A stretch of 64,000 bases of DNA. Source: Xanthomonas hortorum (GTDB lineage Bacteria > Pseudomonadota > Gammaproteobacteria > Xanthomonadales > Xanthomonadaceae). The translations under genes and the position numbers were made by a program. The stretch covers positions 3,855,001 to 3,919,000 of the forward strand of contig NZ_CP101417.1 in assembly GCF_024339125.1 (NCBI RefSeq), in the 5' to 3' direction. The notes below the pieces were generated by a model. That model was not told where the DNA came from. It did no database searches and worked only from the letters and a program-made list of their open reading frames with translations. Shown here one piece after another: positions 1-64,000 of this stretch (position 1 is the stretch's first letter; the number at the start of each line of letters is the position of its first letter).

Positions 1-217
1 GGCTTACCGGCTGGTCGCCGATGCGGCCGACGCTCACGTTCGGCAACGAAGGCAATTGATTGGCGCCGGCCGGAGCGGGCGCCGCAGCGGGAGCGGCGGC
101 CTGGGCCATCGCCGGCAAGGCGGCAGGTGCGGCGGCGGCCAGCAGCGGGCAGCTCATCACCAGCAGGATCAGGATCAGGCGCAGGCTGCGCCCCCAGCGA
201 TTCCAACGACTGAACAT
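1..217 (-). CDS. fliP: Flagellar type III export protein FliP, N-terminal part (runs off left edge)
   Basis: FliP is an inner-membrane subunit of the flagellar type III export gate (FliPQR). Only the first 72 codons are inside the window. The visible part begins with a basic stretch (MFSRWNRWGRSLR), a hydrophobic signal-peptide segment (LILILLVMSC), an Ala/Pro-rich linker and the start of the mature region (LPNVSVGRIGDQPVS). The cleavable signal peptide is typical of FliP. The ATG lies one base after the fliO stop codon, so translation is probably coupled. The identification rests on the N-terminal features plus the fliL-M-N-O-P gene order; the conserved membrane helices lie outside the window. 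Confidence 0.88.
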   Translation of the reverse strand, partial: MFSRWNRWGRSLRLILILLVMSCPLLAAAAPAALPAMAQAAAPAAAPAPAGANQLPSLPNVSVGRIGDQPVS

Positions 218-218
218 G

Positions 219-626
219 TCACGGGTCCTTGCGCAGCTTCTGTGCCAGCAGCTGGGCGAAATTGGGGAGTTGCTTGAAGTTGGGCAGGGTGGGGGCCGGC
301 ATGGGCGGTAGCGGTTCGGGCAAGGTGTGCAAGGTGCTGATGCCGCCGGCGGTGACGCCGAGCAACAACTGCTGGCCGTTCACCTCCACCACCACCACGC
401 GTTCCTTGGCACCCACCGCCAGGCTGGTCACCACACGCAGGCCTTCGGTATTGCGGAAACCGCTGCCGGGCAGGCGCTTGAGCAACCAGCCCAGGCCGAC
501 GATCAGCGCGAGCACCAGCAGCAATGCAAAGACCGCGCCAAACAGGCTGGGCGAGGACGGTGCCTGCGCGCCGACCTGGCTGGCCTTGGCCGCGACTGGC
601 GCGGCAGTGGCCAGCAAGCCGATCAC
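219..626 (-). CDS. fliO: Flagellar biosynthetic protein FliO
   Basis: FliO is a small bitopic membrane protein that assists assembly of the FliP/FliR export gate. The 135-residue product has a short N-terminal segment, one transmembrane helix at about residues 30-50 (FGAVFALLLVLALIVGLGWL) and a cytoplasmic region with the FliO-type pattern RVVTSLAVGAKERVVVVEV. I chose the GTG at 626 because it overlaps the fliN stop codon (GTGA) and gives a normal length; an open frame extends further upstream but only through fliN in another frame. It lies between fliN and fliP in the usual order. The Pro-rich C-terminal tail is poorly conserved in this family. Confidence 0.9.
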   Translation of the reverse strand: MIGLLATAAPVAAKASQVGAQAPSSPSLFGAVFALLLVLALIVGLGWLLKRLPGSGFRNTEGLRVVTSLAVGAKERVVVVEVNGQQLLLGVTAGGISTLHTLPEPLPPMPAPTLPNFKQLPNFAQLLAQKLRKDP

Positions 627-961
627 CGCAGCCTCCGGATCCGTTCGCTGGGGCTGACCACGTCGGTCAAACGGATGCCGAAGCGGTCGTTGATGACGAC
701 CACTTCGCCATGCGCGATCAAGGTGCCGTTGACGTACACGTCCAGCGGCTCGCCGGCGCCGCGTTCCAGTTCCACCACCGAGCCCTGGTTGAGCTGCAGC
801 AGGTTGCGGATCGGGATGCGCGCGCGGCCCACTTCCAGCGACAGCGTCACCGGCACGTCCAGGATGACGTCCAGGTTGAGGTCGGTGGCGTTGAGGTCGC
901 GCTCGGGCTGCAGGCTGTCGAAGGTGGCGGGCGCGGCGTCGAGGATGTCGGAGTTGATCAT
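623..961 (-). CDS. fliN: Flagellar motor switch protein FliN
   Basis: FliN forms the lower part of the cytoplasmic C-ring and takes part in switching and export-substrate docking. The 112-residue product carries the SpoA/FliN domain in its C-terminal 80 residues, with the recognisable core VPVTLSLEVGRARIPIRNLL, then LNQGSVVELERGAGEPLDVYVNG and NDRFGIRLTDVVSPSERI. The start ATG (MINSDILDAA) overlaps the fliM stop by four bases (ATGA), and its own stop overlaps the GTG of fliO, so fliM-N-O are translationally coupled. Length and order are standard for the short FliN form of proteobacteria. Confidence 0.96.
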   Translation of the reverse strand: MINSDILDAAPATFDSLQPERDLNATDLNLDVILDVPVTLSLEVGRARIPIRNLLQLNQGSVVELERGAGEPLDVYVNGTLIAHGEVVVINDRFGIRLTDVVSPSERIRRLR

Positions 962-1971
962 TTGCTGGGGTCCTGGGATGGAACGGCACGCGGGGCTTGC
1001 ACGCCGGGCGGGCGTACGGCGGTGATCTTGACGGCGTTGTTGCCATTGGAAACGCCGAATTCGCCGGTGAACAACGGGATTTCTTCCACGCACAGCGGCA
1101 CCTGTGCAGGCAGGTCGATCGGCAGGATGTCGCCGATTTTCAAACCGGTGAGCTGGCGCAGACTCATGCGCTTGCTGGCCAGCACGCTGGACAGGGTGAC
1201 CTCGGCAGTGTCCAGCTGCTCGCGCAGCATCACGTTCCAGGAATCGTCGCGGTCGTTGCGGTCGCTCTGGATGCCGGCATCGAGCAATTCGCGGATCGGC
1301 TCCAGCATCGAATACGGCAGGGTGATGTGGATCTCGCCGCCGCCGCCTTCCAGCTCCACATGGAAGCGGCACACCACCACGTACTCGCGCGGGGTGACGA
1401 TATTGGCGAAGTGCGGGTTGATCTCCGAGTTGATGTACTCGAAGTCCACTTCCATCACCGGCGCCCAGGCTTCCTTCAGATCGGCGAAGGTCTGCTTGAG
1501 CATCAACTGCACCACGCGCATCTCGGTGGCGGTGAATTCGCGACCTTCGATACGGGTGTGGTAACGGCCGTCGCCACCGAAGAAGTTGTCCACCACGGTG
1601 AACACCAGCGTGGGTTCGAACACGATCAGGCCGGTACCGCGCAGCGGTTTGAAGCGGATCAGGTTGAGGTTGGTCGGCACGTACAGCGAGTGCATGTACT
1701 CGTTGAACTTGACCAGGTCGATGCCGCGCACCGACAGGTCGGCCGAGCGCCGGATCAGGTTGAACAGGCCAATGCGCCACAGCCGCGCGAAGCGCTCGTT
1801 GACCATCTCCAGGGTCGGCATGCGCCCACGGATGATGCGGTCCTGGCTGGACAGATCGTACTGGCGCGCCTCGCCGGGCAACGGCTCCGGCTCGGTGTTG
1901 ACCACGCCCGAATCCACGCCATGCAGCAGGGCATCGATTTCGTCCTGGGAAAGCAGATCGCTGACGCTCAT
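958..1971 (-). CDS. fliM: Flagellar motor switch protein FliM
   Basis: FliM is the C-ring protein that binds phospho-CheY and sets rotation direction. The 337-residue product starts with the CheY-binding peptide pattern LLSQDEIDALLHG at residues 6-18, followed by the FliM middle domain (DRIIRGRMPTLEMVNERFAR onward) and a C-terminal SpoA-like domain ending near residue 320. Length fits the family. It follows fliL with a nine-base gap and overlaps fliN by four bases. Confidence 0.97.
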   Translation of the reverse strand: MSVSDLLSQDEIDALLHGVDSGVVNTEPEPLPGEARQYDLSSQDRIIRGRMPTLEMVNERFARLWRIGLFNLIRRSADLSVRGIDLVKFNEYMHSLYVPTNLNLIRFKPLRGTGLIVFEPTLVFTVVDNFFGGDGRYHTRIEGREFTATEMRVVQLMLKQTFADLKEAWAPVMEVDFEYINSEINPHFANIVTPREYVVVCRFHVELEGGGGEIHITLPYSMLEPIRELLDAGIQSDRNDRDDSWNVMLREQLDTAEVTLSSVLASKRMSLRQLTGLKIGDILPIDLPAQVPLCVEEIPLFTGEFGVSNGNNAVKITAVRPPGVQAPRAVPSQDPSK

Positions 1972-1980
1972 GGGCAGGCC

Positions 1981-2532
1981 TTACTGGGTAACGAAACTGG
2001 TGAACAGCAGTTCTTCGACGCACTTCTTGCCGGTCTCGCTGGTCATGACCTTCTGTGCTTCGACCAGGGCGGCTTTCTGCAGCTTCTGCTTGCCGACCAG
2101 GTCGGCCACGTCGGTGGCCTTGGTCTGCGACAGCAGCATCAGCAGATGCGCGCGGATGGCCGGGGCGTTCTCGGTGATGAGCTTGAGTTCTTCCGGGTCG
2201 CGGGTGACCAGCTGCACTTCGACCTGCAGGTACTGCGGGCCATCGCCGGGGTCTGCCAGATTGACCACGATCGCCGGGTCCATCGGGAAGTACTGGGCCG
2301 GCTTGGGCACTTCGGCGACCTTGGGCGCGGCGTGCTTGCCGCCTTTCTCATCGCCCTTGTGGCCGAAGAAGAACCAGGCGCCGCCGCCAGCGGCCGCAAG
2401 TACCACTACACCGATGGCGATCAGCAGGATGGACTTCTTGCCACCCTTCTTCTTTTCGCCTTTCTCGTCTTTGTCTTCGGTCTTCTTGGGTTTTTCGGCG
2501 GCTGCCACAGTCTGCTCCAGGGGAATGCTCAC
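1981..2532 (-). CDS. fliL: Flagellar basal-body-associated protein FliL
   Basis: FliL is a single-pass inner-membrane protein that sits beside the stator and supports torque. The product has a highly charged Lys/Glu cytoplasmic tail (residues 14-32), one transmembrane helix at about 34-56 (SILLIAIGVVVLAAAGGGAWFF) and a periplasmic domain with FliL features (YFPMDPAIVVNLAD, YLQVEVQLVTRDPEEL). The longest frame starts with GTG at 2532, but the sigma54 promoter at 2541-2556 would start transcription at about that position. An in-frame GTG at 2508, preceded by GGAG eight bases upstream, may be the true start and would give about 175 residues. First gene of the fliLMNOP operon. Confidence 0.92.
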   Translation of the reverse strand: MSIPLEQTVAAAEKPKKTEDKDEKGEKKKGGKKSILLIAIGVVVLAAAGGGAWFFFGHKGDEKGGKHAAPKVAEVPKPAQYFPMDPAIVVNLADPGDGPQYLQVEVQLVTRDPEELKLITENAPAIRAHLLMLLSQTKATDVADLVGKQKLQKAALVEAQKVMTSETGKKCVEELLFTSFVTQ

Positions 2533-2540
2533 CCTGTGGA

Positions 2541-2556
2541 TGCAATTGGCATGCCA
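2541..2556 (-). promoter_or_regulatory. Sigma54 promoter of the fliLMNOP operon
   Basis: Read on the minus strand the sequence is TGGCATGCCAATTGCA, with GG and GC at the -24/-12 spacing of the RpoN consensus TGGCAC-N5-TTGC. It lies directly upstream of fliL, and the predicted start site falls close to position 2530. FleQ and RpoN2, encoded at 25-28 kb, are the obvious activator and sigma factor. Confidence 0.8.
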
Positions 2557-2597
2557 AAACCGCGACGGTTTCCTGGCGCGGCCTGCGCGCTAATACG

Positions 2598-2628
2598 AAA
2601 AGCCCCGCAAGCCTTGCGCTGCGAGGGG
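2598..2628 (-). terminator. Rho-independent terminator after fliK
   Basis: On the minus strand a GC-rich stem (CCCCTCGCA pairing with TGCGGGG, one bulged base) is followed by CTTTTCG. It lies between the fliK stop and the sigma54 promoter of fliL, so it would end the fliEFGHIJK transcript and separate the two operons. Confidence 0.65.
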
Positions 2629-2697
2629 AGGCGGGCCGCGCGCGCATCATGCCGACGCGCGGTTTTCAGTCGCGCCGGGGGGATCCGGCGCAGTACT

Positions 2698-3999
2698 TCA
2701 GGCGTAGGCGTCCAGCAATCCACGCTGGCGTAACACCACCGACGGAATTCCGACGGGCGGGCTGTCGTCCAGGGTGAGGCCGTTGCCATCGCGCCCACTG
2801 CCGTTGCGGTTGCCGGCCTGGCCCTGCTGTTGCTGGCCCACATCGGCCTGGCCCAGCTGGAAGCCGTTCTGGCCGAGCATTTCGCGCAGCCGCGGCAGGC
2901 TTTGTTCCAGCGCCTGGCGCACCTCGGCGTTGGCCGAGGTGAAGCTGGCGCTGACCTTGTCGCCATCCAGATGCAGACGCACTTCGACCGGGCCCATCTC
3001 GTTCGGGGTCACCTTGATATGCGCATGGCCGATCTTCTGGTCGGCCAGCCAGCTCATACGCGCGCCGATGGCATCGTCGAAGTTGTCGCTGCCCATTTCC
3101 GGGGTCGGGGTGGGCGAGGCGCTGAACACCGGCGCCGGATCCTGCAGGCGACCGAGCGTGGCGGCCGTGGTAGTCGGCAATACGAACGCCGGGGCGTCCG
3201 GCGCTGCCGGGCTTGCGGAGTCGTCGGCGCTTGGGTCCAGTGCCTTGGTGGCCATGCTCATCAGCGCGGCTGTCTGGGCATCGCCGCTCAAGGCGGTGAC
3301 GGAAGTGGGCTTGGCGCCTGCGGCGGCAGCCGGTGCCAGTGCGCCCAACGAGGGCAGGGCGGTGCCGGTTGTTGCCGTTGCGGTAGGTGCGGCGGCATCG
3401 GTGGGCAGGGCGGTTGCACTCGCCGTGCCGCCCGCTGCCCCGGCCATGCTGGCGGTCAGGGCCGCTGCCGCGGCAGCCAGCACCTCACCACCGGGCAAGG
3501 CTTGCGCCAGCAGGCCCATGCCGAAACCGCCCAGACCTGGCGGTGGCCAGGTGGAATCGGTCGCGGTGGCGGCTTCAGCGGGTGCGTCTTCGCTGGCGGT
3601 CGCGGGTTTTGCGTTCTTGCCGGTCTTGGCGGTGCCTGCGGCAGAGCTACTCTCGGCTGTAGTTGATTCTTTGGGGGAGCCGGACTTGGCGGGCTTTGCA
3701 GCCTTGCTGTCGCCGTCCTGCGCACGCGGCCGTGCAGTGGCATCGCCGGCTGCATCGTCGCCGTTATCGTTGTCGTCGCGTTGCTTGTCGGACTGGCTGG
3801 GCTTGGGCGCGGTCTGCTTGGCCGGCACGCGCTCGGGCGCCTGCGGCGGGGCCTGGTTCGGCGTGTTGGCCGGATTGAGCATGCGCGCGAACTGGTCCTG
3901 GCCGGTGTCCGGCTCGGACGACGGGTCGCTATAGCTGGATTTCTTGCCGGTGCCGGCAAGCGCGCCAAGACCAGCGGCAAAAGCGGACAGGGGGTTCAT
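2698..3999 (-). CDS. fliK: Flagellar hook-length control protein FliK
   Basis: FliK is an exported molecular ruler that measures hook length and switches export specificity by contacting FlhB. The 433-residue product has a long low-complexity Ala/Pro/Thr/Lys region (residues about 20-290) and a C-terminal globular Flg_hook domain with the family pattern IKVTPNEMGPVEVRLHLDGD and TSANAEVRQALEQSLPRLRE, followed by a Gln/Gly-rich tail. The low-complexity middle is normal for FliK. Its start overlaps the fliJ stop by four bases and a terminator follows the gene, so it is last in the fliE-K operon. Confidence 0.94.
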   Translation of the reverse strand: MNPLSAFAAGLGALAGTGKKSSYSDPSSEPDTGQDQFARMLNPANTPNQAPPQAPERVPAKQTAPKPSQSDKQRDDNDNGDDAAGDATARPRAQDGDSKAAKPAKSGSPKESTTAESSSAAGTAKTGKNAKPATASEDAPAEAATATDSTWPPPGLGGFGMGLLAQALPGGEVLAAAAAALTASMAGAAGGTASATALPTDAAAPTATATTGTALPSLGALAPAAAAGAKPTSVTALSGDAQTAALMSMATKALDPSADDSASPAAPDAPAFVLPTTTAATLGRLQDPAPVFSASPTPTPEMGSDNFDDAIGARMSWLADQKIGHAHIKVTPNEMGPVEVRLHLDGDKVSASFTSANAEVRQALEQSLPRLREMLGQNGFQLGQADVGQQQQGQAGNRNGSGRDGNGLTLDDSPPVGIPSVVLRQRGLLDAYA

Positions 4000-4451
4000 G
4001 CGGATTCTCCGTGGGTGTCTTCGCTGCGGGCCAGGCGCGAGCGGCGCGCGCCGAGGTCGTCCATCTCACGCTGGTCGCGGCGTTCGATCACCTTGTTCTC
4101 CTGTGCGCGGTAGCTGGCCGCCAATTGCTCCAGCACCTGTTTTTCGCGGCTGGCCAGCAGCAGGCGGGTGCGTTCGGCCTCCACCTTGTTGCGGTTGCTT
4201 TCCACGGTCTGCGCCTGCTGCAGCACCGCGCTGTCGAGCCGGTCCAGGAAGGCGCGGCGGTTGGTCAACGCCGCGGCGCTGGTGCCGGCCATATGGCTGT
4301 TGGCGTATTCCTCGGCGTAGCGGCGCAGTTCTTCCAGACGCGACTGGTGCGTGTCCAGGGCGCGCTGACGCTCGGCCAGATCGCGCGCGACCTGGTCTTC
4401 CTGTTCCTGCGCGCGGCGCAACAGGGGGTCGATCCGTTTGGACTGCATCAT
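3996..4451 (-). CDS. fliJ: Flagellar export chaperone FliJ
   Basis: FliJ is a coiled-coil protein that binds the FliI ATPase ring and couples it to the export gate. The 151-residue product is almost entirely charged helix with heptad character (RRAQEQEDQVARDLAERQRA, ESNRNKVEAERTRLLLASRE), as expected for an ATPase-stalk homologue. The start ATG-ATG (MMQSKR) leaves three bases after the fliI stop; the second ATG is an equally good start. Small size, helix-only composition and position between fliI and fliK support the call. Confidence 0.94.
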   Translation of the reverse strand: MMQSKRIDPLLRRAQEQEDQVARDLAERQRALDTHQSRLEELRRYAEEYANSHMAGTSAAALTNRRAFLDRLDSAVLQQAQTVESNRNKVEAERTRLLLASREKQVLEQLAASYRAQENKVIERRDQREMDDLGARRSRLARSEDTHGESA

Positions 4452-4454
4452 GGA

Positions 4455-5837
4455 TTAGTTCTCGGGTTCGACCAGCCGCTGCAACGCGGACAGGCTGTCG
4501 GGCAGGTGGGCGGCCTTGTGGACGTCCTGTCCGAGGAATTCGACGATGTCCGGCCAACGCGCCAAGGCTTCGTCGGTGGCCGGGTCGCTGCCGCGCTGGT
4601 AGGCGCCGATGGCGATCAGGTCGCGGTTGGACGAATACGCCGAGAGCAGCCGCTTGAGCTTGCGGATGCGCAGGCGCCAGGTGTCGTCGGCGATGTCCTG
4701 CACCACACGGCTGACCGAGGATTCGACATCGATGGCCGGGTACAGGCCGCTGTCGGCAACCCGACGCGAGAGCAGGATGTGGCCGTCGAGAATGGCACGG
4801 GCGGCGTCGGCGATCGGGTCCTGCGGGTCGTCGCCTTCGGTCAGCACGGTGTAGAAGGCGGTGATCGAACCGCGCCCCTTGGCGCCGTTGCCGGCACGTT
4901 CCACCAGCGCCGGCAATTTGGCGAACACCGATGGCGGGTAGCCGCGGGTGGTCGGCGGCTCGCCCACCGACAGGCCGATCTCGCGCTGCGCCTGGGCGAA
5001 GCGGGTCAGCGAATCCATCAGCAGCAGCACGTTCAAACCCTGGTCGCGGAACCACTCGGCGATGGCAGTAGCGCGGTAGGCGCCGTGCAGACGCGCCAAC
5101 GGTGGGCGGTCGGCCGGGGCGGCCACCACCACGGCGCGGCGCAGGCCTTCTTCGCCGAGGGTGGTTTCGACGAAGTCGCGCACTTCGCGGCCACGTTCGC
5201 CGATCAGCCCGACCACGATCACGTCGGCCGAGGTGAAGCGGGTCATCATGCCGAGCAGTGTCGATTTACCGACGCCGGAGCCGGCGAACAGGCCCACACG
5301 CTGGCCGCGGCCGATCGGCAGCAGCGCGTTGATGGCGCGCACGCCGACGTCCAACGAGGTGGTGATGGGCTCGCGCGCCAGCGGGTTGATCGACACGCCG
5401 GCCATGCTGACGCTGCCTTCGCCGCGGATCGGGCCCTTGCCGTCGAGCGGGGTGCCGTCGCTGTCGATGACGCGGCCGAGCAGGCCTTCGCCCACTTCCA
5501 CGCCGCCGCGGCGCCGCGAGGGCACCACGCGCGCATTCGGCAGCAGGCCATGCAGTTCGGCGCTGGGCATCAGATAGGTGCGTTCGCCGGCAAAGCCGAC
5601 CACTTCGGCATCGACCCAGCCGCCGTCGACTTCGACCTTGCAGGTAGCGCCCATCGGCGCTTCGCAACCGGTGGCTTCCAGGGTCAGGCCGACCGCGCGA
5701 CGCAGGATGCCTTCGCGGATCAGGGTGCGGCCGGCAGTCGGCTCCAGCCCCAGCCCGCTCAGGCGCGTGGCCAGGCGCAGGTTGCGCGCATCCAGCCAAT
5801 CGGCCGGGGCTGGGGTGGCTGCCAACACGTCGCTCAC
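4455..5837 (-). CDS. fliI: Flagellum-specific ATP synthase-like export ATPase FliI
   Basis: FliI is the hexameric cytoplasmic ATPase that unloads substrates and chaperones at the flagellar export gate. The 460-residue product has an F1-like N-terminal barrel, a Walker A motif AGSGVGKST at about residues 185-193, a Walker B-type stretch ([12 protein letters not shown]) and the export-ATPase motif [18 protein letters not shown]. Length is as in other FliI proteins. It overlaps fliH by four bases and precedes fliJ, consistent with the FliH-FliI-FliJ complex. Confidence 0.97.
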
Positions 5838-6454
5838 AGGCCCGCTCCGGATTTGCGCATGACGGTCTCCAACGCGGCGCGCAGGCGCGCATCCAAGGTT
5901 CCATCCACGCGCACGCTTTCGGCATGCACGCGCAGGTCGCCACGGCTCAGGCTCAGGTCCGGGGCCACGCGGGTGGTGCTGCTGGGCGCCAGATGCGGCA
6001 GCAGCGCGGTGATGTCGTCCGGGTGCAGGCGCACCTCGACTTCGCGACCGGCACTGCCGACCGCGTCGATGGCTTCGTGCACCAGATCGGCCAGCAGCTG
6101 CGGTTCGACCTGGTAGGCACGCCCGACCAGGGAACCGGCGATGCGCACGGCCAGCTCGCCGAGCGCGCCGACCACTTCATTCTCCAGCCGCGCCAGCGGG
6201 CGGGTGAAGTTGTCCAGAATGCCGTCGATCTGCGCAGTCAACCGGCGCACCTCGGACTGGCCCTGGGCGAAGCCTTCGGCATGCCCACGCTCCAGACCTT
6301 CCTGACGGGCGGCGTCTTCGATGGCCTGGATCTCTTCCAGGGTCGGCGGGCGCAGCACCGGCTCATAGATCGCCGGGTCGTCGAATTCGGTTTCCGGCAG
6401 CGCCGGGGCCATGTGCAGGTCGGGGGCCAGCCAGCGGGTGACGATGTCGTTCAT
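5834..6454 (-). CDS. fliH: Flagellar assembly protein FliH
   Basis: FliH is the peripheral-stalk-like regulator that binds FliI and tethers it to the C-ring. The 206-residue product has an acidic N-terminal half, a central helix with the small-residue-rich pattern [20 protein letters not shown] (the GxxxG-like repeats typical of FliH) and a C-terminal domain resembling an ATP-synthase delta/b subunit ([22 protein letters not shown]). It overlaps both fliG and fliI by four bases. Confidence 0.94.
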
Positions 6455-7461
6455 ACCATCGCCTCCGCACCGGCGCCGCCCAGGCTGATGGCACCTTCGT
6501 CAGCCAGGCGGCGGACGATGGTGAGGATTTCCTTCTGCGCCGCTTCCACGTCGGCCAGGCGTACCGGGCCACGCGCTTCCATGTCTTCGAGCAGGATTTC
6601 GGCGGCGCGCTGGGACATGTTGCGGGTGATCTTCTCGCGCACCTTGGTGTCGGCGCCGCGCAGGGCCAGGCCCAGGCGCTCGCCGGAGACTTCGCGCAGC
6701 AGCGTCTGCAGGCCGCGGTCGTCCAGGTCCACCAGGTTGTCGAACACGAACATCAGGTCCTGGATCTTGCTGGCCAGGTCGGCGTCGATCTTGCCGATCT
6801 CGCCCAGCACGCCCTGCTCGGGGCCGGTGTCCAGGAAGTTGAGGATATTGGCAGCGACCTTGATGCCGCCCACGTTGGACGACTTGAGGTTCTGGTTGCC
6901 GGAAAATTGGCGCTCCATGATGTCGTTGAGCTCGCTCAGCGCATTCGGCGGAATGCCGTCCAGCGTTGCGATGCGCAGCAGCACGTCGGCGCGGGTGCGC
7001 TCGGGCAGCAGCTTCAGCGCTTCAGCGGCCTGGTCGCTGTCCAGATGCGCCATGACGATGGCGATGATCTGCGGGTGTTCGTTGCGCACCAGATCGGCGA
7101 CCGCGCGCGGGTCCATCCACTTCAGGGTGTCCAGACCGGTCGTGTTGCGGCCGAGCAGGATGCGGTCGATCAGGCCACCGGCCTTGTCGGCGCCCAGCGC
7201 CTGGATCAGCACGTTGCGGATGTAGTCGTCGGCGCCCACGCCCAGCGAGGTCTTGCCGGCCAGTTCGCCGTTGAAGTCGTCCATCACCCGCTCGACCTGG
7301 TCGCGCGAGATGCCGGTCATCGTGGCCATGGCGATGCCGATCTTCTGCACCTCCTTGGGGTCCATATGCTTGAGCACTTCGGCGGCGTCGCTTTCCCCAA
7401 GCGACAGCAACAGCACGGCGGCGCGCTGTACTCCGGTCATCGGCGGTGTTTCAGGCTTCAC
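6451..7461 (-). CDS. fliG: Flagellar motor switch protein FliG
   Basis: FliG couples the C-ring to the stator ion flow and binds FliF and FliM. The 336-residue product shows the N-terminal FliF-binding domain (MTGVQRAAVLLLSLGESDAA), the middle domain with the EHPQ motif (RNEHPQIIAIVMAHL) and the C-terminal torque domain (MFVFDNLVDLDDRGLQTLLR) that carries the stator-facing charged helix. It overlaps the end of fliF by 11 bases. Confidence 0.97.
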   Translation of the reverse strand: MKPETPPMTGVQRAAVLLLSLGESDAAEVLKHMDPKEVQKIGIAMATMTGISRDQVERVMDDFNGELAGKTSLGVGADDYIRNVLIQALGADKAGGLIDRILLGRNTTGLDTLKWMDPRAVADLVRNEHPQIIAIVMAHLDSDQAAEALKLLPERTRADVLLRIATLDGIPPNALSELNDIMERQFSGNQNLKSSNVGGIKVAANILNFLDTGPEQGVLGEIGKIDADLASKIQDLMFVFDNLVDLDDRGLQTLLREVSGERLGLALRGADTKVREKITRNMSQRAAEILLEDMEARGPVRLADVEAAQKEILTIVRRLADEGAISLGGAGAEAMV

Positions 7462-9181
7462 TGGCGACCCATCCCTTTACGACTTGTGCGACACGTTTTG
7501 AATCGGCTTTGACGGCTTCGCGTGCGACCCGCATGCGTTCTTCGTAGGCGTCCGGCAGGGCGATCGGGACTTTCTTGTCCTGACCGAGCTGGGCGGTGTC
7601 TTCTTCCAGGCGCGGCATCAGGTCGTCGTCATCGACCATCCGCACATCCGCACTCTGCGGAGTGCCATCCTTGCCGCCCTTGCCTTGCTTGTCCTTGACC
7701 ACGGTCACGCCGGTGAGCTGACGCAGGGTGGGGCGCACCACACCGAACAGCAGTGCCAGCACCACCACCGCACCGACCAGCAGGCGCAGACCGTTCTGCA
7801 CGCGCGGGTCTTCCCACCACTTCGGGCCTTCTTCGCCGGCCACCGCTTCACGCACGAACGGGGCATTCATCACCGACACCGTGTCGCCACGGGCCGCGTC
7901 GAACCCCACGGCCTGCTTGACCAGGCCCTCGATGCGGGTGAGCTCGGCGGCGGTTAGCGGCTGCTCGACGATCTTGCCCTTGGCACCGGGGCGCGGCACG
8001 TTGTCCAGCAGCACCGCCACCGACACCCGCTTGATGCGGCCGGCCGGCTGACGGGTGTGTTGCAAGGTGCGGTCCAATTCGTAATTGCGGGTGGCGCTCT
8101 TGGAACTTTCGGTCGGCGCGGCAGGCGCGGCGGCCTGGCCATTGGCAGCGGCCGGTGTGCCCGGTGCGCCGGCAGTGGCGTTTGCTGCCGGGGCCGGCGG
8201 CTGGCCGGGGCTGTTGCTGGTGGCGCCCGGGGGACCTTGCGGGCCGGTGGCGCTGGTGCTGGTGTCGTTGATCTGCTCGCTGCGCAGCTTGGCCGGCTCG
8301 CCGTTGTAGAGTTCGCGGGCTTCTTCGACCACCGAGAAATCCATGTCCACGCTGACTTCCGGGTTGACCCGGCCGGCGCCGGTCATCGGCTCGAGCAGCT
8401 CGCGGATGCGCTGGTTGTAGGAGCTCTCCTGGCGACGCACCTGTTCGAACTGGGCGGCGTGCTGGGCGGCGTCGCTGTTGGGGTCGGCGATGGAGAGCAT
8501 GCGGCCGCTCTGGTCGACCACGGTCACGCGTTCGGGTGTCATGTCCGGGATGCTGGAGGCGACCAGGTTGACGATGGCGTCGACCTGATTGCGTTCCAGA
8601 CCCTGGCCGCCGCGCAGCTCCAGCACCACCGAGGCACTGGCCACATCACGCTGGCGGGTGAAGGCGCTAGGCTTGGGAATGGCCAGATGCACGCGGGCCT
8701 CGCGCACCGGGCGCAGGGTGCCGATGGTGCGCGACAATTCGGTTTCCAGGGCGTGCTGGTAACGGGCGTTTTCCACGAACTGGCTGACGCCGAAGCCGGG
8801 GTCTTTTTCCATCAGCTCGAAGCCGCCGCCGGTCTCTTTACCGGTCAGGCCGGAGCCGGCCAGCTTCAGGCGGGCATCGTACAAGCGGTCCTGCGGCACT
8901 GAGATGGCGCCGGTGTTCTGGTCGATCTTGTACGGGATCTGCGCGGTGCGCAGCAGGTCGGCCGCTTCGGCATTGCCCTTGTCGTCCAGGCCGGTGTACA
9001 GCGACTGATAGCCGGGTTTCTGCGACCAGTAGAACACCGCCAGACCGGCGCCCACCGCCAGGGCGATCATCGCCATCATGGTCAGTTTGCGGGTGATCTG
9101 CAGGCTGCGGACACGGTCGAACCATTGCCCGGCCTTTTCGGCGTTCTGGTTGATGTTTTCTTTGGAAATCGCGAGTGCCAT
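7451..9181 (-). CDS. fliF: Flagellar MS-ring protein FliF
   Basis: FliF oligomerises in the inner membrane to form the MS ring on which the motor and export apparatus assemble. The 576-residue product has an N-terminal transmembrane helix (MMAMIALAVGAGLAVFYWS, about residues 34-52), a periplasmic YscJ/FliF ring-building region (VREARVHLAIPKPSAFTRQR), a Pro/Ala-rich linker near 300-340, a second transmembrane helix (LRLLVGAVVVLALLFGVV, about 455-472) and a cytoplasmic C-terminus that binds FliG. The Ala/Pro linker is longer than in enteric homologues but normal for the family. Confidence 0.96.
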   Translation of the reverse strand: MALAISKENINQNAEKAGQWFDRVRSLQITRKLTMMAMIALAVGAGLAVFYWSQKPGYQSLYTGLDDKGNAEAADLLRTAQIPYKIDQNTGAISVPQDRLYDARLKLAGSGLTGKETGGGFELMEKDPGFGVSQFVENARYQHALETELSRTIGTLRPVREARVHLAIPKPSAFTRQRDVASASVVLELRGGQGLERNQVDAIVNLVASSIPDMTPERVTVVDQSGRMLSIADPNSDAAQHAAQFEQVRRQESSYNQRIRELLEPMTGAGRVNPEVSVDMDFSVVEEARELYNGEPAKLRSEQINDTSTSATGPQGPPGATSNSPGQPPAPAANATAGAPGTPAAANGQAAAPAAPTESSKSATRNYELDRTLQHTRQPAGRIKRVSVAVLLDNVPRPGAKGKIVEQPLTAAELTRIEGLVKQAVGFDAARGDTVSVMNAPFVREAVAGEEGPKWWEDPRVQNGLRLLVGAVVVLALLFGVVRPTLRQLTGVTVVKDKQGKGGKDGTPQSADVRMVDDDDLMPRLEEDTAQLGQDKKVPIALPDAYEERMRVAREAVKADSKRVAQVVKGWVASEA

Positions 9182-9194
9182 GTGTCGTTAACCC

Positions 9195-9566
9195 TTACAG
9201 CGGCATGTTCATGACGTCCTGATAAGCCTGGACGAGACGGTTGCGGACTTCCACGGTGGCGCGGAAGGCCACCTGGGACTGCTGGGAGGCGACCATGACC
9301 CGTGCCAGATCGGCACTGGGGTCGCCCATTTCGAATGCTTTGGCCAGCGCACCGGACTTCTGCTGGGCCTCGTTGACGCCGCCAATGGCGCCACGCAAGG
9401 TCTCGCTGAAGCTCGGTGCCTGGGTGGCCGGGGTGCCCTGCGTGCCGGCCAGCCCCTGGATCTGATTGCCGCGCGCCGCATCGCCCACCGCGCCCATGGG
9501 GCCTTGGCCCATCTGCGTCTGGTAGCTGCGGATCTGCGAGAGGATGGAGGTAACGGAATCGCTCAT
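9195..9566 (-). CDS. fliE: Flagellar hook-basal body complex protein FliE
   Basis: FliE is the small adaptor between the MS ring/export gate and the proximal rod. The 123-residue product starts MSDSVTSILSQIRSYQ and ends with the conserved helix pattern VASQQSQVAFRATVEVRNRLVQ followed by a MNMPL tail. A longer reading frame runs upstream to 9716, but the ATG at 9566 is chosen because the sigma54 promoter at 9600-9615 lies inside that extension and because FliE proteins are about 100-125 residues. First gene of fliEFGHIJK. Confidence 0.94.
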   Translation of the reverse strand: MSDSVTSILSQIRSYQTQMGQGPMGAVGDAARGNQIQGLAGTQGTPATQAPSFSETLRGAIGGVNEAQQKSGALAKAFEMGDPSADLARVMVASQQSQVAFRATVEVRNRLVQAYQDVMNMPL

Positions 9567-9599
9567 GGGTGCGGTCAGCCAGGGAGGCATCCACACCAA

Positions 9600-9615
9600 T
9601 GCAAGCGGCGTGCCG
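9600..9615 (-). promoter_or_regulatory. Sigma54 promoter of the fliEFGHIJK operon
   Basis: Minus-strand sequence CGGCACGCCGCTTGCA keeps the invariant GG and GC of the RpoN consensus at correct spacing. It lies 34 bases upstream of the fliE ATG. Confidence 0.78.
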
Positions 9616-9843
9616 AAACCGCGCCGGGATTCCGGCGCCGGGGCAGGGAGGACTGCCGTAGCTGGGCTGAGTGTGATCTGCGGGCGCAACTTTCTCTGCG
9701 CTAGCGAGGCGGGCACCTACTGTTGAGTCGGGTGCTTCTCTAGCCGGGCCTTGTCGACAGCGCGCGCGTTTGTTCAGCCGGTTTGTCTAGCAAGGCGCGG
9801 GCCTGTCTGGCGAAGAGCGACTGATCTGCGGCTTGGCGGCAGG

Positions 9844-9949
9844 GCCCTTGCCCGCCCACCGTCGCGGGACACGCTGCAAGTACGTCCTTGTAAGCTCTTA
9901 CGCGGCATCCATGCCGCGTAAGGTCCCGCGACGGTGAGCGGGCAAGGAC
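9844..9949. repeat. Intergenic palindromic element, type I, copy A1
   Basis: Two 27-base outer arms (CCTTGCCCGCCCACCGTCGC and its near-complement) enclose a nested perfect hairpin built on ACGCGGCAT/ATGCCGCGT at 9897-9922. Nearly the same 106-base unit occurs at 10052, 42511 and 58441. It lies in the 980-base stretch between fliE and the glycosyltransferase gene; short open frames in this stretch are by-products of the palindromes and I do not call them genes. Confidence 0.85.
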
Positions 9950-10051
9950 CAGCCGAGATAGTCGGTGTGCGCGGTATGCGTTGCGTCTTGAGGGCGTCCG
10001 CAGTGCGGATAGATCAGTTGCGGAGAGGCGGGATCTGCGGCTTGGCTGCAG

Positions 10052-10159
10052 GGTCCTTGCCCGCTCACCATCGCGGGACACGCTGCAAGTACGTCCTTGT
10101 AAGCTCTTACGCGGCATCCATGCCGCGTAAGGTCCCGCGACGGTGAGCGGGCAAGGACC
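10052..10159. repeat. Intergenic palindromic element, type I, copy A2
   Basis: Almost identical to the unit at 9844-9949, in the same orientation, with the same nested hairpin and the same linker containing AAGTACGTCCTTGTAAGC. Together with the type II unit at 10291 it forms the inverted counterpart of the composite elements at 42.3 kb and 58.2 kb. Confidence 0.85.
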
Positions 10160-10290
10160 AGTCGAGACGGTCGGTGTGCATGGTTGCAAGCGGGCATGAG
10201 GTGCGTTGTTCTGATAACCGCGCACCGATTCCCAACGAAGGCCGAGCAACGAGCAGGCTCTCAACAAAGCAACCTGCAAACTCTCTGGTG

Positions 10291-10390
10291 CGGTGTCCTC
10301 GCCGCTTGCGGGACCGTGTGGCGGCATGGATGCCGCCACCGAGCCTACATGGACGTACTTGCGGCGTGTCCCGCGGGCGGCGAGGGCGCC
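10291..10390. repeat. Intergenic palindromic element, type II, copy A3
   Basis: Outer arms (GTGTCCTCGCCGCTTGCGGG against CCCGCGGGCGGCGAGGGC) surround a nested hairpin with core GTGGCGGCAT/ATGCCGCCAC. The linker ACATGGACGTACTTGCGGCG is shared with type I units. Related units lie at 42356 and 58201. About 150 bases further on, before the glycosyltransferase stop, I see nothing notable. Confidence 0.8.
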
Positions 10391-10547
10391 GCGCGCTCGA
10401 CCAACCAGGCTTTTGATCTATTCATTTGACTGTCTAAACGACGCTACGACTCGATATCTCTGCGACTGTGAGCTGATTGAGTCGGCGGGCTTGGTTTCGA
10501 TGACAACGTGTCCTAACAGTAGTGCATGCACCCGCGCACTTGACCAG

Positions 10548-13500
10548 CTAATCCGGCAACCACGCCTCACGCCACCGATCAAGATTGCTGCCGGTCAACA
10601 TCCAGTCGCGGCGCACCACTTCACGCAACGCCGCGCCCGTTGCTGCCGCAGCGGCCGGGTCGGCCAGGTGCTCCCGGATCGCACCGATCCAGTCGCGATA
10701 GCGGTTCTTCACCAGCGTCACCGGCAGATTGCCTTGGTAGCAGCGCACGTCGCTGGCGATCACCGGGTAGCCGCAGGCACCGTATTCGAGCAGGCGCAGG
10801 TTGCTCTTGCACTCGTTGAACAGGTTCTGCTCCACCGGTGCCAGTGCCAGATCCAGGTCCAGCGCGGCCAGCGCGGCGGGATAGTGATCGATCGGCACGC
10901 CAGGCTGAAAGTGATGAATGTGCTGGCGCAGCGCGAACGGGTACATGCCCATGAACACCCAGTCGACCTCGTCGGCCAGCTCGCGCACTACATCTGCGAT
11001 CAGTTCCAGGTCGCCTGTGTGGCTGGCGCCGCCGGCCCAGCCGATGCGTGGGCGACGTCCGCGTTCGAGCGAACGCTCCGGCAATACGTTCCACCAATGT
11101 GCCGGCAGGCGGTTTTCGGCCACGCGGATGTCGCTGTGCAGTCCGGCGAATGCCTCGGCCAGCGCCGGTGTGGAGACCACGAAGCGGTCCACCATGCCCA
11201 GCCCGCGCCGCACGGTCTTGAGGATGTCCTTGGGCATGTGCTCGCGATGGGCATTCTTCAGCGGCAGGTTGGGCAGGTAGTCGTCCAGCTCGTAGACCTT
11301 GAATGCGCGCGATAGCGCCTTCATCCGCCGCATAGCTTCCAGTCGCGGCTCGCCGACCTGGCGTTGCAGGATCACCACGTCGGGATCCTGGCGCGCCAGC
11401 TCGCTGATCTCCAGATAGCCGTTGAACAGCACGCCCTCGACCATGCCGGCTTCGCGCAAGGCGCGCAGCGGCTGGATCACCCGATAGTGGCCGCAGCCTT
11501 CGATATCGGCCGGCAGCGCGATCACGCTCGGCAGCGGCCGCCACGACTGTAACGGCCGCCAGCTGGCGCGCGGATCGGCCAGTTTGAAGCCGGCGCCGGG
11601 ATCCAGCGAAAAACCCGGGTTGTAAGCCGGGTCGTTAGCCATCACCGGCAGCCAACGTGCGTACATCGCCTCTTCGTCGAGAGCGGTGGCGGGCGCTGTT
11701 TCGGGCGGGTCGATCAACAACTGCGCGCGTGCGGCATACACATTCAGATAGCCGGCCTGCTGCAGGCGCAGGCACAGATCGACATCGCTCCACTGCGCCA
11801 ACGCCGGCTCCTGCGCAAAGCCGCCAGCGTCCAGAAACAGCTGGCGCGGCAGCATCAGGCATTCGCCACTGAGTGCGCTGTAGTTCTGATCGAGTTGCAG
11901 CCGCTGCAGGTAGCCCGATTCGTCGAACGCGGCGCCTTCGAATGCGCGCGTTGCCGGTGCGCCCAGGCCCAGCAGCAAGCCGGCGTGATGCACGGTACCG
12001 TCGCCGCGCAGCAACTTGCCGGCTACTGCGCCGACCTCGGGACGCAGCGCATGGTTGAGCAACTGCGCCAGCCAATCGGCCTTGATCGCTGCCGCGCCCG
12101 CTGCCAGCCACAGCAGCAGGTCCCCACGTGCCTGCTCGGCTGCAGCATTGCAGGCCGCCTCGCGCGAGGGTTCACCTTCAAAGCGCAGCACGCGGATCTG
12201 CTGCAGGCCTAGGTTTTCGATGCTCGCCAGCCAGTCGCGTAGCTCCGGCTCGGCGCTGTCGCCGCGATCCAGCAACAGCAACTCATAATGCGGATAGGTG
12301 GTATTGGCGAGCAGGCTTTCCAGGCAACGCTGCACCTGCGCGAGGCGTCCATCCACCAACACCAGAATGCTGACCAAGGGCTGCGGCGCATGCTGGTAAT
12401 CCACAACATGGCGGCCGGGGCCGTTGCTGCTCACTACCGCGTCCACATAGCCGCGCGCGGCGAGATGGCGCGTGATGGCGCGTTGTTCGTCCTCGTCGCT
12501 GTGCCGGGAGGTGTTGGCCGATGCAACCAGCAAGGGTTCGGCGATGTGCTGGATGCAGGCCAGGCCGTGGCGCTCGACCAGGCCAAATTGGTAATCGAGC
12601 TCGAATGCGTCGCTCGTTTCGGTTGGGAAGCCGCCATCGGCCAGCAACGTGCGGTGCCGGAACAGCCAATGCCGCGACATCGTCGATGGCGCGCTCAACA
12701 GCATGTCCAGATACAGCGCCGGCCGCATCGCCAGTCCCAGCTGACCGTCGTCCAGCGCGACCACTTCGTCGGCGTAGACAGCCTGGCAATCGTCCGGCAG
12801 CGCGAGCATCTCCAGCGCCAGCATCAACAGGCCGCTGGCAGTGAAGAGGCTGCCGGCTTCGACCAGTAATACCCAGTCGATAGAGTCCTGCGTAGCGATG
12901 GTTTGGTTGAGTGTCGCTGCCAGGCCGTGGTGGCCAACCAGCACGCCGCGCTCGCCGTGGTCGGCGACCTGCTGAGGCGAGTTGCTGAAAACCCAGGTCT
13001 GCTGATTCCGATAACACGCCACCGCCGCCAGACTGGCCTGAGTTGCGGCCACCGCTGCCGCATCGCCATTGCTGTCGACCAACATCACTGCGATCCGCGG
13101 GCCGCCTGCATGCGCCTGCAAGCGCGCCTCGATCAGTGAGCGCTGGACGTTGCTGGGATGGCGCACGCCCAACCAGGTGGAGGGCGACACACGCTCGGCC
13201 ATGCCGGCGCTTTGCATCAGCGCATTGACCAGATCCACCGACTTGAACACCCGCGCCTTGTGCGGGCTGAGCGGCGCGACGCGCACCTGGCGGTTGTCGC
13301 CGTTTTCGCGTCGCCAGCCGAGCTCGCGGATGCCTTGGCGCAAGTCTTCATGGCCCTGATCGCCGATGCCGGGTTGATCGCGGCCGGCCTGACTGAACTG
13401 CGCGCTTGACACGCGAAAATGCGTGAGCGTGCTGGACAGCAGGGCAAGGTTGCCGTGACGCAGCAGCTTGACGTAGATCGCCAGATCGCCAACCCAATGG

Positions 13501-14081
13501 ATGGCCTTGCCGTTCAACATCATCAGCTCACCACCCAGCGCCACCAGGTCGGCGCGCCGTGCAAGCACGCAACTCGGCTCGCCGATGAAGTTAATGGCGT
13601 GGTCGGCCAGGAACGACACCAGCTCTGGCCCGTCGATCAGCACATCCTCGGCAAACGGAAAATGGGTTGCCAGAATGTCCGGCAGCGGCGCACCGTCATC
13701 GTCGATGCGCAACCGGCGCGAGGACGCCAGCGCCGTGCCGGGGTTACGCTCCATTGCGCCGACCAGCTGCGCGACGCAGTCCGGCTGCAGCACGTCGTCG
13801 TCGTGCAGGAACTTGACGTATTCGCCCTGCGCCAGGCCGATGCCCTTGACGGTACTGGCGAGTTCACCGAGGCGGGTGGCATTGCGGTGGTAGCGGATCG
13901 GAAATGGGGCGTCAGCCAGCCTCGACGCCGACACGGCCTCAATGGCGCCATCGGCGTTGTCGTCGCAGATCACCAGCTCCAGCGCCGTGTAGGTCTGCGC
14001 CAGCACGCCGTCCAGCGCCTGCGCGAAATAGCGCGGCTTGTAGGTCGGCATGACGATGCTGACGAGGGGAGTGGAAGCCAT
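10548..14081 (-). CDS. Large multi-domain glycosyltransferase (candidate flagellin glycosyltransferase)
   Basis: The 1177-residue product contains three glycosyltransferase-like parts. Residues about 1-240 are a GT-A family 2 domain (PLVSIVMPTYKPRYFAQ, ELVICDDNADG, EYVKFLHDDDV). A second family-2-like domain lies around 570-800 (PLVSILVLVDGRLAQVQRCL, LLRGDGTVHHAGLLLGLGAP), but its DxD region is weak. The last 300 residues resemble a GT-B fold (GCGHYRVIQPLRALREAG, RPRIGWAGGASHTGDLELI, LLEYGACGYPVIASDV). I chose the ATG at 14081 (MASTPLVS) because GGTGA precedes it; an upstream ATG would add 26 residues. Position in the flagellar cluster suggests it adds a glycan to flagellin, which is inference. 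No sigma54 or FliA promoter was visible upstream. Confidence 0.8.
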   Translation of the reverse strand: MASTPLVSIVMPTYKPRYFAQALDGVLAQTYTALELVICDDNADGAIEAVSASRLADAPFPIRYHRNATRLGELASTVKGIGLAQGEYVKFLHDDDVLQPDCVAQLVGAMERNPGTALASSRRLRIDDDGAPLPDILATHFPFAEDVLIDGPELVSFLADHAINFIGEPSCVLARRADLVALGGELMMLNGKAIHWVGDLAIYVKLLRHGNLALLSSTLTHFRVSSAQFSQAGRDQPGIGDQGHEDLRQGIRELGWRRENGDNRQVRVAPLSPHKARVFKSVDLVNALMQSAGMAERVSPSTWLGVRHPSNVQRSLIEARLQAHAGGPRIAVMLVDSNGDAAAVAATQASLAAVACYRNQQTWVFSNSPQQVADHGERGVLVGHHGLAATLNQTIATQDSIDWVLLVEAGSLFTASGLLMLALEMLALPDDCQAVYADEVVALDDGQLGLAMRPALYLDMLLSAPSTMSRHWLFRHRTLLADGGFPTETSDAFELDYQFGLVERHGLACIQHIAEPLLVASANTSRHSDEDEQRAITRHLAARGYVDAVVSSNGPGRHVVDYQHAPQPLVSILVLVDGRLAQVQRCLESLLANTTYPHYELLLLDRGDSAEPELRDWLASIENLGLQQIRVLRFEGEPSREAACNAAAEQARGDLLLWLAAGAAAIKADWLAQLLNHALRPEVGAVAGKLLRGDGTVHHAGLLLGLGAPATRAFEGAAFDESGYLQRLQLDQNYSALSGECLMLPRQLFLDAGGFAQEPALAQWSDVDLCLRLQQAGYLNVYAARAQLLIDPPETAPATALDEEAMYARWLPVMANDPAYNPGFSLDPGAGFKLADPRASWRPLQSWRPLPSVIALPADIEGCGHYRVIQPLRALREAGMVEGVLFNGYLEISELARQDPDVVILQRQVGEPRLEAMRRMKALSRAFKVYELDDYLPNLPLKNAHREHMPKDILKTVRRGLGMVDRFVVSTPALAEAFAGLHSDIRVAENRLPAHWWNVLPERSLERGRRPRIGWAGGASHTGDLELIADVVRELADEVDWVFMGMYPFALRQHIHHFQPGVPIDHYPAALAALDLDLALAPVEQNLFNECKSNLRLLEYGACGYPVIASDVRCYQGNLPVTLVKNRYRDWIGAIREHLADPAAAAATGAALREVVRRDWMLTGSNLDRWREAWLPD

Positions 14082-14443
14082 GCAGAGTTCACCGTGTTCA
14101 AAGTTGGTGGGTGCCTGAGCAACAGACGAGACCGATTTGGCTTCAGATGCAAAATGCATGCCTCGCGCGGCTCCCGGTGAAGGTCATTCCCGCAGGAACA
14201 ACCGTTTCATGTGCGGATGCGTTCGGTGGACTAAGAATGTCGCGACGGCGCATTGTCGGTCTTAGGGTATCCGGTCTATATCGATGCAACATTATGCGGC
14301 CGCCTCTGTCAGCATTACCTAGCGAGTAAGCTCTGCCGATGATATGGGGTATCTCATACACCCTGAAGCCTCTTAGTCTGAAGAACTCCTGTTTGGGCCT
14401 TGTCGCACGTTGCGCAGCCTGTAAAGTCACGCATGGATAAATT

Positions 14444-14472
14444 TTGACGTTAAAGTGAGCTTTGTGTTAAAT
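14444..14472 (+). promoter_or_regulatory. Candidate sigma70 promoter for the AT-rich FkbM methyltransferase gene
   Basis: TTGACG and TTAAAT are separated by 17 bases, and the methyltransferase ATG follows 32 bases after the -10 box. It sits in the AT-rich stretch 14430-14504, where such boxes arise easily by chance. The rest of the 14082-14443 gap between the divergent genes holds nothing I can name. Confidence 0.4.
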
Positions 14473-14504
14473 TCATTGTTAAAATCAGCTGAGTCTCAAA
14501 TCCC

Positions 14505-15815
14505 ATGTATCCATTTTTTTCTCACCAGCAGCTCGTTAGAGAAATTTTTGAATTGCGGGATTCGCTCGCGAGGCCAAATGGACTTTTTCCTAGTTGGTTC
14601 GATAAAAATCCAAAAGATTTTCTCGAGAATCAAAAGTTTATTGTATGCGGATCGGGATGTAGGTCTGAAATTCGCGTTTTGGCTAGGTGTGCCAACGTCG
14701 TTGCGATTGTCGACGACTTTTTGCATGAACGTCAGGAGCAAATATTTGGGATACCTATCATCAGCTCTGATGCCTGGGTGGGGTTAGCTGCGGGTCGGTC
14801 GGATGTCGTTTCTTGCATCCTGACACCAGGCGCGACGGGCTTTCAGCACTTCACCAAAATCGCTGATCAATGGGGCTTGCATACACTTCTTCCTCTGCAA
14901 TTTCTGCAACTACTCGAATCCTGCAATGTTGACCGTAATGGTGAAGGTGGCAGATTATTTTGGTATGGCTACGAATTCTTCAGCGCTGCCATCAACGACC
15001 TTGATCGTCTTGTAAGCGTTTCCGATCAACTGGTTGATGAATACTCGCGCTCGACATGGCTATGCATATTGCTTTATCGATTGACCTTAAACCCATTTTA
15101 TCTCGAAGCGTGCGCGGTAGGTTATGGCGGGAATGACTTTAGCCTAAATTCCTACTCCACTAATCGTCAATTTTTGAGCTTCAGTGATCAAGAGGTATAT
15201 GTGGATGGCGGCGCTTTTAACGGAGATACCATAGAGGGTTTCTTGCGCGCATGTAAAGGTAATTTTAAGCGAATCCATTCTTTTGAACCATCCGTTAGCA
15301 ATAATCAATTAATTCGGACGCGCCTTAATTTTTTGCAGGATCAATACCTCAAGCCTTTAGCCTCTTCTGTCGTTCTGCATGAAAAAGGTTTATGGGATAG
15401 CAATGCAACCCTCAGGTTTAATCCAGGGCAAATTAGTCCTGGCTTCGAAGCTTCTGTACCTATTCATCCACAAACCGCTCACTTATTGGATTCCAATATT
15501 CTTGGGCATATATATGAAAAATCACTTGAAGATGATGTGTCGGTAACCGTGCCCGTTACGACCATTGACGATGCTACCGAAAGAACGGCAACATTTATCA
15601 AATTGGAAATAGAGGGTTCCGAACTCAAGGCGCTGCATGGTGCGCGAGAAACAATTGAGAAGAATCGGCCAAAAATGGCTATTTCTCTTTATCACAAGCC
15701 TGAAGATTTGTTGACATTGACGGATTTTGTTAACGAAACGGATAAGGGTTATACGCTCGGCTTCCGCCAGCACAATCGTCTATGTCCTGATGCAATGGTC
15801 TTATATTGTTTTTAG
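14505..15815 (+). CDS. FkbM-family SAM-dependent methyltransferase, AT-rich gene
   Basis: FkbM-type enzymes O-methylate sugars and other small molecules. The 436-residue product has an N-terminal Rossmann-like segment (KFIVCGSGCRSEIRVLARC, then VVAIVDD and FGIPIISSDAW at about residues 44-91), and a C-terminal methyltransferase domain with the SAM loop VYVDGGAFNGDT, the acidic partner HSFEPS and the FkbM signature FIKLEIEGSELKALHGA. The C-terminal end (RPKMAISLYHKPEDLL) is paralogous to the minus-strand FkbM gene at 17164-18687. The gene is visibly richer in A and T than its neighbours and is the only plus-strand gene in the glycan region besides the transposase, both signs of acquisition by transfer. 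The start is ATG with a weak ribosome binding site. Confidence 0.85.
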   Translation: MYPFFSHQQLVREIFELRDSLARPNGLFPSWFDKNPKDFLENQKFIVCGSGCRSEIRVLARCANVVAIVDDFLHERQEQIFGIPIISSDAWVGLAAGRSDVVSCILTPGATGFQHFTKIADQWGLHTLLPLQFLQLLESCNVDRNGEGGRLFWYGYEFFSAAINDLDRLVSVSDQLVDEYSRSTWLCILLYRLTLNPFYLEACAVGYGGNDFSLNSYSTNRQFLSFSDQEVYVDGGAFNGDTIEGFLRACKGNFKRIHSFEPSVSNNQLIRTRLNFLQDQYLKPLASSVVLHEKGLWDSNATLRFNPGQISPGFEASVPIHPQTAHLLDSNILGHIYEKSLEDDVSVTVPVTTIDDATERTATFIKLEIEGSELKALHGARETIEKNRPKMAISLYHKPEDLLTLTDFVNETDKGYTLGFRQHNRLCPDAMVLYCF

Positions 15816-15818
15816 GGA

Positions 15819-15842
15819 AAGTCTGGACAATCTGCCAGACTT
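15819..15842 (+). terminator. Hairpin after the FkbM gene, possible terminator
   Basis: Perfect eight-base stem AAGTCTGG/CCAGACTT with an eight-base loop, starting four bases after the stop codon and followed by CTCAATTT. The T tract is short, so termination would be moderate. The next 150 bases to the insertion sequence hold no gene I can support. Confidence 0.5.
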
Positions 15843-15998
15843 CTCAATTTCAGTCTGGGGGGAGGGGGCGTCATGACGGTACTATGCTTTTCAGGGAGTC
15901 CGATGTTTTCGGAGGTTTAGGAAAGGCCTAGTTGAAAAGAACATTTTTTTGCGGGCGTCAGTCATCGCTCTATCTTTCCAAGTCGTGAATTTCCCTAG

Positions 15999-17157
15999 GG
16001 AACCTCTGAACAACGCACCACAGATACGCGACACTACCCGCCTGATGTTGAGGAGTGATCCATGCAACTGACGTTCGGTGACGCTGAGGGCCTGGGCAAG
16101 CGCAAGCAGACCCGGCGCGAGATCTTTCTGGCCGAGATGGAGCAGGTGGTTCCGTGGCAGCAACTGCTCGGTCTGATCGCGCCGCACTATCCGGTATCGG
16201 GCCGGCCAGGTCGGCAGCCGTACGCACTGGCGACGATGTTGCGGATTCATCTGCTGCAGCAGTGGTATGCGCTGAGCGATCCGGCGATGGAAGAAGCACT
16301 GCACGAGATCCCGACCTTGCGGCGGTTTGCCCAGCTCGGTGGCTTGGACAACGTTCCGGACGAGACCACGATTCTCAACTTTCGGCGCCTGCTGGAGACC
16401 CATGGCCTTGCCGCGCGGATGCTGGAAGCGGTCAACGCGCATCTGGCGCGCAAGGGCCAGAGCCTGCGGTCGGGCACGATCGTCGATGCGACGCTGATCG
16501 CGGCGCCCAGTTCGACCAAGAATGCCGACAACGCGCGCGACCCTGAGATGCATCAGACCAAGAAGGGCAATCAGTGGTATTTCGGGATGAAGGCGCACAT
16601 CGGCGTGGATGAATTTTCCGGGTTGGTGCACCACGTCCATTGCACAGCCGCCAACGTCGCCGATGTCACGGTGATGCACACGTTGCTGCATGGCAAAGAA
16701 GACAGCGTGTTCGGCGATAGCGGCTACACCGGTGCGGACAAACGCGAAGAACTGCAGGCCTGCAAGGCTGCATTCTTCATCGCCGCCAGGCCCTCGACGA
16801 TGCAAGCCCTCGGCAACAAACGCGAGCGTGCTCGGGAAAGACGTTGGGAACACTTCAAGGCCAGCGTGCGCGCGAAGGTGGAGCATCCATTCCGGGTGAT
16901 CAAGCGCCAGTTCGGCTACACCAAGGTCCGCTATCGCGGCCTGGCCAAGAACACCGCGCAGGTGCTGACCTTGTTTGCGCTATCGAACCTGTGGATGAAG
17001 CGAAAGCAGTTACTGCCGACGATGGGGAACGTGCGCCTGTAACCCGGGCAACACCCTGCAAACGCGCCGGAAACGGCAAAAAAATCGAGGATCTGAGCGC
17101 CGTCAGCCTGGTCGATGTGGTTAGGCTCATCCTCCGATGCCGTTGATCAGACCATCC
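15999..17157 (+). mobile_element. IS5-family insertion sequence (IS5 group), copy 1
   Basis: The 1159-base element has imperfect terminal inverted repeats (GGAACCTCTGAACAACG left, GGATGGTCTGATCAACG as the complement of the right end). It is flanked by the four-base duplication CTAG at 15995-15998 and 17158-17161, matching the YTAR target of the IS5 group. It carries one transposase gene. A second copy of the same length, in opposite orientation, lies at 33826-34984. Its right end lies a few bases from the stop codon of the FkbM gene at 17164. Confidence 0.95.
16062..17042 (+). CDS. IS5-family DDE transposase, copy 1
   Basis: The 326-residue protein catalyses transposition of the surrounding element. 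It has the IS5-type N-terminal domain (PWQQLLGLIAPHYPVSGRPG, LRIHLLQQWYALSDPAMEEA) and a DDE catalytic domain: first Asp in TIVDATLIAAPSSTKN, second Asp in FGDSGYTGADKRE, and a C-terminal region with RARERRWEHFKASVRAKVEH and FRVIKRQFGYTKVRYRGLAKN. The frame is full length without frameshift, so the element may still be active. The translation is identical to that of copy 2. Confidence 0.96.
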   Translation: MQLTFGDAEGLGKRKQTRREIFLAEMEQVVPWQQLLGLIAPHYPVSGRPGRQPYALATMLRIHLLQQWYALSDPAMEEALHEIPTLRRFAQLGGLDNVPDETTILNFRRLLETHGLAARMLEAVNAHLARKGQSLRSGTIVDATLIAAPSSTKNADNARDPEMHQTKKGNQWYFGMKAHIGVDEFSGLVHHVHCTAANVADVTVMHTLLHGKEDSVFGDSGYTGADKREELQACKAAFFIAARPSTMQALGNKRERARERRWEHFKASVRAKVEHPFRVIKRQFGYTKVRYRGLAKNTAQVLTLFALSNLWMKRKQLLPTMGNVRL

Positions 17158-17163
17158 CTAGGC

Positions 17164-18687
17164 TTACTCCGCCCAGGGCGGCGGTGCGGCACCGGCGACG
17201 GGCGATGCATACAAAACGAGGTCGTAGTAGTGGGCGGGAGAGTGCTGGCGTAGACGGAAGTGATAGCCATCCACCAGTTTGTCCAGTTGCCCCACGATAT
17301 CCAGTAGATCCTGGGCGTAGTGGTACACGCAAATAGCCATACGGGGGCGCTGGGTACGGATGAGGCGAGATGCGCCTTCTAGTGCCCTGGCTTCGAACCC
17401 TTCGATATCCAACTTCAGTAGCGTCAGTTTTTCCAACTCGTCGTCCAGGCGCGTAGTAGTCACGGAGATTCCGCCATCCGGCGATACATGGCTGGAAACG
17501 GTGCCGGTCTCCTCGAAGCGTAGCGTCGCCTGTTCGTTGGAGATGGCTTTTTTTATGGCCTTGAAATTGTGCGGGGGAAGGGGGAAGGCGCTGGCGATGC
17601 CCTCCAGTTTCTGGAAGTTGATGCGATCGGGTTCAAAGGCGGTGATGCTTTCGTAGCGATAGCGGGATGCTTCCAGAAACTTGTGGACGATGGGGCCCTG
17701 GAAGGCACCGCCATCGCAGAAATGTTCACGCTGACCCAGCTGGAAAGTACTGCTATCGGCGAATTCTGAAAAGTACTCGTTGATCGGCGTAGCCCAGCAG
17801 TCCAATAGGAGGCTGGAATCGTAGGTCAGGCGGAACAACAGGTTGCTGTAGAGCGTAAAAACGCTGAAATCGTCGTCCAGCCGATCCGCAAAACTCAGAA
17901 ATTCGTCCAGGCGCGTAAGCGTCCGCTGACGGTATACCTGGGCAGGCTCATATACGGCGAGAAGCCCACAGTGAGCAACGGCCAGGCAGGCATCTACCCT
18001 TTCAATGCCTGCTTGTTCGCAGAGCTTGCGTGCCAGGCCGGATTCTCCGGGGCTGTAGGAAAAATCGATGGCCAATGCCTGGGAATACTGGGCCGCCTGT
18101 TCGATGAACTGGCGCGAACTCCAGCGCGGCACCCCATGAACGGTGTCGCTGTCGCTTGGCTGGTCATCAATGGCGGCGATTACATGGCTGGAGTGCTGGA
18201 CGATCTTTGAGCCATAAATGTTGCCAATGCCCGAGCGCGGATGGAGCAGAAAGAGGGGGCGCTGCTCAAAGTGTGGGATCAGCGGATCCACGGAAGGCGC
18301 AATGCTCAGTTGCTCGATGCCCGCGCTGGCACAGAGGTCGTTTGCAAACGCCCGACCGCGCGGGCTGCAAGAGAAATCGATAGCGATCGCATCGGCGTAC
18401 TGCCCTGCCTTGGCAAGGAACTCCTGACTATTCCAGCGCGGCGCGCCGTGAATGCGGTCCAGGTGGATGCTTTGATCATCAATTGCGGCAACAACATGGC
18501 GCAGGTTGGCAACGACCCCGGGCCCATGCACCATGCCTGCATAGGACTCGGGAGCGACGAGGAATACAGGACGGTTGGCAATCGCGGGCAAGCGCGCAAT
18601 AACATCCTCGAGTGCAGGGCGCTCCTGCTCCGCAATACGGAGAATCCGCTGGCGAAGCTGCTCATTTCTTGCGTTCATGAACGTCAT
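17164..18687 (-). CDS. FkbM-family methyltransferase with duplicated N-terminal domain
   Basis: The 507-residue product ends in an FkbM-type SAM-dependent methyltransferase domain (HFCDGGAFQGPIVHKFLEAS, TAFEPDRINFQKLEG, LTLLKLDIEGFEARALEGAS). The N-terminal half contains two tandem copies of a ~104-residue Rossmann-like module, at about 39-140 and 143-245. Each has a R-P-V/L-F-L start, an H-V-V/I-A-A-I-D-D-Q motif, an H-G-x-P-R-W motif and an A-I-D-F-S motif. Last gene of the nine-gene glycan operon; its ATG overlaps the preceding stop (ATGA), although an ATG nine bases later has better ribosome-binding-site spacing. Likely an O-methyltransferase acting on the sugar; substrate unknown. IS copy 1 lies directly after its stop. 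Confidence 0.82.
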   Translation of the reverse strand: MTFMNARNEQLRQRILRIAEQERPALEDVIARLPAIANRPVFLVAPESYAGMVHGPGVVANLRHVVAAIDDQSIHLDRIHGAPRWNSQEFLAKAGQYADAIAIDFSCSPRGRAFANDLCASAGIEQLSIAPSVDPLIPHFEQRPLFLLHPRSGIGNIYGSKIVQHSSHVIAAIDDQPSDSDTVHGVPRWSSRQFIEQAAQYSQALAIDFSYSPGESGLARKLCEQAGIERVDACLAVAHCGLLAVYEPAQVYRQRTLTRLDEFLSFADRLDDDFSVFTLYSNLLFRLTYDSSLLLDCWATPINEYFSEFADSSTFQLGQREHFCDGGAFQGPIVHKFLEASRYRYESITAFEPDRINFQKLEGIASAFPLPPHNFKAIKKAISNEQATLRFEETGTVSSHVSPDGGISVTTTRLDDELEKLTLLKLDIEGFEARALEGASRLIRTQRPRMAICVYHYAQDLLDIVGQLDKLVDGYHFRLRQHSPAHYYDLVLYASPVAGAAPPPWAE

Positions 18688-19307
18688 CTCTCGTAGGTAT
18701 GAATGGGGGTGTCGTAGCGGGCGTCGAAATAGGTCTTGGCAGGCACGTCCTCGCGGTAGGCGCGCGGCCAACCCAGTTCGCAGCTTCGTCCCACCTTGAC
18801 GCCCCAACTCACGATGGCGCCGGTGCGCAGGATGCTATTGCCGCCGATCTCGACGCCCGCGCCGATTTGCACACCATTCTCTATCCAGCATGACGATTTG
18901 ACGCGGCATGCCGGTCCCAGGTGCGCGCCGGCATGGATGACGGTGTTGTAGTCGATCCTGCACCCGTGCCCGACGACAGCATTGGCACCCACGAATGCGT
19001 TGAGCCCGATGACCGTGTCAGAGGCGATGGCTGCGCTGGAGTGGATGAAGGGCTCCAGCTTGAAGCCACGTTCCATCGCTGCCTGCATCAGTTCTAGGCG
19101 CTTGAAGTTGCCGAAGCGTTCGTCGATCGCCACGAACATGGCCCCATCGGTCGGATTCAGTCCATCCAGCACGCCCAGATCGAATTCGTGTTCCGCGTCT
19201 TGTGGCACATCGATCCTGATGACCGCCTCGTCCTGACGCGCCTGCTTCCAGGCGTGAAAGGCCAGGTCGAGGTATGCGCTGCCGCCGATGATCCACCTAG
19301 ATTTCAT
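18684..19307 (-). CDS. PglD/NeuD-like hexapeptide-repeat acyltransferase (second copy in operon)
   Basis: The 207-residue product has a short N-terminal nucleotide-sugar-binding-like region starting WIIGGSAYLD and a left-handed beta-helix of hexapeptide repeats (about residues 90-190: IASDTVIGLNAFVGANAVVG, GAHLGPACRV, VQIGAGVEIGGNSILRTGAI). The family transfers acetyl or longer acyl groups from CoA or ACP to amino sugars. Its start overlaps the Rieske oxygenase stop by 11 bases. It differs clearly from the other acyltransferase in the operon (20446-21096), so the two probably act on different positions or with different acyl donors. Confidence 0.8.
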   Translation of the reverse strand: MKSRWIIGGSAYLDLAFHAWKQARQDEAVIRIDVPQDAEHEFDLGVLDGLNPTDGAMFVAIDERFGNFKRLELMQAAMERGFKLEPFIHSSAAIASDTVIGLNAFVGANAVVGHGCRIDYNTVIHAGAHLGPACRVKSSCWIENGVQIGAGVEIGGNSILRTGAIVSWGVKVGRSCELGWPRAYREDVPAKTYFDARYDTPIHTYER

Positions 19308-20442
19308 GTTCGGTCTCCATCAGCAGCGTGTACCAGCGTTCGACCAGGCGATTCATGGATTCGTAGGCACCCTGGGTGGGTAGCGGAGCATCCGTGTGTA
19401 ATGCCGCCTGCACCCGCTCCATGATGTCCACGTCTTCGCCCACCACCACCTTGCTGCCGTGCATCTGTGCCAGTAGCACTTGGCTGGAAGAACCGTAAGG
19501 CTGTTTCCTGCGTGCGCTAAACCAATAGATTTCCAAATCGGTCGTGTCCGGCGCAACGGGGACATGGTGTTCCAGGGTAAAAGAATAGCCGCCATTGGAA
19601 CTGGCGATATGCATGTTCGGGAAAGCCAACCAGTTGAAGTAGGCATCCTGCTTGCCCCAGCGTTCCACTTTATCGTGCCAGCCGAAGTGCTTAAGGTTGG
19701 GTATGGGTGCGTCCGGGCCGCCGAAACTGAAGCGGCGCATCTCGCGCCTCAAGGCAGCGGGCGAGCTGTCTTGCAAAGCTTCCATGGACTCCTTGGCTTG
19801 TTCTTCGTTTACCGCAGCAAAGAAGCTGACACTCTTGGCCAGAGTCTTAGGGTGGACGAAGCGCGGGTGATTGGCATCCCGGAGATTTTCGTAAGCGAGT
19901 TTCCAGTTGTACCGGCCACGCCATGTGGTCACCATGACCTCGGTGTCGTAGGCGTTGGAACTACTTTCCAGCAAGGCGATGAAGTCTGCCGAAAACTGCT
20001 CCTCGATGGGCATCGGGTTGGGGTCGAGGTTGACGAACAGCAGGTTGCCGATGGCGCGCAGTGAGAATTCGCGCAGCTTCAGGTTGTCCCTTTCACTAGT
20101 GTCCAGGCGATAGATCGCATCGCAGTCCGGGATGTTCTTTACCCGGCCTTGTTCGTCGTAACTCCAGGCGTGGTAGGGGCACACCAAAGGCCGGCAACCG
20201 ATAGCACCGGTTTGAATCAGTGCACTGCGGTGAAGGCAGACGTTCTCGAACGCACGGATTTGGCCGTGGAAGTTCTGGATCACCAGGGGAATGCCTGCGA
20301 TCTTGCGGGTGATGAAGCAGTTGTTTTCCCGCAGCAGTGTCTTGAGCCCTGCAAACAACCAAACCCGACGGAAGATCTTGCGCTGCTCGCGCTCAAAGAT
20401 TTCCTGCGACAGGTAATATTTGGGGTGCATCCGGGAACGCAT
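19297..20442 (-). CDS. Rieske non-heme iron oxygenase, alpha-subunit-like
   Basis: The 381-residue product has an N-terminal Rieske [2Fe-2S] domain with the paired ligands C-x-H (VCLHRSAL) and C-x2-H (VCPYHAWSYD) at about residues 68-92. Its catalytic domain has the mononuclear-iron motif in YENLRDANHPRFVH, supplying the bridging Asp and two His. Such enzymes hydroxylate, demethylate or desaturate substrates using electrons from a reductase, which is not encoded nearby. It sits mid-operon between two acyltransferase genes (three-base gap upstream, 11-base overlap downstream), so a role in modifying the glycan or its acyl group is likely but inferred. I do not know this enzyme from described flagellin glycan pathways. 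Confidence 0.88.
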   Translation of the reverse strand: MRSRMHPKYYLSQEIFEREQRKIFRRVWLFAGLKTLLRENNCFITRKIAGIPLVIQNFHGQIRAFENVCLHRSALIQTGAIGCRPLVCPYHAWSYDEQGRVKNIPDCDAIYRLDTSERDNLKLREFSLRAIGNLLFVNLDPNPMPIEEQFSADFIALLESSSNAYDTEVMVTTWRGRYNWKLAYENLRDANHPRFVHPKTLAKSVSFFAAVNEEQAKESMEALQDSSPAALRREMRRFSFGGPDAPIPNLKHFGWHDKVERWGKQDAYFNWLAFPNMHIASSNGGYSFTLEHHVPVAPDTTDLEIYWFSARRKQPYGSSSQVLLAQMHGSKVVVGEDVDIMERVQAALHTDAPLPTQGAYESMNRLVERWYTLLMETEHEI

Positions 20443-20445
20443 CGA

Positions 20446-21096
20446 TCAGTCTGCTGGGTTGTTTTTGTGGAAAACAATTTTGGCCGGATTGCCGAACACA
20501 GTGGCGCCGGCCGGTACGTCCTTCATGACCACCGCACCGGCTCCGATGACCGCGCCGTCACCGACCTTGATGCCTGGCATCAGGGTAGCGCGTGGGTGCA
20601 CGGTGACGAAGTCGCCGATCTGCACGCCACCGCCCATGAACGTCATTGCGCCAACGTGCACGTAGTCACCGATGCGTACATCGTGCCCGAGCATGCTTTG
20701 GGCATGGATGGTGACAAAGTCGCCCATGCGCACGTCCGGCCCGGAATGGACCAGCAAACCAAAGAAGCAGCCCTGGCCGAAATGCACCCGCCTGCCCAGG
20801 CGGACGTCGGTGCAGATTGGAATGAACCGCCCGCCCTTTTCGAGGATCGGCAGAGCATAGCGGTGGCGGTCGTAGGGATTTCCCATCGCACAGACGAATA
20901 CATCGTCAGGCTGGGGCAGATAGCTCATCGGATCGCCGATGATCGGTGTATCGACCCCGTAGCGATCTAGGATATCGGCGCGGCTGTCCAGGAACCCGCC
21001 GATCAGCCAGTCCTTGCCATGCCCGGCATCGTTACGCATTTGCTCCAGGACTTCGCGGCCCCAGCCGCCGGCGCCGATAATGAGTGCGCGTTCCAT
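20446..21096 (-). CDS. PglD/NeuD-like sugar O/N-acyltransferase (first copy in operon)
   Basis: The 216-residue product begins with a Rossmann-like sugar-binding domain (ALIIGAGGWGREVLEQM, VFVCAMGNPYDRHRY) and continues with a left-handed beta-helix (LGRRVHFGQGCFFGLLVHSG, VTIHAQSMLGHDVRIGDYVH) ending with the typical GNPAKIVFHK tail. The family N-acylates UDP- or dTDP-4-amino-sugars, which fits the VioA-type aminotransferase at the operon head. Its start overlaps the preceding SDR stop (TGATG). The acyl donor could be the ACP-bound product of the KAS III/SDR genes; this is inference. Confidence 0.85.
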   Translation of the reverse strand: MERALIIGAGGWGREVLEQMRNDAGHGKDWLIGGFLDSRADILDRYGVDTPIIGDPMSYLPQPDDVFVCAMGNPYDRHRYALPILEKGGRFIPICTDVRLGRRVHFGQGCFFGLLVHSGPDVRMGDFVTIHAQSMLGHDVRIGDYVHVGAMTFMGGGVQIGDFVTVHPRATLMPGIKVGDGAVIGAGAVVMKDVPAGATVFGNPAKIVFHKNNPAD

Positions 21097-21848
21097 CAGA
21101 GCACCGCCCCGCCGTCCATGACCAGGCTGGTGCCGGTGACCCAGCGGCTGGCGTCGGACAGCAGGTAGACCGCAGCGTTGGCGACATCTTGCGGTGTGCC
21201 TAGACCCAGTGGATGGCGCGCGCGTTGTTGGTTCAGCAGTTCATTGAGCCCGTTGTCCTCGCCCCAAAGGCGCGGAGTGGGCACGGCCGATGGCGAAATC
21301 CCGTTGACTCTCACGCGGTGCTTCGCCTGTTCCAAAGCTAAGCACCGGATAATGCCCAGCAGGGCGGACTTCATTGCCGAGTACGGCCCCACGCCGCGTG
21401 TACCAATATGCGCGGAGGTGGACAGCATGAACACGATAGAGCCTTGCGGGTTAATGGCATTGGCTTGCAGCAGACGCTGCGTCAGCATGACCGGTGCCAG
21501 GAAATGAACCTGGTACATGCGCGTCATCAGTTCTTCCTTCAGTTGGCGGATCGGCGACAGCATCTGCCCGCCGAAGCAGTGCACGACGCCGTCGATGCGC
21601 TGGCTGGCTTGCACCAGGCGCTCCCGGTCCTGCGAAACAGTCAGGTCGGCCTGCACCTGCACATGCCCGTCGCCGGCCAGTTGCGCATGGGTTTGCTGGA
21701 GACGCTCGGGATCGCGACCGCTGATGACCAAGCGTGCGCCACGCCGTGCGCAGGTCAGCGCGATTTCCTGGCCAAGGCCGGACGATGCGCCGGTGACCAG
21801 GATGGTCTTGCCAGTTAGGGAAAAGGCTTTGCGAGTCGGATTGCTCAT
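21096..21848 (-). CDS. Short-chain dehydrogenase/reductase (FabG-like), SDR 1
   Basis: The 250-residue classical SDR has the NADP-binding motif TGASSGLGQE at about residues 19-28 and the catalytic Tyr-x3-Lys as YSAMK preceded by the conserved Ser in MLSTSAHIG. The C-terminal SDR end LLSDASRWVTGTSLVMDGG is intact. Its nearest relative in the window is SDR 2 upstream, with which it overlaps by four bases; the two probably arose by tandem duplication. In an ACP/KAS III context one of them likely reduces a 3-oxoacyl-ACP to the 3-hydroxy form. Confidence 0.85.
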   Translation of the reverse strand: MSNPTRKAFSLTGKTILVTGASSGLGQEIALTCARRGARLVISGRDPERLQQTHAQLAGDGHVQVQADLTVSQDRERLVQASQRIDGVVHCFGGQMLSPIRQLKEELMTRMYQVHFLAPVMLTQRLLQANAINPQGSIVFMLSTSAHIGTRGVGPYSAMKSALLGIIRCLALEQAKHRVRVNGISPSAVPTPRLWGEDNGLNELLNQQRARHPLGLGTPQDVANAAVYLLSDASRWVTGTSLVMDGGAVL

Positions 21849-22618
21849 GCGTAGATGTCCATCGGCACGGTCAGGCCACCATCTACGACGAAGTAGTTGC
21901 GGGTGACCCAGCGACTTGCGTCGGACAGATAAAACACCGCCGCATAAGCCACGTCTTCCGGTTCGCCCAGTCCCAGCGGGGTCAGTTTGGCGTGCTCATC
22001 GATGTTGCCGCCGCTCTTGTTGAGGCCTTCAAGCATTGGCGTGCGCACGTAGCCGGGCACGATGCAGTTGGCGCGGATACCGTGCTTGGCCACTTCCAGT
22101 GCCAGAGTGCGCATTGCGCCGAGCAGGGCTGACTTGCTGGCGGAGTAGGCGGCAGTGGCCACAGGACCGATGTGCGAGCCCACCGCCGAGATGAATAGGA
22201 TCGAGCCGTTGGCGTTGATGCGCTTTTTCGCCAGCAGACCGCGCGTCAGTAGCAGCGGTGCATAGACATTACTGGCGAAGGTTTCGTCCAGTTGCGCGCG
22301 GTTGATCATCCGGAATGGTGCTAGCCGGGCGATGCCGGCCGCGTGTGCGACGCCATCCAGGGCACCGACCAAAGCCACCAGATGGTCGATGTCTTCCTGC
22401 TTGTCCAGATTGGCGATTACCTGCTCATGCCCGGTGCCTTCAAGTGTGGCGAAGGTCTCGGCCAGGCGGCCTTCGTCGCGGCCGCTGATGACCAGTTGTG
22501 CGCCGATCTGCGCGCAGCTCAACGCGATCTGTCGTCCGATGCCTGACGACGCGCCGGTGACCAGGATACGTTTGCCCTGCAACGAGAACGGGTCGTTCGG
22601 ATCGATGCCTGCACTCAC
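21845..22618 (-). CDS. Short-chain dehydrogenase/reductase (FabG-like), SDR 2
   Basis: The 257-residue product shows TGASSGIGRQ at about residues 20-29, the catalytic motif YSASK with the partner Ser in LFISAVGSHIG, and the end YLSDASRWVTRNYFVVDGG. Closely similar to SDR 1 throughout. It overlaps the KAS III gene by four bases. A keto-reduction on an ACP-bound short acyl chain is the most economical role; oxidation or epimerisation of the sugar is the alternative. Confidence 0.85.
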   Translation of the reverse strand: MSAGIDPNDPFSLQGKRILVTGASSGIGRQIALSCAQIGAQLVISGRDEGRLAETFATLEGTGHEQVIANLDKQEDIDHLVALVGALDGVAHAAGIARLAPFRMINRAQLDETFASNVYAPLLLTRGLLAKKRINANGSILFISAVGSHIGPVATAAYSASKSALLGAMRTLALEVAKHGIRANCIVPGYVRTPMLEGLNKSGGNIDEHAKLTPLGLGEPEDVAYAAVFYLSDASRWVTRNYFVVDGGLTVPMDIYA

Positions 22619-23655
22619 GACTCGATCAACTCCGGAAACACCGCGCCTTCGATATCAATCAGGCAGGTACCCCACGACAAGCCGATCCCGAAGCCTGAAA
22701 GCAGCACACGCTTGGGGCCAGATTCCAGTTCTTTGTTGATCCTTGCGGTCATGGTGAGGGGCAACGATGCGCCGCTCGTGTTGCCGAAGTCGCGCAGGGT
22801 GGATGGCACCTTTTCGACCGGAAGGCCGAGCTTCTTGCGAATGGTCTCGTTGATCATCTTGTTGGCTTGATGAAAGACGAAGTAGTCGATGTCGTCTTTG
22901 CTGACGCCGGCATACGCGATCAATTTTTCAACTGCAGGCGGCACCCGCTGAGTCGAAAAGCTGAGCACGGCGGTGCCATCGAGCTGCAGATCGGTAGCCT
23001 GGTGCCAGCGATCCTTCTCGTTTTCACGATAAGGCAGCAGGTGCTGAATGGCGACAGGCTCGCGTTGACCACCCACCGGCAAGATGATGGCTTTATAGCC
23101 GCTCCCATCGCTGTTGAGGTCGAAATACATCGGTGCTGCGTTCTGGTCGAACTCTAGCGCCGTGGCGGTGCCAGAGTCGGAGAAGATCGGGTCTTCCAGA
23201 TTGGCACTGCGGTCACCCACTAGCAGCAGGCCTTTCTTGACGCCGCCGGCGGCGATCATCGAGCCGAGCAGGTTGATGCCGAACGGGTAGGCCGAGCAGC
23301 CCAGATTGACGTCGAAAGCCACCGTGGCATGCGACAGGCCCAGCCGGTCTTGCAGGATGATGGCAGTGGCCGGGATCGGGTAATCCGGCGATTGGGTCAC
23401 CACGATCAGTGCATCGATCTCCTCACGCTTCCACTGCAGCGTTTCCAGCAGCACCTGCGTCGCATCGAAGGCTAGGTCCGAAAAGCACTGCCAGGGCTGG
23501 GCCATGCGGCGCGTCTCGATACCGATGTTGCGCACCAGGCGCTCGCGCTCGGAACGGATCTGCGGCCGGCAGTCGGTGAGGTTGGACACGACCCGCTTCG
23601 GCACGCAAGTCGCCATGCCGGCAAAGCGAACGTTGTGCAGCGTGGAGGTCGGCAT
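22615..23655 (-). CDS. 3-oxoacyl-ACP synthase III-like protein (KAS III)
   Basis: KAS III enzymes condense acetyl-CoA with malonyl-ACP to acetoacetyl-ACP. The 346-residue product has the thiolase-fold triad: Cys in VNLGCSAYPFGINL, His in FVFHQANKMINE and Asn in LRDFGNTSGASLPL. The ATG at 23655 (MPTSTLHNVRF) is chosen over an earlier in-frame start because the latter would overlap the acyl carrier protein gene; GAGG precedes the chosen ATG. With the adjacent ACP and two reductases it could build a 3-hydroxybutyryl group, which matches the acyl group known on P. syringae modified viosamine. Confidence 0.88.
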   Translation of the reverse strand: MPTSTLHNVRFAGMATCVPKRVVSNLTDCRPQIRSERERLVRNIGIETRRMAQPWQCFSDLAFDATQVLLETLQWKREEIDALIVVTQSPDYPIPATAIILQDRLGLSHATVAFDVNLGCSAYPFGINLLGSMIAAGGVKKGLLLVGDRSANLEDPIFSDSGTATALEFDQNAAPMYFDLNSDGSGYKAIILPVGGQREPVAIQHLLPYRENEKDRWHQATDLQLDGTAVLSFSTQRVPPAVEKLIAYAGVSKDDIDYFVFHQANKMINETIRKKLGLPVEKVPSTLRDFGNTSGASLPLTMTARINKELESGPKRVLLSGFGIGLSWGTCLIDIEGAVFPELIES

Positions 23656-23660
23656 GGTGC

Positions 23661-23885
23661 TTACGCCTCGGTCAGTTTGTAGAGATCGCCGACAGTGATG
23701 GCCGTGGTCAGGTCTTCGCCGGTGATGGTCTTGCCGTATTCCATATCGAACATCACGATCACGCCCAGCGCGGCCAGCGAATCCCATTCCGGCAATTCCA
23801 GCAGCACGGTGTCCAGCGTGACCTCCACCGGTTCCTGGAAGTCGGTGGCGGAGATGAAGTTCTCGATAAACGTTGCCTGAGTCAT
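23661..23885 (-). CDS. Dedicated acyl carrier protein
   Basis: The 74-residue acidic protein has the phosphopantetheine attachment motif as EWDSLAALGVI, with Ser at about residue 36 replacing the usual DSL context by WDSL, common in specialised ACPs. It lies directly upstream of the KAS III gene and would carry the acyl chain for glycan decoration rather than for bulk fatty acid synthesis. A 64-base gap separates it from the aminotransferase gene, the only sizeable gap in the operon. Confidence 0.85.
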   Translation of the reverse strand: MTQATFIENFISATDFQEPVEVTLDTVLLELPEWDSLAALGVIVMFDMEYGKTITGEDLTTAITVGDLYKLTEA

Positions 23886-23949
23886 GCGATCTCGCCTGGT
23901 TGCCTGTTGAAGAAATGGGAGTCTGAAATGCAGGTGCAGCGTGTTGCGG

Positions 23950-25059
23950 TCATGTTGCCTGTTGGCCGGCGATCAGATCGGCAATGGTATCGACCTGGTC
24001 GCGGGTCAAGCCAGGAAAGATCGGCAGGCACAACACCTGCGCCGCCACCGAGCGCGCCACCGGCAGCCATGCCGGTGCCGACGAGGGCAGGGCGCGATAC
24101 ATCGGGAAATCGCTGATCAACGGATAGAAGTAACGCCGTACCAGGATGCCGTGCTCGCGCATCAATTGGTAGAGCGCATCGCGCGCCAGCGGGTAGTCGT
24201 CCTGCACCAGAATCGGAAAGTACGCGTAGTTGGCAGTGGCGTGATCGGGCCGCGCAACGCAGCGGATGCCGCGAATATCGCTCAATCGCTGCCGATACTG
24301 CGCGTCGATGTCGCTGCGCTGCGCGATGGCGTGATCGATGTGCTTGAGTTGCAACAAGCCGAACGCCGCGCTGATCTCATTCATCTTGCCGTTGATGCCC
24401 GGCGCGACCACCGTGGTTTCGTCGACGAAGCCGAAGTTCTTCAGATGCCCGATACGTTGATAGGTTTTTTCGTCCGGGCAGATAATCGCGCCGCCTTCGA
24501 AGGTGTTGAACACCTTGGTGGCATGAAAGCTCAACACGCTCAGGTCGCCATGGCGCAGGATCGAGCCACCGCCATCGCGCACACCGAAGGCATGCGCCGC
24601 GTCGTAGATCACCTTGAGGTTGTAGATATCGGCGATGCGCGTGATGGCGGCGGTGTCGCAGGTCGTGCCGTAACAATGCACGGGCATGATGGCGGTGGTC
24701 TGCGGCGTGATGGCCGCTTCGATCTTGGACGGATCCATGTTGAGCGTCACCGGGTCGATGTCCACAAACACCGGGGTGATGCTTTTCCACAGCAGCGAGT
24801 GCGCGGTGGCCACGAACGAGTAGGGCGTGGTGATCACTTCACCGGTGATGCGCAGCGCCTGCAACGCGGTGATCAGCGCAGTGGTGCCGTTGGTCAGCAA
24901 GGCAAGATGCGGCACGCCCAGGTACTCGCACAGTGCGCGCTCGAGTGCCCGATGCATTTCGCCACCGTTGCTGAGGATGCGGCTGGTCCAGATCTGCTCC
25001 AGATAGGGCAGAAATTCTTCCAGCGGCGGCAGCAGCGGACTGGTGACGGGTATGGTCAT
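23950..25059 (-). CDS. vioA: VioA-type PLP-dependent sugar aminotransferase
   Basis: VioA converts dTDP-4-keto-6-deoxyglucose to dTDP-viosamine (4-amino-4,6-dideoxyglucose). The 369-residue product is a DegT/DnrJ/EryC1-family protein: TNGTTALITALQALRITGEV and TTPYSFVATAHSLLW near the N-terminus are characteristic of VioA, YDAAHAFGV provides the PLP-ring Asp/His, and SFHATKVFNTFEGG contains the PLP Lys. I chose the ATG at 25059 (MTIPVTSP); a GTG 27 bases upstream is possible. First gene of the operon, behind a sigma54 promoter. The exact sugar product (4-amino rather than 3-amino) is from family resemblance. Confidence 0.85.
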   Translation of the reverse strand: MTIPVTSPLLPPLEEFLPYLEQIWTSRILSNGGEMHRALERALCEYLGVPHLALLTNGTTALITALQALRITGEVITTPYSFVATAHSLLWKSITPVFVDIDPVTLNMDPSKIEAAITPQTTAIMPVHCYGTTCDTAAITRIADIYNLKVIYDAAHAFGVRDGGGSILRHGDLSVLSFHATKVFNTFEGGAIICPDEKTYQRIGHLKNFGFVDETTVVAPGINGKMNEISAAFGLLQLKHIDHAIAQRSDIDAQYRQRLSDIRGIRCVARPDHATANYAYFPILVQDDYPLARDALYQLMREHGILVRRYFYPLISDFPMYRALPSSAPAWLPVARSVAAQVLCLPIFPGLTRDQVDTIADLIAGQQAT

Positions 25060-25099
25060 CAAACACTCGGCAAGTGGAGTCGGCACGTCGATGTCGATT

Positions 25100-25126
25100 C
25101 CGTTCGCAGCCGATGACTGCGAACGG
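25100..25126 (-). promoter_or_regulatory. Perfect stem-loop in the leader of the glycan operon mRNA
   Basis: Ten-base perfect inverted repeat CCGTTCGCAG/CTGCGAACGG with a seven-base loop. It begins a few bases after the start site predicted from the sigma54 promoter at 25142-25156, so it would be a 5'-terminal hairpin of the transcript. No T tract follows, which argues against a fleQ terminator. Confidence 0.55.
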
Positions 25127-25141
25127 AGTGATCCTGCTGAA

Positions 25142-25156
25142 GCAAGCGCTGTGCCA
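25142..25156 (-). promoter_or_regulatory. Sigma54 promoter of the vioA glycan operon
   Basis: Minus-strand TGGCACAGCGCTTGC matches the RpoN consensus at every key position (GG and GC ten bases apart). It lies between the fleQ stop and vioA and places the glycan operon under the same control as the flagellar operons. Confidence 0.82.
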
Positions 25157-25180
25157 GCAGACGTGGCCGGCGCGCTGGTC

Positions 25181-26657
<1,477 letters not shown>

Positions 26658-26665
<8 letters not shown>

Positions 26666-27041
26666 TCCTGGCTCCTTCCGTCAGGCCCTCCAGGATTGGC
26701 ATGACTTCCTGGATATAGGACAGCTTGCTAACAAAATTGTCAGCACCCGCGCGAAGGGCATGTTCACGATGCTCTGCATCGTCAAAGTGGCTCGCGATGA
26801 CAATATACGGCGGATCGTCCTGCGTCTTGATCAAACGGGTCGCCTGCAACCCGCCCATCTCCGGCATGGCCAGGTCCATCAACACGACATTGGGGCGCAG
26901 CGACTCAGAGCGCTCGATCGCTTCCAGTCCATTGGCGGCACTGCCCACGATATTGAGCCACTCCACTTTGCGAAAATGACGCATCGCAGCGTTGATGAAG
27001 CCCTCGTGGTCGTCGACCAGCAGCACGGTGAGTTTGCTCAT
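26658..27041 (-). CDS. vemR: Stand-alone response regulator VemR
   Basis: VemR is a receiver-only response regulator that in Xanthomonas campestris affects exopolysaccharide, motility and virulence, and its gene lies between rpoN2 and fleQ as here. The 127-residue product is a single receiver domain: acidic pair in LLVDDHE, phospho-acceptor Asp56 in NVVLMDLAMPEMGG, Ser/Thr switch in IVIASHFDD and Lys in DNFVSKLS. No output domain follows. The overlap with fleQ suggests coupled synthesis and a direct partnership. Confidence 0.88.
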
Positions 27042-27049
27042 AGTAGTCC

Positions 27050-28453
27050 TTATCCTGCCCGGGCAAGCAGCGGTTTGTTGATGCGGCGGCGCTCGCGTGC
27101 CGGGGCGATGTCGAGTTGTTCGCGGTACTTGGCCACAGTGCGACGGGCAATGTTAACGCCCTGACGCGACAACAGCCCGGCGATGGCTTCGTCGGCCAGC
27201 GGCCGGCCGGCCGGTTCGCTTTCGATCAGTCTGCGCACCATCGCCTTGACTGCCTGGCCGGAGACGCTGGCGCCTTCCAGACGCACGGCAAAGAAATGCT
27301 TGAGCTCGAAGGTGCCGCGCGGTGTCTGGATGTATTTACCGGTGGTAATGCGCGAAATCGTCGATTCGTGCATGCCGATCTCATCGGCAATTTCCTTTAG
27401 CGTCAGCGGTGCCATGGCTTCTTCGCCACGCACCAGAAACGCGGCCTGACGCTCGACGATGGCGCGCGTGGCACGCAGCAAGGTCTCGTAGCGCATCGAC
27501 AGGCCGCGGGTCAGCCAGCGCGCTTCTTGCAGCATGTCGCGCAGCGGTTGTGCGGCTTCGCCGGCCTCGGCCAGTGCGCGCTCGTGCACGGGATTGATGC
27601 TTACGCGATGCGTGGTGGCCGGATTCAATGCAACGCGCCAGCTGCCATCGGCATGCCATGCAAGCACATCGGGAATCACGCTGGCGTTGCTTTCCTGCAG
27701 CAGGTCGTCGCCCGGGCGTGGCTGCAGCGAGAGGATCAGGCGCACCGCTTCGCGGGCGTCGTCGAGCTCGGCGTCGTGCGCGCGTGCCAGCAATGCGTAG
27801 TCGTGGCTGGCCAGCAATTCCAGATCGCCGGACAGGATGCGCGCAGCCAGATGGCGTGCCGGCACGCGGCCGGGCAGGGCGCTCAGCTGGGCCTGCAGAC
27901 ACTCGCGCAGATCGCAGGCGGCCAGGCCGGCCGGGTCGCCGTGCAGCAGGCGCTGACGGATCGCTTCCATTGCCTGCACGGTCATACCCAAGCGAGTGGC
28001 GCCGAGCTGCTGCAGGGTCGCCAACGCTTCGCTCAGATAGCCGGCGTCGTCGGTCTGCTCCAACCAGAACGCGGCGGCCGCCAATGCGGCCTCGTCCAGG
28101 TCCAGTGCCAGTTCGCGCAGGATGCGCACATGCGGGTCGGTGGATTCGCCAGCGGCCACGCGCTGCATGCGGTCGTCGTCGCCATCGTTCCAGCTGCTGC
28201 TTTGCACATCCCACATCGTGCTCTCGGGCAGCTCGTCGAAGGCGGCGATATCGGAGGCGCCATCATCGCTGGTCGCGACGTCGTCGCTGCTGTCGGCCAG
28301 TTCTTCCAGCTCCAGCAGCGGATTGGTTTCCAGTGCGCGACGGATTTCCAGCTCCAACTGCATGCCGTCCAATTGCAACAGACGGATAGACTGCAGCAAC
28401 TGCGGGGTCAGGTGCAGTTGCTGGCCAAGCTGGGCGGAAATGGTCGTCTTCAT
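27050..28453 (-). CDS. rpoN2: RNA polymerase sigma54 factor RpoN2
   Basis: Sigma54 directs RNA polymerase to -24/-12 promoters. The 467-residue product shows the activator-interacting N-terminus (LHLTPQLLQSIRLLQLDGMQ), an acidic region (residues 50-90), the core-binding domain, the DNA-binding HTH (MHESTISRITTGKYIQTPRG) and the RpoN box ARRTVAKYRE near residue 445. Xanthomonads carry two rpoN genes; linkage to vemR and fleQ identifies this one as rpoN2, the flagellar copy. Confidence 0.92.
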   Translation of the reverse strand: MKTTISAQLGQQLHLTPQLLQSIRLLQLDGMQLELEIRRALETNPLLELEELADSSDDVATSDDGASDIAAFDELPESTMWDVQSSSWNDGDDDRMQRVAAGESTDPHVRILRELALDLDEAALAAAAFWLEQTDDAGYLSEALATLQQLGATRLGMTVQAMEAIRQRLLHGDPAGLAACDLRECLQAQLSALPGRVPARHLAARILSGDLELLASHDYALLARAHDAELDDAREAVRLILSLQPRPGDDLLQESNASVIPDVLAWHADGSWRVALNPATTHRVSINPVHERALAEAGEAAQPLRDMLQEARWLTRGLSMRYETLLRATRAIVERQAAFLVRGEEAMAPLTLKEIADEIGMHESTISRITTGKYIQTPRGTFELKHFFAVRLEGASVSGQAVKAMVRRLIESEPAGRPLADEAIAGLLSRQGVNIARRTVAKYREQLDIAPARERRRINKPLLARAG

Positions 28454-28557
28454 CGAAGCGCTTCCGTAAGGCGCCGCATGTAGCGGCGATGGAACGCATC
28501 TTGCAGGACAACGCGACGGGTTTCTAATCAGGGAGTGGTGTGAGGTGACTCATGATA

Positions 28558-28578
28558 TTCCTGACAGCATGTCAGGAA
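28558..28578. promoter_or_regulatory. Perfect palindrome upstream of rpoN2, candidate operator
   Basis: TTCCTGACA and TGTCAGGAA are separated by GCA, a perfect dyad of nine-base arms, and a further half-site (CCCTGACAC) follows at 28581. It lies about 105 bases upstream of the rpoN2 ATG and downstream of the LuxR-type regulator gene. No T tract follows in either direction, so an operator is more likely than a terminator. Confidence 0.45.
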
Positions 28579-28593
28579 CTCCCTGACACTACA

Positions 28594-28615
28594 GGCGGGC
28601 TCAAGCATGCCCGCC
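28594..28615. terminator. GC-rich hairpin after the LuxR-type response regulator gene
   Basis: Perfect seven-base stem GGCGGGC/GCCCGCC with an eight-base loop, about 60 bases after the stop codon of the regulator gene. It lacks a T tract, so termination is only a possibility. Confidence 0.3.
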
Positions 28616-28676
28616 GGAATCCCGTCACTGTTTTGGCCTTCAACGGCCTGCAGACTCTCGCAACCGAGCGAACGCC

Positions 28677-29309
28677 TCAGACCAGCTCGTTGTGATGTTT
28701 GGCCGCCAGCAGCACCAGGTCGTTGGCACGCCGGCAGCCGAGCGATTCCATCATGCGCGCGCGGTGTGTCTCCACCGTCTTGACGCTGATGCCCAGGTCG
28801 GCGGCGATTTCCTTGTTGCTCTGGCCGCGGCCGATCTCGCGCAGGATCTCGCGTTGGCGCGGGGACAGCGCGGCGATGCCGACCGGTTTTTCGCGGCCCA
28901 GCATCGGCGCGATCATCTTGGACGAAATCTGCGGGCTCAAAAACACCTGGCCGGCGGCTGCAGCACGCAGCGCCAGTTCCAGTTCGAGCGGCGCGGCGTC
29001 TTTGACCACGAAACCGACCGCGCCGCGATCCAGCGCGTCGCGCACATGCACCGGGTCGTCGTGCATCGACATCATCACCACATGCGTACGCGGCGCAGCG
29101 CGCAACACATCGGTCATGGCATCCAGGCCGCTACGGCCGGGCAGGGACAGGTCCATCAACACCAGATCGGGTCGGTGCAGGGATGTCATATCCAGGGCTT
29201 GTTGCGCATTGCTGGCCTCGCCAACGACATCGATGCCGGCGAAGGTTTGCAGCAGCCTGGACAGGCCGGCACGTACAAGGGTGTGATCGTCGACGATGAT
29301 GACTCGCAC
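28677..29309 (-). CDS. LuxR/NarL-family DNA-binding response regulator
   Basis: The 210-residue product has an N-terminal receiver domain (acidic pair in IIVDDHTLVRAG, phospho-acceptor Asp53 in LVLMDLSLPGRSG, Lys in GFVVKDAAP) and a C-terminal LuxR-type HTH (LSPRQREILREIGRGQSNKE, ISVKTVETHRARMMESL). I chose the GTG at 29309 because the receiver fold starts there; upstream sequence in the same frame is not receiver-like. No cognate kinase gene is adjacent. It follows the pilZ gene by 70 bases on the same strand, so it may belong to the fliD-S-T-pilZ transcript. Confidence 0.88.
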   Translation of the reverse strand: MRVIIVDDHTLVRAGLSRLLQTFAGIDVVGEASNAQQALDMTSLHRPDLVLMDLSLPGRSGLDAMTDVLRAAPRTHVVMMSMHDDPVHVRDALDRGAVGFVVKDAAPLELELALRAAAAGQVFLSPQISSKMIAPMLGREKPVGIAALSPRQREILREIGRGQSNKEIAADLGISVKTVETHRARMMESLGCRRANDLVLLAAKHHNELV

Positions 29310-29379
29310 GGCGCAGAAGAGACCTTTTTTCAGTAAAGGGCACCTTAGCCGACCCGGCGCCTCGCGCCAACAGGCGGCG

Positions 29380-29946
29380 TCAGCGCTGGCGGCGGGCGTC
29401 GGCGATCTGACGGCGATGCAGACGGAACAGATGGCGTTCCAGTGCGTCCTGCAGGCCGGGCGAGAGCGGCGCAAACCGCAGCCACAGCCAGTGATCGTGG
29501 CCATCGTGGGCGCTCGCTAACACCTCGGCGGGCAACTGTACCAGTTCAGGAAGCCAGTCGGATGGCTGCAGGCAAACGCTGCCAACCGTGCCTGGCGGCT
29601 GGCTGCTTGCGCAACTCAGGCGGATCCCTCGGACCGACCAGCGCACCGTGCCCTGGATCAGGCCGGTGTCGGCTTGCCGCACCAGGCGGCCGATCAAGGC
29701 CAGCATCAGGTCGAGTTTGGCATCCATGCGCTGCACCAGCAGCGGCAGGTCGCCGCGGTCTTCGCTGGTTTCTTCGCTGCGCAGGTCTTCCACCTGGCCC
29801 AGGCTGCGCAGTAGGGTTTCTGCGGCACTGTGCGAGCCGGCATCGCTACCGGCGCGAAAACCGGCCGGCAGACGCAATTCGCAACTGAGCGTGTCGGCGA
29901 ACAGCGCGGCATCGGCGGATGGCGCGAGTGTGCCGAGCGTACTCAT
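29380..29946 (-). CDS. Atypical PilZ-domain protein
   Basis: The 188-residue product has an N-terminal helical part with heptad-like hydrophobics (LPLLVQRMDAKLDLMLALIG, about residues 67-86) and a C-terminal beta-rich part resembling PilZ (GTVRWSVRGIRLSCASSQ). The c-di-GMP-binding signature is degenerate: the D/N of D/N-x-S-x2-G is Arg (RWSVRG) and no clear RxxxR precedes it, so nucleotide binding is doubtful. This recalls the tetrameric, non-binding PilZ proteins described in xanthomonads. Its ATG overlaps the fliT stop (TGATG), linking it to the filament-assembly genes. Confidence 0.7.
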   Translation of the reverse strand: MSTLGTLAPSADAALFADTLSCELRLPAGFRAGSDAGSHSAAETLLRSLGQVEDLRSEETSEDRGDLPLLVQRMDAKLDLMLALIGRLVRQADTGLIQGTVRWSVRGIRLSCASSQPPGTVGSVCLQPSDWLPELVQLPAEVLASAHDGHDHWLWLRFAPLSPGLQDALERHLFRLHRRQIADARRQR

Positions 29947-30239
29947 CAGATCCGTCCGACCCGGGCATAGGCGCGGCTGGCTGTCGATGAGGTGCGCTGT
30001 GCGCGGATCAGGTCCAGCAGCTTGCGGCGACGCTCGAGCATCATCCGCATCAAATCCTGCTGCATGGTGTGCAAGGTCTGCAGCGCGTCGCGGTCCTGGC
30101 TCAGGTCCACATGCTCGGCATACTCGCGCAAATGCAGATCGTGGCTGTCCAGCAGGAACGGCATCACCTCGAACTCCTCCTGCGCCATGGCGAGGCGGAT
30201 ATCGGCGATTTCGGCTTGAAGGCTTTGCGCGCTATGCAT
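29946..30239 (-). CDS. fliT: FliT-like flagellar export chaperone
   Basis: FliT binds FliD (and in enterics FlhDC) as an export chaperone. The 97-residue product is all-helical and charged (LQAEIADIRLAMAQEEFEVM, TMQQDLMRMMLERRRKLLDL), the expected size and type for FliT, and it follows fliS by eight bases in the order fliD-fliS-fliT. I chose the ATG at 30239; an upstream start in frame would run into fliS. Sequence similarity to enteric FliT is low, so the call rests mainly on context. Confidence 0.7.
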   Translation of the reverse strand: MHSAQSLQAEIADIRLAMAQEEFEVMPFLLDSHDLHLREYAEHVDLSQDRDALQTLHTMQQDLMRMMLERRRKLLDLIRAQRTSSTASRAYARVGRI

Positions 30240-30247
30240 GGCTGGAC

Positions 30248-30661
30248 TCACGAAACGGCAGAAAGGCCGCGTTGTTCGAGGGGGATGGAGTTCCACGCCG
30301 AGTCGATTTCGCTGAGCAGTTCCAGCGCTTCGGTCAACGCAGTTTCGTCGTTATGCAGGTTGGCTGCGGTCAGGCGCTGCATGACGTAGTCGTACAGTGC
30401 CGACAGGTTACCTGCGATCTCGCCGCCGGCTTCGTGATCCAGCGAGCCGTTCAAGTGACCGACGATGGCGCAGGCTTCGCCGATGGCCTTGCCCTTGCGC
30501 GCCTGGTCGCCCTGCGCCAGGCAGGCCTGGGCCAGACGAATGCGCTGGCAGGCGCCGGCAAACAGCAACGACACCAGCTTGTGCGGGTCGGCTTCGGTCA
30601 CGCTGGTGGACACGCCGACCTTGCGGTATTGCTCGGCATATTGGCGATTGGAACCGTACAT
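30248..30661 (-). CDS. fliS: Flagellin export chaperone FliS
   Basis: FliS binds the C-terminus of unfolded flagellin and delivers it to the export gate. The 137-residue product has the FliS N-terminal motif (YAEQYRKVGVSTSVTEADPH, KLVSLLFAGACQRI) and the helical core ending with LTEALELLSEIDSAWNSI. The ATG at 30661 follows a GGGAG ribosome binding site. A FliA-like promoter may lie at 30767-30794 in the 151-base gap after fliD. Confidence 0.93.
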   Translation of the reverse strand: MYGSNRQYAEQYRKVGVSTSVTEADPHKLVSLLFAGACQRIRLAQACLAQGDQARKGKAIGEACAIVGHLNGSLDHEAGGEIAGNLSALYDYVMQRLTAANLHNDETALTEALELLSEIDSAWNSIPLEQRGLSAVS

Positions 30662-30766
30662 GGATGACTCCCTCAATTGGCTGGCCTTCGCGGGTCCCGG
30701 AGCGGGGTGCTCCTGCGACAACGCTCCTGCCAAGAGGCAAGGCCGACATCACGATAGGTACTACTT

Positions 30767-30794
30767 GTATCGGCAACACCGGCGTACGACTTGA
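30767..30794 (-). promoter_or_regulatory. Weak FliA (sigma28)-like promoter upstream of fliS
   Basis: Minus-strand TCAA-N16-GCCGATAC; the -10 is a seven-of-eight match to GCCGATAA but the -35 has one mismatch and the spacer is one base longer than in the other FliA sites here. Confidence 0.4.
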
Positions 30795-30812
30795 GGACTG
30801 CGATCACGGAAA

Positions 30813-32138
30813 TCAGCTTGTCAGCAGTCCGCTGAGTGAGCTGGTGCTGCCCTGCAGCTTGCTGATCATGGTTTCCATCGCGGTGAACTGCGCGTTGTAA
30901 CGATCTGTCAGCTTGGTCATGCGCGCGTCCAGGTCGTCCAGGTCGGACTCGTAGCCCTTGATGGACTTGTTCAAGCTGTCCGAGCGCAGAGTCAAAGTGC
31001 CCGTATTGGCATTGACGTTGCTGTCCAGCAGCTTGGTCATGCCGGAGGCGAACTTGCTGTCCTTGCCGAACACCTCGGCGGCAGCGCCGCCATCGGAGGC
31101 GATGGCGGTGTCGAACTTGGCGCCGTCGAAGCTCATCACCCCATCCTTGTCGATGGTCAGGCCCAGCGCCTTGAGCTCGTTGACGTTGCCGCTCACCTGG
31201 CCGCGCAACTGCTGCTGCAGGCTACGCACCAGTGCGTCGCCGGTCAGTGCCGAGGCGGTCTTGGTGGTGGAATCGTAGGCGCTGCTTTTCGCCAGCAACG
31301 TATTGGCCGTGTTATAGGCCGCGGCGAAGGCGGTGAGATTGCCCTTCAGACCGCTGGTGTCGGCGGCGATGCCCAGGTTGAACTTGGTGCCTTCGGTGGC
31401 CTTGGTGAGGTTGAGCACCACGCCCGGCACGATGTCGGTGATGGTGTTGGAGCTGGAGGTGCGCTCGAAGCCATCTACACGCACCAGCGCGTCGGCCGCG
31501 GCCACTGACTGGTTCAAGCCGCCGGTGACGCCGGGGCCATAGGTGAGGCTGCTCAGGCTCGGGTCGCTGGCACTGACGGTCAATGCGCCCTTGGTGCCGG
31601 AGTCGACCGCGTTGAAGACCAGATGCTGGCCATCGTTGGCGGTGACCACGCTGGCGGTGACGCCCTTGCCACCGGCGGCCTTGTTGATGGCGGCGGCGAT
31701 GTCGGTGAGCTTGTCAGTACCGCTGATGTCCACCGTGATGCTTTTGTCGCCATACCCAATCGTCAGCGTGCCGCTGCCGACGGTGGCATCGGCCGTAAAC
31801 GCACCGGAGGCCAATTTCTGAGAGGCGGCCAGCGAGACCACTTCCACCGAGTAGTTGCCGGGGGCGGCCGAACTGGTGGTGGTGGCGGTGAAGCCCGCAT
31901 CGGTCGGCACGGTCGCTTTGTAAGCGTTGGTGTCGGCGCTGCTGACGACCTTGTCCAGCGCAGATTTGAGCGTGGTCATGCTGCTCTTGATCTGGCTGAT
32001 GGCCGACAGCTGCGTGGTCGCTGCGGTGCCGGCCTTGTTGATGCGTGCCTGCTCCGGATCCCTCTGACGGGATACCAGGGTGGACACCACCGTGGGGATA
32101 TCCAACCCTGAAGCAGAAGTACTGATCAACGATGCCAT
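30813..32138 (-). CDS. fliD: Flagellar filament capping protein FliD
   Basis: FliD forms the cap at the filament tip that folds arriving flagellin. The 441-residue product has the FliD N-terminus (SLISTSASGLDIPTVVSTLV), the central head-domain repeats rich in Ala/Thr/Ser, and the helical C-terminus (ESDLDDLDARMTKLTDRYNA) ending LQGSTSSLSGLLTS. The ATG at 32138 (MASLIS) is preceded by GAGGA. Two promoters, one FliA and one sigma54, are visible upstream. Confidence 0.95.
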   Translation of the reverse strand: MASLISTSASGLDIPTVVSTLVSRQRDPEQARINKAGTAATTQLSAISQIKSSMTTLKSALDKVVSSADTNAYKATVPTDAGFTATTTSSAAPGNYSVEVVSLAASQKLASGAFTADATVGSGTLTIGYGDKSITVDISGTDKLTDIAAAINKAAGGKGVTASVVTANDGQHLVFNAVDSGTKGALTVSASDPSLSSLTYGPGVTGGLNQSVAAADALVRVDGFERTSSSNTITDIVPGVVLNLTKATEGTKFNLGIAADTSGLKGNLTAFAAAYNTANTLLAKSSAYDSTTKTASALTGDALVRSLQQQLRGQVSGNVNELKALGLTIDKDGVMSFDGAKFDTAIASDGGAAAEVFGKDSKFASGMTKLLDSNVNANTGTLTLRSDSLNKSIKGYESDLDDLDARMTKLTDRYNAQFTAMETMISKLQGSTSSLSGLLTS

Positions 32139-32192
32139 GTTGCATTCCTCGTCTGGGCATCCGGATAACGGATACATGGGATTACGAGACGG

Positions 32193-32219
32193 ATATCGGC
32201 CGCATCCACGAGGACTTTA
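32193..32219 (-). promoter_or_regulatory. FliA (sigma28) promoter of fliD
   Basis: Minus-strand TAAA-N15-GCCGATAT matches the sigma28 consensus at all but the last base. It lies 55 bases upstream of the fliD ATG. Confidence 0.78.
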
Positions 32220-32255
32220 GCGGCGGCGACACGTTTCGCTCACGGGAGACGTTGA

Positions 32256-32271
32256 TGCAATTTCCGTGCCC
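32256..32271 (-). promoter_or_regulatory. Sigma54 promoter of fliD
   Basis: Minus-strand GGGCACGGAAATTGCA has GG and GC at -24/-12 spacing. It lies 118 bases upstream of fliD and upstream of the FliA site, giving fliD tandem promoters. Confidence 0.68.
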
Positions 32272-32335
32272 GAGCCGCGTCAAAAAAACCGCGCCAACAC
32301 ATCGTGCCGTGCTTCCTCGTCAAATCTGCGGCCAC

Positions 32336-32363
32336 AAAAAAGCCCCTCCGAGGAGGGGCTTTG
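32336..32363 (-). terminator. Strong rho-independent terminator of fliC
   Basis: Minus strand: stem AAAGCCCCTCC/GGAGGGGCTTT with a two-base loop, running into TTTTTTG. It lies 37 bases after the fliC stop codon and separates fliC from the fliD promoters. Confidence 0.9.
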
Positions 32364-32399
32364 GACTTGCTGCAAAGCGCTGCTGATTTGCTGCAAAAG

Positions 32400-33599
32400 T
32401 TACTGCAGCAGGCTCAGCACGTTCTGCGGAACCGACTTGGCCTGGGCCAGCATCGCGGTACCGGCCTGCTGCAGGATCTGCGTGCGGGTCAGCTCGGCGG
32501 TGGTCTTGGCGTAGTCAGTATCGGCGATGCGGCTGCGTGATGCCGACAGGTTCTCCGAAGTCGCGCTCAGGTTGGCGATGGTGGAGGTGAAGCGGTTCTG
32601 CACTGCACCCATGTCGGCGCGTGAGGAGTTGACCGTGGTCAATGCCTTGTCGACGATTTCAAGGGCCTGCTGCGCGCCGGAGAACGTAGAGATATCAAGG
32701 CTGCCCAGGGTCGAAGCGGTGGAGCCGGAAGCGGCCGAAGCGGTCTGGATGCCGGCGCCGACGGTGATGCCGGTGGCGCTGGAGGTACCGGCGGTCAGCG
32801 CGGTGAAGTCCTGGCCAGCCTTCAACGATTCGATCTGCACCGAGCCGTCGCTCTTGATCGAGGCGTACATGCCGGTCTGGTCGAGCTTGTCGTTGATCGC
32901 CGAGGCAACCTTCTTGTTGACGTCGGCAGCGGTGTCGCCGGCGGCGACCTTGACGTCGGCGATGGTGACGCTCTTGGCTGAACCGCTAGCGTCCTTGAAC
33001 GACAGGCTGATGCCGCTGACCGAACCCGAGGCTGTGGCAGTGCCGGTCACGCCAGCGCCGGAGACGGCGGCAGCGAAGTTGGCCTTGCCCAGCGAATCGA
33101 TGTTGGCGTCGGCGATACTGTTGATGCCGATGGTCTGGCCGGCATCGGCACCGACCTGGAACAGCGCGCCGGAGAACGAACCATCCAGCAGCTTGGTACC
33201 GTTGAAGCTGGTCTGATTGGCTACGCGGTCAATTTCTGCGGTCAGCTGCTTGACTTCGGAGTTCAGCGCCTCGCGGTCGGTGGACGAGTTGGTTGCATTT
33301 GCCGACTGCACCGACAGTTCGCGAATACGCTGCAGGTTGTTGCCGATTTCCTGCATCGCGCCTTCGGCGGTCTGGGACAGCGAGATGCCGTCGTTGGCGT
33401 TGCGCGAGGCAACGTCCAAGCCGCGGATCTGGGTAGTGAAGCGCTCGGCGATTGCGCCGCCGGCTGCGTCGACGGCAAAGCTGGTGATCCGCTTGCCCGA
33501 CGAAAGCTGCTGGATGCTCAGCGCCAAGCTGGAGCTGTTGGTGTTGAGGTTACGCTGAGCGTTCAGCGACATTACGTTGGTGTTGATTACCTGTGCCAT
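32400..33599 (-). CDS. fliC: Flagellin FliC
   Basis: FliC is the filament subunit. The 399-residue product has the conserved D0/D1 N-terminus ([20 protein letters not shown]) and C-terminus ([20 protein letters not shown], ending SLLQ... after NVLS) around a variable Ala/Ser/Thr-rich centre, the exposed part where glycans would attach. The ATG at 33599 follows GGAG; a longer frame upstream crosses the promoter and is rejected. The flg22 region (residues 30-51) starts [17 protein letters not shown] and carries Val at position 43. A sigma28 promoter lies upstream and a strong terminator downstream, so it is a single-gene transcript. Confidence 0.98.
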
Positions 33600-33694
33600 T
33601 TTGATTTCTCCTAAGCGATTTTTCCGGCAAGGGGGACTTGCCCGGAGCCTCCGCAGGGGGGCCATCAAGTTGGCCGTTGCCGCTGCTGAGATGA

Positions 33695-33721
33695 ATAACG
33701 GCGTTGCGTCGGGAACCTTTA
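33695..33721 (-). promoter_or_regulatory. FliA (sigma28) promoter of fliC
   Basis: Minus-strand TAAA-N15-GCCGTTAT, with a perfect -35 and spacer and six of eight bases in the -10. It lies about 95 bases upstream of the fliC ATG and about 105 bases from the nearest end of IS copy 2, so the insertion leaves it intact. Confidence 0.82.
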
Positions 33722-33825
33722 GCGAAATCCAGTATTTTTTTACTGTTTTCTGCATCGGGACAAAATACGGAAACGTTGTGTAGCAAGGGGTTTGGTTTAT
33801 TCGGCAGCACCCCGCAGATCTTTAG

Positions 33826-34984
33826 GGATGGTCTGATCAACGGCATCGGAGGATGAGCCTAACCACATCGACCAGGCTGACGGCGCTCAGATCCTCGATT
33901 TTTTTGCCGTTTCCGGCGCGTTTGCAGGGTGTTGCCCGGGTTACAGGCGCACGTTCCCCATCGTCGGCAGTAACTGCTTTCGCTTCATCCACAGGTTCGA
34001 TAGCGCAAACAAGGTCAGCACCTGCGCGGTGTTCTTGGCCAGGCCGCGATAGCGGACCTTGGTGTAGCCGAACTGGCGCTTGATCACCCGGAATGGATGC
34101 TCCACCTTCGCGCGCACGCTGGCCTTGAAGTGTTCCCAACGTCTTTCCCGAGCACGCTCGCGTTTGTTGCCGAGGGCTTGCATCGTCGAGGGCCTGGCGG
34201 CGATGAAGAATGCAGCCTTGCAGGCCTGCAGTTCTTCGCGTTTGTCCGCACCGGTGTAGCCGCTATCGCCGAACACGCTGTCTTCTTTGCCATGCAGCAA
34301 CGTGTGCATCACCGTGACATCGGCGACGTTGGCGGCTGTGCAATGGACGTGGTGCACCAACCCGGAAAATTCATCCACGCCGATGTGCGCCTTCATCCCG
34401 AAATACCACTGATTGCCCTTCTTGGTCTGATGCATCTCAGGGTCGCGCGCGTTGTCGGCATTCTTGGTCGAACTGGGCGCCGCGATCAGCGTCGCATCGA
34501 CGATCGTGCCCGACCGCAGGCTCTGGCCCTTGCGCGCCAGATGCGCGTTGACCGCTTCCAGCATCCGCGCGGCAAGGCCATGGGTCTCCAGCAGGCGCCG
34601 AAAGTTGAGAATCGTGGTCTCGTCCGGAACGTTGTCCAAGCCACCGAGCTGGGCAAACCGCCGCAAGGTCGGGATCTCGTGCAGTGCTTCTTCCATCGCC
34701 GGATCGCTCAGCGCATACCACTGCTGCAGCAGATGAATCCGCAACATCGTCGCCAGTGCGTACGGCTGCCGACCTGGCCGGCCCGATACCGGATAGTGCG
34801 GCGCGATCAGACCGAGCAGTTGCTGCCACGGAACCACCTGCTCCATCTCGGCCAGAAAGATCTCGCGCCGGGTCTGCTTGCGCTTGCCCAGGCCCTCAGC
34901 GTCACCGAACGTCAGTTGCATGGATCACTCCTCAACATCAGGCGGGTAGTGTCGCGTATCTGTGGTGCGTTGTTCAGAGGTTCC
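33826..34984 (-). mobile_element. IS5-family insertion sequence (IS5 group), copy 2
   Basis: Same 1159-base length and same terminal repeats as copy 1, in opposite orientation. It is flanked by its own four-base duplication TTAG (CTAA in the element's orientation) at 33822-33825 and 34985-34988. It sits between the fliC promoter region and the flgL stop codon and interrupts no gene I can see. Confidence 0.95.
33941..34921 (-). CDS. IS5-family DDE transposase, copy 2
   Basis: The 326-residue translation is identical to the transposase at 16062-17042, with the same catalytic Asp positions (TIVDATLI, FGDSGYTG) and an intact frame. Identity of the whole element suggests recent spread or gene conversion between the copies. 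Confidence 0.96.
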   Translation of the reverse strand: MQLTFGDAEGLGKRKQTRREIFLAEMEQVVPWQQLLGLIAPHYPVSGRPGRQPYALATMLRIHLLQQWYALSDPAMEEALHEIPTLRRFAQLGGLDNVPDETTILNFRRLLETHGLAARMLEAVNAHLARKGQSLRSGTIVDATLIAAPSSTKNADNARDPEMHQTKKGNQWYFGMKAHIGVDEFSGLVHHVHCTAANVADVTVMHTLLHGKEDSVFGDSGYTGADKREELQACKAAFFIAARPSTMQALGNKRERARERRWEHFKASVRAKVEHPFRVIKRQFGYTKVRYRGLAKNTAQVLTLFALSNLWMKRKQLLPTMGNVRL

Positions 34985-35079
34985 TTAGCGCTGGTATAAC
35001 TTTCTACAAATAAACTCCGTCCGCCTGGCGCACTGCTCACGCGCAGGAGCGAAGAAGACCCTGGTTTTCTACTGCAAAA

Positions 35080-36285
35080 TCAGCGGAGCAGGTTGAACAA
35101 CGACGACGACTGCATCTGCTGAAAAATCGTTTGAGCGGCCTGCAACGAGGCCTTCTCGAGTTCGTACTGCCCGATCGCCGAGGCGTAATCCAGATCGCGG
35201 ATCGACGACAGGGTGGTCTTGAGCGTGACTTCGTTGGATTCGAGCAGCGAGTTGGCGTTATCGATCGCCGACAACTGCGCGCCGCCCGAGGCGCGTGCGT
35301 CAATCATCTTCGACGAGGCCTGGCTGATGTCGCGCATGGAGGTCTGCAGCGTATTGATCATCGCTGCCTTCTGCGGCTGTGTCAGGGTGTCGGAGTTGAG
35401 TGCGCCGACCAGGTCGTCGATGCTGGAAAACACGTCCTTGGTGGTGGAGGCGCCGATCTGGAAACTGTCGCGCACCGCCGGTGCGCCGCTGATGCGCATG
35501 CGCACGCCGGCGGCGGTGATGTCTTCGCCATCTTTATAGGTGCCGGTGCCGACCACTGCGTTGGTGCTGTCGCGCACCTCGTAGGTGTCGGCGGCGGTGA
35601 ACTGCACGCTGTAGCTGCCGCCATTCCAGCTGCCGGTACTGGCATCGCGGCTGAAATCCAGCAGCAGCCCGGTGCCGGTATTGGTGTTGGCGGGGTGCGC
35701 GTCCACGGTGCCGTCGCCGGTGCGGATACGCATGAAGATTTCGCTGCCGGGCAGGGTGTCGCTGACGAAGGTGTCTGGCGCCACTTCGACCTGCTTCTGG
35801 GTCTGGTCGCCGTTGTAGACGACGCCGCCATTGCTCTTGATGAACGGTGCGCTGCCATCAGCGGTGCCGCCGAACAGATAGCGCCCGGTGCCGTCGGTGC
35901 TGTTGGCCAGACTCACCATGCTGTCGCGCAGCGCAGTCAGTTCCGAGGCGATCGCCTTGCGGTCGTCTGGGCTGAGCGTGGAGTTATTGGCCTGCACCGC
36001 CAATTCGGTGACGCGCGCCATTTTGTCGCCGGCTTGCGACAGGGCGTTTTCCTGCAGGCCAAGCCGGTTCTGCACGTTGTTGGCGTTCTCGCCGAACCGT
36101 GTGATGGCTGCCAGGGCGCGATCCAGGCCCACCGCGGTGCCGGCGGCGACCGGATCGTCCTTGGCGGTGACCAGGCGCTGCCCGCTGGCGAGCTGGGCCT
36201 GGATCTGATTCAGCCGTGACTGCTTGGCCGTCATCGACGACACCGACTGGCTGTACATCATGCTGGTGGAGATACGGTCGGTCAT
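35080..36285 (-). CDS. flgL: Hook-filament junction protein FlgL (HAP3)
   Basis: FlgL is the second hook-filament junction protein. The 401-residue product starts MTDRISTSMMYSQSVSSM, has the flagellin-like N-terminal helix (SRLNQIQAQLASGQRLVTAK) and ends with the flagellin-like C-terminus (IGQYELEKASLQAAQTIFQQ then MQSSSLFNLLR). Its ATG overlaps the flgK stop (TGATG). It is the last gene of the flgGHIJKL run; IS copy 2 lies 95 bases downstream and no convincing terminator is visible between them. Confidence 0.95.
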   Translation of the reverse strand: MTDRISTSMMYSQSVSSMTAKQSRLNQIQAQLASGQRLVTAKDDPVAAGTAVGLDRALAAITRFGENANNVQNRLGLQENALSQAGDKMARVTELAVQANNSTLSPDDRKAIASELTALRDSMVSLANSTDGTGRYLFGGTADGSAPFIKSNGGVVYNGDQTQKQVEVAPDTFVSDTLPGSEIFMRIRTGDGTVDAHPANTNTGTGLLLDFSRDASTGSWNGGSYSVQFTAADTYEVRDSTNAVVGTGTYKDGEDITAAGVRMRISGAPAVRDSFQIGASTTKDVFSSIDDLVGALNSDTLTQPQKAAMINTLQTSMRDISQASSKMIDARASGGAQLSAIDNANSLLESNEVTLKTTLSSIRDLDYASAIGQYELEKASLQAAQTIFQQMQSSSLFNLLR

Positions 36286-38159
36286 CAGCGTACGGCGCCC
36301 AGGATGGCTTGGAAGATGGTGTCGGCGGTGGAGATCATCTGTGCGGCGGCCTGATAGGCCTGCTGCAGTTTCAGCATGTCGGCGGCTTCCTCGTCGAGGT
36401 TGACGCCGGAAATCGAATCGCGGCTGGCCTGCGCCTGGTCGTTGATGACCTTCTGTGCATCGGCCGAGTAACTGGCCGCACGTGCGGCCGAGCCCACCGA
36501 GGTGGTCAGACCGGACAGCGCGCCATTGAGCGTGACCGTGCCGCCATTGAGCGCCTTGGCGTCTTCCACCTTGGCCAGCAGTTTGGCGTTGCCGTTGTCG
36601 CTGGAGCCGGCGCCCATCGGGCCGACGCCGAAGGTGTCGCCGGCCTTGGGCGCGCCATCCAGCGCAAAACTCCAGCCATTGGCGCTGATGGTCTGGCCGG
36701 CGGTATAGGGAAACGGGCCGTTGCCATCGATGGTGTACTGGTTGGCGTCGATGAACTCGACCGACGACGGCGTCAGCAGCGCAGGGTTCTGCGCATTGGT
36801 GACCTTGACGTCGCTGATCTTGCCGGTGCCCAGGTTGGCGAGCGTGGCGGTGGCCTTGACCGGCGTTGCCGCGGCAATGCGCGAGGGGTCGGTGATGGCC
36901 ACCGAGATGCTGCCAGCCAGCCCTGCGGTGGGCTGCAGCAGGAATTTGTCGCCGTTGGCCGGCGTGCCGCCGACCACCAGGCTGACACCGTTGAGTACCA
37001 GTGGATCGCCCGTGCTGCCGGTGCCGGTGATCGGCACGGCGGCGCCGGTGTCGGCGCGCGTGGCCTTCCACGCCGCACCGTCGAAGCTGAGCGTGACGTT
37101 CTGCCCGTCCACTGCGCTCATGTTGCTGAAACTGGCGCTCAGCGCCGCGGTGCCGGTGTTCTTGGGATTGGCGGCGGTGGTGGGCGAGCCGATGTTGAAG
37201 AAGTTGCCGCCCATCGCGCCGTACAGGTCCATGCCCTGGGCGTGACCGGCGTTGAAGGTGCTGGCCATGCCCACGGCCAGGCGCCCCAGTTCGGCCTGGG
37301 TCGGTTCGAGCACGCTGCTGCGGAACTCCAGCAGACCGCCCATCTGCCCGCCCAGCGAGTTGGCGCTGAGGCTGACGTTCTGGCCCTGGGTCTGCAACGC
37401 CACCTGCAGCTTGGTCGGCTGATACGGGTCGGCCACGGTGGTCAGTTTTGCCGCCGTGGTCCCCACCACCAGCGCCTGGCCGCCGGCGGTGAAAACATTC
37501 ATGAAGCCGCCGTCCTGGATCACCGCGGTGCCGCCGGTGAAGCCGACCAGCTTGGACACCAGCGCATCGCGTTGATCGAGCAGATCCGGCGAGGCGTTGT
37601 CCACGCTGTTGCCGATGGTGCCGTTGATCTTGGCGATCTGTTGGGTCAGGCGATTGACCTCGTCCACCGAGGACGTCAGCCCGCTATTGACCTCGTTGCT
37701 CAGGCTGTCCATCTGCCCGTTGAGCTGCTTGAAGCGCGTCGCCAGCGAGTTGCCGCTGTCGAGCATGCTCTGCCGCTCGGCGGTGGAGGAGGCATTGGAC
37801 GACACCGCGCTGGTGGAGTCGAAGAAGTTCGACCACAGCCCGGCGACATTGGTGGCGGTGTTGGAGTACAGGCTGTCGACGCGATTGGTCAGCGAGGACA
37901 GCTGCTGCAGGCGCGAGAGCTCGCCGCCGCTGTCGAGCAGCCGCGAGATGGCCAGCTGGTCGGCCACCCGGCCCACGTCGGTGATCTTGGCGCCATTGCC
38001 CACGAACGCGTAGCCCATGTCGGTGGGCGTGCGCGTTGCAAATTCCACACGTTGGCGGCTGTAACCTTCGGTATTGATGTTGGCGACGTTATGGCTAACG
38101 GTCGACAACGCCCGTTGGAAGGCGATTAGCGCACTGGTCCCGGTGGACATGATGGACAT
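36285..38159 (-). CDS. flgK: Hook-filament junction protein FlgK (HAP1)
   Basis: FlgK is the first junction protein on the hook tip. The 624-residue product has the rod/hook-type N-terminus (MSTGTSALIAFQRALSTVSH, NVANINTEGYSRQRVEF) and the C-terminal SGVNLDEEAADMLKLQQAYQ signature. The start may be the ATG at 38159 or the in-frame ATG nine bases later. An 11-base gap separates it from flgJ. Confidence 0.95.
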   Translation of the reverse strand: MSIMSTGTSALIAFQRALSTVSHNVANINTEGYSRQRVEFATRTPTDMGYAFVGNGAKITDVGRVADQLAISRLLDSGGELSRLQQLSSLTNRVDSLYSNTATNVAGLWSNFFDSTSAVSSNASSTAERQSMLDSGNSLATRFKQLNGQMDSLSNEVNSGLTSSVDEVNRLTQQIAKINGTIGNSVDNASPDLLDQRDALVSKLVGFTGGTAVIQDGGFMNVFTAGGQALVVGTTAAKLTTVADPYQPTKLQVALQTQGQNVSLSANSLGGQMGGLLEFRSSVLEPTQAELGRLAVGMASTFNAGHAQGMDLYGAMGGNFFNIGSPTTAANPKNTGTAALSASFSNMSAVDGQNVTLSFDGAAWKATRADTGAAVPITGTGSTGDPLVLNGVSLVVGGTPANGDKFLLQPTAGLAGSISVAITDPSRIAAATPVKATATLANLGTGKISDVKVTNAQNPALLTPSSVEFIDANQYTIDGNGPFPYTAGQTISANGWSFALDGAPKAGDTFGVGPMGAGSSDNGNAKLLAKVEDAKALNGGTVTLNGALSGLTTSVGSAARAASYSADAQKVINDQAQASRDSISGVNLDEEAADMLKLQQAYQAAAQMISTADTIFQAILGAVR

Positions 38160-38170
38160 GGGCGTTTACC

Positions 38171-39361
38171 TCAACGACGGATGGTGCCAAGCCCGGCGGG
38201 CTCGGCGGTGCTGGCATAGCGGTTGGACAGGTCGGCCGCCGCGTTGCCGATGGCGGCCACCGCGCGGTCGATGGTCGGACCGTTGGCGATCGCCGCGATC
38301 TTGGCTGCATAGCCCGGATCGGTGGCGTACCCAGCCTGTTGCAAGCCGCGTGCAAAACCCTTGATATCGGTGCCGGCCTGCAGTGCGGGCTGGTAACGAC
38401 TGTTGTTTTTCAGCAGCCGCACGTAGTCGGCAAAGCTCTCTTCGGCCGAGCCGTAGGCACGGAAATCGGCGGTTTCGGTGGTTTTGACGCCATTGACGTA
38501 TTCGTGGGTGCCGGTGGTGACCTTGTCGCCGCTCCAGCCGGTGGCCTTGATGCCGAACAGGTTGTTGGAATCGCCGCCATTGCCGATACCGCGACGGCCC
38601 CAGCCGGTTTCCAGCGCGGCCTGTGCGACCAGCGCACGCGGGTCAACGCCCAGTTCGCGCGCGGCTTTCTGCGCATGCGTCCAGATCTTGGCGACGAAGC
38701 CTTCCGGGGTGCGCTCGCCCAGGCTGGCGGCGGCGCTGCTGGCCGCGCTCGCATTGACCGCGGCACTGGCATCGGCGGCATCGCTGACAGCCACATCGCT
38801 CCAGCGATCGTTGGCCGACGGCCAGCTCAGTGCGGCCGCATCGTCGCCGCCGGACTCGCCACCGCCGGTACGCCCGGCGATCAGATCCAGCACCTGGCTC
38901 ATGCCGATACCGGTCAGGCCGCCTGCGCCGATGCCTGCAGCGGTGCCGACCGCTGCGCCGAGGCTCGCACCCACGCTGGTTGCCGCGCCATCGCGTGCCG
39001 GCAGCGGCAACGAGGCATCGCGCTTGCCGGCCACCAGGGCGTAGGCTTTGGCCGCATCGGCGGTGCTCAGCGAGGTGTTCAACGCCGGGCCGCCAGTGTC
39101 GCCACTCAACTGCTTGGAGATCATCGCCGACAGACCCAGACCCTTGCCTTCGGTCAGCGCCTTGGCCATCTGCTGGTCGTACATTTCGCGAAACATCTGG
39201 TTTTCACCCGGAAACATCGGGTCGCCGGAGCTCGCATCGCGCATGCTCTTGACCAGCATCTGCGCGAACTGGCCTTCGAGCTGACGTGAGACCTTGTCGA
39301 TCTTTGCCGGATCGGCCTTGGTGCTCGGGTTGAGATCAATGGGCGAGGCTGCGATACGCAT
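38171..39361 (-). CDS. flgJ: Flagellar rod assembly protein/muramidase FlgJ
   Basis: FlgJ caps the growing rod and opens the peptidoglycan. The 396-residue product has the rod-binding N-terminal domain (LEGQFAQMLVKSMRDASSGD, MFREMYDQQMAKALTEGKGL), a long Ala/Gly-rich linker and a C-terminal beta-N-acetylglucosaminidase domain (ALVAQAALETGWGRRGIGNG, FGIKATGW, YRPYGSAEESFADY-type segment FRAYGSAEESFADYVRLL). The catalytic Glu is in the ALETGWG motif. It is a dual-domain FlgJ as in other gammaproteobacteria, longer than usual because of the linker. Confidence 0.95.
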   Translation of the reverse strand: MRIAASPIDLNPSTKADPAKIDKVSRQLEGQFAQMLVKSMRDASSGDPMFPGENQMFREMYDQQMAKALTEGKGLGLSAMISKQLSGDTGGPALNTSLSTADAAKAYALVAGKRDASLPLPARDGAATSVGASLGAAVGTAAGIGAGGLTGIGMSQVLDLIAGRTGGGESGGDDAAALSWPSANDRWSDVAVSDAADASAAVNASAASSAAASLGERTPEGFVAKIWTHAQKAARELGVDPRALVAQAALETGWGRRGIGNGGDSNNLFGIKATGWSGDKVTTGTHEYVNGVKTTETADFRAYGSAEESFADYVRLLKNNSRYQPALQAGTDIKGFARGLQQAGYATDPGYAAKIAAIANGPTIDRAVAAIGNAAADLSNRYASTAEPAGLGTIRR

Positions 39362-39362
39362 G

Positions 39363-41190
<1,828 letters not shown>

Positions 41191-41228
41191 GGCGTGGATT
41201 CCTGAGAGGGCAGCGACCGGCGAGCCGA

Positions 41229-42014
41229 TCAGACGTTGTTGTTCAAGTAACCGAGCATCGAGTCGGTGGTGGAGATCGCCTTGGCATTCATCTCGTAGGC
41301 GCGCTGGGTCTCGATCATGCTCACCAGCTCTTCCACCGTATTGACGTTGCTGCCTTCCAGGGCGCCCTGCACGGTGGTGCCCAGGCCATTGAGGCCGGGG
41401 GTGCCGTTCTGCGCGGGGCCGGAGGCGGTGGTTTCGACGAACAGGTTCTCGCCCTTGGACTGCAGGCCCGAGGGGTTGATGAAGTCGGTCAGCGTCAATG
41501 CGCCGATTTCCTGCGCGGCGGCCTGGCCGGCCAGGGTCACGCTGATGGTGCCGTCGTTGCCGATGGTCAGCGACTGCGCGCCTTCGGGCACCTGGATGCC
41601 GGGCTGCAGCGGGTAGCCGCTGTTGGTGACCACTTCGCCCTGCGCATTGATCTGGAAGGTGCCGTCGCGGGTGTAGGCGGAGGTACCGTCGGGCATCTGC
41701 ACTTCGAAGAAGCCGCGGCCGTTGACCATCACGTCGAGCGCGCGGCCGGTCTGCTGCTGGCTGCCCTGGTCGAAGCCCTTGAAGGTGGAGACCACGCGCA
41801 CACCGGTACCCAGTTGCAGGCCGGTCGGCAACTGCGTCTGCGCGGAGGTGGAACCGCCCGGCGCACGCACCTGTTGATACAACAGGTCTTCGAACGCAGC
41901 ACGATCGCGCTTGAAGCCGGTTGTATTGGTATTGGCCAGGTTGTTGGAAATGACCGACATGCGCGTCTGCTGCGCATCCAGTCCGGTTTTGGCGACCCAC
42001 AAAGCCTGATTCAT
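41229..42014 (-). CDS. flgG: Flagellar distal rod protein FlgG
   Basis: FlgG builds the distal rod. The 261-residue product has the rod N-terminus (ALWVAKTGLDAQQTRMSVIS, NNLANTNTTGFKRDRAAFED) and the C-terminal EGSNVNTVEELVSMIETQRA followed by YEMNAKAISTTDSMLGYLNN. The ATG at 42014 is chosen because the sigma54 promoter lies just upstream, inside a longer in-frame extension. It heads the flgGHIJKL transcript, which is separated from flgF by a 929-base repeat-rich gap. Confidence 0.96.
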   Translation of the reverse strand: MNQALWVAKTGLDAQQTRMSVISNNLANTNTTGFKRDRAAFEDLLYQQVRAPGGSTSAQTQLPTGLQLGTGVRVVSTFKGFDQGSQQQTGRALDVMVNGRGFFEVQMPDGTSAYTRDGTFQINAQGEVVTNSGYPLQPGIQVPEGAQSLTIGNDGTISVTLAGQAAAQEIGALTLTDFINPSGLQSKGENLFVETTASGPAQNGTPGLNGLGTTVQGALEGSNVNTVEELVSMIETQRAYEMNAKAISTTDSMLGYLNNNV

Positions 42015-42066
42015 GACCCGATTCCTCGTTAGACCCGGGGATGTGTTCCGGGCACGGCTGGGTATA

Positions 42067-42082
42067 TGCACGTGCCGTGCCA
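42067..42082 (-). promoter_or_regulatory. Sigma54 promoter of flgGHIJKL
   Basis: Minus-strand TGGCACGGCACGTGCA has a perfect -24 box and GC at -12 (one mismatch in TTGC). It lies about 53 bases upstream of the flgG ATG. Confidence 0.72.
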
Positions 42083-42355
42083 AACCCGCGCCGGATTTTT
42101 GCCGGCTGTGCGCTGGATCACGCGGAGTGGGGCGCGGCGGCCTGCGCGGGGCAGGGCTGGCTGCAGGTGGGTAGCAGCTAGGCGGAAGCGGTGGAAACTT
42201 GCGCTGCAGATCAGGCGCGGTAGATCGGTTGCCGGTCAGAGCGGCTAATAGAACGTGGCGGGGCTTGCTGACGAGGAGCGCAGTAGGGGTTCGTTGGTTG
42301 CATCTTGTTGGATGCAGTCAGAAGCCAGATCAAACGCTGGGTCGGTCGAGGGCGC

Positions 42356-42459
42356 GGTGCCCTCACCGCTCGCGGGACACGCCGTGAATCCATCCGTGGA
42401 GGCTCGGTGGCGGCATCCATGCCGCCACACGGTCCCGCAATCGGTGAGGACACCGCACC
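42356..42459. repeat. Intergenic palindromic element, type II, copy B1
   Basis: Outer arms GGTGCCCTCACCGCTCGCGG and CCGCAATCGGTGAGGACACC enclose the nested hairpin GTGGCGGCAT/ATGCCGCCAC. Same family as 10291-10390 and 58201-58306. It lies in the gap between flgG and flgF. Confidence 0.83.
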
Positions 42460-42510
42460 AGAGAGTGAGTCGGTGCTTTGTTGAAAACATGCACACCGAC
42501 CATCTCGACT

Positions 42511-42618
42511 GGTCCTTGCCCGCCCACCGTCGCGGGACCTTACGCGGCATGGATGCCGCGTAAGAGCCTACACGGACGTACTTGCGGCGTGTCCCGCGAC
42601 GGTGGGCGGGCAAGGACC
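42511..42618. repeat. Intergenic palindromic element, type I, copy B2
   Basis: Arms GGTCCTTGCCCGCCCACCGT and ACGGTGGGCGGGCAAGGACC enclose the nested hairpin CTTACGCGGCAT/ATGCCGCGTAAG. It follows B1 after the conserved spacer GCACACCGACCATCTCGACT, also present between the two units at 58 kb and, inverted, at 10.1 kb. Confidence 0.85.
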
Positions 42619-42621
42619 CCG

Positions 42622-42955
42622 CAGCCAAGCCACAGAGTGAGCCACTTTTAGCCGTTCAAAAGAGAGTGCAGGGACGTACTTGCGGCGTGTCCCGCGATGG
42701 TGAGCGGGGAAGGGCCCCGCAGCCAAGCCACAGAGTGAGCCACTTTTAGCCGTTCAAAAGAGAGTGCAGGGACGTACTTGCGGCGTGTCCCGCGATGGTG
42801 GGCGGGCAAGGGCCCTGCAGTCAAAGCCTCAGAGTGAGCCACTTTTAGCGGTTCAAAGAGAGAGTGCAGGGACGTACTTGCGACGTGTCCCGCGACGGTG
42901 GGCGGGCAAGCGCTCTGCAGCAAAGCCACAGAGTGAGCCACGTTTAGCCGTTCAG
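42622..42955. repeat. Tandem array of 98-99 bp units abutting the flgF stop
   Basis: The marker GAGTGAGCCAC recurs at 42635, 42733, 42832 and 42931, a period of 98-99 bases. Each unit combines half of a type I palindrome (GGGACGTACTTGCGGCGTGT) with TTTTAGCCGTTCA, which is the complement of the last codons and stop of flgF. The final unit merges into the real flgF end at 42944. There are no unique spacers, so it is not a CRISPR array. Confidence 0.85.
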
Positions 42956-43699
42956 ACGCATCATCGAATTGGCCGATTGTGCGTTGTCGTCGCCGTTCTT
43001 GATGATCTTGACCTGCATTTCGAACTGACGCTGCAGCTGGATCATTTCCACCAGCGCGCCGGCGGCGTCCACGTTGCTGCCTTCCAGCATGCCGCTGTTG
43101 ATGGTCTTGCCGGTGGCGATCTGGAACGCCTGCGCTGGGTCGGTGCTGGTGTTGCGCATCAGCCCGTCCGGGCGCCGCGTCAAACGGTCGGCGGGGGCAT
43201 CGACCACCTTCATCTTGCCGACGATGGCCATGGTCTGCGGGCCTTCGCCCTGCGGAATGATCGAGATGCTGCCGTCGCTGCCGATTTCCATCGCCTGGTG
43301 CGGCGGAATCGTCATCGGGGCGCCGCCTTCATCCAGCACCGCATGCCCATTGGCGGTGACCAGTTGGCCATTGGCGGTAAGCGCCAACTCGCCGTTGCGG
43401 GTGTAGGCCTCGCTGCCGTCGGGCGACTGCACCGACAGCCAGCGGTCCTGTTGCAGCGACACATCCAGCGGGTTGCCGGTGACCTGTTGATGGCCCTGGC
43501 TGCGATCGAAGCCTTGATCCACGTGCAGCGCATCGATCCGCGACGGATAGCCCTTGCCCTGGATCTTGAACGCCTCGGTGTTGGCCAACGCGGCCTTGAA
43601 CCCTACCGTATCGACGTTGGCGAGATTGTGCGACACGGTGCCCTGCGCCTGCAGGGAGGCGCGGGCGCCGGTCATCGCAACGTAGAGAGCTTTGTCCAT
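42944..43699 (-). CDS. flgF: Flagellar proximal rod protein FlgF
   Basis: FlgF builds part of the proximal rod. The 251-residue product starts MDKALYVAMTGARASLQAQG with the rod motif SHNLANVDTVGFKAALAN and ends with EGSNVDAAGALVEMIQLQRQ and MMRLNG. Length and order (flgB-C-D-E-F on the minus strand) are normal. The last codons are repeated in the adjacent tandem array. A 144-base gap with an inverted repeat separates it from flgE. Confidence 0.95.
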   Translation of the reverse strand: MDKALYVAMTGARASLQAQGTVSHNLANVDTVGFKAALANTEAFKIQGKGYPSRIDALHVDQGFDRSQGHQQVTGNPLDVSLQQDRWLSVQSPDGSEAYTRNGELALTANGQLVTANGHAVLDEGGAPMTIPPHQAMEIGSDGSISIIPQGEGPQTMAIVGKMKVVDAPADRLTRRPDGLMRNTSTDPAQAFQIATGKTINSGMLEGSNVDAAGALVEMIQLQRQFEMQVKIIKNGDDNAQSANSMMRLNG

Positions 43700-43706
43700 G
43701 GGGCAC

Positions 43707-43840
43707 CGGGAATCGTGAATCGAGAATGGGGAATTGCAAAAGCGGAGTTGCAGGAAGCTGGGAGAGAAGGGGCAAGGCCGGCATCCGATACACGCAATGC
43801 CAGCTCTTACGATTCCCTATTCCCAACTCCCGATTCCCAG
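43707..43840. repeat. GGGAATC-type inverted repeat between flgF and flgE
   Basis: Left arm at 43707-43737 (GGGAATCGTGAATCGAGAAT...) and right arm at 43811-43840 (GATTCCCTATTCCCAACTCC...) are roughly complementary, with about 70 bases between them. Related arms occur at 47960-48162 and 51003-51142. Confidence 0.65.
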
Positions 43841-43843
43841 CCG

Positions 43844-45067
43844 TTAACGGATATTGATGATCGTCTGGGTGACCTGGTCCTGGGTCGAGATCATCTGCGA
43901 GTTGGCCTGGAAGTTGCGCTGGGCCACGATCATGTTCACCAGCTGCTCGGTCAGGTCCACCGTGGAGGCTTCCAGCGAGCCGGATTCGATCTGGCCCAGG
44001 TCCGAGGTGTCCGGTGCGCCGATGCGGGCGGCGCCGGAGGTATAGCTTTCGGCCCACATGTTGTTGCCCTGCGACTGCAGGCCCTGCGGGTTGACGAAGC
44101 TGCTCAGCGCGACCTGGCCCAGCGCCTTGTCGGCACCGTTGGAGTAGCGCGCGAACACCACGCCGCTGGTGTCGATGCTGATCTCGTTGAGCTTGCCGCT
44201 GGCATAACCGTCCTGGCGGGTGTCGCGCAGTGCGAACGCCTCGCCGTACTGGGTGGAGCCAGTGACGTTGAGCTGCATGTTCAGCACGCCGGCGCCGGTG
44301 CTCGGGGTGAACGGATCCATCGCGATGATGCCGTTGGCCGGGTTGGTCAGCGCGCCGGTGTCGGAGAACTGCAGCGCGGTCGGGGCACCGACCGCTGCGC
44401 CGTCCACGTAGTTGTGCACCTGCCATTCGTTCGGGTTGGCCGTCTTGACGAAGTAGGAGGTCTGCACATGGCTGACGCCCAACGAATCGTAGACATTGAT
44501 GCCGCCGGTGGAATGGCTATAGGTCTTGTCGTCGGCCGGGTTGAATGGCGTGACCGTCGGTGCGGTGGCATTACCGGGCAGGGTGAAGGCCAGGTTGACC
44601 GTGGAGGTCGACTTGGGCGGGCTGTCGGTGGTCAGCAACTGCAGGTCCGACAAACGGCCCACGTCGAAGCCATTGCCGCTGGGATTGGGCGCGAACACCT
44701 GCAGGCGTGCGCCCTGCGGGTTGATCACATAGCCGTTGGCATCGGTCTGGAAGTTGCCGGCGCGGGTGTACATCTTGGCGCCGTTGGAGGACACGGCGAA
44801 GAAGCCTTCGCCGGAGATCGCTAGATCCAGGCTGCGCCCGGTCGGGTCGATATTGCCCTGCGAAAACTGCTGCGCCACATTGCTGACGCGCACGCCCGAA
44901 CCCACTGCATTGCGCGACAGACCATAGCTGGTGCTCTGGAACATGTCGGCAAACTCGGCGCGCGATTCCTTGAAACCGGTCGTGTTGACGTTGGCGATGT
45001 TGTTGGAAGTCACGTTCAGATCGGCATTGGCTGCGTTGATGCCGGACAACGAGGTATTGAAAGCCAT
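43844..45067 (-). CDS. flgE: Flagellar hook protein FlgE
   Basis: FlgE is the hook subunit. The 407-residue product has the N-terminus AFNTSLSGINAANADLNVTS and NNIANVNTTGFKESRAEFAD, central hook domains (GYVINPQGARLQVFAPNPSG) and the C-terminus EASTVDLTEQLVNMIVAQRN with SQMISTQDQVTQTIINIR. Length is typical. It follows flgD by 31 bases. Confidence 0.96.
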   Translation of the reverse strand: MAFNTSLSGINAANADLNVTSNNIANVNTTGFKESRAEFADMFQSTSYGLSRNAVGSGVRVSNVAQQFSQGNIDPTGRSLDLAISGEGFFAVSSNGAKMYTRAGNFQTDANGYVINPQGARLQVFAPNPSGNGFDVGRLSDLQLLTTDSPPKSTSTVNLAFTLPGNATAPTVTPFNPADDKTYSHSTGGINVYDSLGVSHVQTSYFVKTANPNEWQVHNYVDGAAVGAPTALQFSDTGALTNPANGIIAMDPFTPSTGAGVLNMQLNVTGSTQYGEAFALRDTRQDGYASGKLNEISIDTSGVVFARYSNGADKALGQVALSSFVNPQGLQSQGNNMWAESYTSGAARIGAPDTSDLGQIESGSLEASTVDLTEQLVNMIVAQRNFQANSQMISTQDQVTQTIINIR

Positions 45068-45098
45068 GGATGAGGTCCTTTAAGTGTCGGTTGCCGGC

Positions 45099-45764
45099 TC
45101 AGCTGACGCGGAGCACGTTGGCGAGCGGGGAAGTGCCTAGCCCGGTCAGGTTGAGATACAGGCCATCGGAGCCGATCGTGACGCTGTCCACCGGTGCGTC
45201 CACGTAGGTGGCCAGTTTGCTTTTGGCACCGGCGGTGTCGGTCTGGGTGGCGGTGACGCCGTATTTGCCCGCTGCCATGCGGTTGCCGTTGGCATCGGTG
45301 CCGTCCCAGGCGAACGACACCTCACCGGCGGCACTGGACGGCACGCTGAGCTGTTTGACGAAGGTGCCGTTGGCGTCGGTGATTTCGAAGTTGACCGTGC
45401 CGGCCGCTGTTGCGGCGACCACGCCCTTGGCCGAGTTGGTGGCGTCGATGGACACCTGCGCCGACGGCACCAGCACGTTGTGGCCGACCAGCGCCGCGCC
45501 CTTGAGCACCTGATCGCTGCTTTGCGATGCAGAAAAATTGCTGACCTTGGTATTGAGATCGCCAATGCCCTGCACGGTGGAGAACTGCGCCAACTGGCCC
45601 AGAAACGCGCTGTTTTCCATCGGTTTGAGCGGGTCCTGGTGCTGCAGCTGCTCGGTCATCAATTTGAGGAAGTCGGCCTGGCCGAGCGCTTCTTCCTTCT
45701 TGGCGACGGTGCTGCTGGTGCTCAGGCCGAGCGTTTTATAGAGGTCACTGCCGATCGTGCTCAT
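45099..45764 (-). CDS. flgD: Flagellar hook assembly (scaffolding) protein FlgD
   Basis: FlgD caps the growing hook and is discarded on completion. The 221-residue product has the FlgD N-terminus (GQADFLKLMTEQLQHQDPLK, PMENSAFLGQLAQFSTVQGI) and C-terminal Ig/tudor-like domains with VSFAWDGTDANGNRMAAGKY. It lies between flgC and flgE as usual. Confidence 0.95.
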   Translation of the reverse strand: MSTIGSDLYKTLGLSTSSTVAKKEEALGQADFLKLMTEQLQHQDPLKPMENSAFLGQLAQFSTVQGIGDLNTKVSNFSASQSSDQVLKGAALVGHNVLVPSAQVSIDATNSAKGVVAATAAGTVNFEITDANGTFVKQLSVPSSAAGEVSFAWDGTDANGNRMAAGKYGVTATQTDTAGAKSKLATYVDAPVDSVTIGSDGLYLNLTGLGTSPLANVLRVS

Positions 45765-45801
45765 CTGGAAAGGTCCGTTAGTAAAGGTCAGCTAAGAAGG
45801 G

Positions 45802-46209
45802 TCAGCGACCCATCGTGAGGGTCGCGAGCGCCAGTTCCTTGGCGGTATTGAGCATTTCCACGCCGGCCTGGTAGTTGCGCGAGGCCGAGATCATGTTGAC
45901 CATCTGCGCCACCGGGTCCACGTCGGGCGAGAACACGTAGCCGTCGGCATCGGCCAGCGGATGGCCGGGCTCGTAGCGACGGATCGGCGGTGCGTTGGTG
46001 GTGGTGATCTCCTTGACGTTTACCGAGGTCAGGCTGGGATCCTGGCGGTTCTGCTGGGCCTGGAAGATCGGCTCGATCGGCTTGTAGGTCGCCTCGGCCG
46101 AGCCTGCGACAGAGTCCGCATTGGCCAGGTTGGAGGCGATCGTGCTCAGGCGCACCGATTGCGCATGCAGCGCAGAGCCGGCCACATCGAAGATGGGAAG
46201 ATTGCTCAT
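45802..46209 (-). CDS. flgC: Flagellar proximal rod protein FlgC
   Basis: FlgC is a proximal rod subunit. The 135-residue product has LPIFDVAGSALHAQSVRLST with IASNLANADS at the N-terminus and VDPVAQMVNMISASRNYQAG near the C-terminus, both rod-family signatures. It starts three bases after the flgB stop. Confidence 0.95.
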   Translation of the reverse strand: MSNLPIFDVAGSALHAQSVRLSTIASNLANADSVAGSAEATYKPIEPIFQAQQNRQDPSLTSVNVKEITTTNAPPIRRYEPGHPLADADGYVFSPDVDPVAQMVNMISASRNYQAGVEMLNTAKELALATLTMGR

Positions 46210-46212
46210 GAC

Positions 46213-46614
46213 TTATTGGCCCGTGATCGCGGTGAGCATCGAGCGCACCTTGGATTCGAGGAAGCTCAGCGAGGCGCGGTATTCCAGCGCGGCGCGGCCG
46301 TAGGCTGCACGTTCGGCGTCGGCATCGACGGTGTTGCCGTCCAGGCTGGGCTGATCGGATTCGCGGGTGATCTGGAACGGGTTGAGCCCGCCGCTGCTGC
46401 CGATTTCGTAATGCTTGGCGTCGGTGGTCTGCATCAGACTGCCGTCGCGCACGCCTTCGGCGGATTTCAGCGCGGCCTCGAAGTCCATGTCCTTGGCCTT
46501 GTATCCAGGGGTGTCCACATTGCTCAGATTGCTGGCAATGAGCTTCATGCGCTGCTCGCGCAGCGGCAGAGCATCGCCGTGGATGCCGAGGAAGGACGAA
46601 ATGGAGTTGGACAC
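46213..46614 (-). CDS. flgB: Flagellar proximal rod protein FlgB
   Basis: FlgB is the first proximal rod subunit. The 133-residue product has the internal motif REQRMKLIASNLSNVDTPGY and ends with YRASLSFLESKVRSMLTAIT. I chose the GTG at 46614 (preceded by GGGAG) because the sigma54 promoter at 46648-46662 lies within the longer frame that starts further upstream. First gene of flgBCDEF. Confidence 0.93.
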   Translation of the reverse strand: MSNSISSFLGIHGDALPLREQRMKLIASNLSNVDTPGYKAKDMDFEAALKSAEGVRDGSLMQTTDAKHYEIGSSGGLNPFQITRESDQPSLDGNTVDADAERAAYGRAALEYRASLSFLESKVRSMLTAITGQ

Positions 46615-46647
46615 GGTGCTCTCCCGCGAAGTGTTACCAGGGAGAAA

Positions 46648-46662
46648 GCAAAGTTTGTGCCA
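46648..46662 (-). promoter_or_regulatory. Sigma54 promoter of flgBCDE(F)
   Basis: Minus-strand TGGCACAAACTTTGC has a perfect -24 box and GC at -12. It lies 34 bases upstream of the flgB start. The rest of the 336-base gap up to the cheV stop holds only a small GCCGAA/TTCGGC hairpin near 46790. Confidence 0.82.
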
Positions 46663-46950
46663 ATCGAGGTGGTACGGGCCGCAGAACGCGGAGAATGATC
46701 GGTGCTGCCGACGAACGGCGCTTTGGCCGTTCGCGAAACGTGATGGACTTGTGTCCGTCACGACGTTGATTCAATCAAGCGCGCCAAGCCGAAGGTTCGG
46801 CATTACCCGAGGCGCGGTCTGGCGTCAGCGGGTCTCACCTCAAAAGCGCGTCGACGCAACCGACCCACTTCTATGACGCGGAGCCTTTTGCAGCCCGGCG
46901 CGACGCCTTGTTGCTGCTATCGGCTCGGATCCAGCAGCTGATTGGCCTGA

Positions 46951-47895
46951 TCAGGCCGCTTCAGCGACCACTTTCAGGCGCGCCAACACATAATCGGCCA
47001 ATTCGTGGGCGCTGTACTTGGCCACGAAGGCATTAGCGCCGACCTGTTCGACCATGGCGTTGTTGAACACGCCCGACAACGAGGTGTGCAACAGCACGTA
47101 CAGGCCTTGCAGCCCCGGCGTGCGTCGGATTTCCGTCGTCAAGGTGTAGCCATCCATCGCCGGCATTTCGATGTCGGAGATCACCATCGCGTAGCGGTCG
47201 GCCGGATTCTCGCCTGACGCTGCAACCTGCAAGAGATGGTCCAGCGCCTGGCGGCCGTCCGATAGCAAGGTTGCCGCGACGCCGAGCTGGTCGAGCACGC
47301 TGCGGATCTGCTGACGCGCCACCCGCGAATCGTCCACCACCAGCACCTGGAACTGCCGGTCGTAGGCAACCAGCTGCAGCGAGGGATCCAGCTGCACGTC
47401 CTTGCTGACCTTGGCGATGTCGGCGAGCACGCTTTCCACGTCGATCACCTGGATCAACTCACCCTGGAAGCGCGTTACCGCCGTCAAATAAGTGGCTTCG
47501 GCGCCAAGTTCCGGCGGCGGATGGATATCTTCCACCGCAATATTGACGATGCGCTCCACGCCGCTGACCAGAAAGCCCTGCACCGAGCGGTTGAATTCGG
47601 CCACCACCAGATAGCCAGGGCCGTTTTCGGAAAGCGTGTCGCGCTCCGGGTGGCCGATGGCCAGGCCCAAGTCCAGCACCGGCACCGAGCGCCCGCGCAC
47701 GTCGGCAACGCCGGCGAACTCGGTCGGCAGGCCGGGTACCTGAAACAGGTCCGGGCGGCGCAGCACTTCCTGCACCTTGAAGACGTTCACGCCAAAAAGC
47801 TGGCGCCCGCCCAGCCGGAACAGCAGCAGGGCCAGTCGATTGTGGCCAGCCAGACGGGTGCGCTGGTCGATGCGGTTGAGCAGATCGTGGGTCAT
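46951..47895 (-). CDS. cheV: Chemotaxis coupling protein CheV
   Basis: CheV links receptors to CheA through a CheW-like domain and tunes it by phosphorylation of a receiver domain. The 314-residue product has the CheW part (residues about 15-165: LLLFRLGGRQLFGVNVFKVQ, VADVRGRSVPVLDLGLAIGH) and a C-terminal receiver (FQVLVVDDSRVARQQIRSVL, phospho-acceptor Asp in MVISDIEMPAMDGY). The ATG at 47895 (MTHDLLNRIDQRT) fits the family. It lies upstream of flgB on the same strand and divergent from flgA. Confidence 0.94.
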   Translation of the reverse strand: MTHDLLNRIDQRTRLAGHNRLALLLFRLGGRQLFGVNVFKVQEVLRRPDLFQVPGLPTEFAGVADVRGRSVPVLDLGLAIGHPERDTLSENGPGYLVVAEFNRSVQGFLVSGVERIVNIAVEDIHPPPELGAEATYLTAVTRFQGELIQVIDVESVLADIAKVSKDVQLDPSLQLVAYDRQFQVLVVDDSRVARQQIRSVLDQLGVAATLLSDGRQALDHLLQVAASGENPADRYAMVISDIEMPAMDGYTLTTEIRRTPGLQGLYVLLHTSLSGVFNNAMVEQVGANAFVAKYSAHELADYVLARLKVVAEAA

Positions 47896-47959
47896 GGGGC
47901 AGATATCGACAGCGCCATCGGAAAACTTGAGCGGTTTTAAGGTTGGCGTGGGGCGCTGT

Positions 47960-48162
47960 CGGGAATCGGGAGTCGGGAATGGGGAATCGCAAAAGCGGAG
48001 GGCTTTGCGCAGCAAGCCCGAGGCGAGGGGCCGTGCTCTGACGTACTTACGGTGTTCACTAAGCAAATCGCACATCAGCAACGAAGACCGACCAAGGCTC
48101 AGCCCCCGACCGATTCCCCATTCCCGATTCCCGATTCCCGATTCCCGATTCCCGATTCCCGA
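47960..48162. repeat. GGGAATC-type inverted repeat between cheV and flgA, with a heptamer array
   Basis: Left arm at 47960-47992 (GGGAATCGGGAGTCGGGAAT...) and right arm at 48112-48162. The right arm ends in six perfect tandem copies of TTCCCGA at 48121-48162. The array ends eight bases before the flgA sigma54 promoter. The left arm shares GGAAT-CGCAAAAGCGGAG with the copy near flgE. Confidence 0.8.
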
Positions 48163-48170
48163 TTCAAAAC

Positions 48171-48186
48171 AGGCACACCTCTTGCA
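48171..48186 (+). promoter_or_regulatory. Sigma54 promoter of flgA
   Basis: AGGCACACCTCTTGCA has GG and GC at -24/-12 spacing, 34 bases upstream of the flgA ATG and eight bases after the heptamer array. Confidence 0.75.
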
Positions 48187-48219
48187 CTGTCTGTTTCGTC
48201 TTCCTCCGGATCTGGTCCC

Positions 48220-48864
48220 ATGCGCCTGCTACTGCTTGTCATCTTGTTGGCTGCCGCTCCGGCCTGGGCCCAGAGTTACCAGTCTGTCGATTCCATCCGG
48301 GCTGCCGCCCTGGCTACCGTCGGCCCCGATGCCGAGGCCGAGGCCACGCTCGATCCGGGCCTGCGCATGCCGGCGTGCCCGATTGCGCTGCAGGCGCAGC
48401 CCACCGGGACCAACACCGTCGAAGTGGCCTGCCCGCAGCCGGCCGGCTGGCGTCTGTTCGTGCCGCTGAAGGTGCGTCGCAATCAGGACGTGCTGGTGCT
48501 GCGCCGGGGCATCAGCGCTGGAGAAACCATCTCGCTGGCCGATATCAGCATCGAGAAACGCGATGCCGCGCGCATTGTCGGTGCGGTACTGGCCGATCCG
48601 GTGGCTGCGGTGGGCAAGACCGCCCGGCGCATTCTGCCGGCCGGGTCGCTGCTGTCGTCGAACGATCTGGTCACGCAGCGGCTGGTGCGGCGCGGCGATA
48701 CGGTGCCGCTGGTATCGCGCAACGGCGGTCTGGAAGTGCGCATGAGCGGTCGCGCCTTGTCGGATGCCGGCGAGAACGAGCGCGTCTCGGTAGAGAACTC
48801 GTCCTCGCGCCGGGTGGTGCAGGGGATCGTCGAAGCGAGCGGGACCGTTGTGGTGTCCAGATAG
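48220..48864 (+). CDS. flgA: P-ring assembly chaperone FlgA
   Basis: FlgA is the periplasmic chaperone for P-ring (FlgI) assembly. The 214-residue product has a signal peptide (MRLLLLVILLAAAPAWAQ), an SAF-like domain (NQDVLVLRRGISAGETISLA, RRILPAGSLLSSNDL) and the end VQGIVEASGTVVVSR. The ATG at 48220 is chosen over a longer frame because the latter crosses the promoter and the heptamer repeats. It is divergent from cheV and followed by flgM. Confidence 0.94.
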   Translation: MRLLLLVILLAAAPAWAQSYQSVDSIRAAALATVGPDAEAEATLDPGLRMPACPIALQAQPTGTNTVEVACPQPAGWRLFVPLKVRRNQDVLVLRRGISAGETISLADISIEKRDAARIVGAVLADPVAAVGKTARRILPAGSLLSSNDLVTQRLVRRGDTVPLVSRNGGLEVRMSGRALSDAGENERVSVENSSSRRVVQGIVEASGTVVVSR

Positions 48865-48874
48865 AAATTCGCTA

Positions 48875-48901
48875 TAAAGTTTTTTTTTGGCATGCCGTTA
48901 T
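48875..48901 (+). promoter_or_regulatory. FliA (sigma28) promoter of flgM
   Basis: TAAA-N15-GCCGTTAT, with the same -10 as fliC. It lies immediately after the flgA stop, 30 bases before the flgM ATG; the spacer holds a run of nine T. Confidence 0.82.
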
Positions 48902-48930
48902 CCCCTACGACCTGTAGAGGAGTTCCTGAC

Positions 48931-49242
48931 ATGACCCAGAAAATCGAAGGCAATCTACCGACCGCCGCCACCCTTCGTACCGCCGCCACAAGCAGCAAGA
49001 TCGCTTCGGCCGGTGAAGACCGCGCGTCCCCGATTGCAGCACTTCCGCCCACCGACAGCGTCAAGCTGACCGGCGAGGCCACCAACCTGCAGAACTTGCA
49101 GCGCACGCTTTCGCAGTCCTCGGCGATCGACACCGGTCGCGTCCAGGCCGTGAAGGAGTCGTTGCAGAACGGCAGCTATTCCATCAACCCGGATGCCATC
49201 GCCAGCCGCATGATGGATCTGAATCAGCAACTGGCGGGTTAA
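48931..49242 (+). CDS. flgM: Anti-sigma28 factor FlgM
   Basis: FlgM holds FliA inactive until it is exported through the finished hook. The 103-residue product has a disordered Ala/Ser/Thr-rich N-terminus and the FliA-binding C-terminal helices (DTGRVQAVKESLQNGSYSIN, PDAIASRMMDLNQQL). GAGGAG precedes the ATG. Its own FliA promoter creates the usual negative feedback. Confidence 0.94.
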   Translation: MTQKIEGNLPTAATLRTAATSSKIASAGEDRASPIAALPPTDSVKLTGEATNLQNLQRTLSQSSAIDTGRVQAVKESLQNGSYSINPDAIASRMMDLNQQLAG

Positions 49243-49257
49243 TTCCCAGCCGAAAGG

Positions 49258-49590
49258 ATGAACGTGAACGAGTTCCTGCAACGTCTCAGCGACGCGCTGG
49301 CCGGCGAACGCCAGGCATTACTCGAGAACGACATCGATGGGTTGATGCGGCATACGCAAGACAAGCTCTCGGCACTGCGCGCGCTCGAAGCGCGAATGCC
49401 CGAAGGCGAAGAAGCGCGTCTGCGCGAACTGGCCGAAGCCAATCGCGCCAACGGCGCGCTGCTGGCACGTCGGCGCCGCGAAGTGAACTGGGCGCTGCGT
49501 CACCTGGGCCGCACCGAGAGTGCACCGTCCTATGACGCCAAGGGCCAATCGAGCGTACTGCGCGGCGGACGTTCGCTGGCAGTGGCTTAA
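49258..49590 (+). CDS. flgN: Flagellar export chaperone FlgN
   Basis: FlgN is the export chaperone for FlgK and FlgL. The 110-residue product is helical and charged (NEFLQRLSDALAGERQALLE, RLRELAEANRANGALLARRR), as expected, and follows flgM by 15 bases with the ribosome binding site AAAGG. Confidence 0.92.
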   Translation: MNVNEFLQRLSDALAGERQALLENDIDGLMRHTQDKLSALRALEARMPEGEEARLRELAEANRANGALLARRRREVNWALRHLGRTESAPSYDAKGQSSVLRGGRSLAVA

Positions 49591-49708
49591 TCCAAGTCAC
49601 GTTGCATAGAGCGCATGCGCGTGCTGTCCGGCGCACACGCGTCACGCACTCGATCTGCTCGGGCGATCTGCTCGACTTGTCAGAGCGTGGCCTTGCGCAA
49701 TACGGCAC

Positions 49709-50992
49709 GTGAGCGGTTGGGCGTATATTGACGCGTCTTCTACGCCGCCTCTTCCCGTGACTGCCAAGTTTTTTCTCAATCAGACCTTATTGCCGTCTTC
49801 GGACATGCTGCGCGCCTTCGGCGATCAGATGCTTGAAGGCGTATTGCTGTTCCGCGCAGACGGGCAGCTGATTCTGGCCAACGCCATCGCGCGCCAAAGC
49901 CTGTGCAAGGAAGACCCCGACGACGATCGCAATCTCGGCGAGCGGATATCGCAGGTCTTGCCGTCCGATGCGCTCAATCAGGCGCGTAGCAAGGGCACCT
50001 GGACCGGCAGCCTGCCGGTCGGCGACCGCGTGGTCATCGCGCATCTGTACTACAACGAAGAGCAGGGCGTCGGGCATTTTCTGGCGTTGTTTCACAACAT
50101 CGAAGGCCAGCAGGATTACGAGCGCGAGCTGCAACAGCGCCACGCCGAATTGCGCCAGGCCTACCTGCGTCTGAACGGTGCGCAGGACAAACTGCTGCAA
50201 TCGGAAAAGATGGCCTCCATCGGCCAGCTCGCTGCGGGCGTGGCGCACGAAATCAATAATCCGATCGGTTATGTGCACTCCAACCTGGGTAGCCTGCAGG
50301 AATATCTGCGCAGCCTGTTCACGCTGATCGAAGCCTACGAGCGCGCGCTGCAGGCGCCGGATCCGAAGGCGCTGATTCCCGAAATCGACGAGATCCGCAA
50401 CCGCGCCGATATCGACTTCATCAGCCGCGATCTGCCGCAGCTGATGGCCGAATCGCGCGAAGGCATCGAACGGGTGACCCGCATCGTGCGCGACCTCAAG
50501 GACTTCTCGTATTCGGACCGTTCCGAGTCGTGGAAGATGGTGGACCTGCACGCCGGTCTCGAATCCACGATCAACATCATCTGGAACGAGCTCAAGTACA
50601 AGGTGACTCTGGAGCGCAATTACGCCGAGCTGCCGCTGGTGGAATGCCTGCCGTCCGAGCTCAACCAGGTCTACATGAACATGCTGCTCAACGCCGGCCA
50701 GGCGATTGTCGAGCGCGGCACGATTATCGTGACCACCGGCCGCGAAAGCACCGATGGCACCGAGCAGGTCTGGATCCAGTTCCAGGACACCGGCGCCGGC
50801 ATCGCCCCGGACTTGATGCAACGCATCTTCGACCCGTTCTTCACCACCAAACCGGTCGGCAGCGGCACTGGTCTGGGCCTGTCGATTTCCTACGGCATCA
50901 TCAACAAGCACCACGGCCGTATCGACGTCGAAAGCACACCGGGGCAGGGCGCGAGCTTCCGCATCGTGTTGCCGGTGCGGCAGCCCCGGTAG
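49709..50992 (+). CDS. ravA: Sensor histidine kinase, RavA-like
   Basis: The 427-residue product has an N-terminal PAS-like region (about 25-140), a HisKA dimerisation domain with the H box in GQLAAGVAHEINNPIGYVHS, and a C-terminal HATPase domain (N box MNMLLNAGQAI, G boxes FQDTGAGIAPDLM and GSGTGLGLSISYGI). No transmembrane segment is visible, so it is probably cytoplasmic. The listed start is a GTG; a GTG 48 bases later is possible. The gene convergent to ravR and close to flagellar genes matches the ravA-ravR-ravS cluster of Xanthomonas campestris; the name rests on this arrangement. Confidence 0.75.
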   Translation: MSGWAYIDASSTPPLPVTAKFFLNQTLLPSSDMLRAFGDQMLEGVLLFRADGQLILANAIARQSLCKEDPDDDRNLGERISQVLPSDALNQARSKGTWTGSLPVGDRVVIAHLYYNEEQGVGHFLALFHNIEGQQDYERELQQRHAELRQAYLRLNGAQDKLLQSEKMASIGQLAAGVAHEINNPIGYVHSNLGSLQEYLRSLFTLIEAYERALQAPDPKALIPEIDEIRNRADIDFISRDLPQLMAESREGIERVTRIVRDLKDFSYSDRSESWKMVDLHAGLESTINIIWNELKYKVTLERNYAELPLVECLPSELNQVYMNMLLNAGQAIVERGTIIVTTGRESTDGTEQVWIQFQDTGAGIAPDLMQRIFDPFFTTKPVGSGTGLGLSISYGIINKHHGRIDVESTPGQGASFRIVLPVRQPR

Positions 50993-51002
50993 CGCTTCGC
51001 GC

Positions 51003-51142
51003 TGGGAATGGGGAATCGGGAGTAGGGAATCGGTAGAGCGGCGTGCGCTGGTGCTTTGGTTTTGAGGCACGATTTGGCACGCGGGGAATCAGGCGGTAGA
51101 GATCTGCTCTACCGATTCTCCATTCCCGATTCCCTATTCCCG
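51003..51142. repeat. GGGAATC-type inverted repeat between convergent ravA and ravR
   Basis: Left arm at 51003-51038 and right arm at 51106-51142 are nearly complementary (GGGAATCGGGAGTAGGGAAT against ATTCCCGATTCCCTATTCCC). The right arm overlaps the ravR stop codon at 51134. The position between convergent genes suggests it could act as a bidirectional terminator, though no T tracts are present. Confidence 0.7.
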
Positions 51143-52855
51143 GCCGTTACGCAGCTCATCGTGCGTGCGGAAGGCCTGACGAATGTGCTCGCGCAGTTCG
51201 TCGTCGTTCCAGGGCTTGGTCAGGAAGCGGTAGATCGCGCCGCGGTTGATCGCCTCGGTCACGGTAGCCAGATCTGTGTAGCCGGAGAGCACCAGGCGCA
51301 CGGTGTCGGGGTAGAGCATCTTGACCCGGCCCAGGAACTCGGTGCCGCTCATGTCGCTCATGCGCTGGTCGGAGAGGATCACCTGCACGTCGTTGGTGGC
51401 GAGCAGGTCGAAGGCATCGCGGACATTGCCGGCGGCCAGGATCCGGTAGCCGTCGCGGCGGAACAACCGCACCAGCGAGCGCAGCACGTTTTCTTCGTCG
51501 TCCAGCAACAACAGCGTGCGGTCGGGGCGGCTTTCGGCAAACGATTCCGGGCGCAGATAGCGGCGACGTAACGCCATGCCTGCCGACTCGGCCGACATCG
51601 GTTCGCCGAACAGATAACCCTGGAAGATGTCGCAATCGTTGCGACGCAGAAAGCCCAGCTGCGCCTGCGATTCCACACCGTTGGCGATCACCGTCATGCC
51701 GAGCTGATGGCCCATCGCGATGATCGCGCGCGCAATCGCCGCCTCGCGGCTGCCGGCCGGTGCGCTCTTGATGAAGCTGCGATCGATCTTGAGTCGATCC
51801 ACCGGATACCGCACCAGCGCACTGAGGCTGGAATCGCCGGTGCCGAAGTTGTCCAGACTCAGGCTGATGCCTTCGTTGCGCAGGTTGGCCATCGTCTCGT
51901 GGACGAAGTTGACGTTGTTGGTCAACGCGCTTTCGTTGATCTCCAGCGTGACGAATTGCGCCGGCACGCCGGCGGTCTGCAACATGCCCATGACTTCGTT
52001 GAAGAAGCCCGGGCGCAGCAACTGCAGCGTGGACACATTCACCGCAATGCTGAAGTCGTCGAACCCCTGGTCGCGCCACAGACGCGCCTGGCGCACCGCG
52101 TTCTGCAGCACCCATTCGCCGATCTGCACGATCACGCCCAGGCGCTCGGCGGTGCGCATGAAACGCTCCGGCACCAGCATGCCCAGCGTCGGCGATTGCC
52201 AACGCAGCAAAGCCTCCATGCCCACGATGCGGCCATCGCGTGCGCTCACCAGCGGCTGATAGCGCAGACGCAGCTCGCCATGCGGAATCGCATCCACGAT
52301 CTGCCGCGCGATGATGCTTTCGCTATGCGCACTGGTGGTCGAGTTGCGCGTGTACAGCCGCACCGTATTGCCGCCTTCGCGCGCGGCCTGGTAGCTGGCT
52401 TCCTCGGCGTAATCGAGCAGGATCGACAGCGAGCTCGAGTGTTCCGGGCACAGGCTGATGCCGACCTTGCCGGTCATGAACAAGGTGTACGGCAACACCG
52501 ATAACGGCAATTCCAGCTGCTGGCGGATCTCTTCGGCGAAATCTTCCGGCAGTGGCGTGTCTTCGCGACGCACCGCCACCACCACCATTTCATCGCTGCC
52601 GTGACGCCACAACTTGCCGCGTGCGCCCAGGAAATCCTGCAGCCTGCGCGCGACCAGCGTGAGCGCCTGATCGCCGACCTCGGCACTCATGTTCTCGTTG
52701 ATCGAGGCAAAGTGATCGATATCGATATGGAACACCATCAACGGCGGGCCGCCGGATGCCGCAGCGTCCACCAGATGCAGCAGTTCGGGATTGCCTGCAC
52801 CCAGGCGCGTGGGTTTGACGATTTCCAATCCAGGCGGAATAACCGGGCTCCACAT
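51134..52855 (-). CDS. ravR: GGDEF-EAL-REC response regulator RavR
   Basis: RavR regulates virulence and c-di-GMP in Xanthomonas campestris. The 573-residue product has the unusual order GGDEF-EAL-REC: a GGDEF-like domain (about 10-160) whose signature is GSDEM, so cyclase activity is unlikely; an EAL domain (about 190-430) with intact MEALLRWQ and DNFGTGDSSLSALVRYPVDR, supporting phosphodiesterase activity; and a C-terminal receiver (LLLLDDEENVLRSLVRLFRR, phospho-acceptor Asp in VILSDQRMSDMSG). It starts three bases after ravS, so sensor and regulator are co-transcribed. Confidence 0.82.
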   Translation of the reverse strand: MWSPVIPPGLEIVKPTRLGAGNPELLHLVDAAASGGPPLMVFHIDIDHFASINENMSAEVGDQALTLVARRLQDFLGARGKLWRHGSDEMVVVAVRREDTPLPEDFAEEIRQQLELPLSVLPYTLFMTGKVGISLCPEHSSSLSILLDYAEEASYQAAREGGNTVRLYTRNSTTSAHSESIIARQIVDAIPHGELRLRYQPLVSARDGRIVGMEALLRWQSPTLGMLVPERFMRTAERLGVIVQIGEWVLQNAVRQARLWRDQGFDDFSIAVNVSTLQLLRPGFFNEVMGMLQTAGVPAQFVTLEINESALTNNVNFVHETMANLRNEGISLSLDNFGTGDSSLSALVRYPVDRLKIDRSFIKSAPAGSREAAIARAIIAMGHQLGMTVIANGVESQAQLGFLRRNDCDIFQGYLFGEPMSAESAGMALRRRYLRPESFAESRPDRTLLLLDDEENVLRSLVRLFRRDGYRILAAGNVRDAFDLLATNDVQVILSDQRMSDMSGTEFLGRVKMLYPDTVRLVLSGYTDLATVTEAINRGAIYRFLTKPWNDDELREHIRQAFRTHDELRNGRE

Positions 52856-52858
52856 GAC

Positions 52859-54991
52859 TCAACGTCCACCATCGTCGTGGACGGACTCGCCGACCGGGTG
52901 ATAGGGCAGGCGCAACGTCACGCGCGTGCCTGCTCCGGGGGCTGATTCTATCGCGAGCGCGCCGCCGACGGTTTGCGCACGCTCACGCATCACGATCAGC
53001 CCGAGACCGCGCGGGCCTTCGGGTTCGAAGCCATCGCCGTCATCGCTCACTTCCAGGCGAAAGCTCTGGCTGTCGATCGTCTGCAGGCTCATGCGCACTT
53101 CGCCCGCGCACGCATGCCGCAACGCATTGGTCAGGCTTTCCTGCGCGATGCGAAAACACGCCTGTTCGATTTCGTTGCCGGGGCGGACGTCCAGGGCCTG
53201 GATATCCAGTTCCAGATGCACCTGCGAGGCGCGGAACAACATCGAAGCCTGCCAGCGCAGTGCCGCTTCCAGACCCAGTGCATCGAGTTGTGGCGGGCGC
53301 AACAGCATCGACAGATTACGCAGCTTGGTCACCGTGCTGTCGGCCAGCGACACCACCTCGAGCAGATCCTCGCGACGCGCGGCCGGGTCCAGCTCGTCCA
53401 GCGCGGCATGTGCGGATAGCTTCATCGCGGTGATCGCCTGGCCGATATCGTCGTGCAGATCGCGCGAGATCGCGCGGCGCTCGTCTTCCTGCAACGAGAA
53501 CAACCGCTTGGCCATCGCCTGCAGTTCGGCATTGCTTTCGGCCAGAGCGTCGCGCATACGCTCGGGTTCGCTCAAATCGCGCACCACCAGCAACTTGCAG
53601 GCGCGCCCGCCATAGCGGATATCGCCAGCCGACAAGCCGGCATAAAAAGTGCTGCCATCGCGACGGCGCATCGCCCGTGCGCTGGACACCGGCTCGTTGC
53701 GGTCGCTGCCTGCGCGTAAATACTCGCGCACGATCGGCAGATCGTGCTCGCCGACCAGCGTCTGCAACGGTTCACCCAGAATGGTCTCGCCCTGGAAGCC
53801 GAACTGCGTCGAGCCTGCCGCATTGGCATACATCACGTGCTCGTCGGCCAGGATCAGCACACCATCGGGTAGCACACGCACCAGCTCGCGGAACTGTTCC
53901 TCGCGCTCGCGCAGCAGGCGCCGCGATTGTTCGCGCTCGCTCACATCCTGCAGCGTGCCGTGGATATGGCGTGCGCCGCTCGTCGTGGTGACGCTCTCGG
54001 CACGCAGGTGCACGGTGCGCGGCTGCGAGTCGCCGCCAGTGAGCGGTAGCAGCACATCGATCTGCACCTGCCCACCGGTACACATGTCTTCGATCATCCG
54101 TTCGATGCGTGCCTGGGTGGCGGTATCCGAGGCGGTCAGCAATTCTTCCAGCCGATGTTCACGGCGATGCATCGGCACGCTGCGGCCCAGCAACCGATAC
54201 ACCGCCGGCGAATAACGGCCCAGACCGGTTGCGCGATCCAACTGCCACGATCCCAGCCGTGCAATACCTTGCGCCTCTTCCAGCCGCTCGAGTGCTTCGT
54301 CGCGCAGATGCTGCGCCTGGCGCTCCTCGCTGCGGTCCACAGTGACCACCAGGCGGGCAGGGCCGCTGGCCAGATGCAGCTGATTGCTGCGGATCTCGAC
54401 ATGGCGCGGGCCGCTGCGGGTCAGCAGATCCTCGTGCAGGGTGCAGGTGTCGTCGCCCTTGGCACGGATCTGGGTGATGATTTCTTCCAGGCGCACGCCG
54501 TCGGCATTGGGCCAGATCGCCTGCAATGTCTGCTGCAGAAACTCGTCGCGCTCCCAGCCAAAGAATTCCAGCGCTGCCGGGTTGGCATCCAGGATGCGCA
54601 GCGTGGCCAGGTCGTAGATCAGGGCCGGGCTGGGCAGGGCCAGGAACTTGGCCTGCAGCAGTGCCTCGGACTGCGCCAGCTGGGCGTGCTCTTCCACGAT
54701 CAGCGCGACAAAGCGGCGCAGCACCAGATGGATCACGATGCTCGATACCACCAGAAAGCTCGCATCCGACCAGCGCTCCGGCATGGCGGCGCCGGCCAGG
54801 TGCAGCAGCCGGTTGCCCAGCAGCAGCCACACCACACCGGTCAGCAGATACAGCCCTGTCAGCGTCCACAGACCCTGTTGCAGGCGTTCGGCGAGGCGAA
54901 GTCGGGAGACGGGGGCGGACGAAAACGCGGGCGCGGCAACGGGATCAGGCATGGGTCCGCGAACGACCTTTGGAGCGGGCGATGCAGACAT
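52859..54991 (-). CDS. ravS: PAS sensor histidine kinase RavS (NarX-type)
   Basis: The product (about 710 residues) has two membrane segments near the N-terminus (GLYLLTGVVWLLLGNRLLHL and SFLVVSSIVIHLVLRRFVAL), several PAS domains (ALIYDLATLRILDANPAALE; DGVLILADEHVMYANAAGST), a HisKA_3 domain with RRAISRDLHDDIGQAITAMK and a C-terminal ATPase (LEVSDDGDGFEPEGPRGLGL). I chose the ATG at 54991; a GTG at 55036 and an ATG at 54952 are alternatives. The GTG overlaps the FliA promoter of the neighbouring gene, which argues against it. It directly precedes ravR. Confidence 0.78.
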   Translation of the reverse strand: MSASPAPKVVRGPMPDPVAAPAFSSAPVSRLRLAERLQQGLWTLTGLYLLTGVVWLLLGNRLLHLAGAAMPERWSDASFLVVSSIVIHLVLRRFVALIVEEHAQLAQSEALLQAKFLALPSPALIYDLATLRILDANPAALEFFGWERDEFLQQTLQAIWPNADGVRLEEIITQIRAKGDDTCTLHEDLLTRSGPRHVEIRSNQLHLASGPARLVVTVDRSEERQAQHLRDEALERLEEAQGIARLGSWQLDRATGLGRYSPAVYRLLGRSVPMHRREHRLEELLTASDTATQARIERMIEDMCTGGQVQIDVLLPLTGGDSQPRTVHLRAESVTTTSGARHIHGTLQDVSEREQSRRLLREREEQFRELVRVLPDGVLILADEHVMYANAAGSTQFGFQGETILGEPLQTLVGEHDLPIVREYLRAGSDRNEPVSSARAMRRRDGSTFYAGLSAGDIRYGGRACKLLVVRDLSEPERMRDALAESNAELQAMAKRLFSLQEDERRAISRDLHDDIGQAITAMKLSAHAALDELDPAARREDLLEVVSLADSTVTKLRNLSMLLRPPQLDALGLEAALRWQASMLFRASQVHLELDIQALDVRPGNEIEQACFRIAQESLTNALRHACAGEVRMSLQTIDSQSFRLEVSDDGDGFEPEGPRGLGLIVMRERAQTVGGALAIESAPGAGTRVTLRLPYHPVGESVHDDGGR

Positions 54992-55037
54992 CTTAGCCGT
55001 AACTCGGCCTGGTTCGGTCGTGCCGCAAACAGGCACC

Positions 55038-55064
55038 TCAACTAATCGCCAAAACGGCCGTTAT
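55038..55064 (+). promoter_or_regulatory. FliA (sigma28) promoter of the PAS-GGDEF-EAL gene
   Basis: TCAA-N15-GCCGTTAT; the -10 is identical to those of fliC and flgM and the spacer is exact, with one mismatch in the -35. It lies about 47 bases upstream of the GTG start. Confidence 0.6.
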
Positions 55065-55110
55065 CCATTGCGACTCCGAGGCAGGGGTCGATTCTTCGGA
55101 GTGTTCCAGA

Positions 55111-57897
55111 GTGGACTCAGGCGTCATTGCAAGCATGCTGCAGCACCCGTTGACCTCAGCGGTGGTGTTGTTGGATGCGCATGGTCAGCCTCTGGCGGCC
55201 AACCGCGTTGCGCAGTCGCTTGGATTGCCGGCAACCCTGGGTGCCTATGCCGAAGTTCTGGAAAGCAGCCGAGCCCAGGTGGCCGATAACGGCGGCATGG
55301 CGGCCTGCGTGCTGCCGGGCACCGGCGGCGGGCGTCTGGAAGGTTGGTTGCGCGCAGTCTGCGACGAACACGGCCAGGTGATGGCCTTCACGCTGAGCAT
55401 TCCCGAGCCGGTGGGCGCCGATGGCACCAGCCGTTGGGAAATGGGCCTGGACAGCGCCGATCACGGTTTGTGGGATTGGGATATTCCTGCCGACGTGGTG
55501 TACCGCTCGGAGCGCTGGACCCGCATGCTCGGTTACTTGGAGCAGCCGCTGCCGAACAATCTCACCGCCTTGTCCGGATTGATTCATCCCGACGACCATG
55601 CGCTGGTCAGTGCCGCCGTACAGGCGCACCTGGATGGACGCACCGATACCTATGTGGCCGAATTCCGCTTGCGTCAGAGCGACGGGCAGTGGCGCTGGAT
55701 CCTCGATCGCGGCCGCGTGGTCTCGCGGACCGCCGACGGCCGCCCACTGCGCATGGTCGGCACGCATACCGACGTGCATCACCACAAATTGCTCGAGCAG
55801 CAGCTGCGCGAGCAGCAGGCCCAGCTCGAAGATGCCCAGCGTATCGCCAGCATGGGCAGCTGGAGCTTGGACACGCTCAAAGACGCGTTGTGGGTCTCGC
55901 CCGATTTCCTGCAGCAGCTCGGCATGACCCAGGTACGGCTGCAGAGCATTCGCGACATCCTGCGTCTGCTCGGCCGGCCCTCGATTGCGCAGCTGCGCAG
56001 CGCCTGGCGCAAGATCAAGCACGAAGGCATGCCGATGCATTTCGAGCTGGAAATCAATGGCCTTGCCGGCATCAATCCGCATCATCTGCGGGTGTGGGCA
56101 CAGCCGGTCTTCGATGGCGACGGCACCATGGTGCGCCTGCTCGGCCAGCTGCAGAACGTCACCGAGCAACGCCAGACCGACGCGTTGATCCGCTGGCGCA
56201 CCGAGTTGCTCAACCGCGTCTCCGCGCTGGGCAAGATCGGCGGCTGCGAGATCGAGGTCGAGACCCGGCGCATGCAGTGGACCGAGGAGTGCTATCGCAT
56301 TCACGGTCTGCGTAAAGAGAACATCACCCTGGAGCAGGCGCTGTCGCTATACACCCAGGATTCGCGCGACGCCTTCGAAGCGGCGCTGTTGCGGATTTCC
56401 GATGGCGGCCTGCCCGAGCAGCTGGAGCTGTGTTTCTATCGCAATTCCGGCCAGCGTGTGTGGGTGCAGGTACTGATCGAACTGGACCGCCGCGAAGGCC
56501 TGCCGCCGCGTTTTGTCGCCCTGTTCCGCGATGTCACCCGCGAACGCGAAGCCAACGAGCGCATCGAGCTGCTGGCGCACTACGACCGTCTGACCGGCTT
56601 GCCGAACCGCTTTCTGCTGCGCGAGCAGGCAGAGAGCGCGATTCGCGAAGCGCATGAGCGCGGCCAGGTGCTGGCGATGCTGCTGATCGATCTGGATGGC
56701 TTCAAGAGCATCAACGACTCGTTCGGCCATGCCACCGGCGACAATTTGCTCAAGCTTGCGTCTTCTCGCCTGCATCAGCATTTGCGCAACAGCGATCTGT
56801 TCGGTCGCTTCAGCGACGACGAATTCATCGTGCTGCTGCGCGATCTGGGCGAGCCGGAAGATGCCGGCCACGTGGCGCGCAAGTTGATCAGCGCGCTGGG
56901 CGAGCCGCTGCGCAAGGACCACGTTACCCTCAAGCTCGGTGCCAGCATCGGGATTGCGCTGCAGGGCGATGGCCTGTCGGATTTCGATAGCCTGCTGCGC
57001 GCCGCCGATGCGGCGATGTACGCGGCCAAGGAATCCGGCCGCAACACATTCCATTACTACAGCCAGGACGTGCTGCTGCGTGCGCAGCGCCGCCTGGAGC
57101 TGGAACACGCGCTGCAGGGCGCGCTCGAGCGCGAAGAATTCACGCTGGTCTACCAGCCGCTGGTCAACACGGTCGGCGATACCTCGCCGGCGATCGAAGC
57201 GCTGATGCGCTGGAATCGTCCAGGTCATGGTCCCTGCAGCCCGGTCGAGTTCATTCCGATCGCCGAGGAATGCGGCGAAATCGTGCGCCTTGGCGAATGG
57301 GTCATCGGTGAAGCCTGCCGCCAGGCGGTGGTCTGGGACCGCGCTGGACTTAATTTCAGCCGCATCGCGGTCAATGTGTCTGCGGTGCAGCTGCGCGAGC
57401 GCGGCTTTGCCGAGCGGGTGCTGGAAATCTGCCGCGACAACGGTTGGCCGCCGTCGCGGCTTGAGCTGGAACTGACCGAGTCCGCATTGATCCGCGATTC
57501 GGATTCGCTGCGCCGCTGCTTCGAGCTGTTCGAACAGAACGGCGTGCTGCTGGCGGTGGACGACTTCGGTACCGGCTTCTCGAATCTGCACTATCTCAAC
57601 CGTTTCCCGGTGCAGCGCCTGAAGATCGACCGCAGCTTCGTGCAAGGCATGCTCGACGACGCCAACACCGCCGAAGTCACCCAGGCCATCGTGCATCTGG
57701 GCCATGCGCTGGGCATGCAGGTGGTCGCCGAAGGTGTTGAAACGGTGCAGGAAGACGCACTGCTGCGCCTGCAGGGCTGCGACGAGATCCAGGGTTACTT
57801 CTACTCACGCCCATTGTCGCCACGCGACATGGCGCAGTGGCTGCGCGAAGCCGAAGCCGGCATGCGCCTTGGCGCTCGTCTGGTCGTTGCCAACTGA
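55111..57897 (+). CDS. PAS-GGDEF-EAL c-di-GMP signalling protein
   Basis: The 928-residue product has several N-terminal PAS-type sensory domains (about 1-475, with WDWDIPADVVYRSERWTRML and FRLRQSDGQWRWILDRGRVV), a GGDEF-like domain (about 480-650; LLIDLDGFKSINDSFGHATG) whose signature is SDDEF instead of GGDEF, and an EAL domain (660-915) with AIEALMRWNRPG, DDFGTGFSNLHYLNRFPVQR and VVAEGVETVQEDALLRLQGC. The intact EAL motifs favour phosphodiesterase activity. It has no transmembrane segment. It starts with GTG after GGAG. A FliA-type promoter suggests it is made once the hook is complete. Confidence 0.85.
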   Translation: MDSGVIASMLQHPLTSAVVLLDAHGQPLAANRVAQSLGLPATLGAYAEVLESSRAQVADNGGMAACVLPGTGGGRLEGWLRAVCDEHGQVMAFTLSIPEPVGADGTSRWEMGLDSADHGLWDWDIPADVVYRSERWTRMLGYLEQPLPNNLTALSGLIHPDDHALVSAAVQAHLDGRTDTYVAEFRLRQSDGQWRWILDRGRVVSRTADGRPLRMVGTHTDVHHHKLLEQQLREQQAQLEDAQRIASMGSWSLDTLKDALWVSPDFLQQLGMTQVRLQSIRDILRLLGRPSIAQLRSAWRKIKHEGMPMHFELEINGLAGINPHHLRVWAQPVFDGDGTMVRLLGQLQNVTEQRQTDALIRWRTELLNRVSALGKIGGCEIEVETRRMQWTEECYRIHGLRKENITLEQALSLYTQDSRDAFEAALLRISDGGLPEQLELCFYRNSGQRVWVQVLIELDRREGLPPRFVALFRDVTREREANERIELLAHYDRLTGLPNRFLLREQAESAIREAHERGQVLAMLLIDLDGFKSINDSFGHATGDNLLKLASSRLHQHLRNSDLFGRFSDDEFIVLLRDLGEPEDAGHVARKLISALGEPLRKDHVTLKLGASIGIALQGDGLSDFDSLLRAADAAMYAAKESGRNTFHYYSQDVLLRAQRRLELEHALQGALEREEFTLVYQPLVNTVGDTSPAIEALMRWNRPGHGPCSPVEFIPIAEECGEIVRLGEWVIGEACRQAVVWDRAGLNFSRIAVNVSAVQLRERGFAERVLEICRDNGWPPSRLELELTESALIRDSDSLRRCFELFEQNGVLLAVDDFGTGFSNLHYLNRFPVQRLKIDRSFVQGMLDDANTAEVTQAIVHLGHALGMQVVAEGVETVQEDALLRLQGCDEIQGYFYSRPLSPRDMAQWLREAEAGMRLGARLVVAN

Positions 57898-58200
57898 CGC
57901 AGTGTGTTGCATCGCCTGCATTTAGAGCGGCTAATTAAGACTACTGCGGAGCCGCAAGCTGTGCGGCCGGTGCTTGGAGTCGGCAGCTACCACTCATGCA
58001 TTCCGGTTCGCCTGCGCCTTCCACGCCTATCCTGATGACTGCTCGCTACGTTTTCGTGAGCCGCTGCTGGTCAGTCCAGGGTGCGATGTCCTCACCAGCG
58101 CAAAGCAGCAAATCAACGGTCTACAAGTGAGCTATCGAGCTATCGAGCTATCGAGTCATAGCGTAGTTTGGCCAAGGTCAAAAGTTGAGTCAGTCGAGGG

Positions 58201-58306
58201 CGCGATGCCCTCACCGCTCGCGGGACACGCCGCAAGTACGTCCATGTAGGCTCGGTGGCGGCATCCATGCCGCCACACGGTCCCGCAATCGGTGAGGACA
58301 CCGCAC
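58201..58306. repeat. Intergenic palindromic element, type II, copy C1
   Basis: Arms GCCCTCACCGCTCGCGGGAC and GTCCCGCAATCGGTGAGGAC (imperfect) enclose GTGGCGGCAT/ATGCCGCCAC. Nearly identical to the copy at 42356. It is in the 1149-base gap between the GGDEF-EAL gene and the small gene at 59047. Confidence 0.83.
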
Positions 58307-58440
58307 CAGGACGTTTGTAGGTTGTTTCGTTGAAAGTCTGCCTGATGCTTGACTTGCTTGGGATGCTGATCAGACGAGCCGTTATCCGAACATTGCACGT
58401 CGTGCATTGCTTGCAACCATGCACACCGACCATCTCTACT

Positions 58441-58549
58441 GGTCCTTGCCCGCCCACCGTCGCGGGACCTTACGCGGCATGGATGCCGCGTAAGAGCCTA
58501 CATGGACGTACTTGCGGCGTGTCCTGCGATGGTGGGCGGGCAAGGGCCC
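58441..58549. repeat. Intergenic palindromic element, type I, copy C2
   Basis: Arms GGTCCTTGCCCGCCCACCGT and ATGGTGGGCGGGCAAGGGCC enclose CTTACGCGGCAT/ATGCCGCGTAAG. It follows C1 after a spacer ending GCACACCGACCATCTCTACT as in copy B. From 58570 to 59046 I see a partial repeat of CAAGCCGCAGATCAGCCGC near 58685 and no gene I can support. Confidence 0.85.
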
Positions 58550-59046
58550 TGCAGCCAAACCGCAGATCATCCGCTCTACGACCGATCTATCCGCAGTCTC
58601 CAACGACGTGAAGACAACCGAGATGTCGAGTCATAGCAAGCAGCGCTTAGATGCAAACAAACGCTTGGTCAATCGAGGGCCTGCAACCAAGCCGCAGATC
58701 AGCCGCTCTGCAACAACACATTGCGAGTGTCTAATACCCCAAGAAAGCCGAGATCTCACGGCTTTTTTATCGCTAGCAAGCACCCATCTCGCAAGCGCAC
58801 TCACGCGCAAGAGGTGTCGTGCCACATCGTTCCCATGACATCGCATCGATCGAAGCGTCAAGTTGTGTTGTGTCGCAGAAGTCGCAGAGCAGGCGGGCAG
58901 GGGAGACGTCACCCTGATGCTGCAATCGAAAGATGCTGCGTGGTTCAGAGCCAGGCTTGTCGGCACTGCCTAACCCATCATCGATAACTCAGGCAGTCAC
59001 GACAACCAGCGGGGCGCCTGCCGAGGCACGCCCCGCCGTTTCGACA

Positions 59047-59331
59047 TCAGCGTCCGGACACGCTGACCGCAGCACCGTCCAGGCCCAGATCCCACGCTAC
59101 CGTTGCGAACAGCAATTCTTCTTCGCTGCTGCTACGGCGCGGATGGATCAATGCCTGCACCTCCGCACGTGCCGCGCATTCCAGCCGTTCCAACGCAGCC
59201 GGCATGCGCACGCGTCGCGGCGTGGGCCGGGCAGCATCGCTCTGCGCGATGCGCTCGGCCTGTGCGGCCGCAACGACGGCTGATTCCAGCACGGCGGTGG
59301 GTCTATCGACGGTCGGGGGGAGAAGCGTCAT
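59047..59331 (-). CDS. Small hypothetical protein downstream of the MCP-like gene
   Basis: I do not recognise this 94-residue product. It is Ala/Arg/Glu-rich with a predicted helical centre (AALERLECAARAEVQALIHP) followed by the polar stretch RRSSSEEELLFATVAWDLG. It has no signal peptide or membrane segment. It lies 84 bases after the MCP-like gene on the same strand, with a hairpin between them. The start is ATG with a poor ribosome binding site (GGTGTT). It could be a real small gene cotranscribed with the MCP-like gene or a chance frame in GC-rich DNA. Confidence 0.45.
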   Translation of the reverse strand: MTLLPPTVDRPTAVLESAVVAAAQAERIAQSDAARPTPRRVRMPAALERLECAARAEVQALIHPRRSSSEEELLFATVAWDLGLDGAAVSVSGR

Positions 59332-59363
59332 GAGCGGAACACCAGGTCGTTGCGGAACGACAA

Positions 59364-59384
59364 ATCCCCGGGGAGGCCGGGGAA
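59364..59384 (-). terminator. Possible terminator after the MCP-like gene
   Basis: Minus strand ATTCCCCGGCCTCCCCGGGG folds into a short GC stem followed by ATTTG. The T run is short, so it may be a partial terminator. Confidence 0.4.
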
Positions 59385-59415
59385 TGTCGGGGTCAGATGG
59401 TGCGTGGCATCGGTC

Positions 59416-60606
59416 TTAGAACAACTCGACCGTGCCGGCACCCATGCCTTGCTGCGCCACCGGCTTGTGCGGCGGGCGCTCCCATTCCACGCGCATATCG
59501 CGCAGGCGGGTGGACACCTTCTGCAGCGCGGCGACCAGATCGCTGTCGTACACGCCGCCATTGCGATGCAGCAGTTCCTGCAGCGCCACCGCTTCACGGT
59601 TGATCGCGGTGAGGCGATCGAGGTGCGTGTGGATGCCGCTCAGCGTCTGCGTGGCGATGTCCTCGAACTGCAGGGCACGCACCGCTTCGGCCACGCTACC
59701 GTCGATGGAGCGAGCGCACTCGGAAATTTCGCGCATGCCATCGCCCAACGAGGCGTTGATCTGAGCGACATTCTCCAGCATCGCCGCCGATTCATGGCGG
59801 GCTTCGCGGGAACGGTCCATGTGGCGCGAGGCCAGCTGCGAGACCGTTTCACGCACCTTGGAGATCGATTCCTTGGAGCTGTGCGCCAGCTTGCGGATCT
59901 GTTCGTTGAAGGTGGTGGAACGCTCTGACAGGTTGCGCACCTCGTCGGCGACCACTGCGAAGCCGCGACCGGCTTCACCGGCACGTGCTGCTTCGATGGC
60001 GGCGTTCAAGGCCAGCAGGTTGGTCTGGTCGGCGATCGACTTGACGTCTTCCAGCAGCGCGAAGATGCCATCCAGGTGCTGCGCCATCTCATCGATGTGA
60101 TGCACCGTGTTGGTACTTTGGCCGCTCACCTGCTCCAGCGCTTCCACCAATTGCTCCATGCGGGAGCTGGCGTGCTGGGCGAAGCGGGCGACGTCGACGC
60201 CAGCGCTGCCATCGTCACCGGCACGGTCGACGATGCGGGCCAGTGCCTGGCTTTGCTGACGCGACTTGCGGTTCATCGCTTCGAAGCTGCCACCCAGACC
60301 GGACACGGCCTGGCGGATCAGTTCGCGGGCACGCTCGACTTCCGAGCGCGAACCGTCGACTTCGTTGCTGACGAACGTACGCAGTTCGTTGAGCAGTTGG
60401 TCCTGCTCGCGCAGGATGCGGGTCTGGTCCGGATTACGCCGGAACTGGGAATACGTCACCCAGGCAGCGAAAACCAACCAACTAAGGGTCATGGTCGCCA
60501 GGATCGCCCAGCGCACCGAAGCGGGCCAGTCGAATCCGACAGCGAAGGGAAACAGCAAGGTCAGAGCCAAAGGGGCGGCTAGACGGATCAGTGGACGTGA
60601 ATACAT
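59416..60606 (-). CDS. Methyl-accepting chemotaxis-like signalling protein without periplasmic sensor
   Basis: The 396-residue product starts with two close transmembrane helices ([19 protein letters not shown] and [18 protein letters not shown], about residues 7-50) separated only by a few residues, then a coiled coil and the MCP signalling tip ([40 protein letters not shown]). No HAMP domain or large periplasmic domain is visible, so it probably senses the membrane or a cytoplasmic cue. The ATG at 60606 (MYSRPLIR) is chosen because a FliA promoter lies 29 bases upstream, inside a longer frame. Confidence 0.88.
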
Positions 60607-60634
60607 GGGCGTTCTCGGCAGAGTCACGGTTGCT

Positions 60635-60661
60635 GTATCGGCCGTACCCCCTTTGTCTTTA
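60635..60661 (-). promoter_or_regulatory. FliA (sigma28) promoter of the MCP-like gene
   Basis: Minus-strand TAAA-N15-GCCGATAC, perfect -35 and spacer and seven of eight in the -10. It lies 29 bases upstream of the ATG. Confidence 0.82.
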
Positions 60662-60754
60662 GCGACGATCGCCACATCGTCTCGCCCATTCAACCGCTGT
60701 TGACGCGCGCCAGCGGCCGCTAGCGCGTGTGGCAAAGCATGTTTGTCGCGGAGT

Positions 60755-61369
60755 TCAACGCAGCGCGCGGTCCACCGCTTCGAGCATTGCGCGCTTGGCA
60801 AACAGAAAATCCCACAGGCTGCCACCCATCTGGCGCCACAACACCGCCGAGCGGACCGCTGCCAGCAGCAACGCACGGATTTCCGCCACCACGCCGGCCT
60901 GGCCCAGATAATGCGGGTTGCCTTGCACCATCACCTTGGGGCGCAAGTGGCTGATGGTCTGCGCATACAGCGCGCCCAGCGCGCTCAGCACGTCGGGGTG
61001 GCCACTGTCGCCCAGCGTCTGTGCCTGACGTGCGGCCGCCTCGATGCCGTTGGACACGGTGGTGACGGTGGCGGTGTCGCGCACGAAGCGGCGCTCCAGC
61101 TGCAGCACCGCCAGTGCCAGGCGCGGCAACACCTCGTCCTGGCCCTGATTGCGGAAGTAGTTATGCAGCAGCCGCAGACCTGGCGCCAGATCGGTTGGCG
61201 AGCCGTACACGGCCTCCGGCGACGACGCATCCACCCGGAACACGCTGTCCATGGCGGTGCGCACCGTCGCAGCCTCCGAATGCCCGGTTTCGGCGATCCG
61301 CCGCACCTGCTGCAAGGCCTGGGCGACGCCGGCCAGCGCCAGCACACGGTGATCCATGGAAGAACTCAT
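60755..61369 (-). CDS. hflD: High-frequency lysogenization protein HflD homologue
   Basis: HflD is a membrane-associated protein known in E. coli for binding phage lambda CII, and its gene is normally next to mnmA. The 204-residue product has the family features [40 protein letters not shown] and [20 protein letters not shown]. The ATG at 61369 overlaps the mnmA stop (ATGA). Cellular function outside phage biology is unclear. Confidence 0.92.
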
Positions 61370-62505
61370 CAAGCCACTACCTCAGGTAAAAAAGAAGATC
61401 CCGCCAATTGGCGTTCCATCGGTGCATCGGTGGCCGCAATGACTGCGCCCCCCAGGCATTCTTCGCCGTCGTACAGCACCAGCGATTGCCCTGGCGTCAC
61501 CGCACGCTGCGGCCGCTCGAAACGCACCTGCACGCTGCCATCGTCCTGCACCTCCACCGTGCACGGCTCATCGGGCTGCCGGTAGCGCGTCTGTGCGGTG
61601 CAACTGAAGCTGCGCGCCGGCGGCGCCCCGGTGACCCAATGGGCCTGCTCGGACTGCAGCCAGTGCGATTGCAGCAGCGGGCTGTCGCGGTCCTGATCGA
61701 CGTACAGCACGTTGCTCGCCACATCCTTGCCCACCACATACCACGGCGCCGCAGCACGCCCACGCACGCCGCCGATGTTCAGGCCTTCGCGCTGACCCAG
61801 GGTGAAATAGAACACCCCCGGATGTTCGGCGATGCGTTGCCCCTGCGGGTCGCGGATCTCGCCGGTGCGCGCAGGCAGATAACGGCCCAGAAACTCGCGA
61901 AAATCGCGCTCGCCGATGAAGCAGATGCCGGTGGAATCCTTCTTGGCATGCGTCGGCAGATTGGCGTCCTGGGCGATCCGGCGCAGCGTACTTTTTTCCA
62001 GATCGCCGATCGGGAACAACGTCGCCGCCAGCTGGGTCTGCCCCAGTTGGTGCAGAAAATAACTCTGGTCCTTGCCGCGGTCGGCACCACGCAACAGGCG
62101 CCAACGCCCGCCGCTGTGCGCAACCCGCGCGTAGTGACCGGTGGCGATGCGTTCGGCACCCAGCGCCTGGGCCGCATCCAGGAAATGCTTGAACTTCACT
62201 TCGCGGTTGCACAGCACGTCCGGGTTGGGCGTGCGTCCGGCTGCGTATTCGGCCAGAAAATGCTCGAACACACCGCCCCAGTACTCGCTGGAAAAATCGC
62301 GGAAGTGGAAGGGAATGCCGAGCACCCCGCACACCGCCACCGCATCGCGACGATCATCTTCGGCGCGGCAGTCGCCGCTGCCGTCGTCGGCCCAGTTCTG
62401 CATGAACAGCCCGGCGATGGACTCGCCTTGCTGGGCAAGCCGCCAGGCGGCCACCGACGAATCCACGCCGCCCGACACGCCAACGATGATGCGCGGCGTA
62501 CTCAT
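61369..62505 (-). CDS. mnmA: tRNA-specific 2-thiouridylase MnmA
   Basis: MnmA thiolates U34 of tRNA(Lys/Glu/Gln). The 378-residue product has the PP-loop [13 protein letters not shown] at about residues 10-22, the catalytic Cys in [15 protein letters not shown], the second Cys in [16 protein letters not shown] and the C-terminal barrel ([13 protein letters not shown]). The ATG at 62505 overlaps the Nudix stop (ATGA). The order Nudix-mnmA-hflD is common in gammaproteobacteria. Confidence 0.96.
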
Positions 62506-62966
62506 GCGACGTGCTGCACCAACGCCAAAGGATAGCGCTGACCGGCCAGATAATCTTTCACCACTTCCCACACCAGCGGACTGCGTAGCCGGCCGGCCGC
62601 GCTGCGCAGTTCTTCCGGGGTCATCCACAGTGCGCGTACCACCCCGGTATCGAGGCTGCGCTCGGGGTGGTGGGTCAGCGCATCGGCGACGAAGGCAAAG
62701 CGCAGAAAACACTGGCCGCTTGGCGCAACCCACTGGTAGGTGCCGATGAACTGGGTCAGCTGCACATCCCAGCCGGTCTCTTCCAGGGTCTCGCGCACCG
62801 CTGCGTCCAGCAAACTTTCGTTCGGCTCCAGATGTCCGGCCGGCTGATTCAATAGCAGGCGGCCGCCGATGGTCTCCTCCACCTGCAAAAATCGCCCGTC
62901 GCGCACCACCACAGTGGCGACGGTGACATCCGGGTGCCAGCGTTCTACGGGCGTGTTCATCGACAT
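62502..62966 (-). CDS. Nudix hydrolase, NudJ-like
   Basis: The 154-residue product contains the Nudix box [24 protein letters not shown]-type segment (Gly at about residue 44, REtleEtG ending near 66) in an otherwise NudJ-like protein ([29 protein letters not shown]). NudJ hydrolyses thiamine pyrophosphate and nucleoside di/triphosphates in E. coli and is encoded next to mnmA there as well. The start is the ATG at 62966 or the ATG two codons later. Confidence 0.88.
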
Positions 62967-63210
62967 TGGCTCCGGCGGATGAAAAACCGGCGCGCAGCAT
63001 CCGCACTCGCCACGATCACAACCCGTCTCACAGCTCGGCTCGAACGATCAGGCGTACCAAGCCTCGGCGCGGATCGTTGCGCAGTGGAGGCGCACGACGG
63101 TGCCAGTGGCAGCGCGGTCACGGAATCGGTCATCAAGGGCCAGCCAGGGAATCGGAGACAAATTGTGCGGGCCGCGGCGCAAATCGTCCAATGCGCGCAA
63201 CGATGAACCG

Positions 63211-63216
63211 TATAAT
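63211..63216 (+). promoter_or_regulatory. Perfect -10 box directly before clpS
   Basis: TATAAT ends six bases before the clpS ATG. No Shine-Dalgarno sequence is visible and the -35 (CCAATG at 17-base spacing) is poor. If used, the transcript would start at or next to the ATG and be leaderless. Confidence 0.45.
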
Positions 63217-63222
63217 GGCCAC

Positions 63223-63543
63223 ATGCCTCGTAATACTACGCACGAACACGATCACGGCCTGATGGTCGAAGCCAGCAAGCCTGAAGTGGCGCCACCGCCG
63301 CGTTATCAGGTGCTTCTGCTGAACGATGACTACACCCCGATGGACTTCGTGGTGACCGTTCTGGAGCAGTTTTTCAACCTGAGCCTGGAGCAGGCGACCC
63401 AGGTCATGCTGCATGTCCATACCCGTGGGCGCGGTGTCTGCGGGGTCTACAGCCGCGAGGTCGCCGAGTCCAAAGTGGCGCAGGTCAACGAGTTTTCGCG
63501 GATGAATCAGCACCCGCTGCTGTGCACGATGGAGCAAACCTGA
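63223..63543 (+). CDS. clpS: ATP-dependent Clp protease adaptor ClpS
   Basis: ClpS delivers N-degron substrates to ClpAP. The 106-residue product has a flexible N-terminus and the ClpS core ([40 protein letters not shown]) with the substrate-pocket residues NDD and VMLHVH. Chosen ATG at 63223; a longer frame upstream crosses the probable promoter. It is divergent from the Nudix gene and is followed by clpA on the same strand. Confidence 0.96.
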
Positions 63544-63685
63544 GTTCGGTCAGGGATCATTCCAGCAGTGCAACACTGTGGCTGCAATCACATGCTAACG
63601 CCGTCTGAACATACCTATCCGATAGGGTTGTGGTAAATCCCAACAAAAGCCGCATATTGTTGGCAACAGCCGTTCGGAGTTACCA

Positions 63686-64000
63686 ATGTTCAGCAAAGAC
63701 CTAGAGCAAACCATCGGCCAGTGCTACAAGCGAGCACGCGAGGCGCGTCATGAATTCATGACCGTCGAGCACCTGCTGCTCTCGCTGCTGGACAACCCTT
63801 CCGCCCAGGCCGTCCTCAAGGCCTGCGGTGCGGACCAGGTGCGTTTGCACAACGACCTGGAGCAGGCGATTGAGGCCTCGGTCTCGCGACTGGCCGAAGA
63901 CGATGGCCGCGACACCCAGCCCACCCTGGGCTTTCAGCGTGTGCTGCAGCGTGCGGTCTATCACGTGCAATCCTCGGGCAAGAAGGAAGTCACCGGCGCC
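63686..64000 (+). CDS. clpA: ATP-dependent Clp protease ATP-binding subunit ClpA, N-terminal part (runs off right edge)
   Basis: ClpA is the AAA+ unfoldase of ClpAP. Only 105 codons are in the window. They show the ClpA N-domain (MFSKDLEQTIGQCYKRAREA, RHEFMTVEHLLLSLLDNPSA, QRVLQRAVYHVQSSGKKEVT) that binds ClpS. GGAG precedes the ATG. The clpS-clpA order supports the call. Confidence 0.93.
   Translation, partial: MFSKDLEQTIGQCYKRAREARHEFMTVEHLLLSLLDNPSAQAVLKACGADQVRLHNDLEQAIEASVSRLAEDDGRDTQPTLGFQRVLQRAVYHVQSSGKKEVTGA

Follow-up and report, generated by a model that had tools for sequence, protein, structure and literature searches.

What sugar is made by a nine-gene operon in the flagellar cluster of Xanthomonas hortorum, and what do its additional genes contribute? 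We analyzed a 64,000-nucleotide stretch of contig NZ_CP101417.1 (assembly GCF_024339125.1, positions 3,855,001 to 3,919,000), referred to as the window, and give coordinates from its first letter. Positions 17164-25059 of the minus strand hold nine reading frames, all open and intact. Our explanation of the whole, which we consider probable, is a xanthomonad flagellin-glycosylation island in which a second reductase (SDR2), a Rieske non-haem iron oxygenase (RO) and a left-handed beta-helix protein (LbH2) form one oxidising unit.

Operon layout and predicted core pathway

All nine genes lie on the minus strand. The first encodes a DegT-family, VioA/DesI-like aminotransferase (23950..25059; PF01041, 4e-99), a predicted dTDP-4-keto-6-deoxyglucose 4-aminotransferase, whose PLP Lys was kept in 49/50 family rows. 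Its best PDB match was 2po3 (5e-64) and its best NCBIfam match was DesI, with 276.5 bits against a curated cut-off of 650; because this score lies under the DesI/VioA equivalog cut-off, we label the enzyme only VioA-like. It passed the cut-off of none of the listed NCBIfam equivalogs, so its product may be an isomeric amino sugar. The substrate can be supplied by the same genome, where RmlB scored 512.8 bits, above its cut-off of 365.1.

A dedicated acyl carrier protein (ACP), as originally predicted, is encoded at 23661..23885: a Pfam search at 0.001 gave no match and the NCBIfam match was weak (AcpM, 1e-4), but the Ser of the DSL motif was present in 41/41 length-filtered family rows. The ketoacyl-ACP synthase III (KAS III; 22615..23655; PF08541/PF08545) retained Cys-His-Asn in 45/45 rows and matched 4efi best in the PDB (2e-58). 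It is followed by the VioR-like core reductase SDR1 (21845..22618; PF13561, 7e-48) and by SDR2 (21096..21848), which is 50% identical to SDR1; Tyr and Lys of the SDR family were found in 96/96 rows. NeuD1 (20446..21096), a VioB/PglD-type sugar N-acyltransferase, scored 158.4 bits for the NeuD family, just short of the cut-off of 160.8, and its best PDB match was VioB (7txp, 2e-22), with the His aligned. Among NeuD1 rows, GNPA was present in 65/65, and the general-base position held His in 52/65 and Tyr in 13/65. The last three genes encode RO (19297..20442; PF00355 and PF00848; class A), LbH2 (18684..19307) and an FkbM-type methyltransferase (17164..18687; PF05050, 4e-10; TIGR01444) with a duplicated N-terminal domain.

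The families that had been named from the letters were thus matched: DegT aminotransferase, KAS III, the SDR family twice, hexapeptide proteins for the two acyltransferases, Rieske with ring-hydroxylating C-terminal domain, and FkbM. The description of the genes as nearly all overlapping was slightly strong: five of the eight junctions overlap (by 4, 4, 1, 11 and 4 nt), but three are spaced, by 3, 5 and, between aminotransferase and ACP, 64 nt, assuming lengths of 346 aa for KAS, 507 aa for FkbM and 369 aa for the aminotransferase. The same gene order, searched for in other relatives, recurred in many, so that it is not due to chance. Some relatives' islands also include pyruvyltransferase-like or cytidylyltransferase genes.

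The enzyme families and rmlB support an acyl-viosamine-type sugar, in agreement with the original prediction: the aminotransferase is nearest DesI/2po3 and the first beta-helix protein is nearest VioB. The DegT enzyme would aminate dTDP-4-keto-6-deoxyglucose from the Rml pathway, and ACP, KAS III and SDR1 would build a short 3-hydroxyacyl-ACP, by families and context most likely 3-hydroxybutyryl. NeuD1 would then N-acylate the amine and FkbM would carry out an O-methylation.

Flagellar surroundings and the target of the sugar

The operon has fleQ, rpoN and fliC as neighbours. FleQ, the sigma-54 activator for flagellar genes, is encoded at 25181..26665 (minus strand; PF00158 and PF06490), and the presumed acceptor, the flagellin FliC, at 32400..33587 (minus strand; Flagellin_N and Flagellin_C). 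Between the fleQ stop and the aminotransferase start lies an exact match to the sigma-54 promoter consensus, TGGCACAGCGCTTGC (25142..25156, minus strand). Over the 64-kb window we counted two exact sites where 0.40 would be expected, and 7/100 shuffles reached two; one such site taken alone is therefore weak evidence for a promoter. Among xanthomonad upstream regions, 36/39 contained a sigma-54 site with 0-1 mismatch. Position and predicted promoter support the proposed flagellin link, and the operon may be read from its own sigma-54/FleQ promoter along with the flagellar genes.

A multi-domain glycosyltransferase (10548..14159, minus strand), whose domains are two GT2 stretches plus one GT domain at the C terminus, belongs with the operon; it is VioT-like by size and place and would transfer the sugar to flagellin. 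It lies with the nine genes between fleQ and fliE, and it comes directly after the FkbM gene in, for example, the relatives L036 and L037. In the window, an IS element of 1166 bp (15995..17160, plus strand; DDE transposase 16062-17042) is inserted just past the FkbM gene; a second copy occupies 33823-34988 with 99.9% identity, and an inverted-repeat search for the element's ends within the window gave nothing useful. Next to it, an inverted second FkbM gene (14505..15815, plus strand; PF05050, 5e-9) lies in a low-GC stretch (0.467 locally in 14001-16000) and is possibly a later addition to the island. Because the IS element and the inverted gene separate them, co-transcription of operon and glycosyltransferase is doubtful in the window.

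DegT, NeuD and FkbM genes are common in O-antigen clusters. This, together with the pyruvyltransferase-like and cytidylyltransferase genes of some relatives, would fit a sugar destined for LPS or another polysaccharide, with the flagellar position a coincidence. We regard that as very improbable: flagellar genes adjoin the core cassettes in xanthomonads, a sigma-54 promoter consensus precedes the operon, and flagellin lies beside cassettes in Comamonas, Acidovorax and a Pseudomonadaceae genome. In the genus of genome G938, flagellin was in the fetched region for 9/9 KAS-found cassettes. A TPR-GT41 glycosyltransferase was nearby in 18/26 non-xanthomonad cassettes (L119, with the core and no GT41, is counted; L109, L118 and L120, with no KAS in the fetched DNA, are not), and four Massilia loci carry it fused to the aminotransferase. 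These neighbours and fusions point to protein glycosylation. The X. oryzae gene set gigX has moreover been reported, in papers citing that work, as a determinant of flagellin glycosylation (see below).

RO and LbH2 as a pair

The HMMs of this and the other families were built from length-filtered rows. In length-filtered rows of RO, the Rieske Cys2His2 and both iron-binding His were present in 77/77 and the bridging Asp in 74/77, the other three having Glu. No reductase, ferredoxin or beta-subunit gene is among the nine operon genes, and a redox partner would be encoded elsewhere.

LbH2 came directly after RO for 83 of 90 distinct ROs, a set confined to non-duplicate proteins with domains of at least 60% of the model (which leaves out, e.g., RO fragments in L118, L096 and L088). 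The two genes overlapped by 11 nt in 49 cases, as in the window, and by 4 nt in 23. Seven of the 90 had no adjacent LbH2, and L119 and L165 showed the order RO-RO-LbH2. The pair was found across several families, also in tandem; in the mapped segments no RO-LbH2 fusion was seen, and the locus layouts cover loci other than L121-L152.

Divergence of RO and LbH2 was correlated with r=0.94 over the 83 pairs. At 54 single-pair loci the RO-LbH2 value was 0.95, against 0.59 for RO-NeuD1, 0.61 for RO-SDR1 and 0.25 for RO-KAS, and the values for LbH2 with NeuD1 and KAS were 0.58 and 0.27; these r values are all inflated by deep classes and shared descent. At ten two-pair loci, RO or LbH2 fitted its own partner better in 19/20 comparisons.

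Of the two PglD/NeuD-like acyltransferases originally proposed, NeuD1 stands, but the second protein has degenerated where such enzymes usually keep their catalytic features, and its behaviour is that of an RO partner. LbH2 scored 79 bits for NeuD (TIGR03570; cut-off 160.8). Among 84 LbH2 proteins, a few of them not downstream of an intact RO (the second copies of L041 and L088, and L089), the general-base column held His in 14, with Pro in the window's protein, and no His column was conserved in more than 39. GNPA was not conserved either, the four commonest residues of its G and N columns excluding G and N. Residues that LbH2 does conserve include N67, R70, N103 and C176. We had considered LbH2 dead because its His is lost, and this was softened: as 14/84 LbH2 keep the His and 13/65 NeuD1 have Tyr, loss of the His alone is no proof of lost acyl transfer. 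Judged from these alignments, LbH2 is probably an oxygenase partner and not an ordinary acyltransferase.

LbH2 might nevertheless be a true second acyltransferase that acylates a hydroxyl made, or a group freed, by RO, with the acceptor or a cofactor supplying the base. Its closest relatives are the acyltransferases PerB and LpxD, the residue counts just given leave room for such activity, and QdtC, a related enzyme, reportedly needs no base of this kind. We hold this to be unlikely, though a serious alternative, because no His column exceeds 39/84, the GNPA that is invariant in NeuD1 is not conserved, and LbH2 divergence follows RO (0.95) more than NeuD1 or KAS.

Returning to LbH2 as a partner of RO, threefold symmetry matches between the Rieske oxygenase and LbH families. 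Tentatively, and with somewhat less than even confidence in the joint proposal, the pair may represent a novel type of Rieske oxygenase that serves as a plug-in for protein O-glycosylation: an oxygenase trimer would be stacked on a trimeric pseudo-acyltransferase that has lost acyl transfer but retains the sugar-binding fold and delivers the nucleotide sugar. As parts of the same proposal, partners would be class-specific, each pair would perform one oxidation, whether single, in tandem or in trans, and two glycosyltransferases unrelated to each other, VioT-type and TPR-GT41, including the GT41-aminotransferase fusion, would be served.

The second SDR and variation of the cassette

With RO classes whose borders (43% identity to the window's RO) were chosen after the data were seen, two SDRs were present in 48/49 cassettes with a class A/B RO, in 13/21 with class C alone and in 0/5 without a pair (L166, whose KAS is identical to that of L116, is omitted). 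The notion that a second SDR is always present was wrong, class-C cassettes holding one or two. Likewise, an SDR-SDR gene fusion suggested by 479-aa ORFs was rejected, since stop-to-stop domain mapping showed separate genes. KAS and RO were present in the same 31/35 genomes of the window's genus. Of 11 KAS-found cassettes, five were without the RO-LbH2 pair, and four of these five have a distant RO without LbH2.

Absence of the pair from those five, and the 50% identity of SDR2 to SDR1, would suit an island that merely accumulated paralogues, with SDR2 redundant, RO and LbH2 hitch-hiking and no chemistry added. The conserved RO metal ligands (77/77; bridging Asp 74/77) and SDR Tyr/Lys (96/96), and the spread of the pair over several families and in tandem, make this the least credible reading of all.

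The extension could instead act before acyl transfer, with RO hydroxylating 3-hydroxybutyryl-ACP or SDR2 reducing a second keto group, and LbH2 binding acyl-ACP; the difference from viosamine would then lie in the acyl chain as delivered. SDR2 tracks class A/B RO, and LbH2 matches LpxD and LpxA too, both of which use acyl-ACP as donor. RO and LbH2, however, co-vary least with KAS (0.25 and 0.27), and orphan RO-LbH2 pairs had neither ACP nor KAS in the fetched DNA, so that we think this rather doubtful.

Under the preferred explanation, SDR2, RO and LbH2 would act as one unit, with the sugar or its acyl group as the site of oxidation. RO would be the catalyst, and LbH2 a pseudo-acyltransferase that RO requires and that probably binds or presents the nucleotide sugar. 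Each RO-LbH2 pair would make one modification, so that caps should differ in decoration depending on whether there is a single pair, a tandem of two or a pair located elsewhere. Plants and animals detect bacteria through flagellin, on which such glycans are mounted; if we are right, xanthomonads vary the flagellin cap by swapping the blocks SDR-SDR-NeuD1 and RO-LbH2. A retired acyltransferase would also have turned into a partner of an oxygenase, and we found no such role for the LbH fold in the open-licence literature. In Burkholderiales, cassettes beside GT41 would let sugar and transferase be studied with few proteins.

Comparison with known systems

The nearest precedent for the proposed RO step is CMP-Neu5Ac hydroxylase, a Rieske enzyme that oxidises the N-acyl group on a nucleotide sugar; its sugar differs, and to our knowledge it has no LbH partner. 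In the open-licence literature we found neither an RO-acyltransferase-like pairing nor a paper combining 'Rieske' and 'glycosylation island'; among the matches listed, nothing concerned Rieske enzymes in flagellin glycosylation (by title or start of abstract) or the Xanthomonas flagellin glycan (by title). What appears new here, from the comparison of loci, is the extension, in which RO is nearly always accompanied by a degenerate acyltransferase-like partner.

According to the available text of two later papers, gigX of X. oryzae pv. oryzae comprises ten genes under RpoN2/FleQ control and determines flagellin glycosylation, as seen by MALDI-TOF (Yu et al. 2018, via PMC8657755, PMC6859632). 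The window's nine genes and glycosyltransferase likewise make ten in the flagellar cluster, a match by gene number and place; in the window, however, the IS element and the inverted FkbM gene separate the glycosyltransferase from the rest. For X. euvesicatoria 85-10 the nine-gene order has been published, as XCV2005-XCV2013 (PMC3826837). Within XCV2000-XCV2013, the available part of that paper gives aminotransferase, ACP, KAS, SDR, SDR, acetyltransferase, Rieske protein and two hypothetical proteins, which by place would be LbH2 and FkbM; a glycosyltransferase follows further along, FleQ adjoins, and that part proposes no function. X. euvesicatoria differs in the additional XCV2001-XCV2004, one of them named 3-deoxy-manno-octulosonate cytidylyltransferase (PMC3826837). 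Given this published order and the fit to gigX, and as far as these sources extend, the flagellin role is essentially known.

The viosamine island of P. syringae pv. tabaci contains vioA, M, T, S, B, R and acp; vioA, vioB, vioR and vioT mutants lost the modified viosamine from flagellin, and the vioM mutant lost only its methyl (available text of PMC3927599). Both systems have an aminotransferase, ACP, KAS III, SDR, VioB-type acyltransferase, methyltransferase (241 aa in P. syringae) and large glycosyltransferase (1,173 aa in P. syringae), and the core of the first five is complete in the window by family and residues. A second SDR, a Rieske oxygenase and LbH2 are all absent from the seven P. 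syringae genes (PMC3927599). As far as that text goes, the window thus holds the P. syringae set in extended form, as the original prediction of more steps had it, and because of the extra genes its product is likely to be other than N-(3-hydroxybutanoyl)-2-O-methyl-viosamine.

Operon layout and flagellar surroundings

On the minus strand of the 5.44-Mb genome, the operon (17164..25059) runs past fleQ in the order aminotransferase, ACP, ketoacyl-ACP synthase III (KAS), core reductase (SDR1), second reductase (SDR2), VioB/PglD-type acyltransferase (NeuD1), Rieske oxygenase (RO), second left-handed beta-helix protein (LbH2), and FkbM protein. These genes had been described as nearly all overlapping; overlaps were found at five of the eight junctions and were absent from the other three. 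The N-terminal stretch of the FkbM protein (17164-18687) is tandemly repeated. Directly downstream of its gene lies an IS of 1166 bp (15995-17160), followed by an inverted, low-GC FkbM gene (14505-15815), a glycosyltransferase of 1203 aa, fliE, and fliF. The protein of the inverted gene aligns with only one copy of the N-terminal repeat, and similar inverted genes (73-82% identical) occupy the same place in L050, L068, and L070. The FliC gene is also inside the window, and a second IS copy (33823-34988, 1166 bp, 99.9% identical) lies upstream of it; either copy may influence expression.

An exact sigma-54 promoter match was located between fleQ and the aminotransferase gene. Because the window contains two exact sites where 0.40 are expected, this single site is weak evidence by itself. 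In 36 of 39 xanthomonad upstream regions, a site was present with no more than one mismatch, usually TGGCAT in place of TGGCAC. The control, which covers exact sites, gave 7/63 upstream regions of aminotransferases versus 1/280 upstream of cassette-internal genes.

Core pathway and LbH2

The published excerpt on the viosamine island of P. syringae names vioA, vioS, vioR, vioB, acp, vioM, and vioT (PMC3927599). In the window, the closest matches of the aminotransferase were DesI, at 276.5 bits and so short of the cut-off of 650, and PDB entry 2po3; NeuD1 was closest to VioB, and the alignment placed a His at the customary position. Functional residues were conserved in KAS, ACP, SDR, and the aminotransferase, and rmlB was found in the genome. 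Together, these matches suggest N-acylated viosamine as the best guess for the product, although an isomer is also possible.

The original prediction assigned two PglD/NeuD-like acyltransferases to the operon, and this held for NeuD1 but is less likely for LbH2. In the general-base column, NeuD1 proteins carry His (52/65) or Tyr (13/65), whereas LbH2 has His in only 14 of 84, the commonest residues being Pro (19) and Ala (18). The GNPA motif, present in 65/65 NeuD1 proteins, is not conserved in LbH2, and the best His column anywhere in LbH2 reached at most 39/84. Instead, N67, R70, and G173 are invariant in LbH2, with N103 in 82/84 and C176 in 79/84. The nearest PDB chain was PerB, and the alignment sets LbH2 against the position of the catalytic PerB His (Ala in a variant chain). 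Judged by these residues, LbH2 is not a standard acyltransferase; since Tyr is tolerated in NeuD1, the residue loss makes acyl transfer less likely but still possible.

Linkage of RO and LbH2

To survey RO, 395 genomes of the family were searched, 68 of which had a match at 1e-20, and 40 regions were fetched; named genomes were also scanned, giving 77 loci, of which L076-L120 were mapped. The set comprised 90 distinct ROs with model coverage of 60% or more. LbH2 lay immediately downstream of 83 of them, overlapping by 11 nt in 49 pairs and by 4 nt in 23. The remaining seven were L082 at a contig end, L089 with two ORFs in between, and five secondary or distant ROs. RO and LbH2 distances were correlated across the 83 pairs (r = 0.94) and in the 54 single-pair loci (r = 0.95, versus 0.59 for RO-NeuD1, 0.61 for RO-SDR1, and 0.25 for RO-KAS), values for RO-LbH2 that are inflated by deep classes and kinship, an inflation shared only partly by the control pairs. 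In ten two-pair loci, the own partner was the better fit in 19 of 20 cases.

We divided ROs into classes A, B, and C, with borders (43% identity to the window RO) set post hoc. Classes A and B formed one clade of 52 rows with support of 100/100, with the window RO within A. In nine clear tandems, the first RO fell outside this clade and the second inside. In a sample of 369 genomes of the taxonomic class, the window's own genome was the sole one with an RO at 1e-60.

Among 75 cassettes with distinct KAS, two SDRs were present in 48 of 49 with a class A/B RO (L160, the lone exception, has one SDR with weak fragments beside it), 13 of 21 with class C alone, and none of five without the pair. These counts place SDR2 with the extension (SDR2, RO, and LbH2) and SDR1 with the core.

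In genus g7, an orphan class-B pair is located away from the flagellar cluster (L056-L062); of two loci examined with Pfam, L058 and L060, both have purT and an SPFH-domain gene flanking the pair. The intact orphan pair was present in 12 of 13 genomes with a class-C RO versus 1 of 5 with a class-A RO (Fisher 0.008, kinship ignored); G214 has a broken copy. Fetched DNA showed the flagellar position for 5/5 class-A but only 5/13 class-C genomes and the orphan position for 8 genomes, the others being assigned by class alone. This distribution fits classes A and B performing the same step. Seven genomes of the window's genus carry class C alone and all lack the B pair, which argues against a strict rule.

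Cassette presence and loss

A reverse search from KAS at 1e-90 gave matches in 4/398 genomes of the phylum and 9/53 of the genus of G938. Of 11 KAS-found regions, six had RO with LbH2 and five lacked the pair, so the pair is optional there; in the window's genus, by contrast, the 31 of 35 genomes that have KAS are the very ones that have RO. Four of the five pair-less cassettes (L157, L162, L163, and L164) hold the core and a distant Rieske protein (186-197 bits) with no LbH2 adjoining, and L161 is a minimal core only.

Flagellin was present in 35/35 genomes of the window's genus, and the cassette was absent from four, three of which were inspected. In L155, fleQ adjoins the glycosyltransferase, with no aminotransferase remnants seen and flagellin retained; in L154, aminotransferase scraps, the glycosyltransferase, and flagellin remain. 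L153 has an alternative island between fleQ and the glycosyltransferase (L153:4585-8754), with a different aminotransferase, an ATP-grasp protein, and two methyltransferases. In L156 (G360), fliC lies ~1.3 kb ahead of a shortened KAS, and a search of the interval gave no fleQ, rpoN, aminotransferase, or ACP, reflecting either a deletion or an assembly fault. Ahead of the glycosyltransferase, L045 carries an extra 424-aa protein without assigned family, a cytidylyltransferase, and an FkbM gene (L045:10891-13722), and L039 a pyruvyltransferase-like gene (L039:10395-11765).

Link to GT41 glycosyltransferases

GT41 enzymes bearing TPRs modify proteins. Among 26 RO-found non-xanthomonad cassettes (L119 counted), the fetched DNA contained GT41 in 18, a VioT-type glycosyltransferase in three, and neither in five. 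In the genus of G938, fetched regions had flagellin in 9/9 and GT41 in 8/9. In Massilia L097, L098, L102, and L110, GT41 and aminotransferase are fused in one protein, and the L097 domains (L097:14724-18041) were confirmed with Pfam and NCBIfam. The fusions (1105-1111 aa) carry TPR, GT41, and a DesI-like aminotransferase on one chain. In L085 and L104, the cassette and GT41 are close to a PilY1 gene, and the acceptor there is perhaps a pilus protein.

Comparison with known islands

The same gene order is printed for X. euvesicatoria XCV2013 to XCV2005, adjoining FleQ, in an excerpted table with numerous entries starred or absent for other strains (PMC3826837). Review excerpts state that gigX1-10 of X. 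oryzae, controlled by RpoN2/FleQ, determine flagellin glycosylation (PMC8657755, PMC6859632). The window island is very probably the same island as gigX, so a flagellin role is, as far as these excerpts go, already on record for it. By place and purpose, the operon belongs to a known island. The substrate and product of RO are what we infer; what is new is the pairing of RO with LbH2, the duplication of this pair in matching classes, and the link to GT41.
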